DNA of 64,000 nt, from positions 1-64,000 of the forward strand of contig JAPPOQ010000009.1 of NCBI GenBank assembly GCA_028817895.1. Direction: 5' to 3'. This DNA comes from Ahrensia sp. (lineage in GTDB: Bacteria > Pseudomonadota > Alphaproteobacteria > Rhizobiales > Rhizobiaceae). Shown piece after piece: positions 1 to 64,000 of this stretch (the stretch's first letter is position 1; the number at the start of each line of letters is the position of its first letter). The notes below the pieces were generated by a model. That model saw nothing but the letters and a program-made list of their open reading frames with translations, ran no database searches and was not told the DNA's origin. The translations under genes and the position numbers were made by a program.

Positions 1-199
1 GGGTCGTTTTTGGTAACACCGGTGCGAACCGACCCTTTCGCGATCTTGGCGACGGGAACGATGATCGCGAGCAGCAAAGGCTGGTGAACAAGGTAGATCA
101 CCAAACTGTGTCGTCCCATCCAGACCAACGCCTTCATGAAAGGTCCGTCGCCAAGATCGCGAAAGGGTCGGTTCGCACCGGTGTTACCAAAAACGACCC
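1..199. repeat. 55-bp perfect inverted repeat at the window edge
   Basis: Bases 1-55 are the exact reverse complement of bases 145-199, with 89 bases between the arms. The right arm lies inside a plausible DUF1624 coding sequence, whereas the left arm begins exactly at the window edge and, read in the gene's direction, adds a tail that does not look like the family. The simplest reading is a fold-back or assembly artefact at a contig end; a real palindromic end or recombination scar is the alternative. Confidence 0.9.
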
Positions 200-824
200 T
201 GGCGGCCACGATTCCCAACAGTGTCAGTCCTGTCCAGGGAAAGACAGGTACAAAGTCGTTGCTCGGTGGCGGATTTGTGAACAGCCCGATCCATGCCAAT
301 GCGCGGGGATTGAAGAAATCCGACGTCACAAAAAACGGCAGGATCAGAAAGCCGATGGCTACAACAAGCGCAAGACTGGTCGGCAACCCGAGAACCAGGA
401 TTCCGATCAAGGAGGCGACGGTGATGGCGTGCAATATGCCAAAGAAGATAAAGCTTTGCGGGAATACGAACCAGGTCACGATGGAAATAATCACAGCGGC
501 GAGTGCGATTACCCCCAGCCGTCTTGCAAACACCTTGGCTCTGAGACCTCGCCCATGGGCCAGTACAAGGCTCACACCCACGAGGAACATGAACGTCCCG
601 GCGAGCAACCGACCGAAGGCGAGCCATACGGGATGAGACGCGATGCCGGACACCAGACCGGTGAATTCAACGTCCCACACAATGTGAAACAGTACCACGC
701 CGGCAATGGCAAGACCGCGTACCGCATCAACCAGGAAGACACGCTGGTTTCGTATGGCGCCGGCATCCGTTGCCGCGCTTGTATCCGTTTTCGGTCCCGA
801 CACCTGCAGATTTTCGGACTTCAC
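1..824 (-). CDS. DUF1624 / heparan-alpha-glucosaminide N-acetyltransferase-like membrane protein, partial
   Basis: Multi-spanning inner-membrane protein of the DUF1624 (COG3503) family, related to acyltransferases; the substrate in bacteria is mostly unknown. Translation from a GTG at 822-824 gives family landmarks: LVDAVRGLAIAGVVLFH near the N-terminus, then FGRLLAGTFMFLVGVSL, FFGILHAIT, PWTGL and GRHSLVIYLVHQPLLL near the C-terminus. Hydrophobic segments fill most of the length. The GTG overlaps the TGA of the DUF411 gene (GTGA), so the two are probably translationally coupled. The frame stays open to base 1, but the last ~18 codons fall in the 55-bp inverted repeat and may be artefactual; the true C-terminus is probably near base 56 or missing. 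Confidence 0.75.
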   Translation of the reverse strand, partial: MKSENLQVSGPKTDTSAATDAGAIRNQRVFLVDAVRGLAIAGVVLFHIVWDVEFTGLVSGIASHPVWLAFGRLLAGTFMFLVGVSLVLAHGRGLRAKVFARRLGVIALAAVIISIVTWFVFPQSFIFFGILHAITVASLIGILVLGLPTSLALVVAIGFLILPFFVTSDFFNPRALAWIGLFTNPPPSNDFVPVFPWTGLTLLGIVAARVVFGNTGANRPFRDLGDGPFMKALVWMGRHSLVIYLVHQPLLLAIIVPVAKIAKGSVRTGVTKND

Positions 825-1297
825 TGCGCGGCAGCTTCGTAAGATGCAAATACTTCCTGGGAACCGTCCTCCTTGAACGAGACAACCTCATAGGCCTCCC
901 TGTCATTCTGCGGTCCCATTCCCGGCGATCCGTATGGCATCCCAGCCACTGCCAAGCCCAATATCTTTGGCTTTTCTCTGATCAAGCGCTTGATCTCTTT
1001 TGGTGGAACATGTCCTTCGATCACGTATCCTTCGACCATCGCCGTGTGGCACGAAACCAGTTTCGTCGGAACACCGAGTTTGGTTTTCAACATTATCAAA
1101 TCGGCGGGAAGAAGGTTGTCTTCGGTTATTGGAAAACCGGCGCGCACAAGAATTTTGGTCCACGCTGCGCAACATCCGCAACCCCGTCCCTGAGTCACGT
1201 GAATACCTGGGAGGGGTTTGGCAGAAGAAAATCTCGTCGACGCAATCAATGTCGTTGCAAGAATCCCGACTATCGCGCCGCGTCTGTTCACCGTCAT
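821..1297 (-). CDS. DUF411 metal-binding periplasmic protein
   Basis: 158-residue exported protein. An N-terminal signal (MTVNRRGAIVGILATTLIAS) is followed by the DUF411 domain with its cysteine cluster GRGCGCCAAW, then VSCHTAMVEGYVIEGHVP and the conserved MPYGSPGM. DUF411 proteins are found in copper and other metal-resistance loci and are thought to bind metal in the periplasm; no enzymatic activity is established. The start was set at 1297 because a signal peptide begins there and a CAGGA-like site precedes it; the frame is open 54 codons further upstream but that extension has no signal character. It is followed by, and overlaps, the DUF1624 gene. Confidence 0.82.
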   Translation of the reverse strand: MTVNRRGAIVGILATTLIASTRFSSAKPLPGIHVTQGRGCGCCAAWTKILVRAGFPITEDNLLPADLIMLKTKLGVPTKLVSCHTAMVEGYVIEGHVPPKEIKRLIREKPKILGLAVAGMPYGSPGMGPQNDREAYEVVSFKEDGSQEVFASYEAAAQ

Positions 1298-1653
1298 GGC
1301 AATTATTCCTGTTACCGCCTGAAATTCCGCAAAATCGATATTGATCGAGCCGACGATTTCTTTGTCCCTATTGGGAGCCGGATTAGCATACGACACTATC
1401 CGACAATTGATTAAATCACATAGGGCAATATCACGCATCGGCGGCTCAATCGACGACACCCTTCACATCATGGCAGCTTGGCAATCCGATCCGCAGAAAG
1501 CAGCAATCAAATCGATGCGGATGTCAGGAACGATAATAAATATTTTGGTACCCCTACTGTGCGGCCATGTCCTACTTCCGAATTGAACCGGTGGTGGGTC
1601 CGCATCTGACAAATGCCACGGTTTAGACACAGAACGGCTATGAACTGCGAAGA
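1298..1653. other. Intergenic region between DUF411 and merR genes
   Basis: 356 bases with no convincing gene. It should hold the promoter for the DUF411-DUF1624 pair. An 81-codon plus-strand frame at 1341-1586 has no recognisable domain or ribosome-binding site and was not called. I see no MerR-type dyad promoter here comparable to the one at 2191-2221. Confidence 0.5.
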
Positions 1654-2091
1654 CTATACGCCGATCTCGTCATGTTGCGTCAGGCATTCGGAATGATCGC
1701 GCAGCACCTCGAGCACCCGGCACTCGGCGGATCGTCCACCGCTGCATTCTTGCACCATCCGTTTTAGTTCCGTGCGAAGCGCCTTAAGGCGTGCCAAACG
1801 CTGCTCCACCTGCCAGAGATGACGGCGTGCGATCGTATCTGCCTCTTCGCAGGACCTATTGGGATGGTCGCCGAGGTCGAGAAGTTCGCGGATCGCATCA
1901 AGACCAAAACCCAGCTGCCGGGAGTGCCGAATAAACGAAAGCCGATCCAAATCCGCATTGACGTAACGGCGCTGCCCGCCCTCGGTACGCTCTGCTGTAG
2001 GCATCAGTCCTATCTGTTCGTAATATCGGATGGTCTGAACTTTGGTTCCTGTTTTTCTCCCAAGACTACCGATTGTAAGCATTTCCACCAT
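1654..2091 (-). CDS. MerR-family metal-responsive regulator
   Basis: 145-residue MerR-type regulator: N-terminal winged helix (TIGSLGRKTGTKVQTIRYYE, then GGQRRY), dimerisation helix and a cysteine-rich C-terminus. Cysteines at about residues 81, 116, 124 and 136 reproduce the C-x34-C-x7-C spacing of the divalent-ion branch (MerR, PbrR, CadR, ZntR). CueR-type Cu(I) sensors carry Ser in place of the first Cys. Family members distort a promoter with an overlong spacer and activate it when metal binds; exactly such a promoter faces the SCO operon at 2191-2221. The start at 2091 has AAGGA upstream; the in-frame ATG at 2082 is an alternative. The metal is inferred (Zn/Cd/Pb/Hg likelier than Cu). 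Confidence 0.85.
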   Translation of the reverse strand: MVEMLTIGSLGRKTGTKVQTIRYYEQIGLMPTAERTEGGQRRYVNADLDRLSFIRHSRQLGFGLDAIRELLDLGDHPNRSCEEADTIARRHLWQVEQRLARLKALRTELKRMVQECSGGRSAECRVLEVLRDHSECLTQHDEIGV

Positions 2092-2190
2092 CCCATTCCT
2101 TCAGTTCCAGCAGCTAGTCATGCCTGGAACGACAAGACCGGTAGCCGCTTCGTTTCCGCGCGACATTCGTGCGCACCTGTCAGAAAAGTC

Positions 2191-2221
2191 TTGAACCTTC
2201 AGTGGCTAGAGGTTGTATCTA
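2191..2221 (+). promoter_or_regulatory. MerR-type promoter/operator for the SCO operon
   Basis: A -35 element TTGAAC (2191-2196) and a -10 element TATCTA (2216-2221) are separated by 19 bases, the lengthened spacer typical of MerR-activated promoters. A 9-3-9 imperfect dyad, AACCTTCAG / CTAGAGGTT (7 of 9 matches), occupies 2194-2214 within and just before the spacer. It points toward the SCO gene at 2258 and lies between that gene and the divergent merR. Confidence 0.7.
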
Positions 2222-2257
2222 TGTACAAAAATTCGAATCGAGACAGGACGTAATGAC

Positions 2258-2869
2258 GTGCAGCTTTCCGGTTTGCGAAAGTTTTTGTGGGTGCTTGTCT
2301 GCATCGTTGCGCTCGGATTTGCGGGACTTCTGCTCATGCCGGATGGTGCCAATGACCGAGTCTCCGATGCGAAAGGGCCAGCCTTTCACGCCACTTTCAA
2401 ACTGACCGATCATCGCGGTGAAGTCCGGACGGAAAAAGACTTCGCGGGGCGATGGATGCTGGTCTTCTTTGGATTTACAAACTGCCCCGATGTCTGCCCA
2501 ACGACCCTGGCCGAGGTAGCTGCGGTTTTGGAGGGCCTGGGCAAACAGTCGGTCAAAGTGCAGCCGATCTTTGTCTCGGTCGATCCCGAGCGGGATACGC
2601 CTGCGATTTTGGCGGACTATGTGCTGCGTTTCAACTCGGAGATCATTGGGCTCACAGGTACCCCAGAACAAATCGCAGAAACGGGCAAGACCTTCCCAAT
2701 CTACTATGAGCGGATTGAGGAAGCCGCCGCAATCGATGGCTACACGATGGGTCACACCTCGCATCTTTTTCTATTCGATACCAAGGCAGGCCTTGCTGAC
2801 TCCTGGGCCTACGGCACGCCGGCGGAAGAGATCCTTGCCGATCTGAAGAAAAGGATTGGACTGAAATGA
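2258..2869 (+). CDS. SCO1/SenC family copper chaperone (first copy)
   Basis: 203-residue membrane-anchored thioredoxin-fold protein; SCO proteins deliver copper to, or reduce the cysteines of, the CuA site of cytochrome oxidase in the periplasm. An N-terminal transmembrane anchor (about residues 7-25) is followed by FFGFTNCPDVCPTTLAEV, carrying the CxxxC copper ligands, VSVDPERDTP, and the distal histidine in YTMGHTSHLFLFD. The GTG at 2258 was chosen because AGGAC lies about eight bases upstream and the predicted transcript starts near 2228; an upstream in-frame TTG overlaps the -10 region. The stop overlaps the dsbB start (ATGA). First gene of SCO-dsbB-dsbA-PCuAC-SCO. Confidence 0.88.
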   Translation: MQLSGLRKFLWVLVCIVALGFAGLLLMPDGANDRVSDAKGPAFHATFKLTDHRGEVRTEKDFAGRWMLVFFGFTNCPDVCPTTLAEVAAVLEGLGKQSVKVQPIFVSVDPERDTPAILADYVLRFNSEIIGLTGTPEQIAETGKTFPIYYERIEEAAAIDGYTMGHTSHLFLFDTKAGLADSWAYGTPAEEILADLKKRIGLK

Positions 2870-3288
2870 CCCGGTTTTCGGGCGAAACTGCCCTCGGCCT
2901 AGCTTGGGCGACCGCATTTATTTCTTCGCTTGTCGTGCTGTTTGTCGGTGAGGTGCTGGGCCAGGCACCCTGTATGCTATGCTGGTTCCAGCGGGCATTC
3001 ATGTTCCCCCTGGCTGTCGTCCTCGGACTCGGCTTCTGGTGGCAAGACCGGCGTGTGGGCCGCTACGGAATCGCGTTGGCGCTCGGCGGTGCGGCTTTCG
3101 CGTTCTGGCATATGGGTCTTTATGTTGGCCTGATACCGCAGCAGATCCAGCCCTGCACGGCAAGCGGGCCGTCCTGCACTGATGCAAACCAGGTGATTCT
3201 GGGTATTCCCATTCCGTTGATGGCGCTCACTGCCTTCACCCTCATCGCCATTCTTTCTGCCCTCTCACTCAAGGAAATACAAAAATGA
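2866..3288 (+). CDS. DsbB-family disulfide bond formation protein
   Basis: 140-residue four-helix inner-membrane protein that reoxidises a DsbA partner and passes electrons to quinone. The first periplasmic redox pair is seen in APCMLCWFQR (CxxC), the second cysteine pair in QPCTASGPSC, and four hydrophobic helices surround them. It starts inside the SCO stop codon (ATGA) and its own stop overlaps the following DsbA-like gene, so the two oxidoreductases are almost certainly co-expressed and form a dedicated thiol-oxidation pair. Short relative to E. coli DsbB (~176 residues), in line with the BdbC-like compact forms. Confidence 0.88.
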   Translation: MTRFSGETALGLAWATAFISSLVVLFVGEVLGQAPCMLCWFQRAFMFPLAVVLGLGFWWQDRRVGRYGIALALGGAAFAFWHMGLYVGLIPQQIQPCTASGPSCTDANQVILGIPIPLMALTAFTLIAILSALSLKEIQK

Positions 3289-3944
3289 ACCGTCGCAACT
3301 TGATCCTTTCTGTCCTGGCGCTTAGCGCTGTAGGATTTGGCGGCGCGGTCTTGTACGTTACCCGCTCAGCGCCAACTCCTGAAGTCGAGCCGGTTGCGCC
3401 AGAAAAGGCCGAGGCACTTACCCGCCCGTATTCGCCAGTGCTTGGCCCGGACAACGCGGCTGTCACCATCGTCGAATTCTTCGACCCTGCATGCGAGGCA
3501 TGCCGCGCCTTCCATCCGATCGTCAAGGATATCATGTCGGAACACGGGAACTCGGTGCGCGTCGTGATCCGTTACACGGCGTTTCATGGCAACGGTTCCG
3601 ATACTGCAATCCGGGTTCTGGAAGCAGCACGTATGCAAGGGATTTTTGAGCCGGTTCTAAATGCCATTCTTCGAGAACAACCGCGATGGGCAGCTCATGG
3701 TAGTATGCGGCCGAACCTCGTACTCGACATCGCGGCGAAAGCCGGACTCGACCGGGCGGCGGCGCGAGGTCAGATGCTGGCACCGCAAACAACTGCAATT
3801 ATCAATCAGGACCGCGCCGATGTCGAAACCATGGGTGTTCGGCAGACGCCAACCTTCTTTGTGAACGGTCAACCGCTCGATCCGTTCAGCGAGGCAGAGT
3901 TAAGGCGCGTTGTCGCAGCGGAAGTCGCGGCGAAGCAAAGCTGA
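3285..3944 (+). CDS. DsbA-family thiol:disulfide oxidoreductase
   Basis: 219-residue periplasmic thioredoxin-fold protein with an N-terminal membrane anchor or signal (LILSVLALSAVGFGGAVLYV). The redox site is EFFDPACEACRAFHP (CEAC), and a cis-proline-type loop is visible in GVRQTPTFFVNGQPL. It probably oxidises or isomerises cysteines of exported proteins, perhaps keeping the copper-ligand cysteines of the flanking SCO proteins in the right state. The start overlaps the dsbB stop (ATGA). Operon context with two SCO proteins and PCuAC favours a role in cytochrome oxidase CuA assembly or copper tolerance. Confidence 0.87.
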   Translation: MNRRNLILSVLALSAVGFGGAVLYVTRSAPTPEVEPVAPEKAEALTRPYSPVLGPDNAAVTIVEFFDPACEACRAFHPIVKDIMSEHGNSVRVVIRYTAFHGNGSDTAIRVLEAARMQGIFEPVLNAILREQPRWAAHGSMRPNLVLDIAAKAGLDRAAARGQMLAPQTTAIINQDRADVETMGVRQTPTFFVNGQPLDPFSEAELRRVVAAEVAAKQS

Positions 3945-3978
3945 TGACCGGATAATGATCAGGAGGGTAAAACCAGCT

Positions 3979-4443
3979 ATGATAGGAAAGCTGACAGTTT
4001 TTCTGACTGTTCTCGCACTTGCGTGGGGAATTTCCATTTCGGTTCTGGCTGAAGCTGACGACATTGTCGTGGAAGGCGCATGGTCACGTGCCTCGATCGG
4101 TACCAGTCGCCCGGGCGCAGCCTATCTGACGATCCGGAACACTGGCCCGGAATACGTTACGCTGACCGGGATTCGAACCGATATCGCCACGAGATCGGAA
4201 ATCCACCGATCATCGACCGATGATCAGGGTGTAACTTCGATGGCACCCGCTGGCGAAATCAAGATCGCGCCCACCGACACAGTATCGTTGGAACCGGGCG
4301 GGCTCCACGTGATGCTCATGGGATTGCAGCGTCCCATGACCGAGGGCGAGGCGTTCTGGCTAACGCTTGTCTTTTCCGATGGCAGCGAGGTATCGGTTGA
4401 GGTGTCGATCCTTGGCTTCGCAGCACGCGGCCCCGATATCTGA
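3979..4443 (+). CDS. PCu(A)C periplasmic copper chaperone
   Basis: 154-residue exported protein of the PCuAC (DUF461) family, which hands Cu(I) to the CuA centre together with SCO. A signal peptide (about residues 1-24) precedes VEGAWSRAS. The copper ligands are visible as EIHRSSTDDQGVTSM and, about 24 residues later, LHVMLMGL, giving the family H-x(10-11)-M-x(~21)-H-x-M motif. ATG 3979 was preferred over in-frame starts at 3910 and 3955 because AGGAGGG lies at 3961-3967. The stop overlaps the next SCO gene (TGATG). Confidence 0.88.
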   Translation: MIGKLTVFLTVLALAWGISISVLAEADDIVVEGAWSRASIGTSRPGAAYLTIRNTGPEYVTLTGIRTDIATRSEIHRSSTDDQGVTSMAPAGEIKIAPTDTVSLEPGGLHVMLMGLQRPMTEGEAFWLTLVFSDGSEVSVEVSILGFAARGPDI

Positions 4444-5063
4444 TGCAACGGCGCCAACTGATCGGATACAGCGCTGCTGTTGTTGGTGCCCTTTGCCTGG
4501 CGCTTTTTGCCGGCTGGTGGCGAGTGGATGGTCCTGGCGCGCCGGCACCTGCCGGTCAGCGCCCGCTCGCCATGTCGGAGATGGACTTCCGCCTGACCGA
4601 TCACCAGGGGAAAGAGGTTGACGCCGTAACACTGATTGGGCGCCCGTCACTCGTTTTCTTCGGCTTTACCTATTGTCCGGATATCTGTCCAACAACGTTG
4701 TCCGACATCTCTGTCTGGCTCAGTGATCTGGGCGATGATGCTGGCCGGTTGAATGTGATCTTCATCACCGTCGACCCTGAGCGTGATACCGTTGCGGCGA
4801 TGGCCGCATATATCAGCAATTTTCATCCGATCATCCAGGGTTGGACCGGCAGTTCGGAGCAGATAGCCCGTGCAGTTGAAGGTTTCCGCGCGAATTCTGA
4901 GAAGGTCCCGACCGGGAGTGGGGATTATACTATGAACCATACAGCAAGCGTCTTCCTGTTCGATGCGAACGGCCGCTTCGTCAGCACGATCGACTATCAC
5001 GAACCGCGCGAATACGCAGTTCCGAAGATACGCCGTGCGATTGACAAAACGGAGACAGGATAA
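4443..5063 (+). CDS. SCO1/SenC family copper chaperone (second copy)
   Basis: 206-residue paralogue of the SCO protein at 2258-2869. A transmembrane anchor near residues 6-25 is followed by FFGFTYCPDICPTTLSDI (CxxxC), FITVDPERDTV and the distal histidine in YTMNHTASVFLFD. It starts in the PCuAC stop (TGATG), the usual PCuAC-SCO partnership. Two diverged SCO copies in one operon suggest separate tasks, for example copper delivery versus cysteine reduction; this division is inferred. A small open frame follows with a TAATG junction. Confidence 0.88.
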   Translation: MQRRQLIGYSAAVVGALCLALFAGWWRVDGPGAPAPAGQRPLAMSEMDFRLTDHQGKEVDAVTLIGRPSLVFFGFTYCPDICPTTLSDISVWLSDLGDDAGRLNVIFITVDPERDTVAAMAAYISNFHPIIQGWTGSSEQIARAVEGFRANSEKVPTGSGDYTMNHTASVFLFDANGRFVSTIDYHEPREYAVPKIRRAIDKTETG

Positions 5064-5239
5064 TGACGGCGAGATATCTGGTGGCAGGACAAACGGTCAC
5101 CGATACTAATTTAGTGATGACCGCGGTGCCGAGGCGGCCGGTGCGCGACTCTATGACGGCTTACCCATCAATGAGCGCAGGTGGACTGAGAGTTAAGCCC
5201 GCTATTCTGGCATCTGACTATCAAAGAAAAGGATTCTGA
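5063..5239 (+). CDS. Small ORF of unknown function (58 aa)
   Basis: 58 codons starting in the SCO stop (TAATG) and preceded by GGAGACAGGA, a good ribosome-binding site. The product (begins MTARYLVAGQTVTD, ends QRKGF) has no domain I recognise and no signal peptide. The junction argues for translation; the sequence could instead be the 5' remnant of a larger lost gene, since the following ~180 bases contain broken frames, including a membrane-like stretch just before lspA. Confidence 0.35.
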   Translation: MTARYLVAGQTVTDTNLVMTAVPRRPVRDSMTAYPSMSAGGLRVKPAILASDYQRKGF

Positions 5240-5420
5240 ATTGGAACAACTGTCCCCCATTGAACATGGCTTTTTGAAATGCCTGGCTGCCGGGTCGATC
5301 TCCGCGGTTCATGAAGTCAATCCAGAGACGCACCGTTGCGCCACCGGAACAAGACACCTCCCGGCCTGGCGCTCGGCCTCGTGATCATGCTTTTCTTCGA
5401 TGTTTGGCTAGGGTGAAGTG

Positions 5421-5894
5421 ATGTCTCAGTCGAATTCCATCCGAGTTGCGGGTGCGCTCGCGGCTCTGGCGGCCCTTGTCGTCGATCAAAGCACAAAGGC
5501 GATCGTTGTGGCCAATACGACTGCCCTGAACTCAGGAGTCGCTATCTTTCCCGGCTTCAACCTCGTCTTCCTGCAAAATGATGGAGTCAGTTTCGGTTTT
5601 CTGGGCGGTATGCCTTGGTGGAGCCTTGTCGCACTGGCACTCGCCATTTGCGGATGGCTGGCGGTTCTTCTGTTTCAGGCCAACAGTTCGATTGAGGCCG
5701 TCGCTTGTGGCGTAATTATCGGCGGCGCCCTTGGGAATGTGGTGGATCGTGTGCGTTATCGCGCAGTGACCGACTTCCTCGACTTCTACATCGGTTCGGC
5801 GCATTGGCCGGCCTTTAACATGGCGGATGTTTTCGTAGTCTGCGGGGCTGTCGGGCTGCTAATCTCACCAGCGATGAGGACGCAACACAGGTGA
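5421..5894 (+). CDS. lspA: Lipoprotein signal peptidase (signal peptidase II)
   Basis: 157-residue four-helix inner-membrane aspartyl protease that removes signal peptides from prolipoproteins. Family motifs: VVDQSTKAIV in helix 1, QNDGVSFGF, the catalytic GNVVDRVRYRAVTDFLDFY, and FNMADVFV with the second catalytic aspartate. Preceded by GGGTGAAG; an in-frame GTG at 5418 is the alternative start. Extra lspA copies are common in metal-resistance clusters (for instance PbrC in lead operons), so this is probably an accessory copy linked to the metal genes. Confidence 0.88.
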   Translation: MSQSNSIRVAGALAALAALVVDQSTKAIVVANTTALNSGVAIFPGFNLVFLQNDGVSFGFLGGMPWWSLVALALAICGWLAVLLFQANSSIEAVACGVIIGGALGNVVDRVRYRAVTDFLDFYIGSAHWPAFNMADVFVVCGAVGLLISPAMRTQHR

Positions 5895-6014
5895 TGAAAG
5901 TGCGCCGCTGGGTGGATCGCAGGCTGGCACACGATGCATAGTCAATAATTGCTGGTGCAACAACTGCAGCGTTCGGGCTTGTTTGGGCGTTTCGGCGCAT
6001 TCCCAGGCGTTCGA

Positions 6015-6473
6015 TTACGCGTTATCGAGTTTCCTTTCGAAGGCCGCTAGCGTCACATTGCTCACGTGGTGCTCAATGCCTTCCGCATCGCGCTCTGCCG
6101 TGTTCTCGTCTATGCCAAGGCTCCGCAGGAACGCAACGACAATTCTGTGTCTGCGCCGACAATTCTCCGCCAGCGCCCGTCCTTTATCCGTGAGAAAAAT
6201 AGCGCGATAGGGTACTCGGCGCACCAGACCCGCGGCCTTGAGCCGGGAAATGTTCTTGGTGACTGTGGGCGGCTTCACTCCGAGACGTTCGGCAATGTCC
6301 ACCGGACGGGCCTCACCGACGGTTTCGATCAACTCGGCGATCAACTCCACGTAGTCTTCCGCCATCTCACTCTCATGCGCCTGACGCACGGTAGCAAATC
6401 CCTCTGCCTGAGCTTCCGGACAGCGATTAACGGTCTCGAGTGCGTCACGCAGATGTGTTTGTGGCTTGGTCAT
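6015..6473 (-). CDS. mntR: Manganese-responsive DtxR-family regulator
   Basis: 152-residue DtxR/MntR-type regulator. The winged-helix region is PVDIAERLGVKPPTVTKNISRLKAAGLV, followed by PYRAIFLTDKGRALAE and the dimerisation/metal-binding helices with HRIVVAFLRSLG and the conserved DAEGIEHHVS. It lacks the C-terminal SH3-like domain of DtxR, as expected for MntR. With Mn(II) bound such proteins repress Mn-uptake genes. Start 6473 (MTKPQTHL) is preferred to an upstream GTG at 6539 because a strong divergent promoter (6502-6531) lies between them. It faces the di-haem/PhnDCE operon, its likely target. Confidence 0.85.
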   Translation of the reverse strand: MTKPQTHLRDALETVNRCPEAQAEGFATVRQAHESEMAEDYVELIAELIETVGEARPVDIAERLGVKPPTVTKNISRLKAAGLVRRVPYRAIFLTDKGRALAENCRRRHRIVVAFLRSLGIDENTAERDAEGIEHHVSNVTLAAFERKLDNA

Positions 6474-6501
6474 TTCCCGAGTGTGCAGTGTCGAGAGGTG
6501 A

Positions 6502-6545
6502 TTGACAATGTATTTCCTTTGGGTAGATAATTTAGCCACGTCTAA
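6502..6545 (+). promoter_or_regulatory. Promoter of the di-haem/ABC operon with putative MntR box
   Basis: TTGACA at 6502-6507 and GATAAT at 6526-6531, 18 bases apart, form a strong sigma-70-type promoter pointing at the gene starting at 6566. Directly downstream, 6532-6545 reads TTAG-N6-CTAA, a dyad resembling the half-sites of DtxR-family operators, placed so that a bound repressor would cover the transcription start. The assignment to MntR rests on its divergent gene next door. Confidence 0.55.
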
Positions 6546-6565
6546 CTTCAGCGGTAGGGACGGCT

Positions 6566-8446
6566 TTGTTACGAAGATTCCTTGGACTGGTTACAGCTTT
6601 GGTTCTCGGTTCGCTCGTTTTGACCGGACCGGTTTCTGCGACGCCGGCCAAGGAAGCGCCCTGGCTTCCTGAAGCGGCTGCTTATCGGCTGACACTGTTT
6701 CTCGGAAATCTTGAACCGATCCCTTGGGGCGAAGTAATGCGGGCGTGGTCGCAACCCTATAGGGGATCCGATTTCTCTGTAGGCGCAGTGGACTGGTTGA
6801 AAGCTGAGAGCGCAGTCGAAACTGCACCCTTGTTGGATGCTATCGCGCGCAAACAACGGCAGATGGTTTTCGCCGAGGCCACGCGGCTGATTGGTCTGCG
6901 GATCGGCGAACTATTGGATACTGCTCTGGCGGCTAATGACACCGCTGCCGCGCAACAGGCAATACGCACGGCGCGTGAACTATTCCGTGCTTTCGCCGAC
7001 GGAATTGCGGCTGCAGACCCGGACGCCTCACGACGCATTGGCATCGCCTGGCTCGAACTCGCCAGCAGCAGCGGATCGTCGGGATTCTTGGGGGTCGGAG
7101 CGGCGCCTGCTGATAAAGCGTCGATGACCGCCGCACGCGAGATCATCTCCGGCTACCTCGCGGAGAACTATGTTGTCGACAGCTTTGCTTCACGGGACAA
7201 ACTTACCACCGTGCCCGAGACAGCGGCGCGAAGCGGTCGCGCTTTTGAGGTGCCACCGAGCCTGCCGCCGGGCTCAGATATTTTCGATCAGAATCCCCTG
7301 CCACGCCTAGTGCTGAATTTCGAAGAACGAGGAATTGACGAGACCGACCTGCCGCTCGTCGCCTATGGCGACATGTTGTTTGACAGTACACAGATCTTCG
7401 GCAGCCCGGCACGCGATCTGGGAATTACCTGTTCGACTTGCCACAACCGTTCCGACGTCAACCAGCGGCTTTTCATCCCCGGTGCGAGCCATCAGCCAGG
7501 CTCGATAGATGTGGACGGTGCCTTCTTCAATCCGATCTTCAATGACCGCCGCGATGACCCGATCGATATTCCAAGTCTCCGGGGTTTGCGCTTCACCGGG
7601 CCTTACGGTCGAGACGGTCGCCTTGCGTCTCTTCGCGACTTCACTCGCAACGTGATCGTCAACGAATTCGGGGGTGATGAACCGACTCCGTTCATGCTCG
7701 ACGCGCTGATTGCCTATATGCTCGAGTTCGATTTCCTGCCCAATTCAATGCTGATGGCGGATGGTCGATTGACTGAGGCAGCGCCGAAAGCGGCGCTGCG
7801 CGGTGAGGCGATCTTCAACCGGCCCTTCGAAGGTCTGGGCAACCGCTCTTGCGCAAGTTGTCACCTCCCGGACGCAAACTTCCTTGATCGTCAGGCACAC
7901 GATATTGGCTCTGTCGCACAGTCATACAAAGGCTCGCGCGCTGGTGCTCTCGACACGCCAACACTGCTGGGCACTGCGTACACGGCTCCGTATTTTCACG
8001 ACGGATCTTTGCCGACTCTCGCCGCGGTGGTGAACTGGTTCGACAAGACGAACAAGCTCGGGCTGACGGATGCGGATCGCGCGGATCTCACTGCTTATCT
8101 CGAAACCGTCGGTGCGGCGGACAAACCCTTCGAAGCCTTTGATGCCGAGAATACCGTCTTCCGGCTGGCTTTCTCGGAATTGACCACTTTCGCCTCGACA
8201 CTTGAAACCTTGCTGCCGCGCCGGGACGCCAAGCATGTCCTGCTATTGACCGATACTGTCGCCGCCGATCTAGCTGCTGATGCGAGTACGATGTCGAACC
8301 TTGCCACGCGTCCGAAAGTCTACGCGCTTGCCAACCGGCTATCTGAGGTTGGTGCGGCTGTGCGCGAAAAAAACTGGTCTGCGGCAGAGAAAAGTTGGGC
8401 TACGTTCAAGACAGAGGCCGCCGCGATCAATGAAGGGGCGTATTGA
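6566..8446 (+). CDS. Di-haem cytochrome c peroxidase-like protein with N-terminal extension
   Basis: 626-residue exported protein: signal peptide (about residues 1-25, ending VSA), an alpha-helical N-terminal region to about residue 245 that I do not recognise, then a di-haem domain of the CcpA/MauG/MbnH type. Two haem-attachment motifs are present, CSTCH near residue 291 and CASCH near 431, with partner segments GPYGRDGRLASLRDF and APYFHDGSLPTLAAVV. A C-terminal ~110-residue extension is unassigned. Ordinary bacterial peroxidases are ~330 residues, so this is a long variant. Its stop overlaps the PhnD-like gene (TGATG), tying it to the importer; it may oxidise a metal ion or a periplasmic partner protein. 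Confidence 0.8.
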   Translation: MLRRFLGLVTALVLGSLVLTGPVSATPAKEAPWLPEAAAYRLTLFLGNLEPIPWGEVMRAWSQPYRGSDFSVGAVDWLKAESAVETAPLLDAIARKQRQMVFAEATRLIGLRIGELLDTALAANDTAAAQQAIRTARELFRAFADGIAAADPDASRRIGIAWLELASSSGSSGFLGVGAAPADKASMTAAREIISGYLAENYVVDSFASRDKLTTVPETAARSGRAFEVPPSLPPGSDIFDQNPLPRLVLNFEERGIDETDLPLVAYGDMLFDSTQIFGSPARDLGITCSTCHNRSDVNQRLFIPGASHQPGSIDVDGAFFNPIFNDRRDDPIDIPSLRGLRFTGPYGRDGRLASLRDFTRNVIVNEFGGDEPTPFMLDALIAYMLEFDFLPNSMLMADGRLTEAAPKAALRGEAIFNRPFEGLGNRSCASCHLPDANFLDRQAHDIGSVAQSYKGSRAGALDTPTLLGTAYTAPYFHDGSLPTLAAVVNWFDKTNKLGLTDADRADLTAYLETVGAADKPFEAFDAENTVFRLAFSELTTFASTLETLLPRRDAKHVLLLTDTVAADLAADASTMSNLATRPKVYALANRLSEVGAAVREKNWSAAEKSWATFKTEAAAINEGAY

Positions 8447-9321
8447 TGCCGAGCCCGCTTTCGCGTCGCAGATTTATGATCCTCCTCGGCGCAAATGTGT
8501 GCGCCCTGGTTGCTCCCGTGACGGCCCAAAGCCGTCGGCTACGTCTTGCCTTCATTCCACAAGAGAATCCTGACAAGCTATTGGGGGACATCAATGCGAT
8601 CACCACTTGGCTTTCCAACGAAGTCGGCGTTCCGGTCGAGGGGTTTGTAACAAACGACCATGCCGCGGCGGTCGAAGCGCTCCGGAACGGCGATGCCGAC
8701 ATATCGTTCATGGGAGCGTTGCCTTTCGTACTGGCTAACGCCGAGATCGGTGCGGTGCCTCTTCTGTCCGAGATTTACCGAGGCACGCCGGCATATACCG
8801 GGCGCATTTTTGTACGCCGCGACAGCGGTATCAAAACACTTTCGGACCTTCGCGGGCGCGACATCGCATTCGCCGATCCGATCTCGGAATCAGGCTATCT
8901 CTATCCGCTCTTCGAATTCGTGAAGGCCGGGCTGATCCAGAGCCCTAAAACGGCAGATGATTTCTTCGGCCGCGTCTTCTTTGCCGGCGGCTACCAGCAG
9001 GCAATGCAGGCGATGGCCGAGGGCTTGGTCGATGCTGCTGGCGCAAGCCAATACGCGGATCTCCTTCTCACTCCGGAACAGCAGGCGCAGGTGACTTGGA
9101 TCGCCGAAAGCGATGCGATACCGAGCCATGTCGTCATCGCGCGCCCGGGGCTTGACCAAAAACTTGCAGCGCAATTCGTGCATGCAATGTTGAAGCTGAA
9201 CGAAGCGGAACATCGCGACAAGCTCCGCTACCTCTATGGACCGGACGGCTACATCAAGGCCGATCCGTCAGCCTATGACGCGGTGCGCGACATGGCACGG
9301 CGCTATGGATTCCTGAAATGA
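8446..9321 (+). CDS. PhnD-type periplasmic substrate-binding protein
   Basis: 291-residue exported binding protein of the phosphate/phosphite/phosphonate (PhnD/PtxB/AioX) family. SRRRFMILL near the N-terminus is Tat-like, followed by LRLAFIPQENPDKLLGDI, DADISFMGALPFVLA, TLSDLRGRDIAFADPISESGYL and ASQYADLLL. The ligand cannot be read from sequence: the family includes phosphonate, phosphite and arsenite binders, and the setting (MntR, metal genes, no phosphonate C-P lyase) suggests something other than phosphonate. The start ATG 8446 overlaps the di-haem stop; the stop overlaps the ATPase start (ATGA). Confidence 0.82.
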   Translation: MPSPLSRRRFMILLGANVCALVAPVTAQSRRLRLAFIPQENPDKLLGDINAITTWLSNEVGVPVEGFVTNDHAAAVEALRNGDADISFMGALPFVLANAEIGAVPLLSEIYRGTPAYTGRIFVRRDSGIKTLSDLRGRDIAFADPISESGYLYPLFEFVKAGLIQSPKTADDFFGRVFFAGGYQQAMQAMAEGLVDAAGASQYADLLLTPEQQAQVTWIAESDAIPSHVVIARPGLDQKLAAQFVHAMLKLNEAEHRDKLRYLYGPDGYIKADPSAYDAVRDMARRYGFLK

Positions 9322-10100
9322 GCGCGGTCGCCCAGATTGACGACGTGAGTTTTGCTCATCCGGGCTCGGAGCTCAGAGCGTTGCAACGACTGTCGTTTCG
9401 GGTTGCCGCAGGCGAGACCGTAGCCGTCCTTGGGCCATCCGGAGCAGGCAAAACGACGCTCTTGACTCTACTTGACGGACGGCTACACGGGTGGCGGGGA
9501 CTCGTTTCGGTTCTGGACGCGCCACTTGATCCGGATCAGCCACAGCCCCGCGCCCGACGCGCGGACACCGGTTTCATTTTCCAGGAATTCGCCCTGGTCG
9601 AACGGTCGACTGTTTTGCGCAACGTTATCAACGGCCGACTAGGCCGCATGCCGCCATTGCGAGCATTCCTCGGAAATTCATCCCCGCGCGATCTGAAGAT
9701 CGCTCGCGATGCACTGATCGATTGCGGGATCGCCGATCTTGCAGAACGCAGGGTCGACAGCCTTAGCGGCGGGCAGCGTCAGCGCGTGGCCATCGCCAGG
9801 TGCCTCGCTCAAGAACCGCTGCTAATTCTGGCCGACGAGCCAGTGAGCAACCTTGATCCCGCTCGTGCTGCCGAGATCCTGGCCTTGCTGACTGGGGCTG
9901 CACGATCGCGCAATGCGACCGTTCTGTTTTCGTCGCACCAGCCAGAACTCGCGTGCCGCTTCGCTGAACGTGTTGTGGGCATGCGTGACGGGCGGATCGT
10001 CTTCGACGCACCCGCAGCGAACCTCACTAATGACACTACGGCAGAGCTCTATCGTGAAACCGCGCCATTCTCCCGTCCTAGCCTCCGGGCGGTAGGATAA
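9318..10100 (+). CDS. PhnC-type ABC transporter ATP-binding protein
   Basis: 260-residue cytoplasmic ATPase powering the importer encoded around it. Walker A GPSGAGKTTLL, signature LSGGQRQRVAIARCL, Walker B LLILADEPVSNLD and the switch histidine region FSSHQPELA are all intact. Closest in form to PhnC/PtxA ATPases. It overlaps both neighbours (ATGA with the binding protein, TAATG with the permease), so expression is coupled. Confidence 0.88.
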   Translation: MSAVAQIDDVSFAHPGSELRALQRLSFRVAAGETVAVLGPSGAGKTTLLTLLDGRLHGWRGLVSVLDAPLDPDQPQPRARRADTGFIFQEFALVERSTVLRNVINGRLGRMPPLRAFLGNSSPRDLKIARDALIDCGIADLAERRVDSLSGGQRQRVAIARCLAQEPLLILADEPVSNLDPARAAEILALLTGAARSRNATVLFSSHQPELACRFAERVVGMRDGRIVFDAPAANLTNDTTAELYRETAPFSRPSLRAVG

Positions 10101-10858
10101 TGCGATCCCGAGGGCTCGGCGGATTCGCGGCAGGTTCGTTTGTCGCGGTCGCTGTACTCTGGTCCTTTGCGACAACCGATGTCGATTTCTCCCGCATCAT
10201 GTCAGCTGGTCCGCGAATTGCAGATTTCCTCGGACGAATGATCCCCCCCGATCCGACGGTGATGGATGAAATCATAAAAGGCAGTGCTGAGACACTGAGA
10301 ATTGCGATACTAGGCACGTTAGGCGCGGTGGTTCTTTCAGTACCATTCGGTGTTCTCGCGTCAGACACCATGGCGCCCCCCGCGCTTTACCAACCAGTGC
10401 GGACACTGCTCGCGTTCATCCGCGCCATCCCGTTGATCTTAGTGGCTATGCTCTTGGTTGGTGCGGTCGGGTTAGGGCCGCTGCCAGGTATGATCGCGAT
10501 CGCATTCCATGCGACCGGCATGCTGGCCAAATTTTATGCCGAGGCAATAGACGGAGTGTCCCGCGCACCCATCTCCGCATTGGAAAGCGCAGGCGCCGGT
10601 TCTCTCGCGCGTCTCAGATATGCGATCTGGCCCCAGATGGCGCCGGTCGTGGTCCGCGACACGATATTTCGGTTCGAACTGAACTTGCGTGAGTCGCTCA
10701 TTCTCGGCATCGTCGGTGCGGGTGGAATCGGCTTTTACATTCAGACCTATGTGCGTTCTTTTCAGTATGAAAAGGCGGCGAGTGTCTCGCTCGCAGTGAT
10801 CGCTTTGGTCATCGCTATCGAAGCCTTCAACGTTGCGCTCCGCAGACGGTTCGCTTAA
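10100..10858 (+). CDS. PhnE-type ABC transporter permease
   Basis: 252-residue inner-membrane permease with about six helices. Family features: ETLRIAILGTLGAVVLSVPFGVLAS at the start of the permease domain, RAIPLILVAML, the EAA-type coupling loop ALESAGAGSLARLRYAIWPQ, and the NLRESLILGIVGAGGIGF segment typical of PhnE. Completes the importer with the two preceding genes. Its TAA overlaps the stop of the convergent P-type ATPase (shared TTAA), leaving no room for a separate terminator. Confidence 0.87.
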   Translation: MRSRGLGGFAAGSFVAVAVLWSFATTDVDFSRIMSAGPRIADFLGRMIPPDPTVMDEIIKGSAETLRIAILGTLGAVVLSVPFGVLASDTMAPPALYQPVRTLLAFIRAIPLILVAMLLVGAVGLGPLPGMIAIAFHATGMLAKFYAEAIDGVSRAPISALESAGAGSLARLRYAIWPQMAPVVVRDTIFRFELNLRESLILGIVGAGGIGFYIQTYVRSFQYEKAASVSLAVIALVIAIEAFNVALRRRFA

Positions 10859-13206
10859 GTTTGCGTAGCGTGGGTCAAAGAGGACCGAGCCTGGCGTTCG
10901 TTTCCCGCGGATGGGGTCTCGTTACGGTGTCCGCCCAAGAGCCGAAGGGCATTCGCAACCACCAGTAGCGAAATCCCCACGTCCGCCGCGATGGCGCCCC
11001 ACATCGACGCCATGCCGAATGCCGTGAGCCCGACGAAAATGGCCTTCGTCGCCAGCGAAATTCCGATATTCTGGCGGATGATCGCAATCGCACGGCGCGA
11101 GTGGCCGATCAGCCACGGCACCTTGCCGATGTCGTCGGTCATGAGGGCGATGTCAGCAGTCTCGATCGCGGCGTCCGATCCCACCGCGCCCATGGCAATG
11201 GCGTAGTGCGCCCGCGCCATGGCCGGGGCATCGTTCACACCATCGCCGATCATGGCCACCATGTCATGGCTTTCGACCAGTTCCTCGATAGCCGTCACCT
11301 TGTCCTCCGGCAGAAGTTCGGCGCGCACCTCGTCGATGCCGACTTCAGCCGCGACGGCACGTGCGGTACGTTCGTTGTCACCCGTCAACATGATGATGGT
11401 ATTGACGCCCTGTGCGTGGAGTCGGGCCACAACGCTTTTTGCATCGGTTCGGATTTGATCGCGCAGTTCCAGGACACCGGTGACGCCGGCTTCGTCGCCA
11501 ACGGCGACCAGGGTACTTCCGGCCCCTTCGATAGCGTCACGAATGTCTTTCGGTATGATACTGCCAAAGCCCTTCTCCTCGGCAAAACGATCGGAACCGA
11601 GCCAGATGGTCCGTCCGTCTGTGCGGCCTTCCAAACCCCGCCCGGGCACAGTGCGCGTGTCCTCTGCGGCGGTCACCTGAATGCCGTCGGCTTCTGCTCG
11701 CGCAAGAATGGCACGCGCCAAGGGATGCGAGGATCGTGCTTCGAGGCCAGCTGCCAGCTTTATGAGATCGTGTTCGGACGCAGCGGCTAGCGGATACACT
11801 GCAGCGACTTCGGGTTCGCCCAGTGTGATCGTCCCGGTCTTGTCCATTGCCAGAGCAGTCGTGCGGCCGGGAGCCTCCACATAGGCCCCGCCCTTGATAA
11901 GAACGCCTGCCCGCGCCGAAGCGGTCAGAGCTGCAACAATGGAGACCGGCGTCGAAATGACCAGTGCGCAGGGGCAGGCGATAACGAGAAGCACCAGTGC
12001 GTTATAGAACCAATAACCCCAGGCCCCGCCAAGAACCAGAGGTGGAACAAGCGCGATGGCGATCGCAAGCAGCATCACGATTGGCGTATAAATGCGCGCA
12101 AACTTCGCCACCCACTGCTCAACAGGCGCGCGGCTGGCATGGGCATCGCCAACCATTCGGATGATTTTCGCGAGCACCGTATCTGACGAAACTCTTAGTG
12201 CCCGAACCGTTAGTGTGCCCTCCCCGTTGATCGTACCCGCATAGACCTCATCACCGGCTTCTTTTGGCACCAAGGCGCTTTCGCCCGTGATCGGTGCCTG
12301 ATCGACGGCGCCTGCGCCGTTCGTCACCTCTCCGTCGAGCGGTATGCGATCCCCGCCGCGGACGACAAATCGGTCGCCGATGGTCACCTTGGCGGCGGCA
12401 ACGATTTCTTCGCTGCCATCCGGTCGAATTACCCGGGCAGTGGGTGGTGTGAGGTCGAGCAGGGCTGAAACCGCGTTGCGTGCGCGGCCAACGCTCCAGC
12501 TTTCGAGGTAAAGTGACAGCGAGAAGAAAAAAGCGACGGTCGCCGCTTCGAAAAACTCACCAAGCCCAATGGCACCGGCTACTGCGACCACCATCAGAAG
12601 GTTCATGTCGGGCGAAAGCCGCTGGGCAGAGGACCAGGCTTTCGGTGCCACCAACCAAACCCCAAACAGGATCGCAACAGCGAAAAGTCCGGCTTCCCCC
12701 AAGGGCATTGATGTTTCGCCGTGACCTGAAAAGAGGCCCAGCGCTCCGCTCATGCCTGTTTCGATAACATGCCAAAAAAATCCCGCGGCCCAGAATCCGC
12801 CACTGAGTGCCGTAAAGCGCCACTGGCGTGCAACATACGCGGCCTGATCCACGGCAGCCCTGCTTGCATCCCAAGGCTTGGCGCTCATCCCGGTGTCTGC
12901 AACAAGCTCTACGACTTCCTCGTCGCGCAACTGATTTCCTGTGTCTAGGATCGTCATCCGGCCGTTGATGACATCGAAAGCCAGATGCTCTTCTCCGCCG
13001 ACTTTCGGTCCCACAACCCGATTCAGAATCGCCACTTCTTCAGCGCAATCAAGACCAGAGACCTGGAAACTTCGGCCGCTGGTAGTGGACATGTCGGTCG
13101 CAGCAACGTCGCCTTGTTGTTCTGAGCCGCAACAAGCGGCTTCGGATTCCTGGCCGTGCTCCGCGTCCTGATTGTCGCTGCGTATATGAGACTTTTCAAT
13201 TGTCAT
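10855..13206 (-). CDS. Zn/Cd/Pb-type P1B heavy-metal exporting ATPase
   Basis: 783-residue inner-membrane pump that exports divalent soft metals using ATP. N-terminal metal-binding region with CC and GLDCAEEV, eight predicted helices, CPC in helix 6 (IACPCALVI), phosphorylation site DKTGTIT, SSHPLARAI with the HP motif, GDGVNDAPAM, and helix-8 aspartate in AADVGISLLVVANALRLL, as in ZntA. This set indicates the Zn/Cd/Pb (P1B-2) group, not CopA. Start ATG 13206 is preferred to GTG 13215; neither has a strong ribosome-binding site. No dedicated regulator is adjacent on its 5' side; the MerR protein at 1654 could act on it in trans. Confidence 0.9.
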   Translation of the reverse strand: MTIEKSHIRSDNQDAEHGQESEAACCGSEQQGDVAATDMSTTSGRSFQVSGLDCAEEVAILNRVVGPKVGGEEHLAFDVINGRMTILDTGNQLRDEEVVELVADTGMSAKPWDASRAAVDQAAYVARQWRFTALSGGFWAAGFFWHVIETGMSGALGLFSGHGETSMPLGEAGLFAVAILFGVWLVAPKAWSSAQRLSPDMNLLMVVAVAGAIGLGEFFEAATVAFFFSLSLYLESWSVGRARNAVSALLDLTPPTARVIRPDGSEEIVAAAKVTIGDRFVVRGGDRIPLDGEVTNGAGAVDQAPITGESALVPKEAGDEVYAGTINGEGTLTVRALRVSSDTVLAKIIRMVGDAHASRAPVEQWVAKFARIYTPIVMLLAIAIALVPPLVLGGAWGYWFYNALVLLVIACPCALVISTPVSIVAALTASARAGVLIKGGAYVEAPGRTTALAMDKTGTITLGEPEVAAVYPLAAASEHDLIKLAAGLEARSSHPLARAILARAEADGIQVTAAEDTRTVPGRGLEGRTDGRTIWLGSDRFAEEKGFGSIIPKDIRDAIEGAGSTLVAVGDEAGVTGVLELRDQIRTDAKSVVARLHAQGVNTIIMLTGDNERTARAVAAEVGIDEVRAELLPEDKVTAIEELVESHDMVAMIGDGVNDAPAMARAHYAIAMGAVGSDAAIETADIALMTDDIGKVPWLIGHSRRAIAIIRQNIGISLATKAIFVGLTAFGMASMWGAIAADVGISLLVVANALRLLGGHRNETPSAGNERQARSSLTHATQT

Positions 13207-13215
13207 GTGTTGCAC

Positions 13216-13804
13216 TGATGGTCATTGCGATTGTCAATTCGGTCAGAGTTGTAATCCCTAAAGCCACTAGAGGTTCAAGGGGTATCTGGCTTCTTTCGAA
13301 AGCGTGGAGTAAAGGCGGCAATTTTTCGAGGCCGGCACGAACCCATAAGCGGGATAAAATCGAATAGAGCCTATCTGCACCGCCAGAGCGCGACCAAAGA
13401 ACGATGGAGCGAGTCCCTCGGCCCTCGAAGGATGCAATCCAATGCAAACACCGCCGTCTTGGTGACCAAGGCTGGAAGCGTCGAGGTGGTGAAGCTAGCC
13501 GCAACAAGGACTTCATCAATCTGCCTTCCGCGCTTGCCATTCAGTGCTGCAACGGCGAGACGAATGTCGGAGACCGCGTCAACTATTCCGGCTGCACAGG
13601 CACAAGAATTACGCCCCGGCAAGTATGTTTGAGACGGCAAACTGGTTGCCATCAGCACCCACGCAATCTGCGACGGATATGCACCGAAGATCTGAGATTG
13701 GAGCGCACGTGCTCTCGGCATTCTAGTTGGCGGAACCATCATCCGCCGCGCGCTTGAATACGTCAGACGAGGTAATCAGTCTGCGCTGCGGATTCCGTCG
13801 GCGC
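13216..13804. pseudogene. Degenerate region with remnant of a membrane protein gene
   Basis: No intact gene is convincing in these ~590 bases. On the minus strand, 13371-13742 encodes a short frame with hydrophobic character and the segment GIVDAVSDIRLAVAAL followed by VLVAASFTTSTLPALVTK, vaguely like the C-terminal part of MgtC/DUF4010 membrane proteins; the similarity is weak. An overlapping minus-strand frame continues out of phase toward 13196, as expected for a frameshifted relic. The 5' side should contain the P-type ATPase promoter. Confidence 0.3.
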
Positions 13805-14452
13805 CTAGATCTTCGGATGTTTCCCGTTCAATCGCTTCAAGCTGTTGACGAAACCGGTTGGAAGATGCGGCCGCTTGGGAGTCCTCAAACCCACGTCGTT
13901 GGCAACGCCCCGGATGAAGGTGACACAGCTGGCCGTTATAGCATGCCAGACCTTGGATTCTTCCTTGCGCTTGCGGACCTTTGCGGCAACGCGTTTGAAC
14001 TGTCTTTCATTGAGTTTGATCGTATAGCGCGCGGTGACATAGGCGTCCTCCGAATCGCCATCGCTCCAGCCTGTTTCGGCCGGGACGGGAAGAACGTGAC
14101 CGACGGAGAACGGGACGGTGCTTCGCGTGCGGGGATGCAACCCGGCCACTTCGGTCTTTCCCTTGATCAGGACACCCTTCGCGTTGACTGGAACCCGGCC
14201 TTTTGCGTCCAGCGTTCCCAACACCACGGAAGCATGACCATAACTCAACGCGTTGCGCGCGCGGAACTCCATGAAATAGCGCGTACGGCCATTCGAATTT
14301 TGCTTTCTTGACGGGGCGTATGATCCATCGGACTTTTTCGATACGTAGTTCGGCGAATAGGTGAACACATCATTGTAGGGAGAAGATGATTTCTGGCAGC
14401 CCGCGAGGCCAATAGCCATCAAAGCAAGGAAAATGAGTTTCGGCTGGATCAT
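13805..14452 (-). CDS. Putative lipoprotein, conserved hypothetical
   Basis: 215-residue lipoprotein: signal peptide with lipobox LAGC at about residues 17-20. The mature part contains RYFMEFRARNALSYGHASVVLG, LPVPAETGWSDGD and HAITASCVTFIRGVANDVGL. The order of a conserved GHA and a later cysteine followed by hydrophobics resembles permuted papain-like (NlpC/P60-related) enzymes, which would make it a cell-envelope hydrolase; this is a guess from pattern only. It lies upstream of, and divergent from, an L,D-transpeptidase gene, in line with an envelope role. Confidence 0.55.
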   Translation of the reverse strand: MIQPKLIFLALMAIGLAGCQKSSSPYNDVFTYSPNYVSKKSDGSYAPSRKQNSNGRTRYFMEFRARNALSYGHASVVLGTLDAKGRVPVNAKGVLIKGKTEVAGLHPRTRSTVPFSVGHVLPVPAETGWSDGDSEDAYVTARYTIKLNERQFKRVAAKVRKRKEESKVWHAITASCVTFIRGVANDVGLRTPKRPHLPTGFVNSLKRLNGKHPKI

Positions 14453-14746
14453 GAAATTTGGACTCCGGCGGGTTTCAGAGGTTCAGGAAACGCCCGATGG
14501 GACGCTTCGACGATCGGCATTGGGGATTTAGGGCGTCACTTGACCTCAAAACGCTTATTGAAGCGCGTTCTAATAAATAAACCGGCTTCTATTGCAACAC
14601 CACTTTTCCTTAATTGCTCACAATCGGTTGAACTGCCGGAGCGATAAGCTCCTGTGCCAGGAAATGTGAATTGACGCCTTTCAAAATCACTTTCACAACC
14701 CGGAAGCAACCAATCGGATGAACCGAAACGGGGCTTAGAGCATAGG

Positions 14747-15268
14747 ATGAAACTTTTGAGTATTCGTGTCGTACTGACTATCTTGATTCTTGCAGTCGTA
14801 ACCGTCGGGGAAAGGATTAACAGCGCGGCTTTCGCTGCGACGGTCGTTAATGCCAAGGGCGTGCCTTCAGGTACGATACTGATCCGCACCAAACAGCGGC
14901 GGCTCTATTATGGTTTGGGTGACGGGAAGGCGCTGGTGTATCGCGTCGGTGTCGGCCGCGCGGGCAAGCAATGGTCAGGATCAACCCGAATCTGGAGGAA
15001 AGCCAGAAATCCGGCATGGGCCCCAACCAGACAAATCATTCGCGAGAACCCCAACGTACCACGCCTTGTTCCGGGAGGATCGCCACGCAATCCGCTTGGC
15101 GTCGCGGCATTGGTATTGGCGGAAGCCAACTACGCCATCCACGGTACAAACAATCCCGGATCGATCGGCGGATTTGTTTCTTATGGATGCATCAGAATGT
15201 ACAACCGTGACATTCTGGATCTCTACGATCGTGTGGGCTGGGGTACCAGGGTAATAGTCACGCGCTAG
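14747..15268 (+). CDS. L,D-transpeptidase (YkuD domain)
   Basis: 173-residue exported enzyme that cross-links peptidoglycan 3-3 or attaches proteins to it. Signal peptide about residues 1-30. The YkuD domain is visible from ILIRTKQRRLYYGLG through RLVPGGSPRNPLGVAAL to the catalytic YAIHGTNNPGSIGGFVSYGCIRM, with catalytic cysteine, histidine and arginine present. The usual SHGC is SYGC here, a variant seen often in alphaproteobacteria. Single-gene unit between a divergent lipoprotein gene and a LysR regulator. Confidence 0.87.
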   Translation: MKLLSIRVVLTILILAVVTVGERINSAAFAATVVNAKGVPSGTILIRTKQRRLYYGLGDGKALVYRVGVGRAGKQWSGSTRIWRKARNPAWAPTRQIIRENPNVPRLVPGGSPRNPLGVAALVLAEANYAIHGTNNPGSIGGFVSYGCIRMYNRDILDLYDRVGWGTRVIVTR

Positions 15269-15338
15269 ATGAACCGGGCAGTGAAAACATTTTGCTCGCT
15301 GCCCAGCGAATCTGGCCAGTCCTACTAAGGTTGGTACG

Positions 15339-16253
15339 ATGCTTGATTATACGCAGCTTGCCGCCTTGCATGCGATAGACAGGGAAGGGTCGTTCGAAGG
15401 CGCGGGGCGGTCTCTCAGGATCAGTTCGTTTGCGGTGTCTCAACGGGTCAAACAACTGGAAAAATCGCTCGGTGTTACTCTCGTCGAACGGGCCCCGACG
15501 CGGACGTCAGATTTCGGCAAGATCCTTTGCCGACATACAAGCGCGGTCGCGACTCTGGAAGATGCAGTTATCGATGACCATCGGATCGCCTGCAACTCTC
15601 TCGGTAATGCCGAGGTAGCCATTTACAGGATTGCGCTTCCGGAGGAATGTATTTCGGGCTGGTTCGGACGAGTGTTCAGAAAACGCACCGAGGCCGGCGA
15701 CCCTTCCTGCTTCGACGTAGCGATTGCAAACCCCAGTCAGACGCTGGAACTGATGCAAGCGGGAACTGTGGTCGCCGCCATCTCGTCATTGAAGGAGCCG
15801 ATCCACGGCTTCAAGGCCTATCGTCTGGGCGAGATGCGATTTGCCGCCGTGGCGAGTCCTTCGTTTGTCGAACGGTATTTTGGGGACGGCGTCACGTTAG
15901 ACACTCTCCGGCGGGCGCCGTGCCTGCGTTCATGTCAGCACGACGGTCTGGCAACGGAATGGGCAGAATCCCAATTTGGCAAGCGCCCTGCCCTGTCGCT
16001 CTACAATTTTCCAGGCTCCCGAGGTTCATTGGCTTCCGTTTTGTCCGACCATGCGTGGACGATGATGCCTGCAACCGATGCGAAACCCTGCCTTGCTGAC
16101 TCATCCCTAGTTGAACTTCGATCCGAAACTCCGCTCATCCGTCCTCTTTATTGGCACGTCTCAGGCGCCATGGTTCCAGCGATGACCGAGATCACCAAGA
16201 CAGTCAGAAGGGTGGCATTCGAGAGCCGTGAGTTGACCTTTTCGGACAAGTGA
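15339..16253 (+). CDS. LysR-family regulator, ArgP/LysG-like (first copy)
   Basis: 304-residue LysR-type regulator. The winged helix-turn-helix is LAALHAIDREGSFEGAGRSLRISSFAVSQRVKQLEKSLG, with the ArgP/IciA-style opening MLDYTQL, followed by a substrate-binding domain (about residues 90-295). ArgP-type proteins normally sense lysine or arginine and control a divergent exporter gene (lysE/argO); no such gene is present on either side. A paralogue follows in the same direction after ~270 bases. Confidence 0.8.
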   Translation: MLDYTQLAALHAIDREGSFEGAGRSLRISSFAVSQRVKQLEKSLGVTLVERAPTRTSDFGKILCRHTSAVATLEDAVIDDHRIACNSLGNAEVAIYRIALPEECISGWFGRVFRKRTEAGDPSCFDVAIANPSQTLELMQAGTVVAAISSLKEPIHGFKAYRLGEMRFAAVASPSFVERYFGDGVTLDTLRRAPCLRSCQHDGLATEWAESQFGKRPALSLYNFPGSRGSLASVLSDHAWTMMPATDAKPCLADSSLVELRSETPLIRPLYWHVSGAMVPAMTEITKTVRRVAFESRELTFSDK

Positions 16254-16521
16254 AGGCTTTCTCGAAACACAATTTGCCGGGGACCCTCGCTCGATAGTCA
16301 CGGCTGTTGATGCGTGCGCCAAATCAGCGAATTCTGACCGTCGCCAACGCCATTCGATTCCACTCGATCAGACCGGGAAAGCGGGTGTTTGTCTCGGGCA
16401 GGTCTCACCGGAAACGAATTACACTTGAACCCCATAAAATCATGAACACCGTTAAGCAGTTCATGTTCAATCAGAAATTTCTTCCCGTGCATGTCTTTCG
16501 GTTCCCGAAGGAGATGCGCGC

Positions 16522-17460
16522 ATGTTCGACTATCCGCTGTTGGAGGCCCTCCTCGCCATCGAGCGGGAAGGGTCGTTCGAGAATGCGGCGCAGGCGATGG
16601 GAATATCGAAGTCTGCAATCTCGCAAAAGATCGGATTGCTGGAACAGCGCCTTGGAGCGCCGGTCCTGGAGCGCAATCCGGCACGTCCGACGGCGTTTGG
16701 AAGGAGCCTTTGCAGACATTTTGAGCGGGTACGGTTGCTGGAGTCCGTCCTTTCCATCGAACATGGACATCACTTCGATACGAAACGGATTGAGACCGCA
16801 TCCTTGAAGGTTGCGGTCGATGACGACATGCCAACGCGCTGTCTGCTGAATACCCTCGAACCCGTTGCGGACGATCACCGGAACCTTCTCTTCGATATCT
16901 CAATCCGGAAGAACGGAGACACGATCGACAGTCTGCAAAACGGAGACGCTGCCGCAGCGATTTCGACAGCAAACACAAGCTCCATCTTATCTCCACAGAC
17001 GAGGGACATTCAGACCCATGAGCTCGGCTCACTGACATTCATCGCAGTTGCAAGTCCCGAATTTGCCGCAAACGCGTTACTGGACGGAATTAGGCAGGAA
17101 GCCCTGATACAGGCACGCTGTGCCTCCTACGACGCGGATAATGACCTCAATGTCCGGTTCGCCTCGGAACTGCTCGGGATGTCGATCGGCAAGCCAACCT
17201 ACACGATCCCCTCAACGCACGGACTCCGGACTCTTGTCCTCGATGGATGTGCCTGGGCGGTGTTACCCTCCCACCTTGTACGGCAGCATCTCGTAACCGG
17301 CCGGCTGGTCGATCTTTGCCCCGGCCAATCGCTACAGATCGAGCTGTTCTGGCACATCTCGACATATCTGGACGAGTTGCCACTTAACATTACGGATACG
17401 GTTAAACGTGCGGTGGAGCGGCTTGGTTCAGTCGGCAAACCTGGCAATCCGGCTGCATGA
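16522..17460 (+). CDS. LysR-family regulator, ArgP/LysG-like (second copy)
   Basis: 312-residue paralogue of the preceding regulator: MFDYPLLEALLAIEREGSFENAAQAMGISKSAISQKIGLLEQRLG in the DNA-binding domain, then a diverged effector-binding domain. AAGGAGA precedes the start. Presumably arose by tandem duplication; effector and targets are unknown. The 268 bases between the two genes contain no other gene. Confidence 0.8.
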   Translation: MFDYPLLEALLAIEREGSFENAAQAMGISKSAISQKIGLLEQRLGAPVLERNPARPTAFGRSLCRHFERVRLLESVLSIEHGHHFDTKRIETASLKVAVDDDMPTRCLLNTLEPVADDHRNLLFDISIRKNGDTIDSLQNGDAAAAISTANTSSILSPQTRDIQTHELGSLTFIAVASPEFAANALLDGIRQEALIQARCASYDADNDLNVRFASELLGMSIGKPTYTIPSTHGLRTLVLDGCAWAVLPSHLVRQHLVTGRLVDLCPGQSLQIELFWHISTYLDELPLNITDTVKRAVERLGSVGKPGNPAA

Positions 17461-17651
17461 CATGAGTTGAGTAGTACTAAACACGGTTCAGGAATTGGCT
17501 GCTTTCGCGGCGCATTATTGGCGGGACTGTGCATTCAACACTGATAGTCTGACGAGAATCCCGTCATCCGCCTTCAGGCGTTTGGATGGGGATATCGCCG
17601 GCCCAAGCATAATCCCGATGCCGGTTTCTGTGCGGAAGTCTGGAACGATCG

Positions 17652-17990
17652 ATGAAGAAACTGCTCACTAACCTCATCGCTCTCAGGACGAATCTTGTTG
17701 GTACGGTTCTGGTGTCGTTGCTGGTTTCGTCCGCAACTTTGATCGGGTCACATCTTCTGACGACAGGATCGGCGAGTCATACCGATCAACATGCCGGGCC
17801 TGTTTCGAATGTTCCTTCGGGGTCATCTCTCCTGGATTGCGATGAAGGAATCTATTCGCCCGTGCAGAGGGCATGTGTGTCGCAAGAGGTGTTCGACGGT
17901 GAAATGGAGCGGCTGTTCGCGGCCCTTGGAATCGACACTACGCTCTATCGGACAGTATCGAACAGGTCTCCCGATGCAGCCGACCACTAA
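17652..17990 (+). CDS. Small membrane-anchored protein of unknown function
   Basis: 112 residues: one N-terminal transmembrane or signal segment (about 15-38), then an exported domain with two cysteines in LLDCDEGIYSPVQRACVSQEVFDGEMERLFAALGI. I do not recognise the family with certainty. It sits ten bases upstream of a run of coupled small exported proteins, which suggests a shared role, possibly in cell-envelope or conjugation functions of the plasmid. Confidence 0.5.
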   Translation: MKKLLTNLIALRTNLVGTVLVSLLVSSATLIGSHLLTTGSASHTDQHAGPVSNVPSGSSLLDCDEGIYSPVQRACVSQEVFDGEMERLFAALGIDTTLYRTVSNRSPDAADH

Positions 17991-17999
17991 CGGAAAGGA

Positions 18000-18578
18000 A
18001 TGACAGTGACGAAACGGATGTTGAAAACACGACTAGCAGCCCTTTCCCTGTTGGGTGTCGGTGCTGCGCTCTCGCAGCCGGACGAAGCGCGGGCCTACGA
18101 CATGGACTGCAAGGTGATCCTGTGTATCGCCGGCGGCTTTCCGCCGGGTTGCGCCGATGCCTACCGCTACATGATCAAGCGCATTACCCGTTTCCCGAAA
18201 CCGCTTCCGCCCTTCGGCTTCTGTCCGATGTCGGACGGGACGGAATACTCCGCCCACAAGGTCAGCTACCGCTATCTCGGCACAGGCCCGGAAGCATATG
18301 ATTGTCCGGCCGGCACGAAGCTCTATTTCCATCGAAACGACACCGATCGCGGTGGTCCGGGCAACGCAACCGCCATCTGCTATACCCACACGACGCGCGA
18401 GCGCATCGGATGGGGCCGCGACACGGAATGGCGGACAGTCTATCACGGTCAGTCTCCCGCGAAGCGTGTCGATTTCGAACTGCGGATCACGATCGAACCG
18501 GGTACCGCGCAGGAATTCCGTTCACCGCTGTTCCGCATCAACTGGCGCACCGGCCATCGGTCGCAACGGCCTGTCTGA
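18000..18578 (+). CDS. Exported cysteine-rich hypothetical protein, mobile-element associated
   Basis: 192 residues with an N-terminal signal ending near ARAYD, then DCKVILCIAGGFPPGCADAYRYMIKRI, FGFCPM, YDCPAGTK and AICYTH. The spaced cysteines suggest periplasmic disulfides. I associate the DCKVILCxAGGFPxGC segment with hypothetical proteins of integrative elements and plasmids, near type IV secretion genes, but this comes from memory and no secretion genes lie in the window. Its stop overlaps the next start (TGATG). Confidence 0.55.
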   Translation: MTVTKRMLKTRLAALSLLGVGAALSQPDEARAYDMDCKVILCIAGGFPPGCADAYRYMIKRITRFPKPLPPFGFCPMSDGTEYSAHKVSYRYLGTGPEAYDCPAGTKLYFHRNDTDRGGPGNATAICYTHTTRERIGWGRDTEWRTVYHGQSPAKRVDFELRITIEPGTAQEFRSPLFRINWRTGHRSQRPV

Positions 18579-18919
18579 TGGTCCGATGGATGGTGTTTTT
18601 TCTGATTGCCGCATTTGCAAGTCAGGCACTTGCCGAAGACCGGCTGCGCACCATCAATCTCTCGGCGGGTCTTAAGAGCTGTCTGGCTCCGATCGAGACC
18701 TATCCTTACAGACTCGACAAAAGCGATCCTCTCTACGAGACGGCGCGAGAGGATCATCAGCGGCATCTCGACGAAATGGAAGACTATGTGAACTGTCTCG
18801 ACCGTGAGAGAGGTGCGGCTCTTGACCAGCTCCGGGCATCCTTCGATCTCTTCCTTGAGAATTTTGGCGAGGATGCCGTGCTGGATTATGCCGCCGAAAG
18901 AGGTGTGGACGGCGAGTGA
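18578..18919 (+). CDS. Small exported hypothetical protein
   Basis: 113 residues starting in the stop of the upstream gene (TGATG): signal peptide MVRWMVFFLIAAFASQALA, then a charged helical domain with cysteines in GLKSCLAPIETYPYRLD and YVNCLDRERGAALDQLR. No recognised family. Overlap with both neighbours makes translational coupling, and hence a common function with the preceding exported protein, likely. Confidence 0.5.
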   Translation: MVRWMVFFLIAAFASQALAEDRLRTINLSAGLKSCLAPIETYPYRLDKSDPLYETAREDHQRHLDEMEDYVNCLDRERGAALDQLRASFDLFLENFGEDAVLDYAAERGVDGE

Positions 18920-19092
18920 AACTCCCCTACCTGCTTGCCGTCATTATCACGTCGAGACATGAGGTTGGCGCCGTGGTCGAGATCAAGGGTGGAGCGACCA
19001 GTCGCGACCAGATTCGCATTGGCGATAAAGCCAAGGTCGAAATGGATCTTTTCGACACTTGTTCCAAACTTTCAGAAGACAGTTGGTTCTGA
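18916..19092 (+). CDS. Small coupled ORF (58 aa)
   Basis: GTG start inside the upstream TGA (GTGA). The 58-residue product begins MKLPYLLAVIITSRHEVGAVVEI and ends DTCSKLSEDSWF. It has a short hydrophobic N-terminus and one cysteine; no family recognised. Supported mainly by the junction and by being third in a series of overlapping small genes. Confidence 0.35.
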   Translation: MKLPYLLAVIITSRHEVGAVVEIKGGATSRDQIRIGDKAKVEMDLFDTCSKLSEDSWF

Positions 19093-19499
19093 ACGAAGAG
19101 ATAAACGGAGACCCAAAACCCGGCTCACACTTTCCCGCGCCTGCCGCCCGGCGGAAAGCGGACGCCACCGCCATGCTGGCGCTCCCTAGAGTTCGCATTC
19201 CGCGTTTTGAGCCAGGCAGTCGGTCCCGGGTCTGCGGCCGGCGGTGATACCGCCGCCCGCACCGCATACCTGACCCTCCTACGGCTGCCCATTTTTTTTG
19301 GGGGCGGTCCCGAATGACGTTTGGTTCGCCGATGGCCCTCATCACGAAGGCCATGAACGGATCCCGCGAGACCAACAATGGTATCGAGTGTCCGGAAGGC
19401 AACCGTCACAGAGAAAGAGGTGGGAAAGCCCGGGGTGACCGGGCTTGGAAGGGAAGAGAGAGTTTTCCCGGGCCCGGGATTGCCAGAAGGAGCAAACCC
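19093..19499. other. Leader region upstream of the large parB-like gene
   Basis: 407 bases without a gene. It contains an inverted repeat GGCGG-tgata-CCGCC near 19228-19242, a T-run followed by a G-run near 19290, a hairpin AAGCCCGG-ggtga-CCGGGCTT (19426-19446) and the palindrome CCCGGGCCCGGG near 19467-19478. The hairpins sit within 75 bases of the next start codon and resemble the structured leaders of other genes in this block. Confidence 0.5.
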
Positions 19500-21638
19500 A
19501 TGACGGCCTCAAAAACTGCATCCAGAACATCGAAATCGTCCACCAAGGCGAAACCACGCCGCAGCCGCAAATCATCGAAAGCGAGCCAAGCGGAGGGCGC
19601 CGCGAAAATCGCAGACATCCGCATGATCCCGCTAAGCCAGCTCGTCCTGTCGCCGAAAAACGTGCGCAAAGTGGCTGCCGGCGCGACCGACGATGCCGAA
19701 CTTCTTGCCTCCATCCGCGAGGAGGGCGTCAAGCAGAACCTCGTCGTCTATGCCGGCGACAAGGACACGTTTCTCGTCGACGCCGGCGGACGGCGTCTGA
19801 AAGCCCTGCAAACGCTGGCCGATGAAGGCGCGATCCCCGAGGATCATCCCGTCGCCTGTCTCGTCGAGGATGAGTGCGATGCGACGATGTCGTCGACCAT
19901 CGAGAACACGCAGCGGGCCGCCATGCATCCAGCCGACGAATATGAGGCCTATGCCAGCCTCATCGACGAAGGGAGGAGCGAGGAGGACATCGCGCGCAAG
20001 TTCGGCGTGACGGTCGCCAAGGTCCAGCGCCGCCTGAAACTCGCCCGCGTCGCTCCGGAAATCCTCGAGGCCTTCCGTACCGGCGACATCACTCTCGAAT
20101 GCGTCATGGCCTTTACGCTCACCGATCATCACGACCGACAGATGACGGTCTGGCAGTCTGTCAAGGACAGTCACTACGTCCATGCGCAAGCCATCAAGAA
20201 CAGGCTGACGGAGACGTCCTACTCCGCCGGTTCGACACTCGGCAAATTCGTCGGTGTCGAGGCTTATGAGGCGGCGGGTGGCACGGTGATGAGCGATCTG
20301 TTTTCAGACCGCGACACGACCTATTTCGAGAACCCCGAACTGGTCGAGCGGCTCGCCCTCGAAAAGCTGCAAAAGGCGTCCGAGACCTATCTTGGCGACT
20401 GGAAGTGGGTCGATACGCATCTGGAGCTCGATCACGGTGCCCTGCGCTCCTTCGGGCGGGTGCAGCCGCAGGAGTTGCCGGACGATCACGAGCTGCTCCA
20501 GGAGCTGAAGACGCTCACCGCACGCGAGGAGGAACTGGCGCGTATCGGAGACGAGCGTGATGCGACGGACGAAGAAATCGCCGAGTATGAGGCCATCGAG
20601 GCCCGCCTGACCGAAATCGATGACGAGATCGAAGCGGCTAGACCGTTTGCCGAGGAGAATCGCGCCATTGCCGGCGTTGTGCTGACGATCGGCTGGCACG
20701 GCGAACTCCAGGTCACAAGAGGGCTTGTACGACCCGAGGACATCCCTGCGCAGGAGACGCAAGCGGATGACGACGGTGGAGCGGATACGCGTGTCTCCTC
20801 GCCGACCTCCTCCACTCCGGTGCCCGTGGCCGATCCGGCTGCCGCGATGCGCAAGGCGGAAGGCATGCCGAATTCTCTGGCCGACGATCTGCGCACTGCC
20901 CGCCACCACATTCTGCGGGCCCATCTGTCGGGGGACTACGATGTTGCGTTCGACGCCCTGCTCTACACGATGTGCAAGCGCGCTTTTTCCCCGGGTTATG
21001 TGAGCGGTCTGCCGATGGACGTCTCGCTGACGCGGTACCACGCACCCAATGGCGGCAAGCTCGTTTCAGGATCGGTCGCCGATCGCATGATCGAGGGGAT
21101 CAGAAAGGGTCTCAATCTCGACTGGATGGAGCTGGAGCAGCCGGAGGACTTCAAGGCTCTCTGCGCCCTTTCCATCGACGACAAGCAGGCGCTTTTCGCC
21201 TTTGCGGTGGCCACCGCACTGAAAGCGCAACTGGCGACCGACAATGGCCCCTCCCCGGTTATCGAGGAACTGGGAGCGCGCCTGGATGTCGATGTCGCGG
21301 CCTGCTGGCGGCCGACAGCCGCCAATTACTGGAGCTCGGTCACCAAGGCTCACATTGCCTCGGTCGCACAAGAGGTCATCGACGGCGAGTTTGCCGAAGA
21401 GCGCACATCGGAGAAGAAGGGCGAAGCGGCTGCCGCCATGGAGCAGGCCTTTGCCGAAACCGCGATGGAGGCAGCAGGATTCGACAAGGAGACTGCCGCC
21501 AGGACCACCCGCTGGCTGCCCAAGGGTATGGCCTTCGCCGGGGCCGACTTTGCCGACGAGCCGCTCGACGCGGTCGATGTCGGTTCCAGCGAAGAGGGCG
21601 AGCTTCCCGCCTTCATGACGGATGGTGAGGCCGCATAA
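19500..21638 (+). CDS. Large ParB/RepB/Spo0J-like nuclease-domain protein
   Basis: 712 residues. Lys/Ser-rich N-terminus (1-35), ParB N-terminal domain (about 40-140: MIPLSQLVLSPKNVRK, LLASIREEGVKQNLVV, DAGGRRLKAL, ENTQRAAMHPADEYEAY), an HTH region (EEDIARKFGVTVAKVQRRLKLA), then a long C-terminal part with acidic coiled coil (about 350-400). Much larger than partition ParB; such proteins are typical of accessory blocks in alphaproteobacterial plasmids and ICEs, distinct from the true plasmid RepB at 33583. ParB-fold proteins are now known as CTPases, but role here is unknown. ATG 19500 has AAGGAG upstream; longer in-frame starts lack one. Confidence 0.8.
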   Translation: MTASKTASRTSKSSTKAKPRRSRKSSKASQAEGAAKIADIRMIPLSQLVLSPKNVRKVAAGATDDAELLASIREEGVKQNLVVYAGDKDTFLVDAGGRRLKALQTLADEGAIPEDHPVACLVEDECDATMSSTIENTQRAAMHPADEYEAYASLIDEGRSEEDIARKFGVTVAKVQRRLKLARVAPEILEAFRTGDITLECVMAFTLTDHHDRQMTVWQSVKDSHYVHAQAIKNRLTETSYSAGSTLGKFVGVEAYEAAGGTVMSDLFSDRDTTYFENPELVERLALEKLQKASETYLGDWKWVDTHLELDHGALRSFGRVQPQELPDDHELLQELKTLTAREEELARIGDERDATDEEIAEYEAIEARLTEIDDEIEAARPFAEENRAIAGVVLTIGWHGELQVTRGLVRPEDIPAQETQADDDGGADTRVSSPTSSTPVPVADPAAAMRKAEGMPNSLADDLRTARHHILRAHLSGDYDVAFDALLYTMCKRAFSPGYVSGLPMDVSLTRYHAPNGGKLVSGSVADRMIEGIRKGLNLDWMELEQPEDFKALCALSIDDKQALFAFAVATALKAQLATDNGPSPVIEELGARLDVDVAACWRPTAANYWSSVTKAHIASVAQEVIDGEFAEERTSEKKGEAAAAMEQAFAETAMEAAGFDKETAARTTRWLPKGMAFAGADFADEPLDAVDVGSSEEGELPAFMTDGEAA

Positions 21639-21694
21639 GGCCCCTCCCCTGGCCTTGGACTACGGATCGCCCTCGCGTCAGAGGGCGGTCCTTT

Positions 21695-21745
21695 CTCCCT
21701 GACGGGTTGTGACGGCCGAGCGGTTTCGGCCGGCCCGTCAGGGAG
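21695..21745 (+). promoter_or_regulatory. Leader hairpin enclosing a ribosome-binding site
   Basis: Outer stem CTCCCTGACGGG (21695-21706) with CCCGTCAGGGAG (21734-21745), and an inner stem GGCCGA (21714-21719) with TCGGCC (21726-21731). The GGGAG serving the start at 21752 lies in the 3' arm, so folding would hide it. Confidence 0.65.
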
Positions 21746-21751
21746 AAGACC

Positions 21752-22027
21752 ATGCCAAAATCATACGACTACACCGTCAAGCTGTATCGCGCGCGCCGCG
21801 ATAGGGGTTTCGTGGTTACCGAATACGACTTCGGAGACTCGCAGCCCTCGAAACAGATCACCGCCGCGGGAATGGACGATCTCGTCAGCCAGATCGAGGA
21901 TTTCGCGATGGAGCATGGCGAAGGATGCCGCGCCTCGGTGAAATGCCATGCGGCGCGAAAGCCGCCCGGGTTCGGGAAGGCCACAGAGGATCTTTACTTC
22001 AATCTCGAAGCGGCATCAGCGGCCTGA
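21752..22027 (+). CDS. Small conserved hypothetical protein
   Basis: 91 residues, no signal peptide, no recognised domain: begins MPKSYDYTVKLYRARRDRGF, then ITAAGMDDLVSQIEDFAMEHGEG. Soluble, slightly basic at the N-terminus. Flanked by structured leaders on both sides within the ParB-helicase block, so probably a regular accessory gene of this plasmid module. Confidence 0.55.
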   Translation: MPKSYDYTVKLYRARRDRGFVVTEYDFGDSQPSKQITAAGMDDLVSQIEDFAMEHGEGCRASVKCHAARKPPGFGKATEDLYFNLEAASAA

Positions 22028-22053
22028 ATACCCGCGCATCAAACACCGACTAG

Positions 22054-22087
22054 AGCCAGCCTCAGGTGCGAACCACCGCGGCTGGCT
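22054..22087 (+). terminator. Stem-loop between small accessory genes
   Basis: AGCCAGC (22054-22060) pairs with GCTGGCT (22081-22087) around a 20-base loop that can itself fold (GGTG/CACC). A pyrimidine tract (TTCTTTCG) follows, so it could act as a weak terminator or attenuator between the genes ending at 22027 and starting at 22112. Confidence 0.45.
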
Positions 22088-22111
22088 TTCTTTCGTTCGG
22101 AGGACAATATA

Positions 22112-22705
22112 ATGACCGACCCCGTTCACGAAGAAGAGCATCGCGGCTCGACCATCAGGATCTATCACGACCCGGACGCCGAAAGCCCGCGCGACTGGGA
22201 CAATCTCGGCACCATGGTCTGCGGTCACCCCCGCTACACTCTGGGTGACATGCACGATTTCGGCTGTGCGGCGGAGTTTCTCGTCGATCTTCTCGGTCTG
22301 GATCGGGACCGCGACCTCAGCGTCGATCAGCTCCTGGCCCGGGCCGAGAAGGTCGCCGTGATTCTGCCCGTCTATCTCTACGATCACTCGGGCCTGGCCA
22401 TGAACACCATCGGCTTTCACTGTCCCTGGGACAGCGGTCAGGTCGGCTTCATCTACGTTACGCTCGAAGACATCCGGCGCGAATACGGAATATCGCGTGT
22501 TTCCGCGAAACGGCGTGCCGCAGTGGTCGACCGTCTCCGTCAGGAGGTTGATACCTATTCCGACTATCTCGGCGGATTCGTCTATGGCTACACCGTCGAA
22601 CGCGGCGGCGAGGAAATCGACAGCTGCTGGGGCTTCATCGGCGACTATGACGGGTACTGCCTGGAAGAAGCGCGATCGAACGTGCCTGCCGGTGTGGTGG
22701 CATGA
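22112..22705 (+). CDS. Mobile-element conserved hypothetical protein
   Basis: 197 residues. Hallmarks are DWDNLGTMVCGHPRYTLGD, ILPVYLYDHSGLAMNT and PWDSGQVGFIYVTLEDIRREYG, a set I recognise from uncharacterised proteins of phages, plasmids and integrative elements; no function is established. Soluble, acidic. Its stop overlaps the next gene (ATGA). Confidence 0.65.
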   Translation: MTDPVHEEEHRGSTIRIYHDPDAESPRDWDNLGTMVCGHPRYTLGDMHDFGCAAEFLVDLLGLDRDRDLSVDQLLARAEKVAVILPVYLYDHSGLAMNTIGFHCPWDSGQVGFIYVTLEDIRREYGISRVSAKRRAAVVDRLRQEVDTYSDYLGGFVYGYTVERGGEEIDSCWGFIGDYDGYCLEEARSNVPAGVVA

Positions 22706-23067
22706 CCCGGCAAGAGCAGATGGCGCAGCTCGACTCGATGATTGCCGCCTACCATCACAATCACAACCGTCTGGAATGCATCGCGCATGATATGCGCAAG
22801 AAAGCGGAAGCGATCACACGCCGCGACCGGCCCAAGAAGCGTCAATATGGGCGCAACAGTGCGACCTGGACCGGTGCCGATGAGGCCTATTTTCTCGAGC
22901 GCTTTTTCGATCTCGAAGACGAGCGGCGCATCGAGATCGTAACCCTCTCCGCAAAGATGACCAGGCAGGCCGCCGCCATCGAAGCACTCGTCTCGAAGCT
23001 GGGTCTCAACGATCCGCCCGGCTTGCCGGGAGTGCCACTCGTTTACCCCGGATCGGGTATCCGCTGA
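22702..23067 (+). CDS. Small basic hypothetical protein
   Basis: 121 residues starting in the preceding stop (ATGA). Mostly helical and charged, with a likely coiled coil in the middle (RFFDLEDERRIEIVTLSAKMTRQ) and a Gly/Pro-rich tail. No recognised family; coupling with the upstream gene suggests a shared role in the accessory block. Confidence 0.5.
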   Translation: MTRQEQMAQLDSMIAAYHHNHNRLECIAHDMRKKAEAITRRDRPKKRQYGRNSATWTGADEAYFLERFFDLEDERRIEIVTLSAKMTRQAAAIEALVSKLGLNDPPGLPGVPLVYPGSGIR

Positions 23068-23127
23068 TCGGCAGGCCAGAGAAAGAGTCCCGGAAGGGAG
23101 GGTGAACCCTCCGGGATGAAGAGAGAG

Positions 23128-23164
23128 CTCTCCGGTTGGGTTCGTTGAACCCAAACCAGGAGAG
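23128..23164 (+). promoter_or_regulatory. Leader hairpin enclosing a ribosome-binding site
   Basis: CTCTCC-GGTT-GGGTT (23128-23142) pairs with AACCC-AACC-GGAGAG (23148-23164) with single-base bulges around a CGTTG loop. The AGGAGAG that serves the start at 23171 is wholly in the 3' arm. A second hairpin, CCCGGAgGGAGGGT type, lies just upstream at about 23088-23115. Confidence 0.65.
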
Positions 23165-23170
23165 ATCCGC

Positions 23171-26100
23171 ATGACCGCACACCCTGCCGCGCACCCTGAC
23201 TCGCATCCCGCCACCCACACTGACTCATTGGCAAAGCCCGAACCTTTCAACGCAAACAAACTGCTTCCCGACACTTCCAAGGCATCCGGCATCCTTGCCG
23301 CAGCCCACACCCTTTTGGCACATCTCGAGGCGGGCGAGGTGCTCACGGCCCCCCTCCTCCGCTCGGTCATGGAATCGGCTTTCGATGCAACGGATGCCGA
23401 GGGCCTGTGGATCTGGAAGGATGCCTATGAGGCGGCAGAAGCCGCACAGGTGCTGATGATGCAGAAATTCGGCGCCGCCATGCAGCGCCTTGCCGGGTCG
23501 GATGTGGCATTTCTGTCGATGATCGAAAAACTCGTGTCACTTGTGCCGGCGCAGACGCGGCGGTCCGAGGACATGGTTGCCCTGCAGCAGTTCTCGACGC
23601 CGCTACCGCTTGCCGCGGTCGCTGCACTGGCCGCAAAAATGATGACCAATGACGTGGTTCTCGAACCGTCGGCCGGAACGGGTCTTCTTGCCGTCTTCGC
23701 ACGGTTGTCCGGTGCCCGGCTTCACCTCAATGAGATCGCAAAATTGCGTGGCACACTCCTTCGCGGGTTGTTTCCCGATTCCTCCGTCACGTCCCATGAT
23801 GCAGCATCGATCGACGACCGTCTCGACCGAAGCATCACGCCAAGCGTCGTGCTCATGAACCCGCCTTTCTCGGTTGCGCAGCATGTGGAGGGAAGGTTCA
23901 GGACGGCGACGGCGCAGCATGTTCTTTCATCGCTTGCGCGGCTTCGAACCGGCGGGCGTCTTGTGGCGATCACGGGTTCGAGTTTCAGCCCTGCGACCAA
24001 GCAGTTCCGCTCCGCCTTTGAGAGGATTGCAGCGCAGGGCCGGATCGTTCTGTCCGTGCCCATCGCGGGCAAGGTCTTCGCCAAACACGGTACGAGTGTC
24101 GAAACGCGCCTGACCGTCATCGACAAGTCGCCCGTCGGCAGCGCACCGAACGAGCTGGGTCCGTCGGTCTTTCACCCGCTAACCGATGATGTTGATGACC
24201 TGCTGAAGTTCGTTCACAGCGAACTGCCTCCCCGCCTTGGGATCGCCGACAGTGCACCCGCCGAGAAAGGCACAAGAAGCGCCCTACTCTCGCTGCGTGA
24301 TGCCGCCCGTGCCGAAACACGGGCGATCGAAGCCAGGCGCGCCGAACATCCCTTCGACAGTGCCGAGACGGTCGACCTTGCCTATCAGATCAGGGAAAGC
24401 GGCGAGACGGCAACGAGGCTCTCCGACACGATCTATGAGCCCTACGTCCTGCAGGCGATCGCGATCGACAATGCTGCGGAGCATCCGACAAGGCTTGTCC
24501 AGTCGGCGGCCATGGCCTCGGTCGCGCCCCCTGCCCCGAAGCACATCCCGAAGCTTCCTGCGACCGTCATGAAAGACTGCTTGCTGTCGGGGCCGCAGCT
24601 GGAAAGCGTAATCTATGCCGGCGATGCGCATGCCACGCATCTGAAAGGGTGGTTCAAACCCTCCGAGGTCGAAGGATCGCTTGTCGCCGCCAATGAGGAC
24701 GACGAAGACGCGTTCCGGCTACGCAAGGGCTGGTTCCTCGGGGACGGCACCGGCTGCGGCAAGGGCCGGCAGGTCGCCGGGATCATTCTCGACAACTGGC
24801 TGAACGGGCGGCGCCGCGCCGTCTGGGTCTCCAAATCCGACAAGCTCCTGGAAGACGCGAGGCGCGACTGGATGGCGCTTGGCGGCCGCGAAAGCGACAT
24901 CGTTCCGCTGGCGAGGTTCCGGCAGGGCAAGGAGATCAGACTGGCCGAGGGCATTCTGTTCGTGACCTATGCGGCGCTGCGCTCGCCGGAACGCCAGATC
25001 GGTGGCGCGGTCAAGCCGTCGCGCCTGGACCAGATCGTCGATTGGCTGGGATCTGATTTCGACGGCGTGATCGCCTTCGACGAGGGCCATGCCATGGCCA
25101 ATGCGGCGGCGCAGTCGACCGAGCGCGGTGATAGTAAGGCCTCGCAGCAGGGCATGGCGGGACTTGCCTTACAGAACCGCGTTCCGGATGCTCGTGTTCT
25201 CTACGTATCCGCCACGGGTGCCACGGTCGTCTCGAACCTCGCCTATGCCTCGCGCCTTGGCCTTTGGGGCACAGGCGACTTTCCCTTTACCACGCGTGCC
25301 GAATTCGTGTCGGCCATGGAGTCGGGCGGGATCGCCGCCATGGAGATCATCTCACGCGACCTGAAGGTGCTCGGCCTCTATCTGGCGCGGTCGCTCTCCT
25401 ATGAAGGCGTCGAATACGAGATGCTGATCCACGATCTGAGCCCCGCGCAGATCGCGATCTACGATTCCTACGCCGAGGCGTTTCAGGTCATTCACAACAA
25501 TCTCGACAAGGCGCTCGAGGCCTCCGGCATCACATCGGAATGCGGGACGCTCAACCCGCAGGCGAAATCCGCGGCGCGCTCCGCCTTCGAGAGCAACAAG
25601 CAGCGCTTCTTCAACCACCTCATTACAGCAATGAAATGCCCTTCGCTCATCAAGGCGATCGAGGCGGATCTCGCGGCGGGGCATGCGGCGGTGATCCAGG
25701 TCGTCTCGACGTCCGAAGCGCTGATGGAACGGCGCCTGGCCGCTATCCCGGCTTGCGAATGGCACGACCTGCATGTCGACATCACGCCGCGCGAATATGT
25801 GATGGACTATCTCACCCATTCCTTCCCGGTTCAGCTCTTCGAACCCTACACCGACGAGGACGGGAACCTGCGCTCACGGCCGGCCATGGACGAAGACGGC
25901 AACCGAATCGTCTGCCGCGAGGCGGAACGCCGCCGCGACGCGCTGATCGAACGGCTCGGCATGCTGGCACCCGTCCAGGGCGCGCTCGACCAGTTGCTGT
26001 GGCATTTCGGGACGGGTCGGGTGGCCGAGGTCACGGGCCGAAAGCGCCGCATCGTCAGGACGGCCGACGGGCGCCTGAAGGTCGAGAACCGGCCCGCCTC

Positions 26101-27589
26101 GTCCAACATCGGCGAGGCCCATGCCTTCATGGACGATGAGAAGCGAATTCTCGTCTTCTCCGATGCCGGGGGAACGGGGCGCTCCTACCATGCCGATCTC
26201 GGGGTGAAGAACAGGCGCTTGCGGGTTCACTATCTGCTCGAACCGGGCTGGAAGGCGGACAATGCCATCCAGGGGCTGGGCCGGACGAACCGCACCAATC
26301 AGGCCCAGCCGCCGCTGTTCAGGCCGACGGCGACCGAAGTGAAGGGCGAGAAACGGTTCCTGTCCACCATTGCACGCCGTCTCGACACGCTCGGCGCCAT
26401 CACCAAGGGTCAGCGCGAGACCGGCGGACAGAACATGTTCCGCGCCGAGGACAATCTTGAATCGGTCTATGCGCGCAAGGCGCTGCGGCAATTCTTCCAT
26501 AAGCTTCGGGCCGGGGAGATCGAGGCGTGCTCCTACGAGAAGTTTCAGGCGATGACCGGACTGACGCTCGACGATGCGGACGGGTCGATGAAGGAAAACA
26601 TGCCGCCGATTCAGCAATTCCTCAACCGGTGCCTGGCGCTGACGATTACCATGCAGGATGCGATCTTCGAAGCCTTTACCGGCTTTCTCGACGCGATCGT
26701 CGAAGGTGCGAGGAAGGCGGGGACACTCGATGTGGGGTTGGAGACGCTGCGAGCGGAGAGGTTCAAGATCCTCGACCGCCGCGTGATCCATGAGGATCCC
26801 GTGACCTTGTCGCAGACCACGGCTCTGACCATCGAGCGCACGGACCGCAACCGTCCGATGACGCTGGACCAGGCGCGCCGGCTCGTGACCGGCTGCGGGG
26901 ACGCCAGGCTCTGCTGGAACAGAAAATCGAAACGGGCGGCGATCCTCGTCAAGGCACCGGCCTTCATGGATGAGGACGGTGTGCCGATCCTGCGCATCGA
27001 ACTCATCCGTCCGATGGGGACCGAGCTGTTCGAAGCGGCGGAGTTCGCCAAATCCAACTGGGAGGAATGTGCCGACACATGTTTCGAGGCGTCGTGGCAG
27101 GAGGAAGTGACATCCATCCCGGAGTTCTCGACAACCACCATCACCATGATCTGCGGATTGCTTCTGCCGATCTGGGACCGGTTACCGACGGAGAACATGC
27201 GCATCTACCGGCTCGAGACGGAAGGTGGCGAGCGCGTGCTGGGGCGACTGGTCACCCAAGAGGAACTCGTCGGCGTCTACAACCGCCTCGGTCTAGACAG
27301 CACGGTCGAGTTTTCCGCCGAAGACGTTCGTAAGGCGGTGATGGAACGGCGGTCTGCCTTAACGCTGGTAAGCGGATTTGGATTGCGGCGCTCCCTCGTC
27401 ATGGGTCAGCCTCGCCTCGAACTGACGGATGTGCCGCCAACGGCCCTGCCGGAGCTGAAACGCATGGGCTGCTTCACCGAAATCATCCAATGGAAAACGC
27501 GCCTGTTCGTCCCCACCGGCGACGATCGCGCGCTGGCCAGACTCCTCGAGCAGTATCCGGTGGGAGCCCCGGTGAGGGATGCGGCATGA
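23171..27589 (+). CDS. Strawberry notch-like helicase with N-terminal DNA methylase-type domain
   Basis: 1472 residues. N-terminal part (about 140-330) is an adenine methyltransferase-like fold: VVLEPSAGTGLLAVFARL (SAM motif) and VVLMNPPFSV (NPPF catalytic motif). The middle and C-terminal parts form a superfamily-2 helicase of the strawberry notch (Sbno) type: Walker A-like GDGTGCGKGRQVAG near 525, FDEGHAMAN (DExH) near 635, and the motif VI region IQGLGRTNRTNQAQPP near 1040. Such fusions are typical of accessory blocks of alphaproteobacterial plasmids and ICEs and have been suggested to have anti-restriction or DNA-processing roles; the function is unproven. The stop overlaps the primase-like gene (ATGA). 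Confidence 0.85.
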   Translation: MTAHPAAHPDSHPATHTDSLAKPEPFNANKLLPDTSKASGILAAAHTLLAHLEAGEVLTAPLLRSVMESAFDATDAEGLWIWKDAYEAAEAAQVLMMQKFGAAMQRLAGSDVAFLSMIEKLVSLVPAQTRRSEDMVALQQFSTPLPLAAVAALAAKMMTNDVVLEPSAGTGLLAVFARLSGARLHLNEIAKLRGTLLRGLFPDSSVTSHDAASIDDRLDRSITPSVVLMNPPFSVAQHVEGRFRTATAQHVLSSLARLRTGGRLVAITGSSFSPATKQFRSAFERIAAQGRIVLSVPIAGKVFAKHGTSVETRLTVIDKSPVGSAPNELGPSVFHPLTDDVDDLLKFVHSELPPRLGIADSAPAEKGTRSALLSLRDAARAETRAIEARRAEHPFDSAETVDLAYQIRESGETATRLSDTIYEPYVLQAIAIDNAAEHPTRLVQSAAMASVAPPAPKHIPKLPATVMKDCLLSGPQLESVIYAGDAHATHLKGWFKPSEVEGSLVAANEDDEDAFRLRKGWFLGDGTGCGKGRQVAGIILDNWLNGRRRAVWVSKSDKLLEDARRDWMALGGRESDIVPLARFRQGKEIRLAEGILFVTYAALRSPERQIGGAVKPSRLDQIVDWLGSDFDGVIAFDEGHAMANAAAQSTERGDSKASQQGMAGLALQNRVPDARVLYVSATGATVVSNLAYASRLGLWGTGDFPFTTRAEFVSAMESGGIAAMEIISRDLKVLGLYLARSLSYEGVEYEMLIHDLSPAQIAIYDSYAEAFQVIHNNLDKALEASGITSECGTLNPQAKSAARSAFESNKQRFFNHLITAMKCPSLIKAIEADLAAGHAAVIQVVSTSEALMERRLAAIPACEWHDLHVDITPREYVMDYLTHSFPVQLFEPYTDEDGNLRSRPAMDEDGNRIVCREAERRRDALIERLGMLAPVQGALDQLLWHFGTGRVAEVTGRKRRIVRTADGRLKVENRPASSNIGEAHAFMDDEKRILVFSDAGGTGRSYHADLGVKNRRLRVHYLLEPGWKADNAIQGLGRTNRTNQAQPPLFRPTATEVKGEKRFLSTIARRLDTLGAITKGQRETGGQNMFRAEDNLESVYARKALRQFFHKLRAGEIEACSYEKFQAMTGLTLDDADGSMKENMPPIQQFLNRCLALTITMQDAIFEAFTGFLDAIVEGARKAGTLDVGLETLRAERFKILDRRVIHEDPVTLSQTTALTIERTDRNRPMTLDQARRLVTGCGDARLCWNRKSKRAAILVKAPAFMDEDGVPILRIELIRPMGTELFEAAEFAKSNWEECADTCFEASWQEEVTSIPEFSTTTITMICGLLLPIWDRLPTENMRIYRLETEGGERVLGRLVTQEELVGVYNRLGLDSTVEFSAEDVRKAVMERRSALTLVSGFGLRRSLVMGQPRLELTDVPPTALPELKRMGCFTEIIQWKTRLFVPTGDDRALARLLEQYPVGAPVRDAA

Positions 27590-28656
27590 GGTCCGCTTCT
27601 CACTCTAACGGTATAGCCTCGCATAAGGATATCGGTGATCTTTCGCTCGATCTGGCGGCGCGTGCCGAAAGCTTCTGCCGCCATTTCTTTCCCGACGGCC
27701 GCAAATGCGGCAACTACTGGCAGATCGCCGACACGTCCGGTGCGCAGGGTCAAAGCCTCGCCATCTGCCTGAAAGACCATGGCGGCCGGAAGGCCGGCAA
27801 CTGGACCGATTACGAAAGCGGCGAGTTCGGCGATCTGATCGACCTGCTCCATGCCCACAAGGGCAATGCCAGACTGGGCCAGACGCTCAACCACTGCCGC
27901 TCCTTCCTTGGCGAAACGCCGGTCGATTATCCGGGAGGTCAGTTCGATGCGGCACGGATCAGCCCGGCCGCTGAGCTGAACAAGCGCATCGCCAGGGCCA
28001 GAAACCTCTTCGGGATCGGGCGGCCTGTGTTCCGGACTCCGGCATCCGCCTATCTGCAGGGGCGGGACATCGGGAGATTCGGGCCGGCGCTGCGGTTCCA
28101 TCCCACCGTCTACGTGCGGCTGCACGAGGATGGTGAGGTCGAAAAGCACCCTGCCCTCTTGGCCAAGATCACCGGCAATGACGGTGTGTTGAACGGCGTT
28201 GCCCGCACCTTCCTCGATCCGAGGACGGGCGGTCTTGCTTCCTTCGACAATCCCAAGCGCGTCATCGGGCAGCTCTTCGGCAATGCTATCCGCTTTGGCG
28301 CCGGTCCGCCTTCGGACGAACTAATCGCCGGCGAGGGTCTCGAAAACGTCCTCTCCGTCGGCACTGCACTGCCGCAGCATGATCTTGCCTCCTGTCTGAC
28401 GGCAAATCACCTTGCGGGTTTCGATCCTCCGCCTACTCTGCGCCGTCTCTGGATTGCCCGCGACAATGACGAGGCGGGAGAGCGGGCCGCGCAACGTCTG
28501 CGCGCCCGGGCCGAACCGCTCGGAATCCCATGCGGCGATCTCGTCCCCGAAACGGAGGACTTCAACCGGGACCTGCAGAGGGATGGCGTTCACCGGCTGA
28601 GAGCCCGGCTGCAGGAGCAGATGCGAGAGACCGAAAGTGAGGCCAGTGTTTCCTGA
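27586..28656 (+). CDS. TOPRIM-domain primase-like protein (DUF7146 type)
   Basis: 356 residues. The N-terminal half resembles the DUF7146/primase zinc-less region (FCRHFFPDGRKCGNYW, GNWTDYESGEFGDLIDLL), the C-terminal half is a TOPRIM domain with the acidic residues in LIAGEGLENVLSVG and LRRLWIARDNDEAGERAA. Probably works on plasmid DNA during replication or transfer, perhaps with the helicase encoded just upstream, whose stop codon it overlaps (ATGA, start 27586). No classical primase zinc finger is visible. Confidence 0.78.
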   Translation: MRSASHSNGIASHKDIGDLSLDLAARAESFCRHFFPDGRKCGNYWQIADTSGAQGQSLAICLKDHGGRKAGNWTDYESGEFGDLIDLLHAHKGNARLGQTLNHCRSFLGETPVDYPGGQFDAARISPAAELNKRIARARNLFGIGRPVFRTPASAYLQGRDIGRFGPALRFHPTVYVRLHEDGEVEKHPALLAKITGNDGVLNGVARTFLDPRTGGLASFDNPKRVIGQLFGNAIRFGAGPPSDELIAGEGLENVLSVGTALPQHDLASCLTANHLAGFDPPPTLRRLWIARDNDEAGERAAQRLRARAEPLGIPCGDLVPETEDFNRDLQRDGVHRLRARLQEQMRETESEASVS

Positions 28657-28934
28657 CAAAGCTGCCCGGCCTTCGACAGGGTTTTCTCCAGATCCTCTGA
28701 CCGTCCGTTTGGAGAGGGGACGATGGAGCAACGGGCCAGGGATGCCCCTCGGCCTGCAGGCAATGGGTCGCGGCCGTAAAATTCCCCTGCCCTTGCGGGC
28801 ATTCCTCGCGCGGCAATTTTAAGCCCGCTCGCCATTCTGCGCTGCGCTTCGATCCTGCCGGATGCAGGCAGTCCGCCGCCGCTCCGCGATCGCCCCATCC
28901 AAATCGGAACAGGTCAGAGCAACGGAGAAAACTG
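28657..28934 (+). ncRNA. Structured leader RNA motif, copy 1 (core 28777-28861)
   Basis: Intergenic leader before the DUF2493 gene. Outer stem TAAAATT (28777-28783) / AATTTTA (28815-28821) encloses TGCCC-ttgc-GGGCA and CATTCCTCGCG-CGGC. A second copy at 31290-31374 has the same internal sequence but an outer stem of CCTTTTT/AAAAAGG, that is, both arms changed together. Sequence similarity continues downstream of the stem (TTCTGCGCTGCGCTTCG). Compensatory change is evidence for a folded RNA. Class unknown; it could be a cis-regulatory leader or a small RNA. Confidence 0.55.
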
Positions 28935-29846
28935 ATGTCGAACACCCCCGATAGCTGTCACGGAACAAGCCCCACCGCTGTCGTCCTCGATCGCCTCGCC
29001 CTTCACGGAGCCTTTCCCGGCGACGGTGACACCGATCATCGTCATATCCCAGCGGACGAGGATATCGAATGCGCCCTGACATGCCTGTTCGAGGCGGTGT
29101 CCGGTCTGCTGACGGGGTCGCAACTGGAGAGCGATCTCGAAGAGCTTCTGTGGTCGATGACCAATGTATTTCACAGGCGCTTGCTCCAGGTCACCAAACA
29201 TCTCGACGATACGGATGCATCATTGCGCGACATGCTGGCCGTTCAGGACGGATCCGAGGTCAAATCGGTCGAGCTGGAGCGCTTGCAGGCGAAGGCGGCC
29301 AGACTGACGGATCACGCCAACACCTACGAAACGATGCGGGATCTGGCGGTCCGGCACTTCGCCGCCCAGACCGGATCGGCATGGCGGCCGAGAACCGGAT
29401 CGCGCGTCTCGCATCGCGGCCTGACGGCTTCGGTCGTCGACAGCAAGGCCTATCTGATGGCGAAACGGCGCAAGGAGACGGAAACGCTTTGTCCGGAAGG
29501 TACACGGATCGCATTCTCCGGCGGCGACTACGACGATCACAGGACGATCTGGTCAGTGCTCGACGCGACCCTCGACAAACACCCTGAGATGATCCTCCTG
29601 CATGGCGGAACTCCGCGCGGCGCGGAATTGATCGCGGCCAAATGGGCCGAAGCGCGCAACGTCACCCAGGTCGTCTTCAAGCCGGACTGGAAAGGCCACA
29701 GACGCGCGGCGCCATTCAGGCGAAACGACAAGCTTCTTGAAACCATGCCTCAGGGGCTGATCGCGACGCCGGGAACGGGTGTCACCGAGAACCTGGTCGA
29801 CAAGGCGCGGAAGCTCGGGATTTCGGTGAAACGGATTGGCGCTTAA
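28935..29846 (+). CDS. DUF2493 (SLOG-fold) protein
   Basis: 303 residues. Helical N-terminal region, then from about residue 195 the DUF2493 domain: GTRIAFSGGDYDDHRTIWSVLD, MILLHGGTPRGAELIAAKWA and QVVFKPDWKGHRRAAPFRRND. DUF2493 belongs to the SLOG/Rossmann nucleotide-binding clan, thought to sense or process nucleotide-derived ligands; common in plasmid and ICE accessory blocks. Its TAA shares TTAA with the convergent RES toxin gene. Confidence 0.8.
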   Translation: MSNTPDSCHGTSPTAVVLDRLALHGAFPGDGDTDHRHIPADEDIECALTCLFEAVSGLLTGSQLESDLEELLWSMTNVFHRRLLQVTKHLDDTDASLRDMLAVQDGSEVKSVELERLQAKAARLTDHANTYETMRDLAVRHFAAQTGSAWRPRTGSRVSHRGLTASVVDSKAYLMAKRRKETETLCPEGTRIAFSGGDYDDHRTIWSVLDATLDKHPEMILLHGGTPRGAELIAAKWAEARNVTQVVFKPDWKGHRRAAPFRRNDKLLETMPQGLIATPGTGVTENLVDKARKLGISVKRIGA

Positions 29847-30574
29847 TCGCCCGACATCCTTATCGGTCCCGATGATTTCGAAATTGTCGGTTCGGGGCTT
29901 CCGGCCCACTCAAACACCCAGGTATCGCCTTGCCGGATATTTTGGACGACATGCGGGCGGAACGCGGCCAGGCATGACCCCCCTGCCCTGCGCACAGATG
30001 GATAGATGAAACCGTTCGAGCCGGCGATCAGCAATTGCGCAGCCAGTCGTTGTCCGGCTGGATAGCCGGTCTCCGGATCGGGCTTGAAGATTGGTTCTTC
30101 CGTACAGTCTTCAAGGTCATGAAAAGCGGTCGCAAATGAGGCATTCAACTCCCGGTAGGCCGTGATGTTGTCGAAAACACCGGTTGCCTCGAGTTCCCGG
30201 GTGAGGTGCCAGGCCACCTCTGCCATGGCAGTCTCGACCCGATCGTCTTTCCAGGTGGCGTACCACGCACCCCGCTCCGATCCGTTGAAACGGTTCCCCG
30301 TTTCGCGAGTGTAGCAGAATGCAGCGTTGACATAGGTCCATCCATATCCGTGGTACTCGTTGACGAGTTCACCGGGATCGACACCAGAGGGAATAAACTC
30401 CGGCAGCCCCCGACGCGAAGAGGACAGGCCTTCCAGACCCTCCAGAAACGACAGCTCGTTTTCATCGTCTGCGAGCGGGGCAAGAGCCGGTTCATCGATA
30501 TAGGCCGTGGAGATCAGCCGCGTCGTGTTGGCCTCGATGAAGTCCCGGACTGGAATCTGTGAGACATCGATCAC
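29843..30574 (-). CDS. RES-domain toxin (NAD-degrading)
   Basis: 243 residues. RES family toxins (Pfam RES, named for conserved Arg-Glu-Ser) degrade NAD+ to halt growth. Motifs: RFNGSERGAWYATWKD with the conserved Arg, Glu-type and Tyr residues, RELEATGVFDNITAYRELN, and GFIYPSVRRAGGSCLAAFRP with the conserved serine. GTG start overlaps the stop of the antitoxin gene upstream (GTGA), the usual antitoxin-first order. Downstream it converges on the DUF2493 gene. Confidence 0.85.
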   Translation of the reverse strand: MIDVSQIPVRDFIEANTTRLISTAYIDEPALAPLADDENELSFLEGLEGLSSSRRGLPEFIPSGVDPGELVNEYHGYGWTYVNAAFCYTRETGNRFNGSERGAWYATWKDDRVETAMAEVAWHLTRELEATGVFDNITAYRELNASFATAFHDLEDCTEEPIFKPDPETGYPAGQRLAAQLLIAGSNGFIYPSVRRAGGSCLAAFRPHVVQNIRQGDTWVFEWAGSPEPTISKSSGPIRMSGD

Positions 30575-30987
30575 ACGCCGCCCCGCAACGCATCGATGTG
30601 ACGCCGGACGGCCATCATCGAAGGGATGCCCCCGGATATCATCACCTCCACCGGTGATTTTCCCGCGAACGGGGCACCCGCATTGCTTTGCTTCGGCCAG
30701 CCCTTCTTGAGCGGACCGTGAAAGAGCAACCGAAGTCCCTTGAAAATGCCGATGAGGAGGCTTGCCCGCATCATCTTGTCCTGATCGAGGTTGCCCCTGA
30801 AGTTCCCGGCTTTCATACGGCTCCAGGTGGCAGTCGGCACGTCGAAGAGAGATGCAGCTTCAGCATTGGTCAAAGACCAGGCGTCGGCGACACGTACAAC
30901 CGCCTTGACCACAGAGGAGATCCTCTGCGGTTCCGCAAGCGGAACGATCGCAGGTGGTTCGACGGTCTGATGCAGGAGCGAAGTCAT
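30571..30987 (-). CDS. Xre/MbcA/ParS-type antitoxin
   Basis: 138 residues: N-terminal HTH-like region (VADAWSLTNAEAASLFDVPTATWSRMK) and the C-terminal MbcA/ParS toxin-binding domain (LLIGIFKGLRLLF ... MISGGIPSMMAVRRHIDALRG), which inserts into the active site of RES toxins. Probably represses its own operon; perfect palindromes lie immediately upstream at 31008-31029. Confidence 0.83.
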   Translation of the reverse strand: MTSLLHQTVEPPAIVPLAEPQRISSVVKAVVRVADAWSLTNAEAASLFDVPTATWSRMKAGNFRGNLDQDKMMRASLLIGIFKGLRLLFHGPLKKGWPKQSNAGAPFAGKSPVEVMISGGIPSMMAVRRHIDALRGGV

Positions 30988-31007
30988 GACATTATTCTCT
31001 TATGCAA

Positions 31008-31029
31008 ATATAGTCTATATCATATGATA
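31008..31029 (-). promoter_or_regulatory. Palindromic operator candidate of the RES-Xre operon
   Basis: Two overlapping perfect palindromes, ATATAG-T-CTATAT (31008-31020) and TATCATATGATA (31018-31029), lie 20-42 bases upstream of the antitoxin start in an AT-rich stretch that should contain its promoter. Position and symmetry fit autorepression by the antitoxin. Confidence 0.55.
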
Positions 31030-31440
31030 AGAACGTGATCAAGCTGTTTCAACACCCGATCCGATGATGCCTGTTGCGAGCGACGAGCCTGAACGGTGAC
31101 GGGAACCGACGATCCACTGCTGACCGAGGACATGTCACTCAACATCGAAAGGTTTGATTTGAAGAACCCATTGGGCAATCGAGCTATCCGGAAGTCTTGA
31201 GGTGATGGTGTCCCGGTAAGGTCTCGCCGGTCTTAGTTGCTGCATCATGCTGGTCGCATCTGTCGGGCCGGAAACAAAGGTTGGGGTCTACCTTTTTCCC
31301 CTGCCCGTTCCGGGGCATTCCTCGCGAGGCAAAAAGGAAGTCCCCTGCCCTTCTCCGCTTCGCTGCGCCTGACGGTGTTTGCCGGTCCCGTGCCAGCTGC
31401 CCTTTGACCATCATTGCAACCAAGACCAAGGAGAACTGCA
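31030..31440 (+). ncRNA. Intergenic region with structured leader RNA motif, copy 2 (core 31290-31374)
   Basis: No gene in this ~410-base stretch. Its 3' half holds the second copy of the leader motif: CCTTTTT (31291-31297) / AAAAAGG (31331-31337) enclosing TGCCC-gttccg-GGGCA and CATTCCTCGCG-AGGC, then TTCTCCGCTTCGCTGCG. It precedes the DUF736 gene. Compared with copy 1 the outer stem has changed on both sides while pairing is kept. The 5' half (31030-31200) shows nothing I can name. Confidence 0.5.
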
Positions 31441-31782
31441 ATGGACACCAACATCATCAAATTTTCTTCCGAAGATCTCGAAACCGCGAAAGGCAAAGGA
31501 TCGATCTCAACCCTGACATTCGATGTCGATGTGGAACTCGTTCCGCTCCAGAGCGAAAACGAAATGGCGCCCACACACCGGGTCATGGCACGCTCCCCAC
31601 GCGGCAAGCTGATCGAAGTCGGCGGCGTCTGGAAGAAATACAGCCAGGAGACCGGTGCAGAATATTATACGCTGTCAATCCGCCAATACGGTTTCAACGC
31701 CAATCTCGGCCGTGCCGCCAATCAGGACGATCCGGCCATTCAGGCTGTGATTCCCTGGGCGCCGATGGAGGCTGCGGCGTAA
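31441..31782 (+). CDS. DUF736 family protein
   Basis: 113 residues: IIKFSSEDLETAKGKGSISTLTFDVDVELVP, then HRVMARSPRGKLIEVGGVWKKYSQETGAEYYTLSI, matching the DUF736 family, small soluble proteins almost confined to plasmids and ICEs of proteobacteria, of unknown function. AAGGAG precedes ATG 31441. Followed by an inverted repeat CTGGCCGG/CCGGCCAG (31800-31825). Confidence 0.8.
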   Translation: MDTNIIKFSSEDLETAKGKGSISTLTFDVDVELVPLQSENEMAPTHRVMARSPRGKLIEVGGVWKKYSQETGAEYYTLSIRQYGFNANLGRAANQDDPAIQAVIPWAPMEAAA

Positions 31783-31799
31783 CGCGTTCCGCTCAACAA

Positions 31800-31825
31800 C
31801 TGGCCGGTCATTCGTGGCCGGCCAG
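31800..31825 (+). terminator. Stem-loop downstream of the DUF736 gene
   Basis: CTGGCCGG (31800-31807) and CCGGCCAG (31818-31825) pair around a ten-base loop, with CAAC/GTTG able to extend the base. No T-run follows, so termination is likely but not certain. Confidence 0.4.
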
Positions 31826-32230
31826 AATCGTTGAAACCCGCGAACGCCACGGTCACGACCAAGAAAGCTCACTCAGCATTCCCGCTCGGTTTTAGGCGGG
31901 TTGCCTTGCGATGGCGGAGTAGTCGCAAAATTGTGCGTCCCGACACAAGACGATCAGAGACAGATTTGCCAATTCGACCTCGGGTTTTTTTGGAAATCGA
32001 TCTCTCCCGTCCGGGATATTTTGGAGCCAAAATCGCACGCAGATCGCCAGATCATGCAAATCTTGAACGCGTTCAAGATTTGCATGATCTGATGACTTGA
32101 CGGCAAAATGATTCGGGATCGTGCGCCTATTATTCAAAGGCGCACGAAATTTGCCCAATTCGCCTTAAATTGTGCTACCAAGTCGACAGAATCGATTCTG
32201 TTACGGAACCGCAATGAGTCGTAGTCGATT
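31826..32230. other. Upstream region of repABC
   Basis: About 400 bases without a gene, dense in symmetry: the 42-bp palindrome at 32049-32090, an inverted repeat CGTGCGCCT/AGGCGCACG (32120-32146), and the 16-bp palindrome ACAGAATCGATTCTGT (32186-32201) 30 bases before the repA start, a plausible RepA/RepB autoregulatory site. The repABC promoter must lie here. Confidence 0.6.
32049..32090. promoter_or_regulatory. parS: 42-bp perfect palindrome, putative parS centromere
   Basis: The whole 42-base segment equals its reverse complement; the centre is TCTTGAACGCGTTCAAGA (32061-32078). An identical 18-bp core recurs inside repB at 34349-34366. Sites bound by RepB in repABC plasmids are palindromes near repA or within the cassette, so this is the best candidate partition site. 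The arms read AAC-GC-GTT, not the GTTNNNNGCNNNNAAC order usually quoted for these replicons. Confidence 0.65.
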
Positions 32231-33586
32231 ATGAGTGGCAGCCTTGAGCAATTTCTCAATGACCTGTCGAGAGGTCTTGAGCGGACAATGGTTGCCGTCA
32301 ACAAGGAATTGACGCTGCGAAATCGCATCCAGCGAAGCTGGTCAATGCGTCAATGCGCGCGATTTCTCGATGTCAGTTATCAGTATCTGACCAAGTTTGC
32401 TAATTCCCATACGGACTTCCCAACCGGCAACTACGTTGGCCGCGAGCGCGTCTTTACATTGATCGAACTGATGCATATGCGGGCCCTCCTCGCCGCAAGC
32501 GCGAAGAAACCCTATGATTATCTGGCGTGGCGCACACCCGGCTCACCCCTTCCCGTCATTTCCTTTGCAAGCCAGAAAGGCGGTACGGCAAAGTCACTGA
32601 CGGCTGCTCATTTCGCTCAATATCTCAGCCTTCACTATGGCATGCGGGTTGGCGTCATGGACGCAGATCCGCAAAGCACGATCACGCTCTATTTCGTCGG
32701 CGGTGAAGGCTTGCCAGCCATGCCCGACGAGAACACTGCCACTATGGTGGATTTTGCAGGGTTGTTTCAGTCTGAGGAGAGTTCGTGGACAGAGCACGAC
32801 GCTGAGACCCTCGATACTTTTTTTCTCAAAACGTCTTGGCCGGGATTGCGGCTTTTACCGGCGCATGGCGACACGTCAGAAGGTGAAATTCAAATTGCAC
32901 GTCTCGTTCGCGAGAATCCGAGTGGCAAAAGCTTTTATCGCTATTTACGTGACTCGATCGAACGCTGGCGTGACCATCACGTCCCGAAAACCGCGCCCAA
33001 CGACCTTGTTGAGGACGGGAAGGTCAATCGCTCAAAGCTCGACTCAGCGCTTCATGAGACGCTTGATTGCATCATTATCGATTACCAGCCGGCCCTGACA
33101 CTGTTTCAATTGAACAACGTCATTGCGTCAACATCGCTAATCATCCCGCAGACGATGAAGGGCTTCGACATTGCGACACTCTCGACCTTCGTGACGGGGT
33201 TGCTTGGCATGCTGAAGCACATTCTTGCTCACGAACGTATCGATATCGGCCAGGGGCCAAACATGTTGCTGCCCACGATCGTGCAAAGAACCAACGAGCA
33301 GGATCTCAACCAAGTCAGCAACTTGCTCGAAAATTGCCCGGCGGAAATCCTGCCTGTCTTTTACCTGCGTTCGGACGCGATTGCGAACGCGTCCGATGTC
33401 TATCAGTCGGTCTATGAATATGAGCCGGATACGCCGGGCAAGCGGAAGGGCATCAATCGTTTCATCACCAATGCCGATGCCGTCAACGACGCAATCGTCG
33501 CTCGGCTCTGGCCGGGCAAGGAGCGCGGTTATGCCGCCGCCTGGATGGACAATTTCTACGAAGACGATGAGGAGGACGCGGCATGA
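32231..33586 (+). CDS. repA: Plasmid partitioning ATPase RepA (ParA type)
   Basis: 451 residues. N-terminal HTH-containing region (about 1-110: SMRQCARFLDVSYQYLTKF), then the deviant Walker A ATPase core ISFASQKGGTAKSLTAAHFAQYL, VGVMDADPQSTITLYF and CIIIDYQPALTLFQLN. RepA drives segregation of the plasmid with RepB and parS and, with RepB, represses the repABC operon. Overlaps repB by ATGA. Somewhat longer than the usual ~400 residues, with an insertion around the acidic segment before GLRLLPAHGDTSEGE. Confidence 0.92.
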   Translation: MSGSLEQFLNDLSRGLERTMVAVNKELTLRNRIQRSWSMRQCARFLDVSYQYLTKFANSHTDFPTGNYVGRERVFTLIELMHMRALLAASAKKPYDYLAWRTPGSPLPVISFASQKGGTAKSLTAAHFAQYLSLHYGMRVGVMDADPQSTITLYFVGGEGLPAMPDENTATMVDFAGLFQSEESSWTEHDAETLDTFFLKTSWPGLRLLPAHGDTSEGEIQIARLVRENPSGKSFYRYLRDSIERWRDHHVPKTAPNDLVEDGKVNRSKLDSALHETLDCIIIDYQPALTLFQLNNVIASTSLIIPQTMKGFDIATLSTFVTGLLGMLKHILAHERIDIGQGPNMLLPTIVQRTNEQDLNQVSNLLENCPAEILPVFYLRSDAIANASDVYQSVYEYEPDTPGKRKGINRFITNADAVNDAIVARLWPGKERGYAAAWMDNFYEDDEEDAA

Positions 33587-34635
33587 AGCGCACATTACGG
33601 CGTTCTATTTTGAAGCCGTCGGCGAAGCCGGAAGCAGAAGAGCCATCAGAAGAGGTTGTTTCCAAGCCCATCGTCAGCGCAGCAACCGAGAGTGTTGAGC
33701 CGGCTCCCGCAGTTGCAACCCGTATTGGTGGCGCCGGCAGTGCCTGGAAGTCGGGAGCGCTCGCCCAGGCGCAGGGCAGTCTGGATCGAAGCCGGGAGCA
33801 GATTGCCGATGATATCCTGCATGGCAGGCATGAATTGCGACTGGCACCCGGTCAGATCAGCGATCCGCTGGGAACCGACCGCAGGGCGGACTGGATGGAG
33901 CAGGACAGGTTTCTGTCGCTGCTCTCAAGCATCGAACAAAACGGCCAGGATACACCGATCTTGGTGTGGCCGGAGGACCCTGACTGGAAACCCGATCTGC
34001 TGCAGCCCGAAGCAATCGAGAATGTTCCATTTATCCTTCTGACCGGTAGGCGCCGTCATGCGGCCGCGGAGCGGCTCGGGCGGCCTCTCAGAGCTGTTCT
34101 CGGCCCACCTGAGAAGCGCAGTTCAAATGACAGCCGCTTCGAAATGCTGTTTATGCGTTTCCGGGAAAATGAGGAGCGGGAAAACCTTGGTGCCTTCGAA
34201 CATCTCACATCGATCGGTGAAATGTATGAAACGCTGCGAGAGAGCGCATCTGGCGAAAAACTGACAGCTGTTTCATTCGCAAAAAGGATCGGCGTGCATG
34301 AGAGTGTCGTGTCCCGGGGCAGGGCGGTTTACAAGGCCCGCGACGAAATCTTGAACGCGTTCAAGAATGTCTACGACATGTCGTTTGCAGAACTGCAAAA
34401 GGCGCTCGCAACGCTGTCCGAAGATGCAAAGGCAACTCCCAAGAAGCGGCCTAAATTCAAAAAGATAACGGTGAAACGAAAAATCGGAAACCGGAACCTG
34501 TCCGTCATTTCAGACAGCGGAAATCTGTCCGTCAAGGCGGCGGGATTGAACTTGGACAAGCCCAGCTTGGAGCGCCTCGGCGATCTTATTGCGGCTTACC
34601 TTCAGGAACAGGGATCAGAGGAATCGTCCAAATGA
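33583..34635 (+). CDS. repB: Plasmid partitioning protein RepB (ParB type)
   Basis: 350 residues. ParB/Srx core: FLSLLSSIEQNGQDTPILVWPE, ILLTGRRRHAAAERLG and RFRENEERENLGAFEHLTSIG, followed by the HTH (VSFAKRIGVHESVVSRGRAVY). Binds parS and cooperates with RepA in segregation and autoregulation. Start overlaps the repA stop (ATGA). Its own coding sequence contains a copy of the parS-like 18-mer at 34349-34366. Confidence 0.92.
   Translation: MKRTLRRSILKPSAKPEAEEPSEEVVSKPIVSAATESVEPAPAVATRIGGAGSAWKSGALAQAQGSLDRSREQIADDILHGRHELRLAPGQISDPLGTDRRADWMEQDRFLSLLSSIEQNGQDTPILVWPEDPDWKPDLLQPEAIENVPFILLTGRRRHAAAERLGRPLRAVLGPPEKRSSNDSRFEMLFMRFRENEERENLGAFEHLTSIGEMYETLRESASGEKLTAVSFAKRIGVHESVVSRGRAVYKARDEILNAFKNVYDMSFAELQKALATLSEDAKATPKKRPKFKKITVKRKIGNRNLSVISDSGNLSVKAAGLNLDKPSLERLGDLIAAYLQEQGSEESSK
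34349..34366. promoter_or_regulatory. parS: Second parS-like palindrome, inside repB
   Basis: TCTTGAACGCGTTCAAGA, identical to the core of the 42-bp palindrome upstream of repA. It encodes part of ILNAFKN in RepB. The symmetry ends exactly at 18 bp here, whereas the upstream site extends it to 42 bp. Confidence 0.6.
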
Positions 34636-34712
34636 CCACACGAGGGTTCATGGACGATCTGGTCTCACGCGGAACGCAATGAAGCGAAAGGACATCAAAG
34701 TGTTTTAACGGC

Positions 34713-34766
34713 AAAAGAAAAGCCCCCTAACCAAACGGTCAGAGAGCTCATCTTCATAATCTAGCA
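34713..34766 (-). ncRNA. Counter-transcribed RNA controlling repC (incompatibility RNA)
   Basis: On the minus strand a near-consensus promoter, TTGACA (34796-34801) and TAGATT (34773-34778) with a 17-base spacer, should start RNA near 34766. The transcript ends in a strong intrinsic terminator: AGCTCTCTGACC-gttt-GGTTAGGGGGCT (34721-34748, 12 pairs counting G-U) followed by UUUCUUUU. Length ~54 nt and location between repB and repC match the small antisense RNAs (ctRNA/incA) of repABC plasmids, which pair with the repC leader and block RepC synthesis. Confidence 0.85.
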
Positions 34767-34870
34767 GTTGTGAATCTAGGTCTCCGGCTAATCGTTGTCA
34801 ACTGATAACGCCTTTTTGGTGAACGGATTTCTTTTGCCTTCATTCCAAGGATGGAGGTCTAACAACTCTT

Positions 34871-36169
34871 ATGAAACATCACGGTTGGCGCAAGCCAACG
34901 CCGGGTCTTGTCGAGGCTGAAAAGCACGCACAAGCCGGCGAACGGCTCTCTGTACCCAAAGCACAGGCAATCGTCGCAGCCAAGAAGGTGGCAACGGCGA
35001 TCGGCCTGAAACCGCAGGATCTGCTGCTCCTCGATACGCTGAGCGCCTTTACGCAACAGCAAGACTGGGAGCAGGGCAGGCGGCCCATTGTCTGGGCTTC
35101 CAACAATTATCTTATGGAGCAGACGGGTTTTTCGCTGCCGACGTTGCAGCGGCATACACGGCATCTTGCGGAGCTCGGGCTTATTCACTTCAAGGACAGC
35201 GCGAATGGCAAACGCTGGGGCGCCAGGGACGAGCAGGGCTATATTGTCGAGGCCTATGGTTTCGACCTGTCACCATTGGCAGCGCGAGCCGAAGAGTTCG
35301 AAGCGCTGTATGCCCGCATGAAGGAAGAACGGGCCTTCTGTCAGTCCCTGCGCCACACGATTACGGTCACCCGGCGTATTATCCGCGCGAAGATCGAAAA
35401 GGCGCAGGAGAGCGCTCTCAGCGGCCCCTGGCGGGATCTGAGGGACGAGTTCGTTCTGTTGCTGGCCAAGCTTCCAGGCCGTGCTGTGCCGGCCGAGAGG
35501 CTCCTGGATGTCGTGGACTGGTTCGCGGAGCTGAAGGAGCGGGTCGAACAGGCCTTCGAAGCGGCTTTTGACTGGCCGGATCAGTCAGACAAACAGGCTG
35601 AATCCACAAGCAAGGACATCAAACATTCCCAAAATATGAGACCCAGCGATCTCACTGATGAGACCCATATACTAGATACAAACCAACCCTATCCCGTATC
35701 TAGTAATATCCATGAAACCATGGACGCAGCCAACTCGGAGCCAGAATTACCACCCTCGGTTGAGGTGGCGAGGCCGCAAGGGGGCGATATCGATGTCAGA
35801 TGGAACACCGGCAGCAGCCGGTACCGAACCGATATCGATGTTCCAACGCTGATGGCGTCGTGTCCGCACTTTGCCGAAATGGCGCGCGATCTGGAGGGCT
35901 ACATCAAGGACTGGAACCATCTGCACCGAGCGGCAAGCCAGATCCGGCCGATAGCCGGGATTTCCGAACATGCCTGGAACGTCGCGCAGGAGAAACTCGG
36001 GCCTCAGGTCGCCGCAGCGGCCGTCGCGCTGATCTTCGACAAACACAGCACCGGAGAGGTGTCTTCGCCGGGCGGATATCTGCGCGGCATGGTCGAAAAA
36101 GCCCTGGCCGGCGAGTTGCATCTCGATCGCAGCCTGTATGGGCGTTTGAACGAGGCAAGGGCGGTGTGA
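34871..36169 (+). CDS. repC: Replication initiator RepC
   Basis: 432 residues, the initiator specific to repABC replicons. N-terminal DNA-binding domain with GWRKPTPGLVEAEKHA, LKPQDLLLLDTLSAFT, WASNNYLMEQTGFSLPTLQRHTRHLAELGLI and RDEQGYIVEAYGFDLSPLAAR; C-terminal GAISGISEHAWNVAQEKLG-like region with FSPGGYLRGMVEKALAGEL features. GGAGG at 34853-34857 precedes the start. The origin of replication normally lies within repC; see the AT-rich segment at 35622-35725. Expression is limited by the ctRNA and by RepA/RepB. Confidence 0.92.
   Translation: MKHHGWRKPTPGLVEAEKHAQAGERLSVPKAQAIVAAKKVATAIGLKPQDLLLLDTLSAFTQQQDWEQGRRPIVWASNNYLMEQTGFSLPTLQRHTRHLAELGLIHFKDSANGKRWGARDEQGYIVEAYGFDLSPLAARAEEFEALYARMKEERAFCQSLRHTITVTRRIIRAKIEKAQESALSGPWRDLRDEFVLLLAKLPGRAVPAERLLDVVDWFAELKERVEQAFEAAFDWPDQSDKQAESTSKDIKHSQNMRPSDLTDETHILDTNQPYPVSSNIHETMDAANSEPELPPSVEVARPQGGDIDVRWNTGSSRYRTDIDVPTLMASCPHFAEMARDLEGYIKDWNHLHRAASQIRPIAGISEHAWNVAQEKLGPQVAAAAVALIFDKHSTGEVSSPGGYLRGMVEKALAGELHLDRSLYGRLNEARAV
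35622..35725. other. Putative oriV: AT-rich segment with symmetry inside repC
   Basis: This part of repC is visibly richer in A+T than its surroundings and encodes a low-complexity linker (NMRPSDLTDETHILDTNQPYPVSSN). It contains an inverted repeat ACTAGATAC (35671-35679) / GTATCTAGT (35696-35704) and a direct repeat TGAGACCCA/TGAGACCCA around 35637 and 35659. repABC origins studied so far lie in the AT-rich middle of repC. Confidence 0.5.
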
Positions 36170-36171
36170 CT

Positions 36172-36215
36172 AGCGTCAAGTGACGCTTGACATTTGCCTG
36201 TGAAGCGCTTAGAAG
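36172..36215 (+). promoter_or_regulatory. Promoter/operator of the higBA pair
   Basis: Overlapping dyads AGCGTCA-ag-TGACGCT (36172-36187) and GTCAAG-tgacg-CTTGAC (36175-36191) run into a -35 hexamer TTGACA (36187-36192), with TAGAAG (36210-36215) 17 bases on as a weak -10. The layout fits autorepression by HigA. Confidence 0.6.
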
Positions 36216-36221
36216 TCTGCG

Positions 36222-36512
36222 ATGAAAATTGAGAGTATCGGCCACAAGGGTCTGCGGCGGTTCTTCGAAACCGGGAACCCCAAAGGGTTGGTGGGGGATA
36301 CGGCCAGGCTGCGCAAGATGCTCGCCTTCATCGATGCGGCAGCCGATCTGGAAGAGCTTGCAACGCCGCCCAATTACGGCCTTCACCAACTGACCGGAGA
36401 TCGCAAGGGAACGTGGTCGATGACCGTAACGAGAAACTGGCGGCTGACGTTTCGGGTGAATGAGGACGGTGCTCTCACGGATATGGACTTGGAGGACTAT
36501 CATGGCTCTTGA
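36222..36512 (+). CDS. higB: HigB-type toxin (RelE superfamily mRNA interferase)
   Basis: 96 residues with the HigB signature: IGHKGLRRFFETGNPKGL at the N-terminus, LRKMLAFIDAAADLEEL, GLHQLTGDRKGTWSMTVTRNWRLTFRV and LEDYHG at the C-terminus. Ribosome-dependent mRNA endonuclease; plasmid stabilisation is the likely role next to repABC. Toxin precedes antitoxin, the usual higBA order. Confidence 0.9.
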   Translation: MKIESIGHKGLRRFFETGNPKGLVGDTARLRKMLAFIDAAADLEELATPPNYGLHQLTGDRKGTWSMTVTRNWRLTFRVNEDGALTDMDLEDYHGS

Positions 36513-36804
36513 AATGCATCCGTCCCTGACGGTCCATGTCGGTGACTGGCTCAAGACCGAGATCGTTGAGCCTGCGTCGATCAGCGTGAAAGACCTCGCC
36601 GATCACTTCGGGGTATCCCGGCAGGCGCTCAGTACGTTGCTGAATGGCAATGCAGGCTTGTCCGCTGAGATGGCCATTCGCTTCGAAAAGGCATTTGGCG
36701 TGAAGGCGGACACGCTTCTTCGGATGCAAACGAGCTATGAGCTGGCTCAGGTACGGCTGCATGAGGACGACATCAAAGTGCAGAAACTGAAGGCGGTCGC
36801 TTAA
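36502..36804 (+). CDS. higA: HigA-type antitoxin (Xre family)
   Basis: 100 residues: HTH ISVKDLADHFGVSRQALSTLLNGNAGLSAEMAIRFEKAFG, then a helical tail (LLRMQTSYELAQVRLHED). Starts 11 bases inside higB with GGAGG at 36491. Neutralises HigB and represses the operon through the dyads at 36172-36191. Confidence 0.9.
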   Translation: MALEMHPSLTVHVGDWLKTEIVEPASISVKDLADHFGVSRQALSTLLNGNAGLSAEMAIRFEKAFGVKADTLLRMQTSYELAQVRLHEDDIKVQKLKAVA

Positions 36805-36817
36805 CAGGGGAGGGGAC

Positions 36818-37957
36818 CTAAAGCCCGCTCGCCCTAGTCAGATTGTTGCGGAACCGGTCGCGGCGGCGCTGATAGGTGCGGGTCATTGCGACGGTGGAAT
36901 GGCCGAGTTGTTTCTGGACGAAGCGTTCGTCGACGTCGCCGCTGGCAAAGCCGGCCCGCAAGGAATGCCCGGAAAACCGCTCCTCCCGGTCGGCCATCGC
37001 GATGTCGCTTCGAATCCCGGCCTTCATGACGGTGCGCTTGATCAGCCGGGCGACATGCTTGTCGGAGAGCCGGTCGGCTCCGACGGATATGGAGCCGCCG
37101 CGCCCGTCGGCCCGCAGAACCCGGCGGAAGAGGGGACCTTTGGCAATCCGGCCGTAATGCATCCATGTTTCGAGCGCCGCGACGGGACAGGAGCGCTCAG
37201 ACGATCCCCGTCCAACGACAGGTTCACGCCAGCCGGTCTTGGTCTTGATGGACAGGACCAGCCCCTCGTCGTAAAACTCGACCCAGCCGCGCCCCTCTTC
37301 CGTGTCTCCCTTTGCGACGTCCAGGCCTGTGATCTCCGAGCGTCTGAGGCCACCCGCGAACCCGACGAGGAGGATGGCGCGGTCCCGCAGGCCCCGCAAG
37401 GAATGATCGAGCGTGTCGATCATCGCCAGGATGTCCTCGGCGAGCACCGGTTCCTTGCCCTCCGGAGGAGTGCCGTGCTTGCGGCGGATGCCGGCCATGA
37501 CGCCCGCGATGTGGCGGTCTTTTCGGTCGAGGGGCGTGCCGTTTTGCGCAAAGGTCCAGCAGAGGCCGGCGAGGCGTCTCTCTATCGTCGAGACAGCCAA
37601 TGCCAGCTGTCCGGAGCCCTTGGCCGGTGCGGCGAGATGGGCGAGGTACAGCGCGACTGTCTCCGGGGTCGGCGGTGCCGTGGCTACGCCACAGCGGCGG
37701 CACCAGCTGGTGTAATCGGCCCAATCGGTGGCATAGGCCTTTTGGGTGTTTTCCGCCTTGGCGTGGCGGACATAGTCGCGGGCGGTGTCGACGAGCGCGT
37801 CGAGGGAGCCGGATCCGGCGATGGTGTCGGGCAGGGCGAGGGCGGTGTCGGAATGAGGTCTCTGGCCGTTCTCAGCATCGATGGCCGCGGGATTGTCCGC
37901 TTCGGGCGGCGAGAGGGCCGATGTCGGAGTGCCGGGGTTTTTGAGACTGCGCTGCAT
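36818..37957 (-). CDS. Tyrosine recombinase/integrase
   Basis: 379 residues. SAM-like N-terminal domain (about 50-135: VDTARDYVRHAKAENTQKAYATDWADYTSWC) and catalytic domain with the R-H-R-H-Y set: GGLRRSEITGL, FSGHSLRAGFAS, LGHSTVAMTRTYQRRRD. Such enzymes resolve plasmid multimers or mobilise elements. Oddity: the first ~12 codons lie inside the left terminal repeats of the adjacent Tni transposon (TIR begins 37922), so the original 5' end may have been replaced by transposon sequence. Alternatively the enzyme serves the transposon as its cointegrate resolvase, since no tniR is present. Confidence 0.87.
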   Translation of the reverse strand: MQRSLKNPGTPTSALSPPEADNPAAIDAENGQRPHSDTALALPDTIAGSGSLDALVDTARDYVRHAKAENTQKAYATDWADYTSWCRRCGVATAPPTPETVALYLAHLAAPAKGSGQLALAVSTIERRLAGLCWTFAQNGTPLDRKDRHIAGVMAGIRRKHGTPPEGKEPVLAEDILAMIDTLDHSLRGLRDRAILLVGFAGGLRRSEITGLDVAKGDTEEGRGWVEFYDEGLVLSIKTKTGWREPVVGRGSSERSCPVAALETWMHYGRIAKGPLFRRVLRADGRGGSISVGADRLSDKHVARLIKRTVMKAGIRSDIAMADREERFSGHSLRAGFASGDVDERFVQKQLGHSTVAMTRTYQRRRDRFRNNLTRASGL

Positions 37958-38050
37958 GTGATTTCAACACCTTGGCCCTGCCGTAATTTTGAGACTGATT
38001 CAGGGTTATTGAGACCAGCGGTCATTTTGATTCGCATTTTGTGAGACCAA
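37922..38050. repeat. Left-end transposase-binding repeat array
   Basis: Four repeats in the same orientation: CCGGGGTTTTTGAGACTG (37932-37949), CCGTAATTTTGAGACTG (37981-37997), CAGGGTTATTGAGACCAG (38001-38018) and TCGCATTTTGTGAGACCAA (38032-38050). The outermost is part of the 27-bp terminal repeat. Confidence 0.75.
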
Positions 38051-38075
38051 ATCGCAGCCGCACGGTTCGCAAGCT

Positions 38076-39719
38076 ATGTCCGATAATTTTCTGGATGACA
38101 AGCGCTGGAAGGAGGCCGAACACCGGGCAAAGGTGCTTGCGGCGCTGCCTGAGCAGCTGGGTCCGGGGGATATCGAGACGGCAACGCAAGCCCTCGGTGT
38201 GAGCTGGGCGACGCTATTCCGTCTCGTCAAGCGGTATCGCGAGGACCGGCGCACCAGTTCGTTGTTGCCACGCACGCGTGGTCCGCGGCGTGCCATGCGG
38301 CCTTTCGACCCGGCAATCGAAGTGATCGTGCGGCATCACTTCGCCAAGCTCTACGCAACACGGCGCAAGCCCACGCGAACGCGGTTCTGGCGCGAAATCG
38401 CGGCGGACTGCCGGGCAGAGGGCCTCCCGCCACCATCGATCCGGCGTCTTGGCCGCTGGCTGGAGGAACAGGATCAGGCGGAGCTGATGCGCCGGCGGGA
38501 GGGAAAGGGCAAAGCTGAACCGGTCTTCCTGGCAACGCCGGGCAAATTCGACGCGGCAAAGCCTCTCGATATCGTGCAGATCGATCACACCAAAGTGGAT
38601 GTGACGGTGGTCGATCCGGTGACGCGGCTCGCGGTGGGCAGGCCGACGCTGACACTGGCCATCGATGTGAACACCCGTATGGCGCTTGGGTTCTATCTGT
38701 CGCTTGAACCGCCTTCTTTGATGGCTGTGGCGCTGTGCCTGACCCATGCCGTCATGGACAAGGGTCCGTGGTTGGCTGCGCGCGGGATCGGCAACGCCTG
38801 GCCGTCCCGGGGTATCCCCAAACTCATTCATGTCGACAATGGGGCCGAGTTTCATGCCAGGGCCTTCGAGCGCGCCTGTTCGGAATACGGGATCGACTTG
38901 TCCTACCGGCCGCCGGGAACGCCGCGCTTCGGCGGCCATATCGAGCGTCTGATCGGCACGATGATGGGTGCTATCCACTTTCTGCCGGGGTCTCATTTCT
39001 CCAACAGCCAGGAGCGCGGCGATCTGGATTCGCAGGCCGAAGCGGTGATGACCCTGCGCGAGCTGGAAACCTGGCTGGCCCTGGAGATCACCGGCTCCTA
39101 TCATGCCCGTGTGCACAGGGCGCTCGATCTGCCGCCGCAGGCGGTCTGGAACGCCCGCACCGGAGACAGCCCGCCGCGTCTGCCCTCCGACCCCCGGCAG
39201 TTCCTGATCGACTTCCTGCCCGGCGAGGAGCGGGTTTTGCAGCGCGACGGTCTGCACCTGTTCCATATTCGCTACTGGGCCGACGAATTGCGGCGGCTGA
39301 TGGGATCGGCCTTGCGCAAGGTGACCATCCATTACGATCCGCGCGATCTCTCCTGCGTTTTCGTCAGGACGGGGGAGGGGATCATCGAGGCCCGGCCGGC
39401 CGATCTCACACGGCCATCGATCACACTGTGGGAGCACCGTGCCGCCAGACGTGCCTTGCGGGACGCGGGCCGCAAGGCGGTGGACGAGGATCTGATCTTC
39501 TCGACCATCCTGGCTCAGCGCGAACTCGTCGACGAGGCGCAGCGCACGACGAAGGCAATACGCCGGGAGCGGAACCGGCGTTCCCATCTTCCTCCGCAGA
39601 AGATGATCGACGTCACACCGGAACCGGGCGGCCGGACGTCAACGGCAGCAACCCAGGCCGAAGGCGGCAAGCCGGCGAAGCTTCCTTACTATGAAGTGGA
39701 GGAGTGGGATGACGACTGA
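38076..39719 (+). CDS. tniA: TniA-type DDE transposase
   Basis: 547 residues, Mu/TnsB/TniA family. N-terminal HTH domains (LGVSWATLFRLVKRYREDRR), RNase H-like catalytic core with DDE residues in IVQIDHTKVDV, IHVDNGAEFHARAFE and FGGHIERLIGTM, and a Mu-type C-terminal beta-barrel (LFHIRYWADELRRLMG ... VTIHYDPRDLSCVFV). Cuts and joins transposon ends in a replicative or cut-and-paste reaction with TniB and TniQ. Its stop overlaps tniB. Confidence 0.88.
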   Translation: MSDNFLDDKRWKEAEHRAKVLAALPEQLGPGDIETATQALGVSWATLFRLVKRYREDRRTSSLLPRTRGPRRAMRPFDPAIEVIVRHHFAKLYATRRKPTRTRFWREIAADCRAEGLPPPSIRRLGRWLEEQDQAELMRRREGKGKAEPVFLATPGKFDAAKPLDIVQIDHTKVDVTVVDPVTRLAVGRPTLTLAIDVNTRMALGFYLSLEPPSLMAVALCLTHAVMDKGPWLAARGIGNAWPSRGIPKLIHVDNGAEFHARAFERACSEYGIDLSYRPPGTPRFGGHIERLIGTMMGAIHFLPGSHFSNSQERGDLDSQAEAVMTLRELETWLALEITGSYHARVHRALDLPPQAVWNARTGDSPPRLPSDPRQFLIDFLPGEERVLQRDGLHLFHIRYWADELRRLMGSALRKVTIHYDPRDLSCVFVRTGEGIIEARPADLTRPSITLWEHRAARRALRDAGRKAVDEDLIFSTILAQRELVDEAQRTTKAIRRERNRRSHLPPQKMIDVTPEPGGRTSTAATQAEGGKPAKLPYYEVEEWDDD

Positions 39720-40590
39720 ATTCGGGCATCTGTTTGCGGCTTCGCAATCGCTCGCGGCCAGGAGTGCGCAAGAGCGTATCCGCCGTATCCGGGCCGACCG
39801 GTGGATCAGCTATCCGCGGGCCGAACAGGCGCTCGCCAAACTGGAAACCCTGATCGCGTTTCCGCAACGGGCCCGCATGCCGAACCTGCTGATCGCCGGC
39901 GAAAGCGGCATGGGCAAGACGATGATCGTCGAGAAGTTCGCCCGCGATCATCCCGTCTGGTTCGACGAGGCGACCGGAACGACACGCATGCCGGTGATCA
40001 CGGTCCAGATGATATCGGGACCGCACGAGGCCCGCTTCTACCGCCGGGTGCTGGCCGCGATCGGCGCGCCCGAACCGCCGCGTGCGACGCTTGGCGTCCT
40101 GGAAAGCCTTGTCCTTCGCCTGCTGTCCCGGATCCGTCCGGGCATGCTGGTGATCGACGAGATCCACAGTCTGCAGGTCGGCAGCATTCGCGAGCAGGCC
40201 CGTTTCCTGAACATGCTGCGGTTTCTGGGCAACGAGTTGCGGATTCCTCTCGTCTGCGTCGGCACCCAGAAAGCGCGCAATGCGCTGCGCACCGACGATC
40301 AGCTGGTACGGCGTTTCGAAGCCTTTGCCTTGCCGGCCTGGCGAAATGGTATGGAATTCGAAGGCCTGATCGGCAGCCTGCAGCGATCGCTGCCGTTGCG
40401 CCGCGAGAGCGAAATCGATCCCGCCATGCTGAAGCGCATCATCACCGCGACCTGCGGCATCACGGCCGGCATATTCTCGCTGATGGGTCAGCTGGCGATC
40501 GACGCCATCGAAAGCGGCGAGGAGCGTATCGTGCTGACCGGAGCGACCGGTACCGACGCGCTGAAATCGGTGCTCGGCGAGACGGTGTGA
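39709..40590 (+). CDS. tniB: TniB-type transposition ATPase
   Basis: 293 residues, AAA+ ATPase of the TniB/TnsC/MuB type that selects the target and activates TniA. Walker A LLIAGESGMGKTMIVEKF, Walker B GMLVIDEIHSL, sensor region IPLVCVGTQKARNAL and arginine-rich LRTDDQLVRRFE. ATG 39709 lies within the 3' end of tniA, preceded by GGAGG. Confidence 0.88.
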   Translation: MTTEFGHLFAASQSLAARSAQERIRRIRADRWISYPRAEQALAKLETLIAFPQRARMPNLLIAGESGMGKTMIVEKFARDHPVWFDEATGTTRMPVITVQMISGPHEARFYRRVLAAIGAPEPPRATLGVLESLVLRLLSRIRPGMLVIDEIHSLQVGSIREQARFLNMLRFLGNELRIPLVCVGTQKARNALRTDDQLVRRFEAFALPAWRNGMEFEGLIGSLQRSLPLRRESEIDPAMLKRIITATCGITAGIFSLMGQLAIDAIESGEERIVLTGATGTDALKSVLGETV

Positions 40591-41627
40591 TGGCCGGCCG
40601 CCTGCCCGTCGTTCCCAGGCCCGAAGCTGATGAGCGATTGTCGTCCTGGCTGACGCGGCTTGCCGGACTCTATGCGATGCCGGTGGATGCGCTGCTCGGC
40701 CATCTCGGTGTGGGCGGTACGACCGTGCACGATCTCGAATGGCGCCTCCCGGAAGGGGAGGGGGCCTCGATCGCCCGCGGGACAGGCATATCGCCAGAAG
40801 AGCTGCAGGCCATGACATTCGGTAATATCGTGCCCGATGCCCGGATGATGATCGCTCAGAGGAACCGTTATCGCTGCCCGCTATGCCTGTCAGACACTCG
40901 AGAGGCGGGTGTTCGAAGAAAGGCCGCGGCTTTTCCCTGGACATGGCGCTGTCCCATCCATGGCGCGAGTTATGTGACATCGACGGGCGCCGAACTTGAG
41001 AGCCTTCTTGGCAATGAGCGGCTGGCCGCCCTGGACCGGCATGCGGAACATGGTGCCGCCCGTCTGTCGGCCTGGGTGCGCGGGGAGGATGATGGGGACG
41101 AAAGAGTACCGGCGGTGCCGGCGATGTTGGACCTGTTGACGGCACGGCATCGCAAGCCGTCGCCGCCATCGCTGAGCGAGCAACCGCGGATGTCGCTGCA
41201 GGAACGCCGCGACAATCACGCCTTCCTGACGCGGCCGATCGTCCGCCAGGCGCTGACGGTCGTGGTGCCCGAATACGATCTTGTGGCTCCGGTGCTGACC
41301 AAGCCGGTGCGGGCAGGGCTGTCGTCCCTGGCGACGGCATCGCTGCTGCAGGCCTATGCGCTCGCGGTGGGGATCGGCCGGTTGGCGGAGGATCCTGTCG
41401 ATCCGGTGGTTGCGGTCCTGCTGGCCAGCGATGCGGCAGGGGAGGGGCGTGTGCGGACCGTTCTTCGAAAATGGCCCCTGACGTCGAGGAGATGTGTGTA
41501 TGCACGGTTTTGGCGCGCTCAGCGCAGCGAGAGAGACCGTGAGGCGGCGCTAAAGGCGGCTCGCGGGCCTCAGTCTCACAAATTACGATTCAGCCAGTCT
41601 CATTATTTCCGGTATGCAGTCTCATGA
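40590..41627 (+). CDS. tniQ: TniQ-type transposition protein
   Basis: 345 residues, starting in the tniB stop (TGATG). TniQ domain: RLPVVPRPEADERLSSWLTRLAGLYAMP, then a zinc-binding-like CPLCLSDTREAG ... WTWRCPIHG. TniQ/TnsD proteins take part in target choice. Three of the four right-end repeats overlap its last 57 bases, so coding and cis-acting functions share sequence. Confidence 0.85.
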   Translation: MAGRLPVVPRPEADERLSSWLTRLAGLYAMPVDALLGHLGVGGTTVHDLEWRLPEGEGASIARGTGISPEELQAMTFGNIVPDARMMIAQRNRYRCPLCLSDTREAGVRRKAAAFPWTWRCPIHGASYVTSTGAELESLLGNERLAALDRHAEHGAARLSAWVRGEDDGDERVPAVPAMLDLLTARHRKPSPPSLSEQPRMSLQERRDNHAFLTRPIVRQALTVVVPEYDLVAPVLTKPVRAGLSSLATASLLQAYALAVGIGRLAEDPVDPVVAVLLASDAAGEGRVRTVLRKWPLTSRRCVYARFWRAQRSERDREAALKAARGPQSHKLRFSQSHYFRYAVS

Positions 41628-41685
41628 ACCCCGGGCGGAAAACGCCGCTAACCTCTTGAGTCTCATGAATTCCGGCCTTCCGACA
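41571..41685. repeat. Right-end transposase-binding repeat array
   Basis: Four inverted copies of the left-end repeat: CAGTCTCACAAATTACGA (41571-41588), CAGTCTCATTATTTCCGG (41595-41612), CAGTCTCATGAACCCCGG (41617-41634) and GAGTCTCATGAATTCCGG (41658-41675), the last within the terminal repeat ending CCGACA at 41685. Confidence 0.75.
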
Positions 41686-41729
41686 GCTTTTGCCGGGAAT
41701 CGCTCATCTTTGGAGCACTATTTTAGAAC

Positions 41730-41754
41730 GTCCGATAATGCAAACTTATCGGAC
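41730..41754. repeat. 9-7-9 inverted repeat, possible recombinase core site
   Basis: GTCCGATAA (41730-41738) and TTATCGGAC (41746-41754) flank a 7-base spacer TGCAAAC. Geometry resembles crossover sites of tyrosine recombinases; it lies 45 bases outside the transposon end. No T-run follows, and it is not downstream of a gene end in a terminator-like way (tniQ ends ~100 bases earlier). Confidence 0.4.
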
Positions 41755-41833
41755 ATGCAAAGCGTGTGCATAGTGGGGCGGTTAACGGCAGATCATATGG
41801 TGTAAAGCGCCGCCATGGGATACACCTTGCGGC

Positions 41834-42808
41834 ATGGTTCGCTGGCTACCCACCACAGATACCGGTCCGCTAGGCCATCTGAAACTCCCGGCCTGGATCA
41901 CCTCGGCACCTGGCAAGACATCTGAAAACACAGCGTTCGCGGCGGGGGCCAGCTTCGCCATGCTCGACACCACCCTGCACCAAAACAGTGAATCAATCCC
42001 CAAGGACCTGCTGGCCAACCTGCTCGCCTTGAAAGCGGCCGTAGCGACATCGAAACTGGAAGGGCGGCTGGCGCGTGAGGCCGACATCCGGGATGCGTAT
42101 CATCTCGCCGCTCCAGGTGAAGACGGATTGCCGGTGCGCGGTCCCGATGGCGATCTGTTGGCCTGGTGGCGAGGGGCTGGACGGCTCCGGTTGACACATA
42201 GTGACTGGAGGGTCCGTGCAACCGTTCTGTTCGAAGAGCAGCACGCCGGCCTGTTTGGCAATTTGGCCGGGCCGGGCTTTGAGCGCGCCGCAACTGTTGG
42301 GCCGGTAGCTGCCGCTGTTGCTGCGTTGAAGGACGTCCTTGCCATCAATGACAGGGCTGAACGCGTCGCCTGTTTGATGGCGGACATTATCCTTGCCAAA
42401 TCCTTCGGCTGGGATCGACCGCTGCCGCTGACGGCGTTGCATCTGACCAAGGCCAGTTTGCGCGGTCTGCGGGACGGTGAGCGCGGAACCGAAATCGCAA
42501 TCGTCTTTTCGATCGCCAAGAGTGCGCAGACCGCGCATCGGATAGCCATCGATCTGGTGGTGCGGGCGAACGCCCTGCGGGCCATCGCGCCGAAGCTTCG
42601 CGCCAAGGGATCGGATGATGCCGTGGCAGTCTTCCTCACTGATGATGCGGTGGCACCCTCGGGCATGTTGTCGCCTCGCATCCAGGGCACGCGCACGCCG
42701 ATGACCGGCCGCGCCGCGCGGCGGCTCTGTGACCGCCTCGTGGAATTGGGCGTGGCACGGGAGCTGACGGGGCGCGCGTCCTTCCGGCTCTACGGAATCG
42801 CGTCATGA
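41834..42808 (+). CDS. DUF1403 family protein
   Basis: 324 residues matching DUF1403, a family of uncharacterised proteins largely confined to rhizobial and related plasmids: GASFAMLDTTLHQNSESIPKDLLANLLALKAAVATSKLEGRLAREADIRDAYHL, WWRGAGRL, LLMADIILAKSFGWDRPLPL-type and RAARRLCDRLVELGVARELTGRASFRLYGI. Stop overlaps the ScpB-like gene (ATGA), a pairing that suggests a joint chromosome/plasmid maintenance role. Function unknown. Confidence 0.82.
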   Translation: MVRWLPTTDTGPLGHLKLPAWITSAPGKTSENTAFAAGASFAMLDTTLHQNSESIPKDLLANLLALKAAVATSKLEGRLAREADIRDAYHLAAPGEDGLPVRGPDGDLLAWWRGAGRLRLTHSDWRVRATVLFEEQHAGLFGNLAGPGFERAATVGPVAAAVAALKDVLAINDRAERVACLMADIILAKSFGWDRPLPLTALHLTKASLRGLRDGERGTEIAIVFSIAKSAQTAHRIAIDLVVRANALRAIAPKLRAKGSDDAVAVFLTDDAVAPSGMLSPRIQGTRTPMTGRAARRLCDRLVELGVARELTGRASFRLYGIAS

Positions 42809-43407
42809 GCGTGGCGACTGCAAAGAAGCAAATCGCAAGTGAGGCTGCTGTCCCGTTTGATCGGGAGCTTGAGGACCTGCCTGCGGAGCTTCGCTGGCGA
42901 GAGTGGATGGGCCGCATCGAGGCGGTGCTCTTCGCCAGCGCATCGCCAGTCAGGCGCGAGGACCTCGCGCGTGTGGTAGGGCAGGGGACGTCTGTCGAGA
43001 TGCTGATCGAGGATATATCGTCCGAGCTCGCCGGCCGTCCCTACGAGATTGCCCGCGTCGCTGATGCCTGGATATTCCGGACCCGCCCTCAGTTTGCCGA
43101 CGCAATCAATGTATCCGCTGATCTCGGCGAGACGTCGCTCGCCTTCACCGAGATGGAGATGGGCGTGCTCTGCGCCATCGCCTATCATCAGCCGATCACG
43201 CGAGACGGACTGAAGAACATTTTTGGCAATGACATCAGTCGCGATCTCCTGGCCCGGTTGCGGTTCAGGCACTTGATTGCCAGCGGTCCGCGCGCGCCGC
43301 GTCCGGGCGCGCCGCATACCTTCGTGACGACGGATGAGTTTCTGGCGACGTTCGGTCTTGGTACCTTGAGAGACTTGCCGGAATTGGATCCCGGTGAAGG
43401 ATCTTGA
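42805..43407 (+). CDS. ScpB-like segregation/condensation protein
   Basis: 200 residues with ScpB-type winged helices: WMGRIEAVLFASASPVRREDLARVVG, YEIARVADAWIFRTRPQFADAI, TEMEMGVLCAIAYHQPITRDGLKNIFG and FVTTDEFLATFGLGTLRDLPEL. Chromosomal ScpB works with ScpA and SMC in chromosome condensation; here there is no ScpA, and the partner is the DUF1403 protein. Probably a plasmid-borne specialised version. Confidence 0.82.
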   Translation: MSVATAKKQIASEAAVPFDRELEDLPAELRWREWMGRIEAVLFASASPVRREDLARVVGQGTSVEMLIEDISSELAGRPYEIARVADAWIFRTRPQFADAINVSADLGETSLAFTEMEMGVLCAIAYHQPITRDGLKNIFGNDISRDLLARLRFRHLIASGPRAPRPGAPHTFVTTDEFLATFGLGTLRDLPELDPGEGS

Positions 43408-43494
43408 TGTAGCCGTTTGCTAATCACTCATCAAAGCTCTCTCTGCAGGACACATGGCAGGGTTTGTAGTGACCACCTGGAGACCATTCTAGTG

Positions 43495-43563
43495 AGCAAA
43501 TGGTGACACTTCTAATGGACAATTGGTGAGGTATCTAATAGACAACTCGTGAGACCCTCCACA
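43495..43563. repeat. Three tandem imperfect 23-bp repeats
   Basis: Units begin at 43495 (AGCAAATGGTGACACTTCTA), 43518 (GACAATTGGTGAGGTATCTA) and 43541 (GACAACTCGTGAGACCCTCC). They share CAA-N-TGGTGA-like cores with 23-base spacing, in the space between the ScpB-like gene and the AAA ATPase gene. Could be the end of a lost Mu/Tni-type transposon or a protein-binding array. Confidence 0.5.
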
Positions 43564-43623
43564 CCTGTCCGTTGGACACTTCAAGCCATGCCTGGTGGCG
43601 CACCCGGACGAAAACATTGGTCA

Positions 43624-44910
43624 ATGAGTGACACAGAAGCATATCTTCCAAGACACCTCATACCGGAACTGGAAGATGCCATCGCCTCAGCCCGTGTGGT
43701 CAATCTCATAGGCCCGCGGCAGGTTGGCAAGACAACCCTTGTCCGGGACCTGTTTGGCTACGGCCGTTTCGTGACACTGGACGATGCCGCAGTCCTGGCG
43801 GCGATCGACGCCGATCCCGAAGGTCAGCTCATGAGTCTTATGGATGATCTGGGAGATGCACCGCTCGTCATCGACGAAGCGCAACGATCAAAGAGATTGG
43901 CGCTGGCCATCAAGAGGATGGTCGATGCCAGCCGTAGGAAAGGTCAGTTCGTTCTCACCGGGTCATCCAACGTTTTCACAACGACCGAAGTCGCGGACTC
44001 TCTTGCCGGCAGGATGAGGACACTCAAGCTCTGGCCACTCACCGCTGCCGAAATCAAGATGGTTTCGGTCAACCGCCTGATGGACTGGGCGATGCAGAAG
44101 GCGCCGTCGCTTGATCAGATAGCCGATCCCGAACCCGTTAGCCGAGGCGATTATATCGATCTCATTCTTGCAGGGGGTTATCCGGAAACCCGAACCCTGT
44201 CTTTGCGATCACGGCAGCGCCAGTACCGCGACTACATCGATGCCGTCGTCGATCGCGATGTAGCGGACATTATGCCGGTCCGAAAGCCGGATGCCCTGCG
44301 TATCCTCATCGACCAGATGGCTGCCCGGACATCTTGCGAAATCAACACATCCGAACTCGCAAAACTGACCAAGCTGCAGCGTGTCACCGTCGACCAGTAT
44401 CTCGATATCCTGAAGCGCCTCTCGATGCTCACCAAGCTCGGCGCCTGGACATCGGGAGAAGCGAAAAGGGAGATCAAGACCCCAAAATATCACTTCGTCG
44501 ATACCGGCATTGCGTGTGCCTTGCGCCGGTTCAGGGAATCAACCTTCGATCCTGACGACACGCCGCAGGCTCTGGGCGGATTGCTCGAAAGCTACGTGCT
44601 GAATGAGATTCAGCGCGCTCTGCCGATGCAGGACAACGACTATCGGCTCTACCATTGGCGCAGCGCCGATCAACGCGAGATCGATATCGTGGTGGATGGG
44701 GGTAGCCATCTGGCTCTCATCGAGGTCAAGTCATCCGCGTCGGTGACTGCGGAGGATTTCAAGCAGATCAAATGGTTTGCAACCGACGGACCCGGGCGCA
44801 GCCGGACATGCAGCGGAATCGTGTTTTACCTCGGACGGGATAAGTTGACTTTTGGAGACAGAAGTTTCGCACTTCCGGTAAGTTCGTTGTGGAGTGAGTA
44901 TGGGACTTGA
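43624..44910 (+). CDS. AAA ATPase with DUF4143 domain
   Basis: 428 residues. AAA_14 ATPase domain: VVNLIGPRQVGKTTLVRDLF (Walker A), APLVIDEAQRSKRLALAIKRMVD (Walker B), FVLTGSSNVF; then DUF4143 with SYVLNEIQRALPMQDNDYRLYHWRSADQREIDIVV and LIEVKSSASV, a nuclease-like (PD-(D/E)XK) pattern. Widespread, function uncertain, sometimes linked to defence or stress. ATG 43624 chosen over upstream in-frame starts because MSDTEAYLPRH matches the family's usual opening. Confidence 0.83.
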   Translation: MSDTEAYLPRHLIPELEDAIASARVVNLIGPRQVGKTTLVRDLFGYGRFVTLDDAAVLAAIDADPEGQLMSLMDDLGDAPLVIDEAQRSKRLALAIKRMVDASRRKGQFVLTGSSNVFTTTEVADSLAGRMRTLKLWPLTAAEIKMVSVNRLMDWAMQKAPSLDQIADPEPVSRGDYIDLILAGGYPETRTLSLRSRQRQYRDYIDAVVDRDVADIMPVRKPDALRILIDQMAARTSCEINTSELAKLTKLQRVTVDQYLDILKRLSMLTKLGAWTSGEAKREIKTPKYHFVDTGIACALRRFRESTFDPDDTPQALGGLLESYVLNEIQRALPMQDNDYRLYHWRSADQREIDIVVDGGSHLALIEVKSSASVTAEDFKQIKWFATDGPGRSRTCSGIVFYLGRDKLTFGDRSFALPVSSLWSEYGT

Positions 44911-45202
44911 GTGAAAAGATTGATCGGCACCAAATCACTCAAAAGCCCGAGCCCCTCCGAGCTGGAAAAAGAAGCAGTTCGAAGCGCGCAGGGTTTTAGG
45001 CCGCTCAATCCCCAAAGCAGTCAAAAACGGTGGCGCGGCCACTGACCGGGGATGGGAGCAGCGGACCTTCGCTGCAAATTGGTACATCACACGCAGAACA
45101 GCAAATGCAGACAGGAATTGCGGATTTGAATGCGTCAAACTTTCCATGCTTTCTGGTAGTCGGGGCCACGCGAAGCAGGTTGGGCAGACTGATCCGGTGG
45201 TG
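44911..45202. other. Region between the AAA ATPase gene and the IS element
   Basis: About 290 bases with no gene I can support on either strand. Probably remnant DNA at the IS insertion point; no terminator-like hairpin is evident. Confidence 0.4.
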
Positions 45203-46321
45203 TGATCTTGATCCTCCCCCATTGAATTGGTCCATCCTATTGTTGAGTAAAAGGAGGACCACAGATGGGTATCAAACGCCACAAACCCGAAGAGATTGTC
45301 ACGAAGCTACGTCAGGTTGATGTGCTGGTTGGACAGGGAATGACCCGTCCTGATGCGATCCGTCAGGTGAGTATCACGGAGCAGACTTATTACCGCTGGC
45401 GCAAGCAGTATGGCGGCATGGGAACGGATCAATTAAAGGAATTGAAGAAGCTTCAAAAGGAGAACGAGCAGCTTCGTCGAGCGGTTGCCGATCTGACCTG
45501 GGACAAGCAGATACTGGCGGAAGCAGCACGGGGAAACTTCTAAGCCCCTCGCGGCGTCGTAAATGCATTGAGCTTGTACGCGGCAAGTTGGGTGTCTCCG
45601 AACGCCGGGCCTGCCGCGTGCTTGGTCAGCATCGTTCCACACAGCGTCATGTGCCAAGGGACCGTGAAGACGAAGAGCGGCTGGTCGCCGACATGATCGA
45701 GTTGGCTCGGCAGTATGGTCGGTACGGCTATCGGCGCATTGCGGCTTTGTTGCGCGATGCCGGCTGGCAGATCAACGATAAGCGTGTGGAGCGCTTATGG
45801 CGACGTGAGGGGCTGAAGGTTCCCAGCAAACAACCCAAGCGGAGCCGTCTGTGGTTCAATGACGGTTCCTGCATCCGATTGAGGGCCGAATATTCCAACC
45901 ACGTCTGGTCCTACGACTTCGTGCATCACCGTACCGATGATGGAAAGGCCTTTCGGACACTCAACATACTGGACGAGTTCAGCCGTGAATGTCTGGCGAT
46001 CCGTATCAAACGCAAGCTGAACTCCACTGATGTGATCGATGCACTCACCGATCTGTTCATCATGCGTGGTGTTCCCGCCTATATCCGATCGGACAACGGT
46101 CCGGAGTTCATCGCTGAAGCCGTCAGGAAGTGGGTTGCAGCTGTTGGCGCCCAGACGGCCTACATCACGCCAGGGTCACCTTGGGAGAACGGATATGTCG
46201 AAAGCTTCAACGCGCGGCTCAGGGATGAACTGCTCAATGGGGAGATCTTCTACTCACTCAAGGAAGCCCGGATCATCATCGAGGAGTGGAGACGTCACTA
46301 CAACACCAAACGCCCGCACAA
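45203..46321 (+). mobile_element. IS3-family element (IS407-like group), 3' end truncated
   Basis: The element starts near 45203 (TGATCTTGATCCTCCCCCAT, probable left inverted repeat) and contains orfA and most of orfB in the usual -1 frame arrangement. It stops abruptly near 46318-46321, after the codons for NTKRPH, where sequence of a fumarylacetoacetase gene begins; the last ~25 codons of orfB and the right inverted repeat are missing. This is a deletion or recombination junction, not a simple insertion. Confidence 0.75.
45265..45543 (+). CDS. IS3-family transposase OrfA
   Basis: 92 residues: HTH domain EEIVTKLRQVDVLVGQGMTRPDAIRQVSITEQTYYRWRKQYGG followed by a leucine-zipper-like helix LKKLQKENEQLRRAVADLTWDKQIL. 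Binds the element ends and is normally fused to OrfB by a -1 frameshift. AGGAGG precedes the start. Confidence 0.88.
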   Translation: MGIKRHKPEEIVTKLRQVDVLVGQGMTRPDAIRQVSITEQTYYRWRKQYGGMGTDQLKELKKLQKENEQLRRAVADLTWDKQILAEAARGNF

Positions 46322-46505
46322 CTCGCCCATCACACGTCGAGCGGCTGTCCGATGCGCGTGGATGATCTCCTGGGCTCCGGGACCATATCCGGGCCGGAAA
46401 AGGAAAACCGCGGTTCGTTGCTGGAGCTCTCTTGGGGAGGCAAAGAGCCCTTCAGCCTGGACACAGGCGAAAAGCGCAGCTTCATCGAGGACGATGACAC
46501 GCTGA
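45588..46505 (+). pseudogene. IS3-family transposase OrfB, C-terminus replaced
   Basis: Open frame of 305 residues; the first ~244 are a normal IS3 OrfB: RYGYRRIAALLRDAGWQINDKRVERLWRREGLKVP, then the DDE catalytic domain with HVWSYDFVHHR, IRSDNGPEFIAEAV and NGYVESFNARLRDELLNGEIFY, ending at HYNTKRPHNS. From about 46319 the frame runs through fahA DNA out of phase, giving an unrelated tail (ITRRAAVRCAW...). The usual SLGYRPPAP ending is gone, so the protein is probably inactive. The frame continues upstream of 45588 to overlap orfA, as needed for frameshift fusion. Confidence 0.8.
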
Positions 46506-46609
46506 CACTCTACGGGGCGGCTAAGGGTGACGGATATCAGATCGGGTTTGGTTCGTGCGAAGGAAAATTGCTGGCTGCTATGCCGATAGAGGAACCGCCA
46601 AACGCCTGA
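46319..46609 (+). pseudogene. 3' fragment of a fumarylacetoacetase gene
   Basis: In frame with 46319 the translation reads QLAHHTSSGCPMRVDDLLGSGTISGPEKENRG-, LLELSWGGKEPFSL, KRSFIEDDDTLTLYG and DGYQIGFGSCEGKLL, the C-terminal ~95 residues of fumarylacetoacetase (last step of tyrosine/homogentisate degradation). The 5' three-quarters of the gene is absent; the IS3 element abuts its break point. Not functional. Confidence 0.82.
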
Positions 46610-47071
46610 ATGCTTGGGTGAGACAAGTGTTAGCAGTGCCTGTCTCACCATTGTCTGCATCACTGCATGGACATCCAATCCAGATATCCAAATGCGATAC
46701 CGGGATACAACACTGGCGCGTTCGCCTTTGACGAACACGCCCTGAAAAAGAGGCTCCAGGGAAATTGTCGCGGCTTAGCGTTTTCCGAGCATGCGAAAAA
46801 TACCGCCGGTACGTTTGGCTTTTTTACCGGCAACGGAAACCGGACGGTGAGAAACTGCGGGTCGGTTGGTCAAGCTGTCGAAAAACATCACGGTTAGCAT
46901 GGGCTCAGTCCACTAAAATCCAGCGCCATTTGTTATGTCCGTACATGACAGAAATCGGATTTTTGAGGAATGCTGATTCGCCATGGTAGCCGTGCCGATT
47001 GTGAATAGCTCGCTGGCACATCGACTGCGCCCGGTAGATTTTCCAATCAAGCAGGCAGATTGATGTTGCCG
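46610..47071. other. Non-coding region between fahA fragment and hutC
   Basis: About 460 bases with no gene I trust. Near its start a 9-bp inverted repeat GGTGAGACA / TGTCTCACC (46617-46652 region) surrounds a 15-base loop; it lacks a T-run. Short frames here (for example plus strand 46667-46897, 76 codons) show no family resemblance and look like relics of rearranged DNA. Confidence 0.4.
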
Positions 47072-47773
47072 CTACACGACCGTTCTCATTTGATAGCCCG
47101 GATGGAAAACCAGACTTACCGCCGTAATCGCAGTGTCATTGTTCCAAGTGGTGCGGTCGATTGCGAAAAGAGCCTCGCCACCTTTGATACCCAGTCGTTC
47201 GGCAATCGAGTCATTGGCTATTGTCGCAGAAAAAGCGATATCGCCGTTTGTGAACGGTGCATTGGCAACGAGCCATTCATTCGCGCTCACCCGTGAAAAA
47301 TCCACATGCGCTATGTCCGGCACGGCCTCAAGATTGATCCAGCGATCAGAGATTACGTAGGGCTTGCCATCCGCAATATGCACGGATTGATGATGCAGCA
47401 ATCGCTCGCTGCTATTGAGGCGCATATTGGCACGAATGTGCAGCGGAGGCTCTTCGATTTTTGAGGAGAACACGGCATAGGAATAGGTCTGGTTCCGGCT
47501 TTCAATTTCCTCTCTAATGACGGGAATGCTCAGAGTTGCTTTGCGAACGGGGTTCGTCGCCACCCGTGTGCCCGCCTTGCGTTTTCGGTCCAGCAATCCG
47601 CTTTCGGCAACCGAACGAAGGGCGCGATTTACGGTTGCACGCGCGCAACCAAATTCCAAGGCAAGATCGGATTCATTCGGTATCAGTTGCCCAGGTTCCC
47701 ACTGGCGCGAGTGAATGCGCGACAGCACTTCAGCCTCGACGGCTTTCCAGTTATTGATGTTGGCGGTCGTCAA
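47072..47773 (-). CDS. hutC: Histidine utilisation repressor HutC (GntR family)
   Basis: 233 residues. GntR winged helix: WKAVEAEVLSRIHSRQWEPGQLIPNESDLALEFGCARATVNRALRSVAESGLLDRKRKAGTRV, followed by a UTRA effector domain that binds urocanate in this family. Start taken as TTG 47771-47773, which overlaps the hutF stop (TTGA) and gives the expected N-terminus; the longer open frame upstream lies within hutF. Represses the hut genes until urocanate accumulates; the likely operator is at 49158-49187. Confidence 0.87.
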   Translation of the reverse strand: MTTANINNWKAVEAEVLSRIHSRQWEPGQLIPNESDLALEFGCARATVNRALRSVAESGLLDRKRKAGTRVATNPVRKATLSIPVIREEIESRNQTYSYAVFSSKIEEPPLHIRANMRLNSSERLLHHQSVHIADGKPYVISDRWINLEAVPDIAHVDFSRVSANEWLVANAPFTNGDIAFSATIANDSIAERLGIKGGEALFAIDRTTWNNDTAITAVSLVFHPGYQMRTVV

Positions 47774-49137
47774 ATCGCATCTCCCAGGTCGCGCATCGTC
47801 TCGCGATAGCCGTTGACGAGTTCGTCGCGATCCACGTGTTGGCCGTCGCATACCATATGTCGTCCGGCCGCCCATACATCACGCACCATGCGGTCGTCAC
47901 CGGCGAATACATAGCTATCCAACAACACATCCCCTGCCTTGCCGTCCAGGTCGACATGGTTGGCATCCAGTGCCATGAGGTCAGCCCAATTTCCCTCTGC
48001 GATGGTACCTGTCTGCCGACCAGCCGCTTGTGCGCCACCGAGGCAAATCTCGTCGAGCAACCGTCGTCCGGTGGATTTCTCGCTCGTTGCCAATGCGGCA
48101 CGGGAACGGTCACGCAGGCGCTGGGAATAATCCAGGGTGCGGAGTTCTTCAGACAGGCTGATGCGGATGTTGGAATCCGATCCGACAGCGATTTTCCCGC
48201 CGGCATCTAACCACCGCAAACCATCGAAAGTACCGTCCCCAAGGCTGGATTCTGTAATCGGGCAAAGGCCGACCACGGCGCCGGTGCGAGCCAGACCTTC
48301 GGTTTCGTGCGGCAGCATTTGAGTGCAATGGATCATGCACCAGCGGTCATCGATTGGCAGATTATCGAGCGTCCATTCCGTTGGGCGCTTTCCCCACGCC
48401 TCCTCGACTTCGTCGACTTCCGCAATTTGTTCGGCAAGATGCATGTGGATGGGGCCATTTGTGCCAAGTCCCATGAGGGCCTCAAGACCATCGGCGCCAA
48501 CGGCCCGCAGACTGTGTGGAGCAATGCCTATATTGGAATCCGGGGCCAGGTCTTTCACCGCGCTGCCCGCATCTTCGAGCAGCCGGGCAAAACGATCGAC
48601 ATCATTGCCGAAACGAATTTGTCCATCGCCAAGCGGGCGCTGATCACATCCGCCAAATTGATAGTGAACTGGCAATAATGTGAGCCCGATGCCTGAGCGC
48701 TTGGCCGCAGCGACGATACGTTCTGACATCTCCGCCAGATTGTCGTAAGGCATGCCCCCCGGTTGATGGTGCAGATAGTGGAACTCCACATTTGTGGCAA
48801 AGCCCGCCTCCAGCATTTCCATCTGGACGAAGGCCGCGATGGTTTCCACATGCTGTGGGGTCAGACGATCAAGAAAACGGAACATCAACTGGCGCCATGT
48901 CCAGAACGTATCGTTCGGGTTGGGTCCACGACGCTCCGTCAGGCCGGCCATGGCGCGCTGAAAGGCATGACTGTGCGCGTTTACCGGCGCCGGCAGCAAA
49001 ATCTCGACTTGATGATCAGGCGAAGCCGGCGCCGTTTCTGAAACACCGGCAATGCGACCTGTTTCATCGATCTCGACAGTCACATCTTGTGTCCATCCGC
49101 CGGGCAACAATGCCTGCTTTGCATGAAGTTTGGTCAT
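47770..49137 (-). CDS. hutF: Formimidoylglutamate deiminase
   Basis: 455 residues, amidohydrolase that converts N-formimino-L-glutamate to N-formyl-L-glutamate and ammonia, the first half of the five-step hut route. Metal-ligand motifs: LPAPVNAHSHAFQRAMAGL, IHMHLAEQ, WCMIHCTQM and VGSDSNIRISL. The presence of hutF together with hutG indicates the formylglutamate branch (not HutE/FTCD type). ATG 49137 preferred over the TTG one codon before. Co-transcribed with hutC. Confidence 0.93.
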   Translation of the reverse strand: MTKLHAKQALLPGGWTQDVTVEIDETGRIAGVSETAPASPDHQVEILLPAPVNAHSHAFQRAMAGLTERRGPNPNDTFWTWRQLMFRFLDRLTPQHVETIAAFVQMEMLEAGFATNVEFHYLHHQPGGMPYDNLAEMSERIVAAAKRSGIGLTLLPVHYQFGGCDQRPLGDGQIRFGNDVDRFARLLEDAGSAVKDLAPDSNIGIAPHSLRAVGADGLEALMGLGTNGPIHMHLAEQIAEVDEVEEAWGKRPTEWTLDNLPIDDRWCMIHCTQMLPHETEGLARTGAVVGLCPITESSLGDGTFDGLRWLDAGGKIAVGSDSNIRISLSEELRTLDYSQRLRDRSRAALATSEKSTGRRLLDEICLGGAQAAGRQTGTIAEGNWADLMALDANHVDLDGKAGDVLLDSYVFAGDDRMVRDVWAAGRHMVCDGQHVDRDELVNGYRETMRDLGDAI

Positions 49138-49157
49138 CAAAGTTCCAGCTTGACAGT

Positions 49158-49187
49158 CTTAATATGTACAGACATATACATATTAAG
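49158..49187. promoter_or_regulatory. HutC operator candidate and hutI promoter
   Basis: Perfect 11-bp arms CTTAATATGTA (49158-49168) and TACATATTAAG (49177-49187) flank an 8-base spacer in the 72-base gap between divergent hutF and hutI. A TTGACA at 49150-49155 followed by CATATA 17 bases later (49173-49178) forms a promoter toward hutI that the dyad overlaps. Position, symmetry and a TGTA/TACA core fit a GntR/HutC site. Confidence 0.75.
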
Positions 49188-49209
49188 CGCAACTTGATCA
49201 ACTGTGTCC

Positions 49210-50403
49210 ATGCTGTTCACCAACGCAAAAATCGCAACCGTATCGGGTGACCAACCTTATGGTTTGATCGAAAATGGCGCCATCGTCACACAAGACGAGG
49301 AAATTGCCTGGGTTGGTGAAGCCGGCAATTTGCCGGACGAACATCGAAGCCACAAAGCTTATGACTGTGGTGGACGGCTCATCACTCCGGGCCTGATCGA
49401 CTGCCACACGCACATCGTCCATGGCGGCAATCGTGCAACCGAATTTGAAATGCGCCTCAAGGGCGCAAGCTACGAAGAGGTGGCCCGGGCAGGGGGTGGC
49501 ATCGTTTCCACCGTAACGGCAACCCGTGAGGCATCGGTCGATGATCTGGTGGCATCCGCCTTGCCGCGGCTTGACGCTTTGATTGCCGAAGGCACCTGCA
49601 CTGTCGAAGTAAAGTCGGGCTACGGTCTGGATGATGAAACTGAACAAAACATGCTGCGGGCAGCACGGAGACTGGAAAGCGAACGGCCCGTTCGTATCGT
49701 CACCACTTTCCTCGGCGCTCATGCAGTTCCGAAAGAATTCGGCGACCGTGCTGATGCCTATATCGACGGCGTATGCATCCCGACCTTGGAAGCCGCTCAC
49801 GCCGAAGGGCTTGTCGATGCGGTCGATGGATTTTGCGAGAACATCGCCTTCACACCGGATCAGATTGAGCGGGTCTTCGTGCAGGCAAAGGAACTCGGTC
49901 TGCCGGTCAAACTCCACGCCGAACAATTATCGAATATGGGCGGCACGCAATTGGCCGCGCGCTACGGCGCACTGTCCGCCGACCACATCGAATATGCCAA
50001 TGTGGACGATGCGAAGGCACTGGCCGCTTCGAGCACCGTGGGTGTTGTCTTGCCCGGTGCTTTTTACACGCTGCACGAAAAGCAGGTGCCACCTATCCAG
50101 CACTTGCGCGACCACAACGTCCCCATCGCCTTGGCGACTGACTGCAACCCTGGTTCCTCTCCCTTGGCCTCGCTCATTTTAACGATGAACATGGCCTGCA
50201 CATTATTCCGTATGACACCGGAAGAGGCGCTGGTGGGCGTGACGGCGAACGCAGCCAAGGCTCTGGGGCTGCCAGACGTCGGCACCATCGAGGCTGGCAA
50301 GCGGGCAGACCTTTGCATCTGGAACATCGAACATCCGGCAGAGCTTGCCTACCGCATCGGCTTCAATCCGCTGCACAAGCGCGTGTTTGGGGGCCGGATA
50401 TGA
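49210..50403 (+). CDS. hutI: Imidazolonepropionase
   Basis: 397 residues, amidohydrolase that opens imidazolone-5-propionate to N-formimino-L-glutamate. Motifs: [28 protein letters not shown] (metal and substrate binding), [31 protein letters not shown] and [15 protein letters not shown] 49210 preferred; GTG 49204 is in frame. First gene of the large plus-strand operon; stop overlaps hutH (ATGA). Confidence 0.95.
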
Positions 50404-51941
50404 CCGTAGAACTCATCCCGGGCCAGGCAACGCTGGCCCAACTCGAGCATATCTGGCGGTCCGGTGAGGCGGTGAAACTGCACGAAGATGCGCGCCCACA
50501 CATAGAGCGCGCTGCGGAAATGGTCGCTCAAGCTGCGGCTGGTAGCGAGGCTGTTTACGGTGTGAATACCGGCTTCGGCAAATTGGCCAGCGTCAAGATC
50601 GCAGCCAGGGATACGGCCACACTGCAGCGCAACTTGATCTTGTCCCATTGTTGCGGCGTGGGTGAAACACTCGATGTCAACACAACACGCCTGATGATGG
50701 TACTGAAACTGCTGTCGCTTGGGCGCGGCGCGTCCGGTACGCGCTGGGTCGTGATCGAGCAGATCCAAAACATGCTGAAAACAGGCGTCACGCCCGTCAT
50801 CCCCGATCAAGGGTCTGTCGGTGCGTCCGGCGATCTCGCACCTTTGGCCCATATGGCCGCAGCGATGATGGGTGAAGGCGAGGCGTTTTACTCGGGCGAA
50901 CGCATGGCGGCCGGCGATGCACTGTCCAAAGCGGGCCTCGACCGGCTCGAACTGGGCCCCAAGGAGGGGCTTGGCCTTATCAACGGCACGCAATTTTCCA
51001 CCGCCTGCGCTTTGACGGGCCTGTTTGGCGCTTGGCGCAACGCGGCGGCAACAATCGTTTCCGCATCGCTCTCGACTGACGCCATCATGGGGTCGACCGC
51101 GCCTCTGGTCGATGACATTCACACCCTGCGCGGCCACGCAGGGCAAATCGCTGTTGCGCGAGCCATGCGCGATATCATGGCAGGTTCGGAAATCCGCGAA
51201 AGCCACCGCGAAGGCGATACGCGAGTGCAAGATCCCTATTGCATCCGCTGCCAGCCGCAGGTGACAGGCGCGGCGATGGACTTGCTGCATTTTGCAGGTC
51301 GCACACTGGAAGTCGAATCCAATGCCGTGACAGACAATCCGCTTGTCTTGACCGAAGAGGGGCTGATCGTTTCCGGCGGTAATTTTCATGCCGAACCCGT
51401 GGCTTTCGCAGCCGACCAGATCGCTTTGGCGATTTCCGAAGTCGGAGCCATTTCGCAACGCCGCGTTGCGCTGATGGTGGACCCGACCCTGTCTTTCGAT
51501 CTGCCGCCCTTTCTCACGCCAGAGCCCGGCCTGAACTCCGGCCTGATGATTGCCGAGGTGACGACGGCAGCGCTGATGAGCGAGAACAAGCATCTGGCAA
51601 ACCCTTGTTCGACGGATTCCACCCCGACTTCCGCCAATCAGGAAGACCATGTTTCGATGGCGGCTCACGGTGCGCGGCGCCTGGTCCGCATGAACCGCAA
51701 TCTCAATGCGATCATCGGCGTTGAATTGATGTGCGCAGCGCAGGGCGTGGAGTTTCGCGCTCCCTTGAAGACGAGCGAGAAACTGGCGGCGGCCATGGCG
51801 GTTCTTCGCAAGCAAGTCGCCACGCTGAAAGACGATCGCTACATGGCCGACGATCTCGCCAGAGCATCTGCAATCGTCGCGGAGGGTGATCTGCTCTCGG
51901 CTTTAAGCGTTTCCGGCTTTGTCACAGGCGAGGCCGTATGA
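50400..51941 (+). CDS. hutH: Histidine ammonia-lyase (histidase)
   Basis: 513 residues. Eliminates ammonia from L-histidine to give trans-urocanate. The MIO cofactor triad Ala-Ser-Gly is in [14 protein letters not shown]; other family segments are [19 protein letters not shown] and [13 protein letters not shown]. Length is normal. Overlaps hutI and hutG by ATGA. Confidence 0.95.
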
Positions 51942-52738
51942 ACCCCGTTGAAATCCAGCGTGGCGACAGCCCCATTGTCCTTGGCCTGCCTCATACGGGC
52001 ACGTTTATGCCTGAAGACTTGTTCGAACGGCTGAATGAGAACGGTCGCACGCTTCGCGACACGGACTGGCATATCCACACCCTCTATGACGGGCTTCTGG
52101 AAGGCGCGACCACCGTGCGCGCTGCGTTCCATCGCTACGTGATCGACGCAAATCGCGACCCTGAAGGTGTGAGCCTTTATCCAGGTCAAAACACGACAGG
52201 ACTGGTGCCGCTGACCGATTTCGACGGCTTGCCGATCTGGTCGCAGCCGCCCACGGATACCGAGATCGAAGCGCGGCGCGCACATTTCCATACGCCGTAC
52301 CACGCGGCGCTGGAACGGGAATTGCAGCGGGTTCGGGCCAGGCATGGCATCGCCATTCTTTACGACTGCCACTCGATCCGCTCGCACATACCCTACCTGT
52401 TTGACGGCACATTGCCGGATTTCAACATCGGCACGAACGAGGGCCAGACCTGCGCTCCTGAAGTGCAGGACGCGGTTTGGCAAATATGCCGGCAGGCGCA
52501 GGATTACACCTCCGTGCTCAATGGCCGGTTCAAAGGCGGCTGGACGACGCGTCAATACGGGCGACCGGCTAAGAACATCCACGCCATTCAGATGGAACTG
52601 GCTCAATCCACCCATCTGACATTCGAAACTCTGCCATTCGACTATGATGTGGAGAAAGCCAAAACGCTGCGGGTTCACCTCAAACACATTCTCACCGAGC
52701 TATCCGAAGTTGCCGGACAATTTGGGGCAAGCGCATGA
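51938..52738 (+). CDS. hutG: N-formylglutamate deformylase
   Basis: 266 residues, metal-dependent amidohydrolase that releases formate and L-glutamate from N-formylglutamate, the last hut step. Motifs: [58 protein letters not shown] and [15 protein letters not shown]. Overlaps hutH (ATGA) and the CoA-transferase gene (ATGA). Confidence 0.94.
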
Positions 52739-53934
52739 AGCCGCTTGAAGGCGTCCGCATTCTCGATATGACCCGTGTACTGGCGGGGCCGTATTGCACG
52801 GCTCTGTTGGCCGATCTTGGCGCGGAGATCATCAAGCTGGAGCCGCTGCACGGTGACGACTACCGCCATATCGGTCCCTTCGTTGATGGCGAAAGTGCTT
52901 TGTTTTCGCTCAGTAATCGCGGCAAAAAATCCATCGCTCTGAACCTGAAAGCGGAACGCGGGCTTCAGATTGCCCTTGAGATTGCCGATCAGGTTGATGT
53001 GGTCGTTGAAAACTTCCGGCCCGGTGTAGCGGCGCGCATTGGCCTCGGGCCGGATACCCTTCGCGAGCGCAATCCGAGGCTCGTTTATTGTTCGATTTCC
53101 GGTTTCGGCCAGACCGGGCCGATGAAGGACCAGCCTGCTTACGATCTCGTCGTGCAGGCCATGAGCGGCCTCATGGCGGCAACGGGCGAAGAGGGTGGTC
53201 AACCTCTCAAAACGGGTGAGAGCATTGCCGACCTGACAGGCGGGCTGTTCGGCTCGTGGGGCATTTTGGCAGCGCTGGTCCACAAAGGACGCACGGGTGA
53301 GGGCGCAACGCTGGATGTCTCAATGTACGATGCGCTCTATTCCATGCTGACGACCAGCCATGCATTGCATCTTTACGCCGATAAAACGCCTCAGCGCGTT
53401 GGTAACCGGCATCCGCTTTCCACGCCATTTGGTTGTTATGAAACAAGCGACGGTCAAGTTGTGATCGCCGTTTTGAATGCTTCGCAATTTGCTCGCTTTG
53501 CCGATCTGATCGGACATGGCGGCATTGAGAGCGACCCGCGCTTTGCCAGTGATACGGCCAGAACGGAAAACGAAGCAGCGTTGCGGGCGATGATTGAGAA
53601 CTGGTCGTTGAACCGCTCGACAGAAGCGGCGATCGTCGACCTTGCCGGTATCGGCATTCCCTGCGCCCCCATCTGGGACATCATGCAAGCGACCAACAGC
53701 GATCACGCCCGCGAGCGGGGTCTGGTGCGAAACGTTACGCACTCGAAATTGGGCGAATCGCCAGTCGTCGGCCAGCCGGTATTCTTCAACGGCCAAAAAC
53801 CAGGCGCCGATCACGGCGCGCCATCTCTGGGCGCCGAGGCGGAGGAGATTTTATCCACCTTCAACGGCCTGACTTCATCAGAGATTCGTGAGCTTTGTGA
53901 AAACGGAATCCTGTCATCGGGAGCCGACCGATGA
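52735..53934 (+). CDS. Family III CoA-transferase (CaiB/BaiF type)
   Basis: 399 residues. CoA-transferase family III enzymes move CoA between carboxylic acids through an aspartyl-CoA intermediate. Seen here: VRILDMTRVLAGPYCTALLADLGAEIIKLEP, VVVENFRPGVAARIGLG, the catalytic Asp in QPAYDLVVQAMSGLMAATGE, and STPFGCYETSDG. Not part of the normal hut pathway, yet coupled at both ends by ATGA to hutG and an acyl-CoA dehydrogenase. An attractive reaction is exchange of CoA between urocanyl-CoA and an imidazole-containing acid such as imidazole propionate; this is inference. Confidence 0.9.
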   Translation: MKPLEGVRILDMTRVLAGPYCTALLADLGAEIIKLEPLHGDDYRHIGPFVDGESALFSLSNRGKKSIALNLKAERGLQIALEIADQVDVVVENFRPGVAARIGLGPDTLRERNPRLVYCSISGFGQTGPMKDQPAYDLVVQAMSGLMAATGEEGGQPLKTGESIADLTGGLFGSWGILAALVHKGRTGEGATLDVSMYDALYSMLTTSHALHLYADKTPQRVGNRHPLSTPFGCYETSDGQVVIAVLNASQFARFADLIGHGGIESDPRFASDTARTENEAALRAMIENWSLNRSTEAAIVDLAGIGIPCAPIWDIMQATNSDHARERGLVRNVTHSKLGESPVVGQPVFFNGQKPGADHGAPSLGAEAEEILSTFNGLTSSEIRELCENGILSSGADR

Positions 53935-55079
53935 ATGATCTCTACCACATGCTCAGTTCCGAAGAGCGCATGTTTTGTGATGTGTTGGAACGCATTGCCG
54001 ATGAACACATAGCTCCGAGGGCTCAGAACACCGACGAGGCCGGTGAATTTGTTCACGAGCAACTGAAAGTTCTGGCTGAAGCCGGGATGATGGGTGCAAA
54101 TCTGCCGGAAGAGGCAGGTGGCAGCGGCATTTCCGCATCCGCCCTTTTGCGCGCAGTGGAAATCGTGGCTGGCGCATGCGGTTCGACCGCTTCAGCCCTG
54201 ACGGCCCACTACCTCGCGACCGATTCAGTATTGATTGGCGGCACTGATGCGCAAAAACAGGATTTTCTGCCCAAGGCCGCATCGGGCGAATGGCTTGGAG
54301 CATTCGGTCTGACGGAACCGTCAGCGGGAAGCGATCCGGCAGACATGAATACCCGCGCCGTGCGCGAGGGCGATGGATGGCGGCTGAAGGGCACAAAATG
54401 CTTCATCTCCAATGGAGGTGTCGCCGATTTCGTGATCGTTTATGCCAAGACCGATCCGTCCGCCCGGCATCGCGGCATTAGCGCCTTCATCCTGCCGAAG
54501 GGCACCGATGGGCTCGATATCGGCAACCCTGAAAAAACGATGGGGTTGAAGGGCGGTCATGTCTTTACCCTCAACCTCGATTGTCATCTTCCCGGTGATG
54601 CAATTCTGGGCAGCAGTGAGGGGCAGGGTTTCAAAACCGCCATGAAAGTGCTGGACAATGGCCGCGTTGAAGTTGCCGCCCAGTGCATCGGCTTGGCCCA
54701 GGCTGCGCTTGACGCCGCCGTGAAATATTCCGGCGAAAGGGTCATCGGCGGAAAGGCGTTGAACCACAAACAGGGCATCCGCTGGATGCTTGCCGATATG
54801 TCGATGGAATTGCGCTGTGCCCGTCTCATGGCCCTGGAAGCGGCCAGACAGCGTGATCTCGGTATCCGGTTCTCGGAAGCTGCTTCGATGGCGAAGCTGA
54901 AGGCCTCCGAAGCTGCCGATATGGTTGCCGACACCGCACTGCAAATCCACGGTGGCTATGGCTACACCCGCGACTTCCCGATCGAACGGATCACACGCGA
55001 TTTGCGCATCATGAGGATCTATGAAGGTTCCTCGGAAATCCAACGCACCATCATCGCAGGCCATCTGCTGGCTCAATAA
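53931..55079 (+). CDS. Acyl-CoA dehydrogenase
   Basis: 382 residues, FAD-dependent alpha,beta-desaturating enzyme. Family segments: [79 protein letters not shown] with the usual catalytic glutamate in YEGSSEIQ. Lies between the CoA-transferase and hutU, so a CoA ester desaturated here could directly give the acrylate side chain of urocanate. The electron acceptor would be ETF, not encoded nearby. Confidence 0.9.
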
Positions 55080-55090
55080 CGGAGTTTTTC

Positions 55091-56767
55091 ATGACCAATC
55101 CCCGCCACAACATGCGCGATGTTTTTCCCGACACCGGCAAGGAGATTTCCGCAAAGAGCTGGCTGACTGAAGCGCCGATGCGGATGCTGATGAACAATCT
55201 GCATCCCGATGTTGCGGAAAATCCGCATGAGCTTGTTGTGTATGGCGGTATCGGCCGTGCGGCGCGCACATGGGACGATTTCGACAAGATGGTCGCCACA
55301 ATGAAAACGTTGGAGGACGACGAGACCATGCTGGTGCAGTCGGGCAAACCGGTCGGTGTGTTCCGCACCCACAAGGATGCGCCGCGTGTGCTGATCGCCA
55401 ACTCCAACCTCGTGCCGCATTGGGCGACGTGGGATCATTTCAATGAGCTCGATAAGAAAGGTCTGGCCATGTACGGCCAGATGACTGCCGGCTCGTGGAT
55501 CTATATCGGCACGCAGGGCATCGTTCAGGGAACTTACGAAACCTTCGTCGAGGCCGGCCGTCAACACTATGACGGTAATCTGTCCGGCAAGTGGATTCTG
55601 ACCGGCGGTCTCGGCGGCATGGGTGGTGCTCAGCCACTGGCAGCCGTCATGGCCGGTGCCTGTTGTCTCGCCGTGGAATGCGACGAGACCCGCGCCGATT
55701 TCCGCCTGCGTACCCGCTATGTGGACGAGAAAACCCATTCGCTCGACGAGGCGCTGGCGATGATCGATCGCTGGACGAAGGCAGGTGAGGCGAAGTCCGT
55801 TGCATTGATCGGCAACGCGGCGGATGTGTTTCCGAAGCTCGTCGAAATTATGGGTAATGGTGGGGTCCGTCCCGACATCGTCACGGACCAGACCAGCGCG
55901 CACGATCCGCTGCATGGTTATCTGCCGCAAGGTTGGGACGTTGCCGAGTGGCGAGCCAAACAGGAAAGCGAGCCTAAGGCCGTTGAAAAAGCCGCCCGCG
56001 AATCCATGAAAATTCACGTGCGGGCGATGGTGGATTTTTGGGATGCGGGAGTCCCGACCCTCGACTACGGCAATAACATCCGTCAGGTCGCAAAAGAAGA
56101 AGGACTTGAAAACGCTTTCGCCTTCCCGGGTTTCGTGCCGGCTTATATCCGTCCGCTCTTCTGCCGGGGTATCGGGCCTTTCCGCTGGTGCGCACTGTCG
56201 GGAGACCCCGAAGACATCTACAAAACCGACGCCAAGGTGAAAGAACTCGTCGATGACGCACATCTGCACAATTGGCTCGACATGGCCCGCGAACGGATAT
56301 CGTTTCAGGGCCTTCCCGCGCGCATCTGCTGGGTCGGACTGGGTGTCCGTCACAAGCTCGGCCTTGCTTTCAACGAGATGGTACGAAGCGGAGAACTTTC
56401 CGCACCGGTCGTGATCGGTCGCGATCATTTGGACTCAGGCTCTGTCGCCTCACCCAACCGCGAAACGGAAGCCATGAAGGACGGCTCCGACGCCGTCTCC
56501 GACTGGCCGCTCTTAAATGCACTGCTCAACACAGCGTCCGGTGCGACCTGGGTGTCGCTTCATCATGGTGGTGGTGTCGGCATGGGCTTCTCGCAGCATT
56601 CAGGGATGGTGATCTGCTGTGACGGCACTGAAGATGCCGACCGCCGCATCGCCAATGTGCTCTGGAACGACCCGGCAACCGGTGTCATGCGCCATGCCGA
56701 TGCAGGCTACGAAGACGCGCTCGATTGCGCGCGCGAAAACGGCCTGAACCTTCCAGCTATTCTTTGA
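55091..56767 (+). CDS. hutU: Urocanate hydratase
   Basis: 558 residues, NAD+-dependent hydratase turning urocanate into imidazolone propionate. Motifs: [39 protein letters not shown] (NAD binding), [36 protein letters not shown] and [22 protein letters not shown] precedes the start by eight bases. It follows the acyl-CoA dehydrogenase by 11 bases; in most hut operons it is next to hutH. Confidence 0.95.
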
Positions 56768-56782
56768 GACGAGGATTCAATC

Positions 56783-57586
56783 ATGAACACAGCAAATATC
56801 ACAGACACCCAGATCGAAGAGTTTCAGCGCGATGGCGCTGTGCTGTTGAAGGGCGCATTCGCCGATTACGTCGAGCCGCTGCGCAAGGCAATCGAGGAAA
56901 ACAAGGCCAACCCTTCATGGCGTGAGCGCACTTACACGCCCGAAGATGGCAGTGCTCCGTTCTTTCAGGATTACTGTGTCTGGTCGCAATTCGGCGGCTA
57001 TAAGTCACTTGTGACGGAATCGCCGATGGCAGCGATGGCGGCGCGCCTTATGCAATCCAGGACCGCCCGTATTTTCCACGATCATATTCTGGTGAAGGAG
57101 CCAGGCAATTCAATCGTCACGCCGTGGCATCAGGATCAGCCTTATTATCTGGTTGAAGGTCAGCAGTCGGTCTCGTTCTGGGTGCCGCTCGATTCTGTCC
57201 CACGGGATCGGACGATCGAATATGTCGCCGGTTCGCACCATTGGAACAAGGATTTCAAACCCACGCGTTTCGATGGAACGGCACTGTTTGAAAACGATGT
57301 GTCCGAGGAAGTACCGGATGTGGATGCCAAGCGCGATGAGTTGGATATTCTCGGCTGGGCCGTTGAACCTGGGGATGCCGTCGCCTTTACGTTCCGCACA
57401 TTGCACGGTGCGCCGGCCAATGCATCGCCGACCCGCCGCCGTGTGATCTCGGTTCGCTGGGTTGGGGACGATGCGCGTTTTGCGGACCGTCCGGGCAAGA
57501 CCTCGCCGGCATTCCCCGATCTTGATTTTGCACCTGGCCAGCCCTTCGAGGCCGATGAGTTTCCAGTGCTTCACACCACCGCGTAA
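56783..57586 (+). CDS. Phytanoyl-CoA dioxygenase (PhyH) family oxygenase
   Basis: 267 residues, Fe(II)/2-oxoglutarate-dependent dioxygenase fold. Iron ligands H-x-D in TPWHQDQPYYLVEG and the distal His in FRTLHGAPANAS; FWVPLDSVPRDRTIEYVAGSHHW is the usual PhyH core. Members hydroxylate small molecules such as ectoine, betaines or lipids, or start N-demethylation. Here 15 bases after hutU, ahead of a Rieske oxygenase, so likely acts on a modified imidazole compound entering the hut route; inference. Confidence 0.87.
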   Translation: MNTANITDTQIEEFQRDGAVLLKGAFADYVEPLRKAIEENKANPSWRERTYTPEDGSAPFFQDYCVWSQFGGYKSLVTESPMAAMAARLMQSRTARIFHDHILVKEPGNSIVTPWHQDQPYYLVEGQQSVSFWVPLDSVPRDRTIEYVAGSHHWNKDFKPTRFDGTALFENDVSEEVPDVDAKRDELDILGWAVEPGDAVAFTFRTLHGAPANASPTRRRVISVRWVGDDARFADRPGKTSPAFPDLDFAPGQPFEADEFPVLHTTA

Positions 57587-57613
57587 ATTCAGCTTCGCAA
57601 GAGGAAGAACCCG

Positions 57614-58654
57614 ATGTTTTTGAAGAACGCCTGGTATGTCGCCGCCTGGGATCATGAAGTCACAACCGAGCTGCAGCAGGTTGTCGTTCTGGGTGAGAAG
57701 ATCTGCATGTATCGGACCAGCAGGAACGAAGTGATCGCGCTGGAAGATGCCTGCCCGCATCGCAAGCTGCCTTTGTCGAAAGGCCGCATCAAGGATGATA
57801 ACCTGGAATGCGGTTATCACGGGCTGACATTCGATTGCGCGGGTCAATGCGTATGGGCACCGGGTGGTGGACGCATTCCTTCAAACGCCAAAGTGCGCAC
57901 CTATCCGGTTCACGAGAAATACGGTCTGGTTTGGATATGGATGGGTAACGCTGCGATAGCCGAGCCGGAAGAAATCTTCGATATTCCCAATTTCGACAAT
58001 CCTGCCTGGGGCATGAACCGCGGTGCCGCGATGGAGCTGGACTGCAACTATCTCTACATGTGCGACAATCTTCTTGACCCGACCCATGTCGCATGGGTGC
58101 ATGAGAGCTCGTTCGGTCAGGCATCGACGAAAGACACGCCGCTGCGCGTCTCCAAGACAGACGATGGCATCATCGTCCATCGTTGGATGATGGATGTGGA
58201 GCCTGCGCCTTTCTACAAGAAGGTCATCGGCTTTGAGGGCAATTGCGACCGCCTCCAGCACTACGAAGTCCGCTATCCGAGCCACGCGCTCATCAAGGCG
58301 GTGTTCACTCCTGCCGGCACCGGCGGGCCGGACGGCAAGCTCCACGATGATGTGTTCATCATGGACAGCTACAACTTCATGACGCCGACGACCGACAAGA
58401 AGACCCGATATTACTGGTTCCAGCTGCGCAACATCCGCCCTGATGACGAAGAGCTTTCAAAGGTGATGAGCGATGACGTGCAACACGCCTTCGAAGAAGA
58501 CCGGGCCGTTCTCAATGAGGTGCAGAAGGGAATGGACAGCAAGACGTCTCCCCATATCGACTTGCCTATCGACGGCGGACAACTGCGTTTCCGCCGCAGA
58601 CTACAGGCAATGATTCAGGAAGAGGCTGCGGTCGACGAGCATATGGCCAATTGA
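57614..58654 (+). CDS. VanA-like Rieske non-haem iron oxygenase
   Basis: 346 residues. Rieske [2Fe-2S] domain with CPH at about 47-49 and CGYHG at about 66 ([27 protein letters not shown]), then the catalytic domain with the mononuclear iron motif [14 protein letters not shown] (D-x2-H-x4-H). The closest named relatives are vanillate O-demethylase-type oxygenases that remove methyl groups from O or N, so demethylation or ring hydroxylation of a methylated imidazole is plausible. No dedicated VanB-type reductase adjoins; the flavin reductase at 59812 may serve. Confidence 0.88.
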
Positions 58655-58683
58655 CGGCCGCTTTAGAGAATAGGGATGCGGCA

Positions 58684-59727
58684 ATGAACAACTGGGTCGT
58701 CGACGCGATCGGCAAGATCAACGCGGATGCCCACAGATCGGCTGACACCCATCTGTTCAAACTCCCCCTGCCGCGTCTTGAAGGGATCGACATCTATCTC
58801 AAAGACGAGAGCACCCATCCCACAGGCAGTCTCAAACATCGACTGGCGCGTTCCTTGTTTTTGTATGCATTGTGCAACGGCGAGATAAAGGAAGATATGA
58901 CGGTAGTGGAGGCATCCTCCGGAAGCACTGCTGTTTCGGAAGCCTATTTCGCAAGGATGATAGGCGTGCCCTTCATAGCAGTACTCCCCAAAAGCACTGC
59001 TCGCAGCAAAATCAGCCAGATCGAATTCTATGGCGGCCAAACTCACTTTGTGGAGTCAGCACCGCAAATGCATGGTGCGTCGGTCGAGCTGGCGGCTTCG
59101 ATCGGCGGGTATTTTATGGACCAGTTCACCTTTGCGGAACGCGCAACAGATTGGCGGGGCAACAACAACATTGCCGAAAGCATTTTTACCCAAATGGAGC
59201 GTGAACCGCACCCGGTGCCCTCGGTCTTGGTGATGAGTGCAGGAACCGGAGGAACATCCGCGACGCTGGGCCGCTATATCCGGTACAGGGGCTACGACAC
59301 AAGACTCACTGTCGTGGACCCGGAAAACTCGGTCTTTTATGACAGCTACATGACCGGCGATCGTAGTCTTGTCTCTGATAAATCCAGCCGCATCGAGGGT
59401 ATTGGGCGGCCCAAAGTCGAACACTCCTTTCAGCCGGGGGTCATCGACAAGATGCTGCAGGTGCCTGATGCTGCAAGCATAGCGACAATGCTATGGCTGG
59501 AAAAACTGATCGGGCGAAAGGCCGGACCATCGACAGGCACGAACCTCTGGGGTGCTCTGAAATCGGCGCAAGAGATGGCAAAACTCGGTCAGTCCGGATC
59601 CATCGTCACGCTTTTGTGCGATGGTGGAGAGCGCTATCTCGACACCTGTTACGATCCGACATGGGTAAGCACATGTGTCGGAGACTACGAACAATACGCT
59701 GTTGAACTGGATGGTGATTTCAGCTGA
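58684..59727 (+). CDS. PLP-dependent cysteine synthase/desulfhydrase-like enzyme
   Basis: 347 residues, fold type II PLP enzyme. PLP lysine in [18 protein letters not shown], asparagine-loop region [30 protein letters not shown], glycine-rich phosphate site [19 protein letters not shown]. The pattern fits the Cds1-like cysteine desulfhydrase branch of the cysteine synthase family more than housekeeping CysK. In this operon it could release sulfur or ammonia from a substituted amino acid. ATG 58684 chosen; an in-frame TTG at 58651 overlaps the Rieske stop. Confidence 0.8.
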
Positions 59728-59811
59728 TCGGATTTCGCTCAAATTCAACCGCGCTGATTGGTGCATGCAATTTTAGACAACGCAATTAGATGCCGCATGT
59801 GGGAGAGAGAA

Positions 59812-60465
59812 ATGGAATACGCACCGGGACACGAAAAGTGTCCGCTGCCATTTTCGCCGTTCAAGAGCTGCACAGTGCCGCGGCCTATCGGCTGGTTGTC
59901 GACAATCAGCGCTGACGGCATCCACAATCTGGCACCCTACAGCCAATGGCAGAATCTGACCTTCGACCCGCCAATGGTGATGTTTGCCGCCAACCAGCTT
60001 TCCGACGGCCGGCGGAAAGATACCGTGCTCAACGCGGAAGAAACCGGCTGGTTTGTCTGGAACATGGCCACCTGGGGTCTTCGAGATGCGGTAAATGTTT
60101 CGGCAATGGAACTTGGTCCTGGGGAGGACGAGTTTGACCGGGCAGGCGTGACCAAGGCGGCCTGTGTCGATGCTCCTGGCGCGCGCGTTGCCGAAAGCCC
60201 TTGCCATTTCGAATGCAGCTATGTTTCGACCCATCGCTTGCCCGGCCACAGCCCGGTTGGTTCAATTGATGTGGTCTACGGTCGTGTTGAGCGCCTCCAT
60301 GTGGCTGACGATGTTTTGACCGCCGAAGGTAAACTCGACATTCCCAAAATCCAGCCCATCGCTCGAATGGGATATTACGATTACGCCTGCATCCGCGAGA
60401 CGTTCGAGATGCGAATTCCAAACGCGAGCGGTGCCGCCGCAGATGGGCTTGAAGGCAAGGCGTAG
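59812..60465 (+). CDS. Flavin reductase-domain protein
   Basis: 217 residues of the flavin reductase (FlaRed/DIM6-NTAB) family: CTVPRPIGWLSTISADGIHNLAPYSQWQNLTFDPPMVMFAANQ, KDTVLNAEETGWFVWNMAT and ESPCHFECSYV. Such proteins bind FMN and reduce it with NAD(P)H, feeding oxygenases; some have hydrolase-like or other roles. GGGAGAG just upstream supports ATG 59812 over earlier in-frame starts (59758, 59797). Probable electron partner for the Rieske oxygenase, by context only. Confidence 0.83.
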   Translation: MEYAPGHEKCPLPFSPFKSCTVPRPIGWLSTISADGIHNLAPYSQWQNLTFDPPMVMFAANQLSDGRRKDTVLNAEETGWFVWNMATWGLRDAVNVSAMELGPGEDEFDRAGVTKAACVDAPGARVAESPCHFECSYVSTHRLPGHSPVGSIDVVYGRVERLHVADDVLTAEGKLDIPKIQPIARMGYYDYACIRETFEMRIPNASGAAADGLEGKA

Positions 60466-60490
60466 AAAACTTCAACAAGGAGAAGAGACC

Positions 60491-61585
60491 ATGAAAAGAA
60501 GACAGTTTTTGTCAGCCGGAGCCGCAACCGCAGTTGCCGCAACAACTGTAGGCCTTGCCACCCCGGCAATCGCACAGGAAAAACGTCAATGGAAAATGGT
60601 AACGGCGTGGCCGAAAAACCTGCCGGGACCGGGCGTTGCTGCCCAAATGCTGGCCGACCGCATCACCGCTCTCTCCGGTGGCCGCATCGAGGTTAAATTG
60701 TTCGCGGCCGGCGAACTTGTGCCGGGACGGGGTGTTTTTGATGCCGTTTCGGAGGGGACCGCTGAACTCTACCATGCCGTGCCGGCATATTGGGGCTCCA
60801 AGTCAAAAGGCATCTTGATGTTTGGCTCGCAGCCCTTTGGATTGCGTGCGGATGAGCAGGTCGGCTGGATGACCCATGGCGGCGGACAGGCGCTCTATGA
60901 CGAGATGTATGGCCGGTTTGGCTTGAAACCGTTTCTTTGTGGCAATTCCGGCCCACAATGGCAGGGTTGGTTCAAGAATGAACTCAACTCGGCGGAAGAT
61001 CTCAAAGGCCTGAAATTCCGTACAACAGGTCTTGCTTCCGAGATGTGCTCAAAGCTGGGTATGGCGGTTCAGGCCATGGGCGGTCGTGACATGTTTCAAG
61101 CGCTCCAGTCGGGTGCTCTTGATGCGGGTGAGTTTATCGGGCCGTGGACCGACAGTGCGCTTGGCTTCCATCAGGTCGCCAAGAACTACTACTGGCCGGG
61201 TGTTGGCGAACCGTCTTCCGCCGAAGAATGCTCGGTCAACGCCAAGGCCTATAACGAGTTGCCTGATGATTTAAAGGCTGCGGTCAGTCTGGCCTGCGAG
61301 AGCCTCTATAATCCGGTCTGGACCGAATACACGACCAAGCATGCGCTTGCTCTGAAAAAGCTGGTCGATGAGGAAGGCGTGCAGGTTAAGCAGCTGCCAG
61401 ACGATATCCTGGCCGCCATGGGCAAGGCGGGCGATGAGGTGATTTCAGAACTCCGTGAAGACGAAGATGAGCTGGTAAAGCGCATTGCCGAGAGTTTTGT
61501 TTCCTATCGGGACTCCGTTGGCCGTTACATGGTCTATGCCGATAACGGCCAGATGAACGCCCGTGCAAAGGCCTTGAGCTACTAG
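60491..61585 (+). CDS. dctP: TRAP transporter solute-binding protein (DctP family)
   Basis: 364 residues. Tat-type signal MKRRQFLSAGAATAVAATTVG ending near AIAQ, then the DctP domain: WKMVTAWPKNLPGPGVAAQMLADRI, GGRIEVKLFAAGELVPGRGVFDAVS, GNSGPQWQGWFKNELNSAEDLKGLKFRTTGLAS. TRAP binding proteins capture organic acids in the periplasm; the WPKNLPG branch includes 2-oxoacid and similar binders with a conserved Arg (here in LKFRTTG). The ligand is probably the imidazole-type carboxylate degraded by the operon. AAGGAG precedes ATG 60491. Confidence 0.9.
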   Translation: MKRRQFLSAGAATAVAATTVGLATPAIAQEKRQWKMVTAWPKNLPGPGVAAQMLADRITALSGGRIEVKLFAAGELVPGRGVFDAVSEGTAELYHAVPAYWGSKSKGILMFGSQPFGLRADEQVGWMTHGGGQALYDEMYGRFGLKPFLCGNSGPQWQGWFKNELNSAEDLKGLKFRTTGLASEMCSKLGMAVQAMGGRDMFQALQSGALDAGEFIGPWTDSALGFHQVAKNYYWPGVGEPSSAEECSVNAKAYNELPDDLKAAVSLACESLYNPVWTEYTTKHALALKKLVDEEGVQVKQLPDDILAAMGKAGDEVISELREDEDELVKRIAESFVSYRDSVGRYMVYADNGQMNARAKALSY

Positions 61586-61593
61586 GCAAAGGT

Positions 61594-61626
61594 GAAAGGC
61601 TGGCGCTCGTTTCGCGCCAGCCCTTT
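61594..61626 (+). terminator. Stem-loop between dctP and dctQ
   Basis: GGCTGGCGC (61598-61606) and GCGCCAGCC (61614-61622) pair around a seven-base loop; flanking GAAA/TTTC extends the stem with one bulge. Located just after dctP inside the operon. Such structures often stabilise or partly terminate the message so that the binding protein is made in excess over the membrane subunits. Confidence 0.65.
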
Positions 61627-61674
61627 CCTGGTTGGATCCTGAGTTCAACCAATTCTCCAATGCGGGGTGGGATC

Positions 61675-62178
61675 GTGCAAAGAGTTATCGATAGGCTGGA
61701 TTCCATCAATCACGGCGTTGGCATGGTTGTGCGTTGGGCAGCCATTGTGATGGTGCTCATTCAATTTGCCATCGTGCTGTTTCGGTATGTCTTTGGGTTT
61801 AGCAGCATCGCGGTGAATGAGAGTGTTTTGTATCTGCACGCAACGCTCTTCATGCTGGGTGCGGGTTATACATTGCTGGTCGACGGACACGTCCGGGTCG
61901 ATATCTTTTACGCAAAATCGGACCCAGGACGAAAAGCGGCCATCGATATGTTCGGCCATCTCGTTTTGCTCATCCCGTCTATGCTGGTGCTGGCCTATTG
62001 GTCGTGGCCGTCCGTGGTGAACTCGTGGAGGATTCTGGAAGGCCCGATTTCCGTTGGCGGCATTCCCGCGTCTTTTCTGCTCAAAACCCTTATTCCGGCA
62101 TTTTGCGTTTTGCTCGTGGTCCAGTCGGTATCGTGTCTGTTGGCAAGTGCGCTGCGCAGAAAGGGGAATGTGCGTTGA
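61675..62178 (+). CDS. dctQ: TRAP transporter small permease (DctQ family)
   Basis: 167 residues, four helices: WAAIVMVLIQFAIVLFRYVFG, NESVLYLHATLFMLGAGYTLL, DGHVRVDIFYAKSD and IPASFLLKTLIPAFCVLLVVQSVSCLLAS. Pairs with DctM to form the sodium-driven symporter. GTG 61675 chosen because GGGGTGGGA lies just before it; ATG 61660 is in frame but has no ribosome-binding site. Stop overlaps dctM (TTGA). Confidence 0.87.
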   Translation: MQRVIDRLDSINHGVGMVVRWAAIVMVLIQFAIVLFRYVFGFSSIAVNESVLYLHATLFMLGAGYTLLVDGHVRVDIFYAKSDPGRKAAIDMFGHLVLLIPSMLVLAYWSWPSVVNSWRILEGPISVGGIPASFLLKTLIPAFCVLLVVQSVSCLLASALRRKGNVR

Positions 62179-63725
62179 GCCTTCCCCTCGACCTATTGAT
62201 GTTCGCCGCCCTGATTTGCTGCATCCTCCTGGGCTTTCCTGTTTCCTTCAGCATTTCGGGGATTGCGATCATCTTTGCCTTTCTGGGCTGGATGACGGGT
62301 GCAATGGACATCACCCTTTTGGGTGCCCTGGGACAGCGCGTTTTCGGTGTCATCACCAACAGCGTTTTGATCGCCATTCCCCTGTTTGTGTTCATGGGGG
62401 TCGTTCTGGAGAAAAGCCGGATTGCCGAGGATTTGCTGGAGACGATGGGCCAGCTTTTTGGTCGCCTGCGCGGTGGCCTCGGCTTGTCCGTGGTTGTGGT
62501 CGGCGCGCTCTTGGCGGCCTCGACGGGCATCGTCGGGGCGACGGTCATTGCCATGGGTCTGATCGCGCTGCCGACAATGTTGCGCAATGGCTACAACCCG
62601 CGACTGGCCTCAGGCATCGTCTGCACGTCAGGCACACTGGGGCAGATCATTCCTCCTTCGACACTCCTGATCATTCTCTCCGACGTCATGTCCAATTCGT
62701 TCCAGCAAGCGCAGTACGCTCAGGGAAAATTCAACATCGAAACCATTTCTGTGGGTCAGATTTTTGCCGGAGCCCTGCTGCCCGGTTTGATGCTGGTCTC
62801 GATTTACATGGTCTACATTTTGTTGCGCGCCTGGTTCATGCCCTCCGATGCACCCGCAGCCAAAGAAATGATGGAAAGGCCATCGCGCCAGGCAGTCTTC
62901 ACAGCCATCGTACCGCCTATTCTTTTGATCGTGGCAGTCCTTGGAGCAATTCTGGGCGGCGTCGCTACTCCCACGGAGGCTGCCTCGGTTGGTGCTGTCG
63001 GCGCGCTCTTGATGGCAGGACACCGTTCGGGTGGCCCCGTGAAACTCATCCTGCTGGGCGCTGCTGCGCTCTTTTATCTCGGCATCGCCGCGGGCATCGC
63101 CCCGGTTCGGTTTCAACGAAATGACCTGAATCTTGGCGACTTTGCATTGGGTGGCTCTTACGGAGTACTCGCGGCTATCGGTGTTGCTGCCATCGCGGTT
63201 GCCTTACTGCGCGCCTGGCGGACCGGCATCTTGTTACCGGCGATGACTCAAACGATGACCGTCACATCGATGATATTTGCCACCATCGTGACGGCCAGTA
63301 TTTTCTCTCTCGTCTTTATCGGCTTGGGTGGCGAAGAACGTGTTGGAGAATTTTTGAAGCTCATGCCGGGAGGCCCACAGGGCGCTTTGCTCTTCTGTAT
63401 GGCATTGATATTTGTGCTCGGTTTCTTTCTCGATTTTGTCGAGATCACAGTTATCCTTTTGCCGCTTGTCACGCCGCCGCTTATATTGATGGGGCATGAT
63501 CCCTACTGGCTTGCGATTCTGATCGCCATCAATTTGCAAACTTCGTTTCTGACACCACCCTTCGGTTTCTCCCTGTTCTACCTTCGAGGCGCTGCACCAA
63601 AGGAAATCACGACCGGTATGATCTATGCCGGTGTTGCACCCTTCATCGGCTTGCAGCTGCTGGGCATGTTTATCATCTGGGTCTATCCGGCAATTGCGAA
63701 CTGGTTGCCGGCGGTATTGTACTGA
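62175..63725 (+). CDS. dctM: TRAP transporter large permease (DctM family)
   Basis: 516 residues, about 13-14 helices, the ion-coupled translocation subunit. Hallmarks: FAALICCILLGFPVSFSISG, ASTGIVGATVIAMGLIALPTML, SGTLGQIIPPSTLLIILSD and GGVATPTEAASVGAVGALLMAG. Longer than the common ~430-residue form; the extra length is an inserted pair of helices around residues 300-360 (LILLGAAALFYLGIAAG ... YGVLAAIGVAAIAVALL), as in the long DctM subgroup. TTG start 62175 overlaps the dctQ stop and has AGGGGA upstream. Last gene of the hut operon. Confidence 0.88.
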   Translation: MSLPLDLLMFAALICCILLGFPVSFSISGIAIIFAFLGWMTGAMDITLLGALGQRVFGVITNSVLIAIPLFVFMGVVLEKSRIAEDLLETMGQLFGRLRGGLGLSVVVVGALLAASTGIVGATVIAMGLIALPTMLRNGYNPRLASGIVCTSGTLGQIIPPSTLLIILSDVMSNSFQQAQYAQGKFNIETISVGQIFAGALLPGLMLVSIYMVYILLRAWFMPSDAPAAKEMMERPSRQAVFTAIVPPILLIVAVLGAILGGVATPTEAASVGAVGALLMAGHRSGGPVKLILLGAAALFYLGIAAGIAPVRFQRNDLNLGDFALGGSYGVLAAIGVAAIAVALLRAWRTGILLPAMTQTMTVTSMIFATIVTASIFSLVFIGLGGEERVGEFLKLMPGGPQGALLFCMALIFVLGFFLDFVEITVILLPLVTPPLILMGHDPYWLAILIAINLQTSFLTPPFGFSLFYLRGAAPKEITTGMIYAGVAPFIGLQLLGMFIIWVYPAIANWLPAVLY

Positions 63726-63734
63726 TCGAAATCT

Positions 63735-63762
63735 GGATAGCCGGATATCATTCCGGCTATCC
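63735..63762. terminator. Bidirectional terminator between dctM and NCS1 gene
   Basis: Perfect 10-bp stem GGATAGCCGG (63735-63744) / CCGGCTATCC (63753-63762) with loop ATATCATT, placed between convergent genes ending at 63725 and 63785. No long T-run, but position and stem strength favour termination in both directions. Confidence 0.7.
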
Positions 63763-63784
63763 ATGTCATCTGGTTGCTCAGCGT

Positions 63785-64000
63785 TTAAGCCGCTTTGCAA
63801 CGGACGTGATAGATCAATCCGCCCAAGGCAGCGCCGATGATCCAGGCGTAGCCAGCAAGGTTGCTCAGGAACGGTACCCAGACCGTGGCGACGGAGAACA
63901 CGGCTGCGATCGCAAACGCAATCAAAGCATTGTCATGCCAGCCATTGCCATAGTGATACTCGCCGCCTTCCATGTTGTAGAGGTCTGCAACGTTCAGATT
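63785..64000 (-). CDS. NCS1-family nucleobase/hydantoin-type permease, C-terminal part
   Basis: Open to the window edge (72 codons in frame). The visible C-terminus NVADLYNMEGGEYHYGNGWHDNALIAFAIAAVFSVATVWVPFLSNLAGYAWIIGAALGGLIYHV has the VADLY-x(3-4)-GG-Y pattern and last two helices of NCS1 transporters, which import uracil, cytosine, allantoin or hydantoins. Next to the hut island it may carry a heterocyclic substrate. Most of the gene lies beyond 64000. Confidence 0.75.
   Translation of the reverse strand, partial: NLNVADLYNMEGGEYHYGNGWHDNALIAFAIAAVFSVATVWVPFLSNLAGYAWIIGAALGGLIYHVRCKAA

Follow-up and report, generated by a model that had tools for sequence, protein, structure and literature searches.

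Urocanate reductase, UrdA, is a flavin enzyme resembling fumarate reductase that does not use CoA. Acyl-CoA dehydrogenases (ACADs) such as caffeyl-CoA reductase CarC and the aryl-propionyl-CoA dehydrogenases act on aryl-propionyl or aryl-acryloyl CoA esters, and the CoA-transferase CaiB recycles CoA by taking it off the unsaturated product and loading it onto a new saturated substrate. Coote and Hassall reportedly described the degradation of imidazolylpropionate by Pseudomonas testosteroni in 1973. To our knowledge, no hut intermediate other than urocanate is an alpha,beta-unsaturated acid.

The saturated counterpart of urocanate is imidazole propionate (dihydrourocanate), which gut microbes produce and which has been linked to type 2 diabetes, atherosclerosis and further disorders. 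Urocanate reductase is known to form it under anaerobic conditions; UrdA is described as connecting these two metabolites in that direction in PMC10882135. Genes for imidazole propionate breakdown were not named in the literature searched, a scope that excluded most subscription journals.

Here we analyze an enlarged hut operon in a stretch of 64,000 nucleotides (the window), in which a CoA-transferase gene and an ACAD gene, hereafter the pair, lie between hutG and hutU. We consider it likely that the pair forms an upper pathway feeding imidazole propionate into histidine catabolism via urocanate. The computed evidence comprises the genes themselves, their conserved linkage to hut, a shared predicted operator, a change in the linked binding protein and the expected catalytic residues.

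Results

The operon runs hutI-hutH-hutG, family III CoA-transferase, ACAD, hutU, PhyH, Rieske oxygenase, Cds1-like enzyme, flavin reductase and dctPQM, with hutF (49140-47770) and hutC (47875-47072) divergent just upstream of hutI. Gene calls and profile searches, which also supplied the identities, bore out every gene named in the initial annotation, together with its order and strand:

47072..47875, minus strand: hutC, GntR/UTRA repressor of hut (TIGR02018, 259.1 bits, cut-off 220)
47770..49140, minus strand: hutF, formimidoylglutamate deiminase (NF006684, 638 bits, cut-off 525; TIGR02022, 532 bits, cut-off 413)
49163..49176, strand not given: predicted HutC operator in the hutF-hutI gap (15.9 bits, top score of the whole 64 kb)
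49204..50403 (ATG probably at 49210), plus strand: hutI, imidazolonepropionase (TIGR01224, 479 bits, cut-off 298)
50400..51941, plus strand: hutH, histidine ammonia-lyase (TIGR01225, 669 bits, cut-off 539)
51938..52738, plus strand: hutG, N-formylglutamate deformylase (TIGR02017, 374 bits, cut-off 279)
52735..53934, plus strand: family III (CaiB/BaiF) CoA-transferase, proposed imidazole propionate:urocanyl-CoA CoA-transferase (PF02515, 412 bits)
53931..55079, plus strand: ACAD, proposed imidazole propionyl-CoA dehydrogenase (PF00441/PF02770/PF02771)
55091..56767, plus strand: hutU, urocanate hydratase (TIGR01228, 940 bits, cut-off 375; 985 bits to 1uwl)
56783..57586, plus strand: PhyH-type Fe/2-oxoglutarate dioxygenase (PF05721)
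57614..58654, plus strand: Rieske oxygenase of the VanA_C/dicamba-demethylase type, proposed to remove an N-methyl group from a histidine derivative (PF00355, PF19112)
58651..59727, plus strand: PLP enzyme, L-cysteine desulfhydrase Cds1-like (NF052478, 543 bits, cut-off 600)
59758..60465, plus strand: flavin reductase-like protein (PF01613, 49.8 bits, cut-off 27)
60491..61585, plus strand: dctP, TRAP solute-binding protein (PF03480; start at MKRRQF)
61660..62178, plus strand: dctQ, TRAP small permease (PF04290)
62175..63725, plus strand: dctM, TRAP large permease (PF06808)

The genes had been described as following one another without gaps. With the hutH start set at the ATG at 50400 and that of dctP at the MKRRQF methionine, this holds as 4-base overlaps at six of the 12 junctions (hutI/hutH, hutH/hutG, hutG/CoA-transferase, CoA-transferase/ACAD, Rieske/PLP enzyme and dctQ/dctM), and at the other six the genes are 11 to 74 bases apart. 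HutI, HutH, HutG, HutU and HutF all exceed their NCBIfam equivalog cut-offs and HutC exceeds that of TIGR02018, placing the set in the hut pathway; hutH is the sole PF00221 match found in the genome. An Rfam search of positions 46000-64000 returned no match. Hercynine and ergothioneine had been suggested as substrates; we rejected the thiourocanate/ergothioneine reading of hutU, which passes its own equivalog cut-off (940 against 375 bits) and falls far below those for thiourocanate hydratase (656.8 against 930 and 667.3 against 880 bits).

Both members of the pair carry the residues expected of their superfamilies. The CoA-transferase has the PF02515 domain and a candidate catalytic residue, Asp166 in GESIADLTGG, which aligns with an Asp in two relatives of solved structure, including YfdE (4hl6), and which we take to be the nucleophile; these features make it a family III enzyme. 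The ACAD, whose best solved relative is 5ol2, has the Acyl-CoA_dh N, M and C domains that define its family and, as its presumed catalytic residue, Glu365, which all 21 sequences aligned have in common. Profile matches of the pair include oxalate, succinate-glutarate and acryloyl-CoA enzymes; every named subfamily score listed lies below its cut-off, including every named NCBIfam equivalog listed for the CoA-transferase.

We then surveyed where the pair occurs. Among 32 orthologous pair loci, which are not a census since the scan covered only stretches matching one of two short peptide patterns, and which were counted on BLAST-first open reading frames after L065-L068 (29-37% identity) had been left out, 24 have hut genes around the pair. 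The conservation search proposed in the initial annotation thus found the pair between hutH/hutG and hutU in 23 loci, all on separate contigs, and one further locus is a truncated contig with hutI-hutH upstream. (A gene caller using codon scores learned from these loci often misplaced starts; intergenic gap limits were set by tblastn.) The remaining eight loci all share one ABC transporter, seven have a HutC-like gene beside the pair and one has hut remnants, and hutU is present in all eight genomes with a stand-alone pair. At L039, hutI, hutG and hutU of a decayed operon persist as fragments while the pair and transporter are retained, and the same genome has an intact hut operon at another site (L148).

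The pair is rare at the family scope, occurring in 8 of 297 genomes, our own included (E<=1e-140), and was absent from all seven same-genus hut loci inspected. This search is not independent of the 32-locus search, as six of the loci belong to organisms that also supplied six of the seven rows in its seed alignment, A1, and copies may have been missed because genome searches scored the first few candidates per genome. A second survey found the ACAD in 9 of 398 Pseudomonadota genomes (E<=1e-95, own included). All nine have hutU, against 147 of the 398 overall, and in seven of them, own included and spanning five families, the ACAD lies within 8 kb of hutU. One such arrangement, L134, reads hutC-like gene, hutU, CoA-transferase, ACAD, permease; in another genome, G624, ACAD and hutU are on separate contigs. 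The pair is therefore a recurrent hut module, more than chance would give.

Counter-cases occur among more distant copies. Of 14 plasmid copies found, nine were inspected, and three of these (L184, L185 and L205; ACAD 58-62%), arranged LysR-CoA-transferase-ACAD, have no hut gene within about 10 kb on each side. On plasmid pAMI6 of Paracoccus aminophilus JCM 7686, the order is hutIHG, pair, hutU, ABC transporter. Two genome copies show no hut enzyme gene over the region read: L016 (ACAD 60%), with only a HutD-like gene nearby, and L131 (ACAD 62%), where an aldehyde dehydrogenase follows and hutU is 1.2 Mb away. The initial annotation had held that pairs found with unrelated genes and not with hut would refute it; given 24 of 32 loci with hut, its proposal mostly survived this test, the distant hut-free pairs excepted. 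These pairs, together with the oxalate, succinate-glutarate and acryloyl-CoA enzymes among the profile matches, would also fit a pair that handles an unrelated acid, such as a dicarboxylate or short acyl-CoA, and sits in hut operons for regulation only. The sub-threshold subfamily scores, the repeated hut linkage, the predicted HutC operator and the des-amino-type binding protein make this reading highly improbable, and after the linkage survey we do not favor it, although the counter-cases remain.

The shared operator was found by reading promoters, and its matrix was built solely from those of stand-alone pair cassettes. When the matrix was applied to 23 hut loci, the top-scoring site of every one fell between hutF and hutI, as it did in the window at 49163-49176; in 82,168 bases of control DNA the matrix found zero sites of at least 14.9 bits. 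Sites of at least 13.9 bits were absent from the same-genus hut loci L026-L029, from the pair-bearing loci L108, L129, L130, L132, L134, L184, L185 and L205, and from the TRAP loci L195-L198. A predicted HutC operator thus appears common to pair cassettes and hut promoters, pointing to co-regulation within a HutC regulon, and is not universal.

Transport provides a further indication of substrate. An SBP_bac_3 ABC transporter is linked to the pair in 27 of the 32 loci, whereas the window has TRAP genes. SBP_bac_3 amino-acid binders presumably contact the alpha-carboxylate through an Arg and the alpha-ammonium through an Asp. The pair-linked proteins depart from this signature: the Arg is kept and the Asp is replaced by Ser in all 27 cassette proteins and three of three related ones (30/30), as compared with Asp retained in seven of seven LAO-type controls. 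A structure model of a cassette binding protein has an ordinary amino-acid-binder fold. Judged by these residues, the linked ABC transporter looks suited to acids that lack an amino group. Because binding proteins of L098 and L103 have the same Ser substitution with no pair observed within 20 kb, this change may signify urocanate or another imidazole acid.

The window's DctP, DctQ and DctM identify a TRAP transporter, which had been said to suit an organic acid. Relatives of dctP are linked to hut at L033, L133, L197 and L199, and L197 has TRAP genes inside hut without the pair; other TRAP relatives adjoin a GntR gene, with zero hut genes in the stretch read. On these grounds we no longer take the TRAP genes to prove that imidazole propionate is imported, and since TRAP genes lie in hut also without the pair, their ligand may be urocanate. 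The broader imidazole propionate idea fared better, the pair occurring mostly with hut or, failing that, beside a HutC-like gene together with an operator of the HutC type and a des-amino-type transporter; it is not borne out by the three plasmid copies, L016 and L131.

The remaining enzymes have looser ties to the operon. The Rieske protein has the Rieske and VanA_C domains by which VanA is recognized; its nearest solved structure is the dicamba demethylase DdmC (146.5 bits), and NdmA and NdmB align weakly (54-55 bits). Its gene context points to histidine derivatives: relatives are separately linked to hut, and their neighbors are a reductase, a HisC-like aminotransferase, an FAD oxidase, amino-acid or peptide transporters and, in one case, a formaldehyde dehydrogenase. 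In our own genome, the best match to a VanB-like partner reductase is just 30% identical. The copy on plasmid pLM20P5, with its reductase, has been annotated as VanAB (PMC4447125). That annotation and the VanA_C domain would suit an ordinary vanillate O-demethylase merely near hut, a reading we find unlikely given the dicamba demethylase as nearest solved relative and the aminotransferase, oxidase and transporter neighbors, several of them adjoining hut. The N-methyl-histidine role suggested for the Rieske enzyme gains context from these neighbors and stands as a candidate function.

On plasmids of Gemmobacter fulvus and Mesorhizobium AR02, the Rieske, reductase, HisC-like aminotransferase and FAD oxidase genes share one cluster with the pair. 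Such clusters could mean that the substrate of the pair is not imidazole propionate but a similar imidazole acid, such as an N-methylated imidazole propionate, and that the pair takes part in methyl-histidine breakdown. A Rieske relative (at least 50%) accompanies just one of the 32 pair loci, which makes an unmethylated compound the simplest substrate for all of them to share, and we regard the related acid as quite unlikely.

PhyH has MysH as its nearest solved structure, and its relatives lie among hut genes in other families (hut neighbors in L188-L190); the Rieske and PhyH enzymes may remove alkyl groups from modified histidines. For the PLP enzyme the closest match is the L-cysteine desulfhydrase Cds1, below the cut-off (543 against 600 bits), with relatives in 20 of 151 family genomes, own included, and in 43 plasmid records. 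The flavin reductase was found in our own genome only (1 of 151), and three inspected of its 16 plasmid records had no hut genes.

Discussion

We propose that imidazole propionate would be imported by the linked transporter (ABC in most loci, TRAP here) and receive CoA from the family III CoA-transferase. The ACAD would oxidize imidazole propionyl-CoA to urocanyl-CoA, passing electrons to ETF, and the CoA-transferase would then use urocanyl-CoA as the CoA donor for another molecule of imidazole propionate. The urocanate so freed would feed HutU and induce the system through HutC. We infer the substrate, direction, electron route and CoA recycling of this scheme.

The pair might also run in reverse, with urocanate activated and then reduced to imidazole propionate to dispose of electrons. 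In E. coli, CaiB/CaiA, which belong to these two superfamilies, reduce crotonobetaine in this way, and imported urocanate would likewise lack an amino group. This direction seems very unlikely to us, because the identified proteins of the window operon include no ETF gene, the pair is joined to urocanate-consuming operons, stand-alone cassettes carry an ABC importer and the pair-bearing genera are thought largely aerobic.

More tentatively, and as a possibility we would not yet lean towards, hut in Alphaproteobacteria may be the common lower part of a wider system, controlled by HutC, that degrades modified histidines through exchangeable upper modules, every module having an acid or amino-acid importer of its own. 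Imidazole propionate would be served by the pair; the Rieske enzyme, reductase, HisC-like aminotransferase and FAD oxidase would serve compounds of the N-methylhistidine and imidazole lactate types; and PhyH would serve another N-alkyl histidine.

If the oxidative proposal is true, no genes for the oxidative removal of imidazole propionate would have been known before the pair, and this cassette of two genes, with its transporter and regulator, could explain the degradation reported in 1973. The pair could yield enzymes for sensing or removing imidazole propionate, and annotations such as 'CoA transferase / acyl-CoA dehydrogenase family protein' would gain a specific function.

Compared with known systems, the reported degradation by Pseudomonas testosteroni is the biochemical precedent for the proposed pathway. 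UrdA connects the same two metabolites in the direction opposite to the one proposed here, and its type of Pfam domain was absent from all operon proteins searched. CarC (6fah) scores 247 bits to the window ACAD and differs as a reductase in an ETF complex. The methylxanthine N-demethylases NdmA/NdmB and DdmC are methyl-removing Rieske oxygenases, as proposed for the window enzyme, with different substrates. CaiB/CaiA share both superfamilies with the pair and the proposed logic, in which CoA leaving the unsaturated product activates a new molecule of the saturated substrate. The pair falls far below the cut-offs for membership in that system (NF002914, 148.9 against 413; NF002885, 166.5 against 540), and it differs in its linkage to hut and HutC and in oxidation as its proposed direction.

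Gene content of the hut operon

The window forms part of contig C38 in a 3.5-Mb genome of 46 contigs. The genes, linkage, predicted operator, binding-protein change and residues described here were all computed. Open reading frames and profile searches bore out the plus-strand gene content that the initial annotation gave for the hut operon and added hutC and hutF on the minus strand:

47072-49140, minus strand: hutC and hutF
from 49204, plus strand: hutI, hutH, hutG, family III CoA-transferase, acyl-CoA dehydrogenase (ACAD), hutU, PhyH, Rieske oxygenase, Cds1-like PLP enzyme, flavin reductase-like gene and dctPQM

The gapless packing also described there applies to half of the junctions, with 4-base overlaps at 6 of the 12 and gaps of 11-74 bases at the other 6. 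The CoA-transferase and ACAD, hereafter the pair, gave strong superfamily matches and reached no listed subfamily at cut-off. Glu365 of the ACAD lies in YEGSSEIQR and is invariant in all 21 aligned ACADs, and Asp166 of the CoA-transferase is located in GESIADLTGG; we take these to be the expected catalytic residues. The window HutU scores 985 bits against the solved urocanase 1uwl and is a genuine urocanase; profile scores ruled out its identity as a thiourocanate hydratase.

The stretch at 58651-60465 places a Cds1-like cysteine desulfhydrase relative and the flavin reductase-like gene within the hut operon; relatives of the latter had no hut link in three plasmid regions read. Upstream of hutC, an ORF at 45588-46505 resembles, by eye, an IS3-type transposase.

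The pair is a conserved hut module

We scanned GTDB genomes using seven aligned ACADs as the query and obtained 36 loci, 32 of them orthologs (67-80% identity, one partial), from Paracoccus, Roseovarius, Mesorhizobium, Aquamicrobium, Pseudaminobacter, Mycoplana, Shinella and similar genera of the Alphaproteobacteria. The CoA-transferase adjoins the ACAD in every ortholog locus. The search proposed initially, for conservation of the pair between hutG and hutU, found it with hutH/hutG on one side and hutU on the other in 23 of the 32; one further contig has hutI and hutH upstream and breaks off within the ACAD gene. The remaining eight loci (L036, L039, L047, L048, L050, L052, L058 and L060) are without intact hut enzymes at this position. 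All eight carry the same SBP_bac_3 ABC transporter, found at 27 of the 32 loci overall, seven have an adjacent HutC-like gene, and hutU is present in each genome. We refer to this arrangement as the stand-alone cassette. Four genomes with such cassettes also encode second HutU homologs of 46-49% identity (L126, L127, L128 and G692:C7:123655-125232), perhaps thiourocanate hydratases.

A second survey, drawing a different set of 398 Pseudomonadota genomes, recovered the ACAD at E<=1e-95 in 9, own genome included; hutU was present in all 9, compared with 147 of the 398 overall. Across seven genomes in five families, the ACAD lies about 11, 22 or 33 bases or 1.2, 3.0, 5.2 or 7.9 kb from hutU. The exceptions are G314, where the distance is 1.2 Mb, and G624, where hutU is on another contig. 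One locus outside the class (L134) reads hutC-like, hutU, CoA-transferase, ACAD and a permease (PF02133). L133 has hutIHGU followed by HutC-like and LysR genes and then CoA-transferase-ACAD-DctPQM, with DctP, DctQ and DctM at 80%, 64% and 70%.

Fourteen plasmid records contain the ACAD, and we inspected nine of them. Four (L186, L199, L203 and L204) carry the pair within hut, in the order hutCFIH-pair-hutU-DctPQM in L199; the L203 stretch ends ahead of the expected hutU. In two (L182 and L206) the pair is clustered with genes for a Rieske oxygenase, a reductase, an aminotransferase and an FAD oxidase; both also carry a HutC-like gene and L206 the cassette ABC transporter, with no hut enzyme genes in the stretch read. 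The association with hut rather than with unrelated genes, which the initial annotation made one of its tests, holds for most occurrences but not for the LysR-pair arrangement of the last three plasmids (L184, L185 and L205), where roughly 10 kb on either side contain no hut gene, nor for L131 (ACAD 62%), with none within 20 kb. In L016 (ACAD 60%) a HutD-like gene is the sole hut-type neighbor.

At 8418-12311 of L131, the pair (54/62%) is followed by an aldehyde dehydrogenase gene, with hutU far away in that genome. A HutD-like gene adjoins more distant pairs in L016/L140 (42% in L016) and, judged by eye, in L108; further hut genes accompany some of these pairs but not others.

A hut operon remnant of Paracoccus alkanivorans (L039 8378-11521) retains a full-length CoA-transferase and ACAD with ABC genes. 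Since these stand amid mere fragments of hutI (residues 4-108), hutG (197-264) and hutU (1-97 and 507-558), the locus suggests that the pair is of value separately from hut genes; an intact hut operon lacking the pair lies elsewhere in the genome (L148). Taken together, the pair is a real and conserved hut module, and it is probably functional.

Few genomes of the family carry the pair (8 of 297, own included), and all seven same-genus hut loci inspected lack it. The window ACAD is nearer Roseovarius (80%) than the listed copies of Hyphomicrobiales type (72-75%), whereas the closest match of hutU is within its own genus (94%). This comparison of identities, made without a tree, suggests that the pair was acquired by transfer.

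A predicted HutC operator

Promoters of stand-alone cassettes share a repeated palindrome-like site that resembles the Pseudomonas HutC consensus TGTA-N2-TACA; there, urocanate releases HutC from DNA (PMC12977541). We built a 13-position matrix from eight sequences, all from these promoters. Its top score for the whole locus falls in the hutF-hutI gap, delimited by tblastn, in all 23 hut loci, and the best site in the 64 kb of the window (15.9 bits) lies in this gap at 49163-49176. Four control loci totaling 82,168 bases held no predicted site of at least 14.9 bits. Predicted sites also occur between the CoA-transferase and transporter genes in L104 and L206, immediately ahead of dctP in L133, upstream of both hutI and the binding-protein gene in L098, and close to transporter genes of the Rieske cluster on plasmid L183. 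The matrix is not universal, as sites of at least 13.9 bits are missing from the same-genus hut loci L026-L029 (one is present in each of L030 and L031; the gap falls outside L032), from L108, L129, L130, L132, L134, L184, L185 and L205, and from TRAP loci L195-L198.

Transporters linked to the pair

In solved amino-acid binders, an Arg holds the alpha-carboxylate and an Asp the alpha-ammonium. The Arg of the TIT..R motif is kept in all 27 cassette binding proteins and three of three related ones (L098, L103 and L104), and in all 30 Ser replaces the AncQR Asp, which seven of seven LAO-type control proteins from Rieske clusters keep. The linked ABC transporter therefore probably takes a carboxylate that lacks an alpha-amino group. 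Candidates are imidazole propionate, urocanate and similar compounds, which this residue test cannot tell apart. The confident AlphaFold model of a cassette binding protein (mean pLDDT 92.5) has amino-acid binders as its nearest solved chains, and the LAO D161A mutant 6mla is among its fold matches.

Roseovarius salinarum (L033) has window-type TRAP relatives in place of the ABC transporter (DctP 77%, DctM 73%). Seven plasmid records had a DctP of 68% or more, and five were read: one has hut-TRAP without the pair (Marinovum algicola), three have GntR-TRAP with no hut gene in those stretches, and L199 has TRAP with hut and the pair.

The oxygenases are separate modules

The same-genus genome G223 (L026) carries hutIHGU-PhyH-Rieske (PhyH and Rieske at 91% and 94%) without the pair, and 31 of the 32 pair loci have no Rieske relative; the oxygenases and the pair are thus separate modules. 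At E<=1e-100, 26 of 297 genomes of the family, own included, have a Rieske match. We inspected 23 neighborhoods (own, L011, L026 and 20 more), and a VanB-like reductase adjoins the Rieske gene in 17; the window Rieske lacks one. Checked clusters contain a HisC-like aminotransferase (L097, L098), a GlcD-like FAD oxidase that scores under the GlcD cut-off (L097, L110) or a glutathione-dependent formaldehyde dehydrogenase (L096), and hut genes lie near relatives in L011/L042, L098, L108 and plasmids L179 and L183. The N-methyl removal initially envisaged for the downstream oxygenases fits these neighbors: the Rieske enzyme would be an N-demethylase of a methylated histidine derivative, releasing formaldehyde. 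The same Rieske/reductase genes of plasmid pLM20P5 are annotated as VanAB (PMC4447125).

Plasmids L179 and L183, one typed conjugative, carry the Rieske demethylase, reductase, aminotransferase and FAD oxidase genes beside hut, along with an ABC transporter encoded by five genes and a gene of the aspartoacylase family; as a guess, they could serve in the uptake of methylhistidine dipeptides, anserine for example.

At E<=1e-50, 48 of 270 genomes of the class, own included, have a PhyH match. Among seven regions inspected (L187-L193), hut genes surround PhyH (53-59% identity) in L188 and L189, of one genus, and L190, of another family; the dioxygenase sits amid hut genes in two other families. 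In L187 its neighbors are HutC-like, HisC-like, FAD oxidase and Rieske genes, and L191-L193 have no hut genes around it. The nearest solved relative of the window PhyH is MysH. A second paralog (44% identity) lies at G000:C41:33751-34527 in the own genome.

A proposed role in imidazole propionate catabolism

Since urocanate is the sole alpha,beta-unsaturated acid of the hut route, the simplest reading of a CoA-transferase and ACAD beside it would be conversion of imidazole propionate, the saturated form, to urocanate. We infer the substrate, direction and electron route of the pair, and consider imidazole propionate its likely substrate. Pseudomonas testosteroni was reportedly shown in a 1973 paper to degrade imidazolylpropionate. 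Our literature search returned neither 'urocanyl-CoA' nor the combination of hut, CoA-transferase, acyl-CoA dehydrogenase and urocanate, which is weak evidence because most subscription journals lay outside it. Both enzymes belong to known superfamilies, for which this role would be new; the CoA-transferase would recycle CoA by passing it from the product to the substrate, in the way that CaiB handles carnitine.
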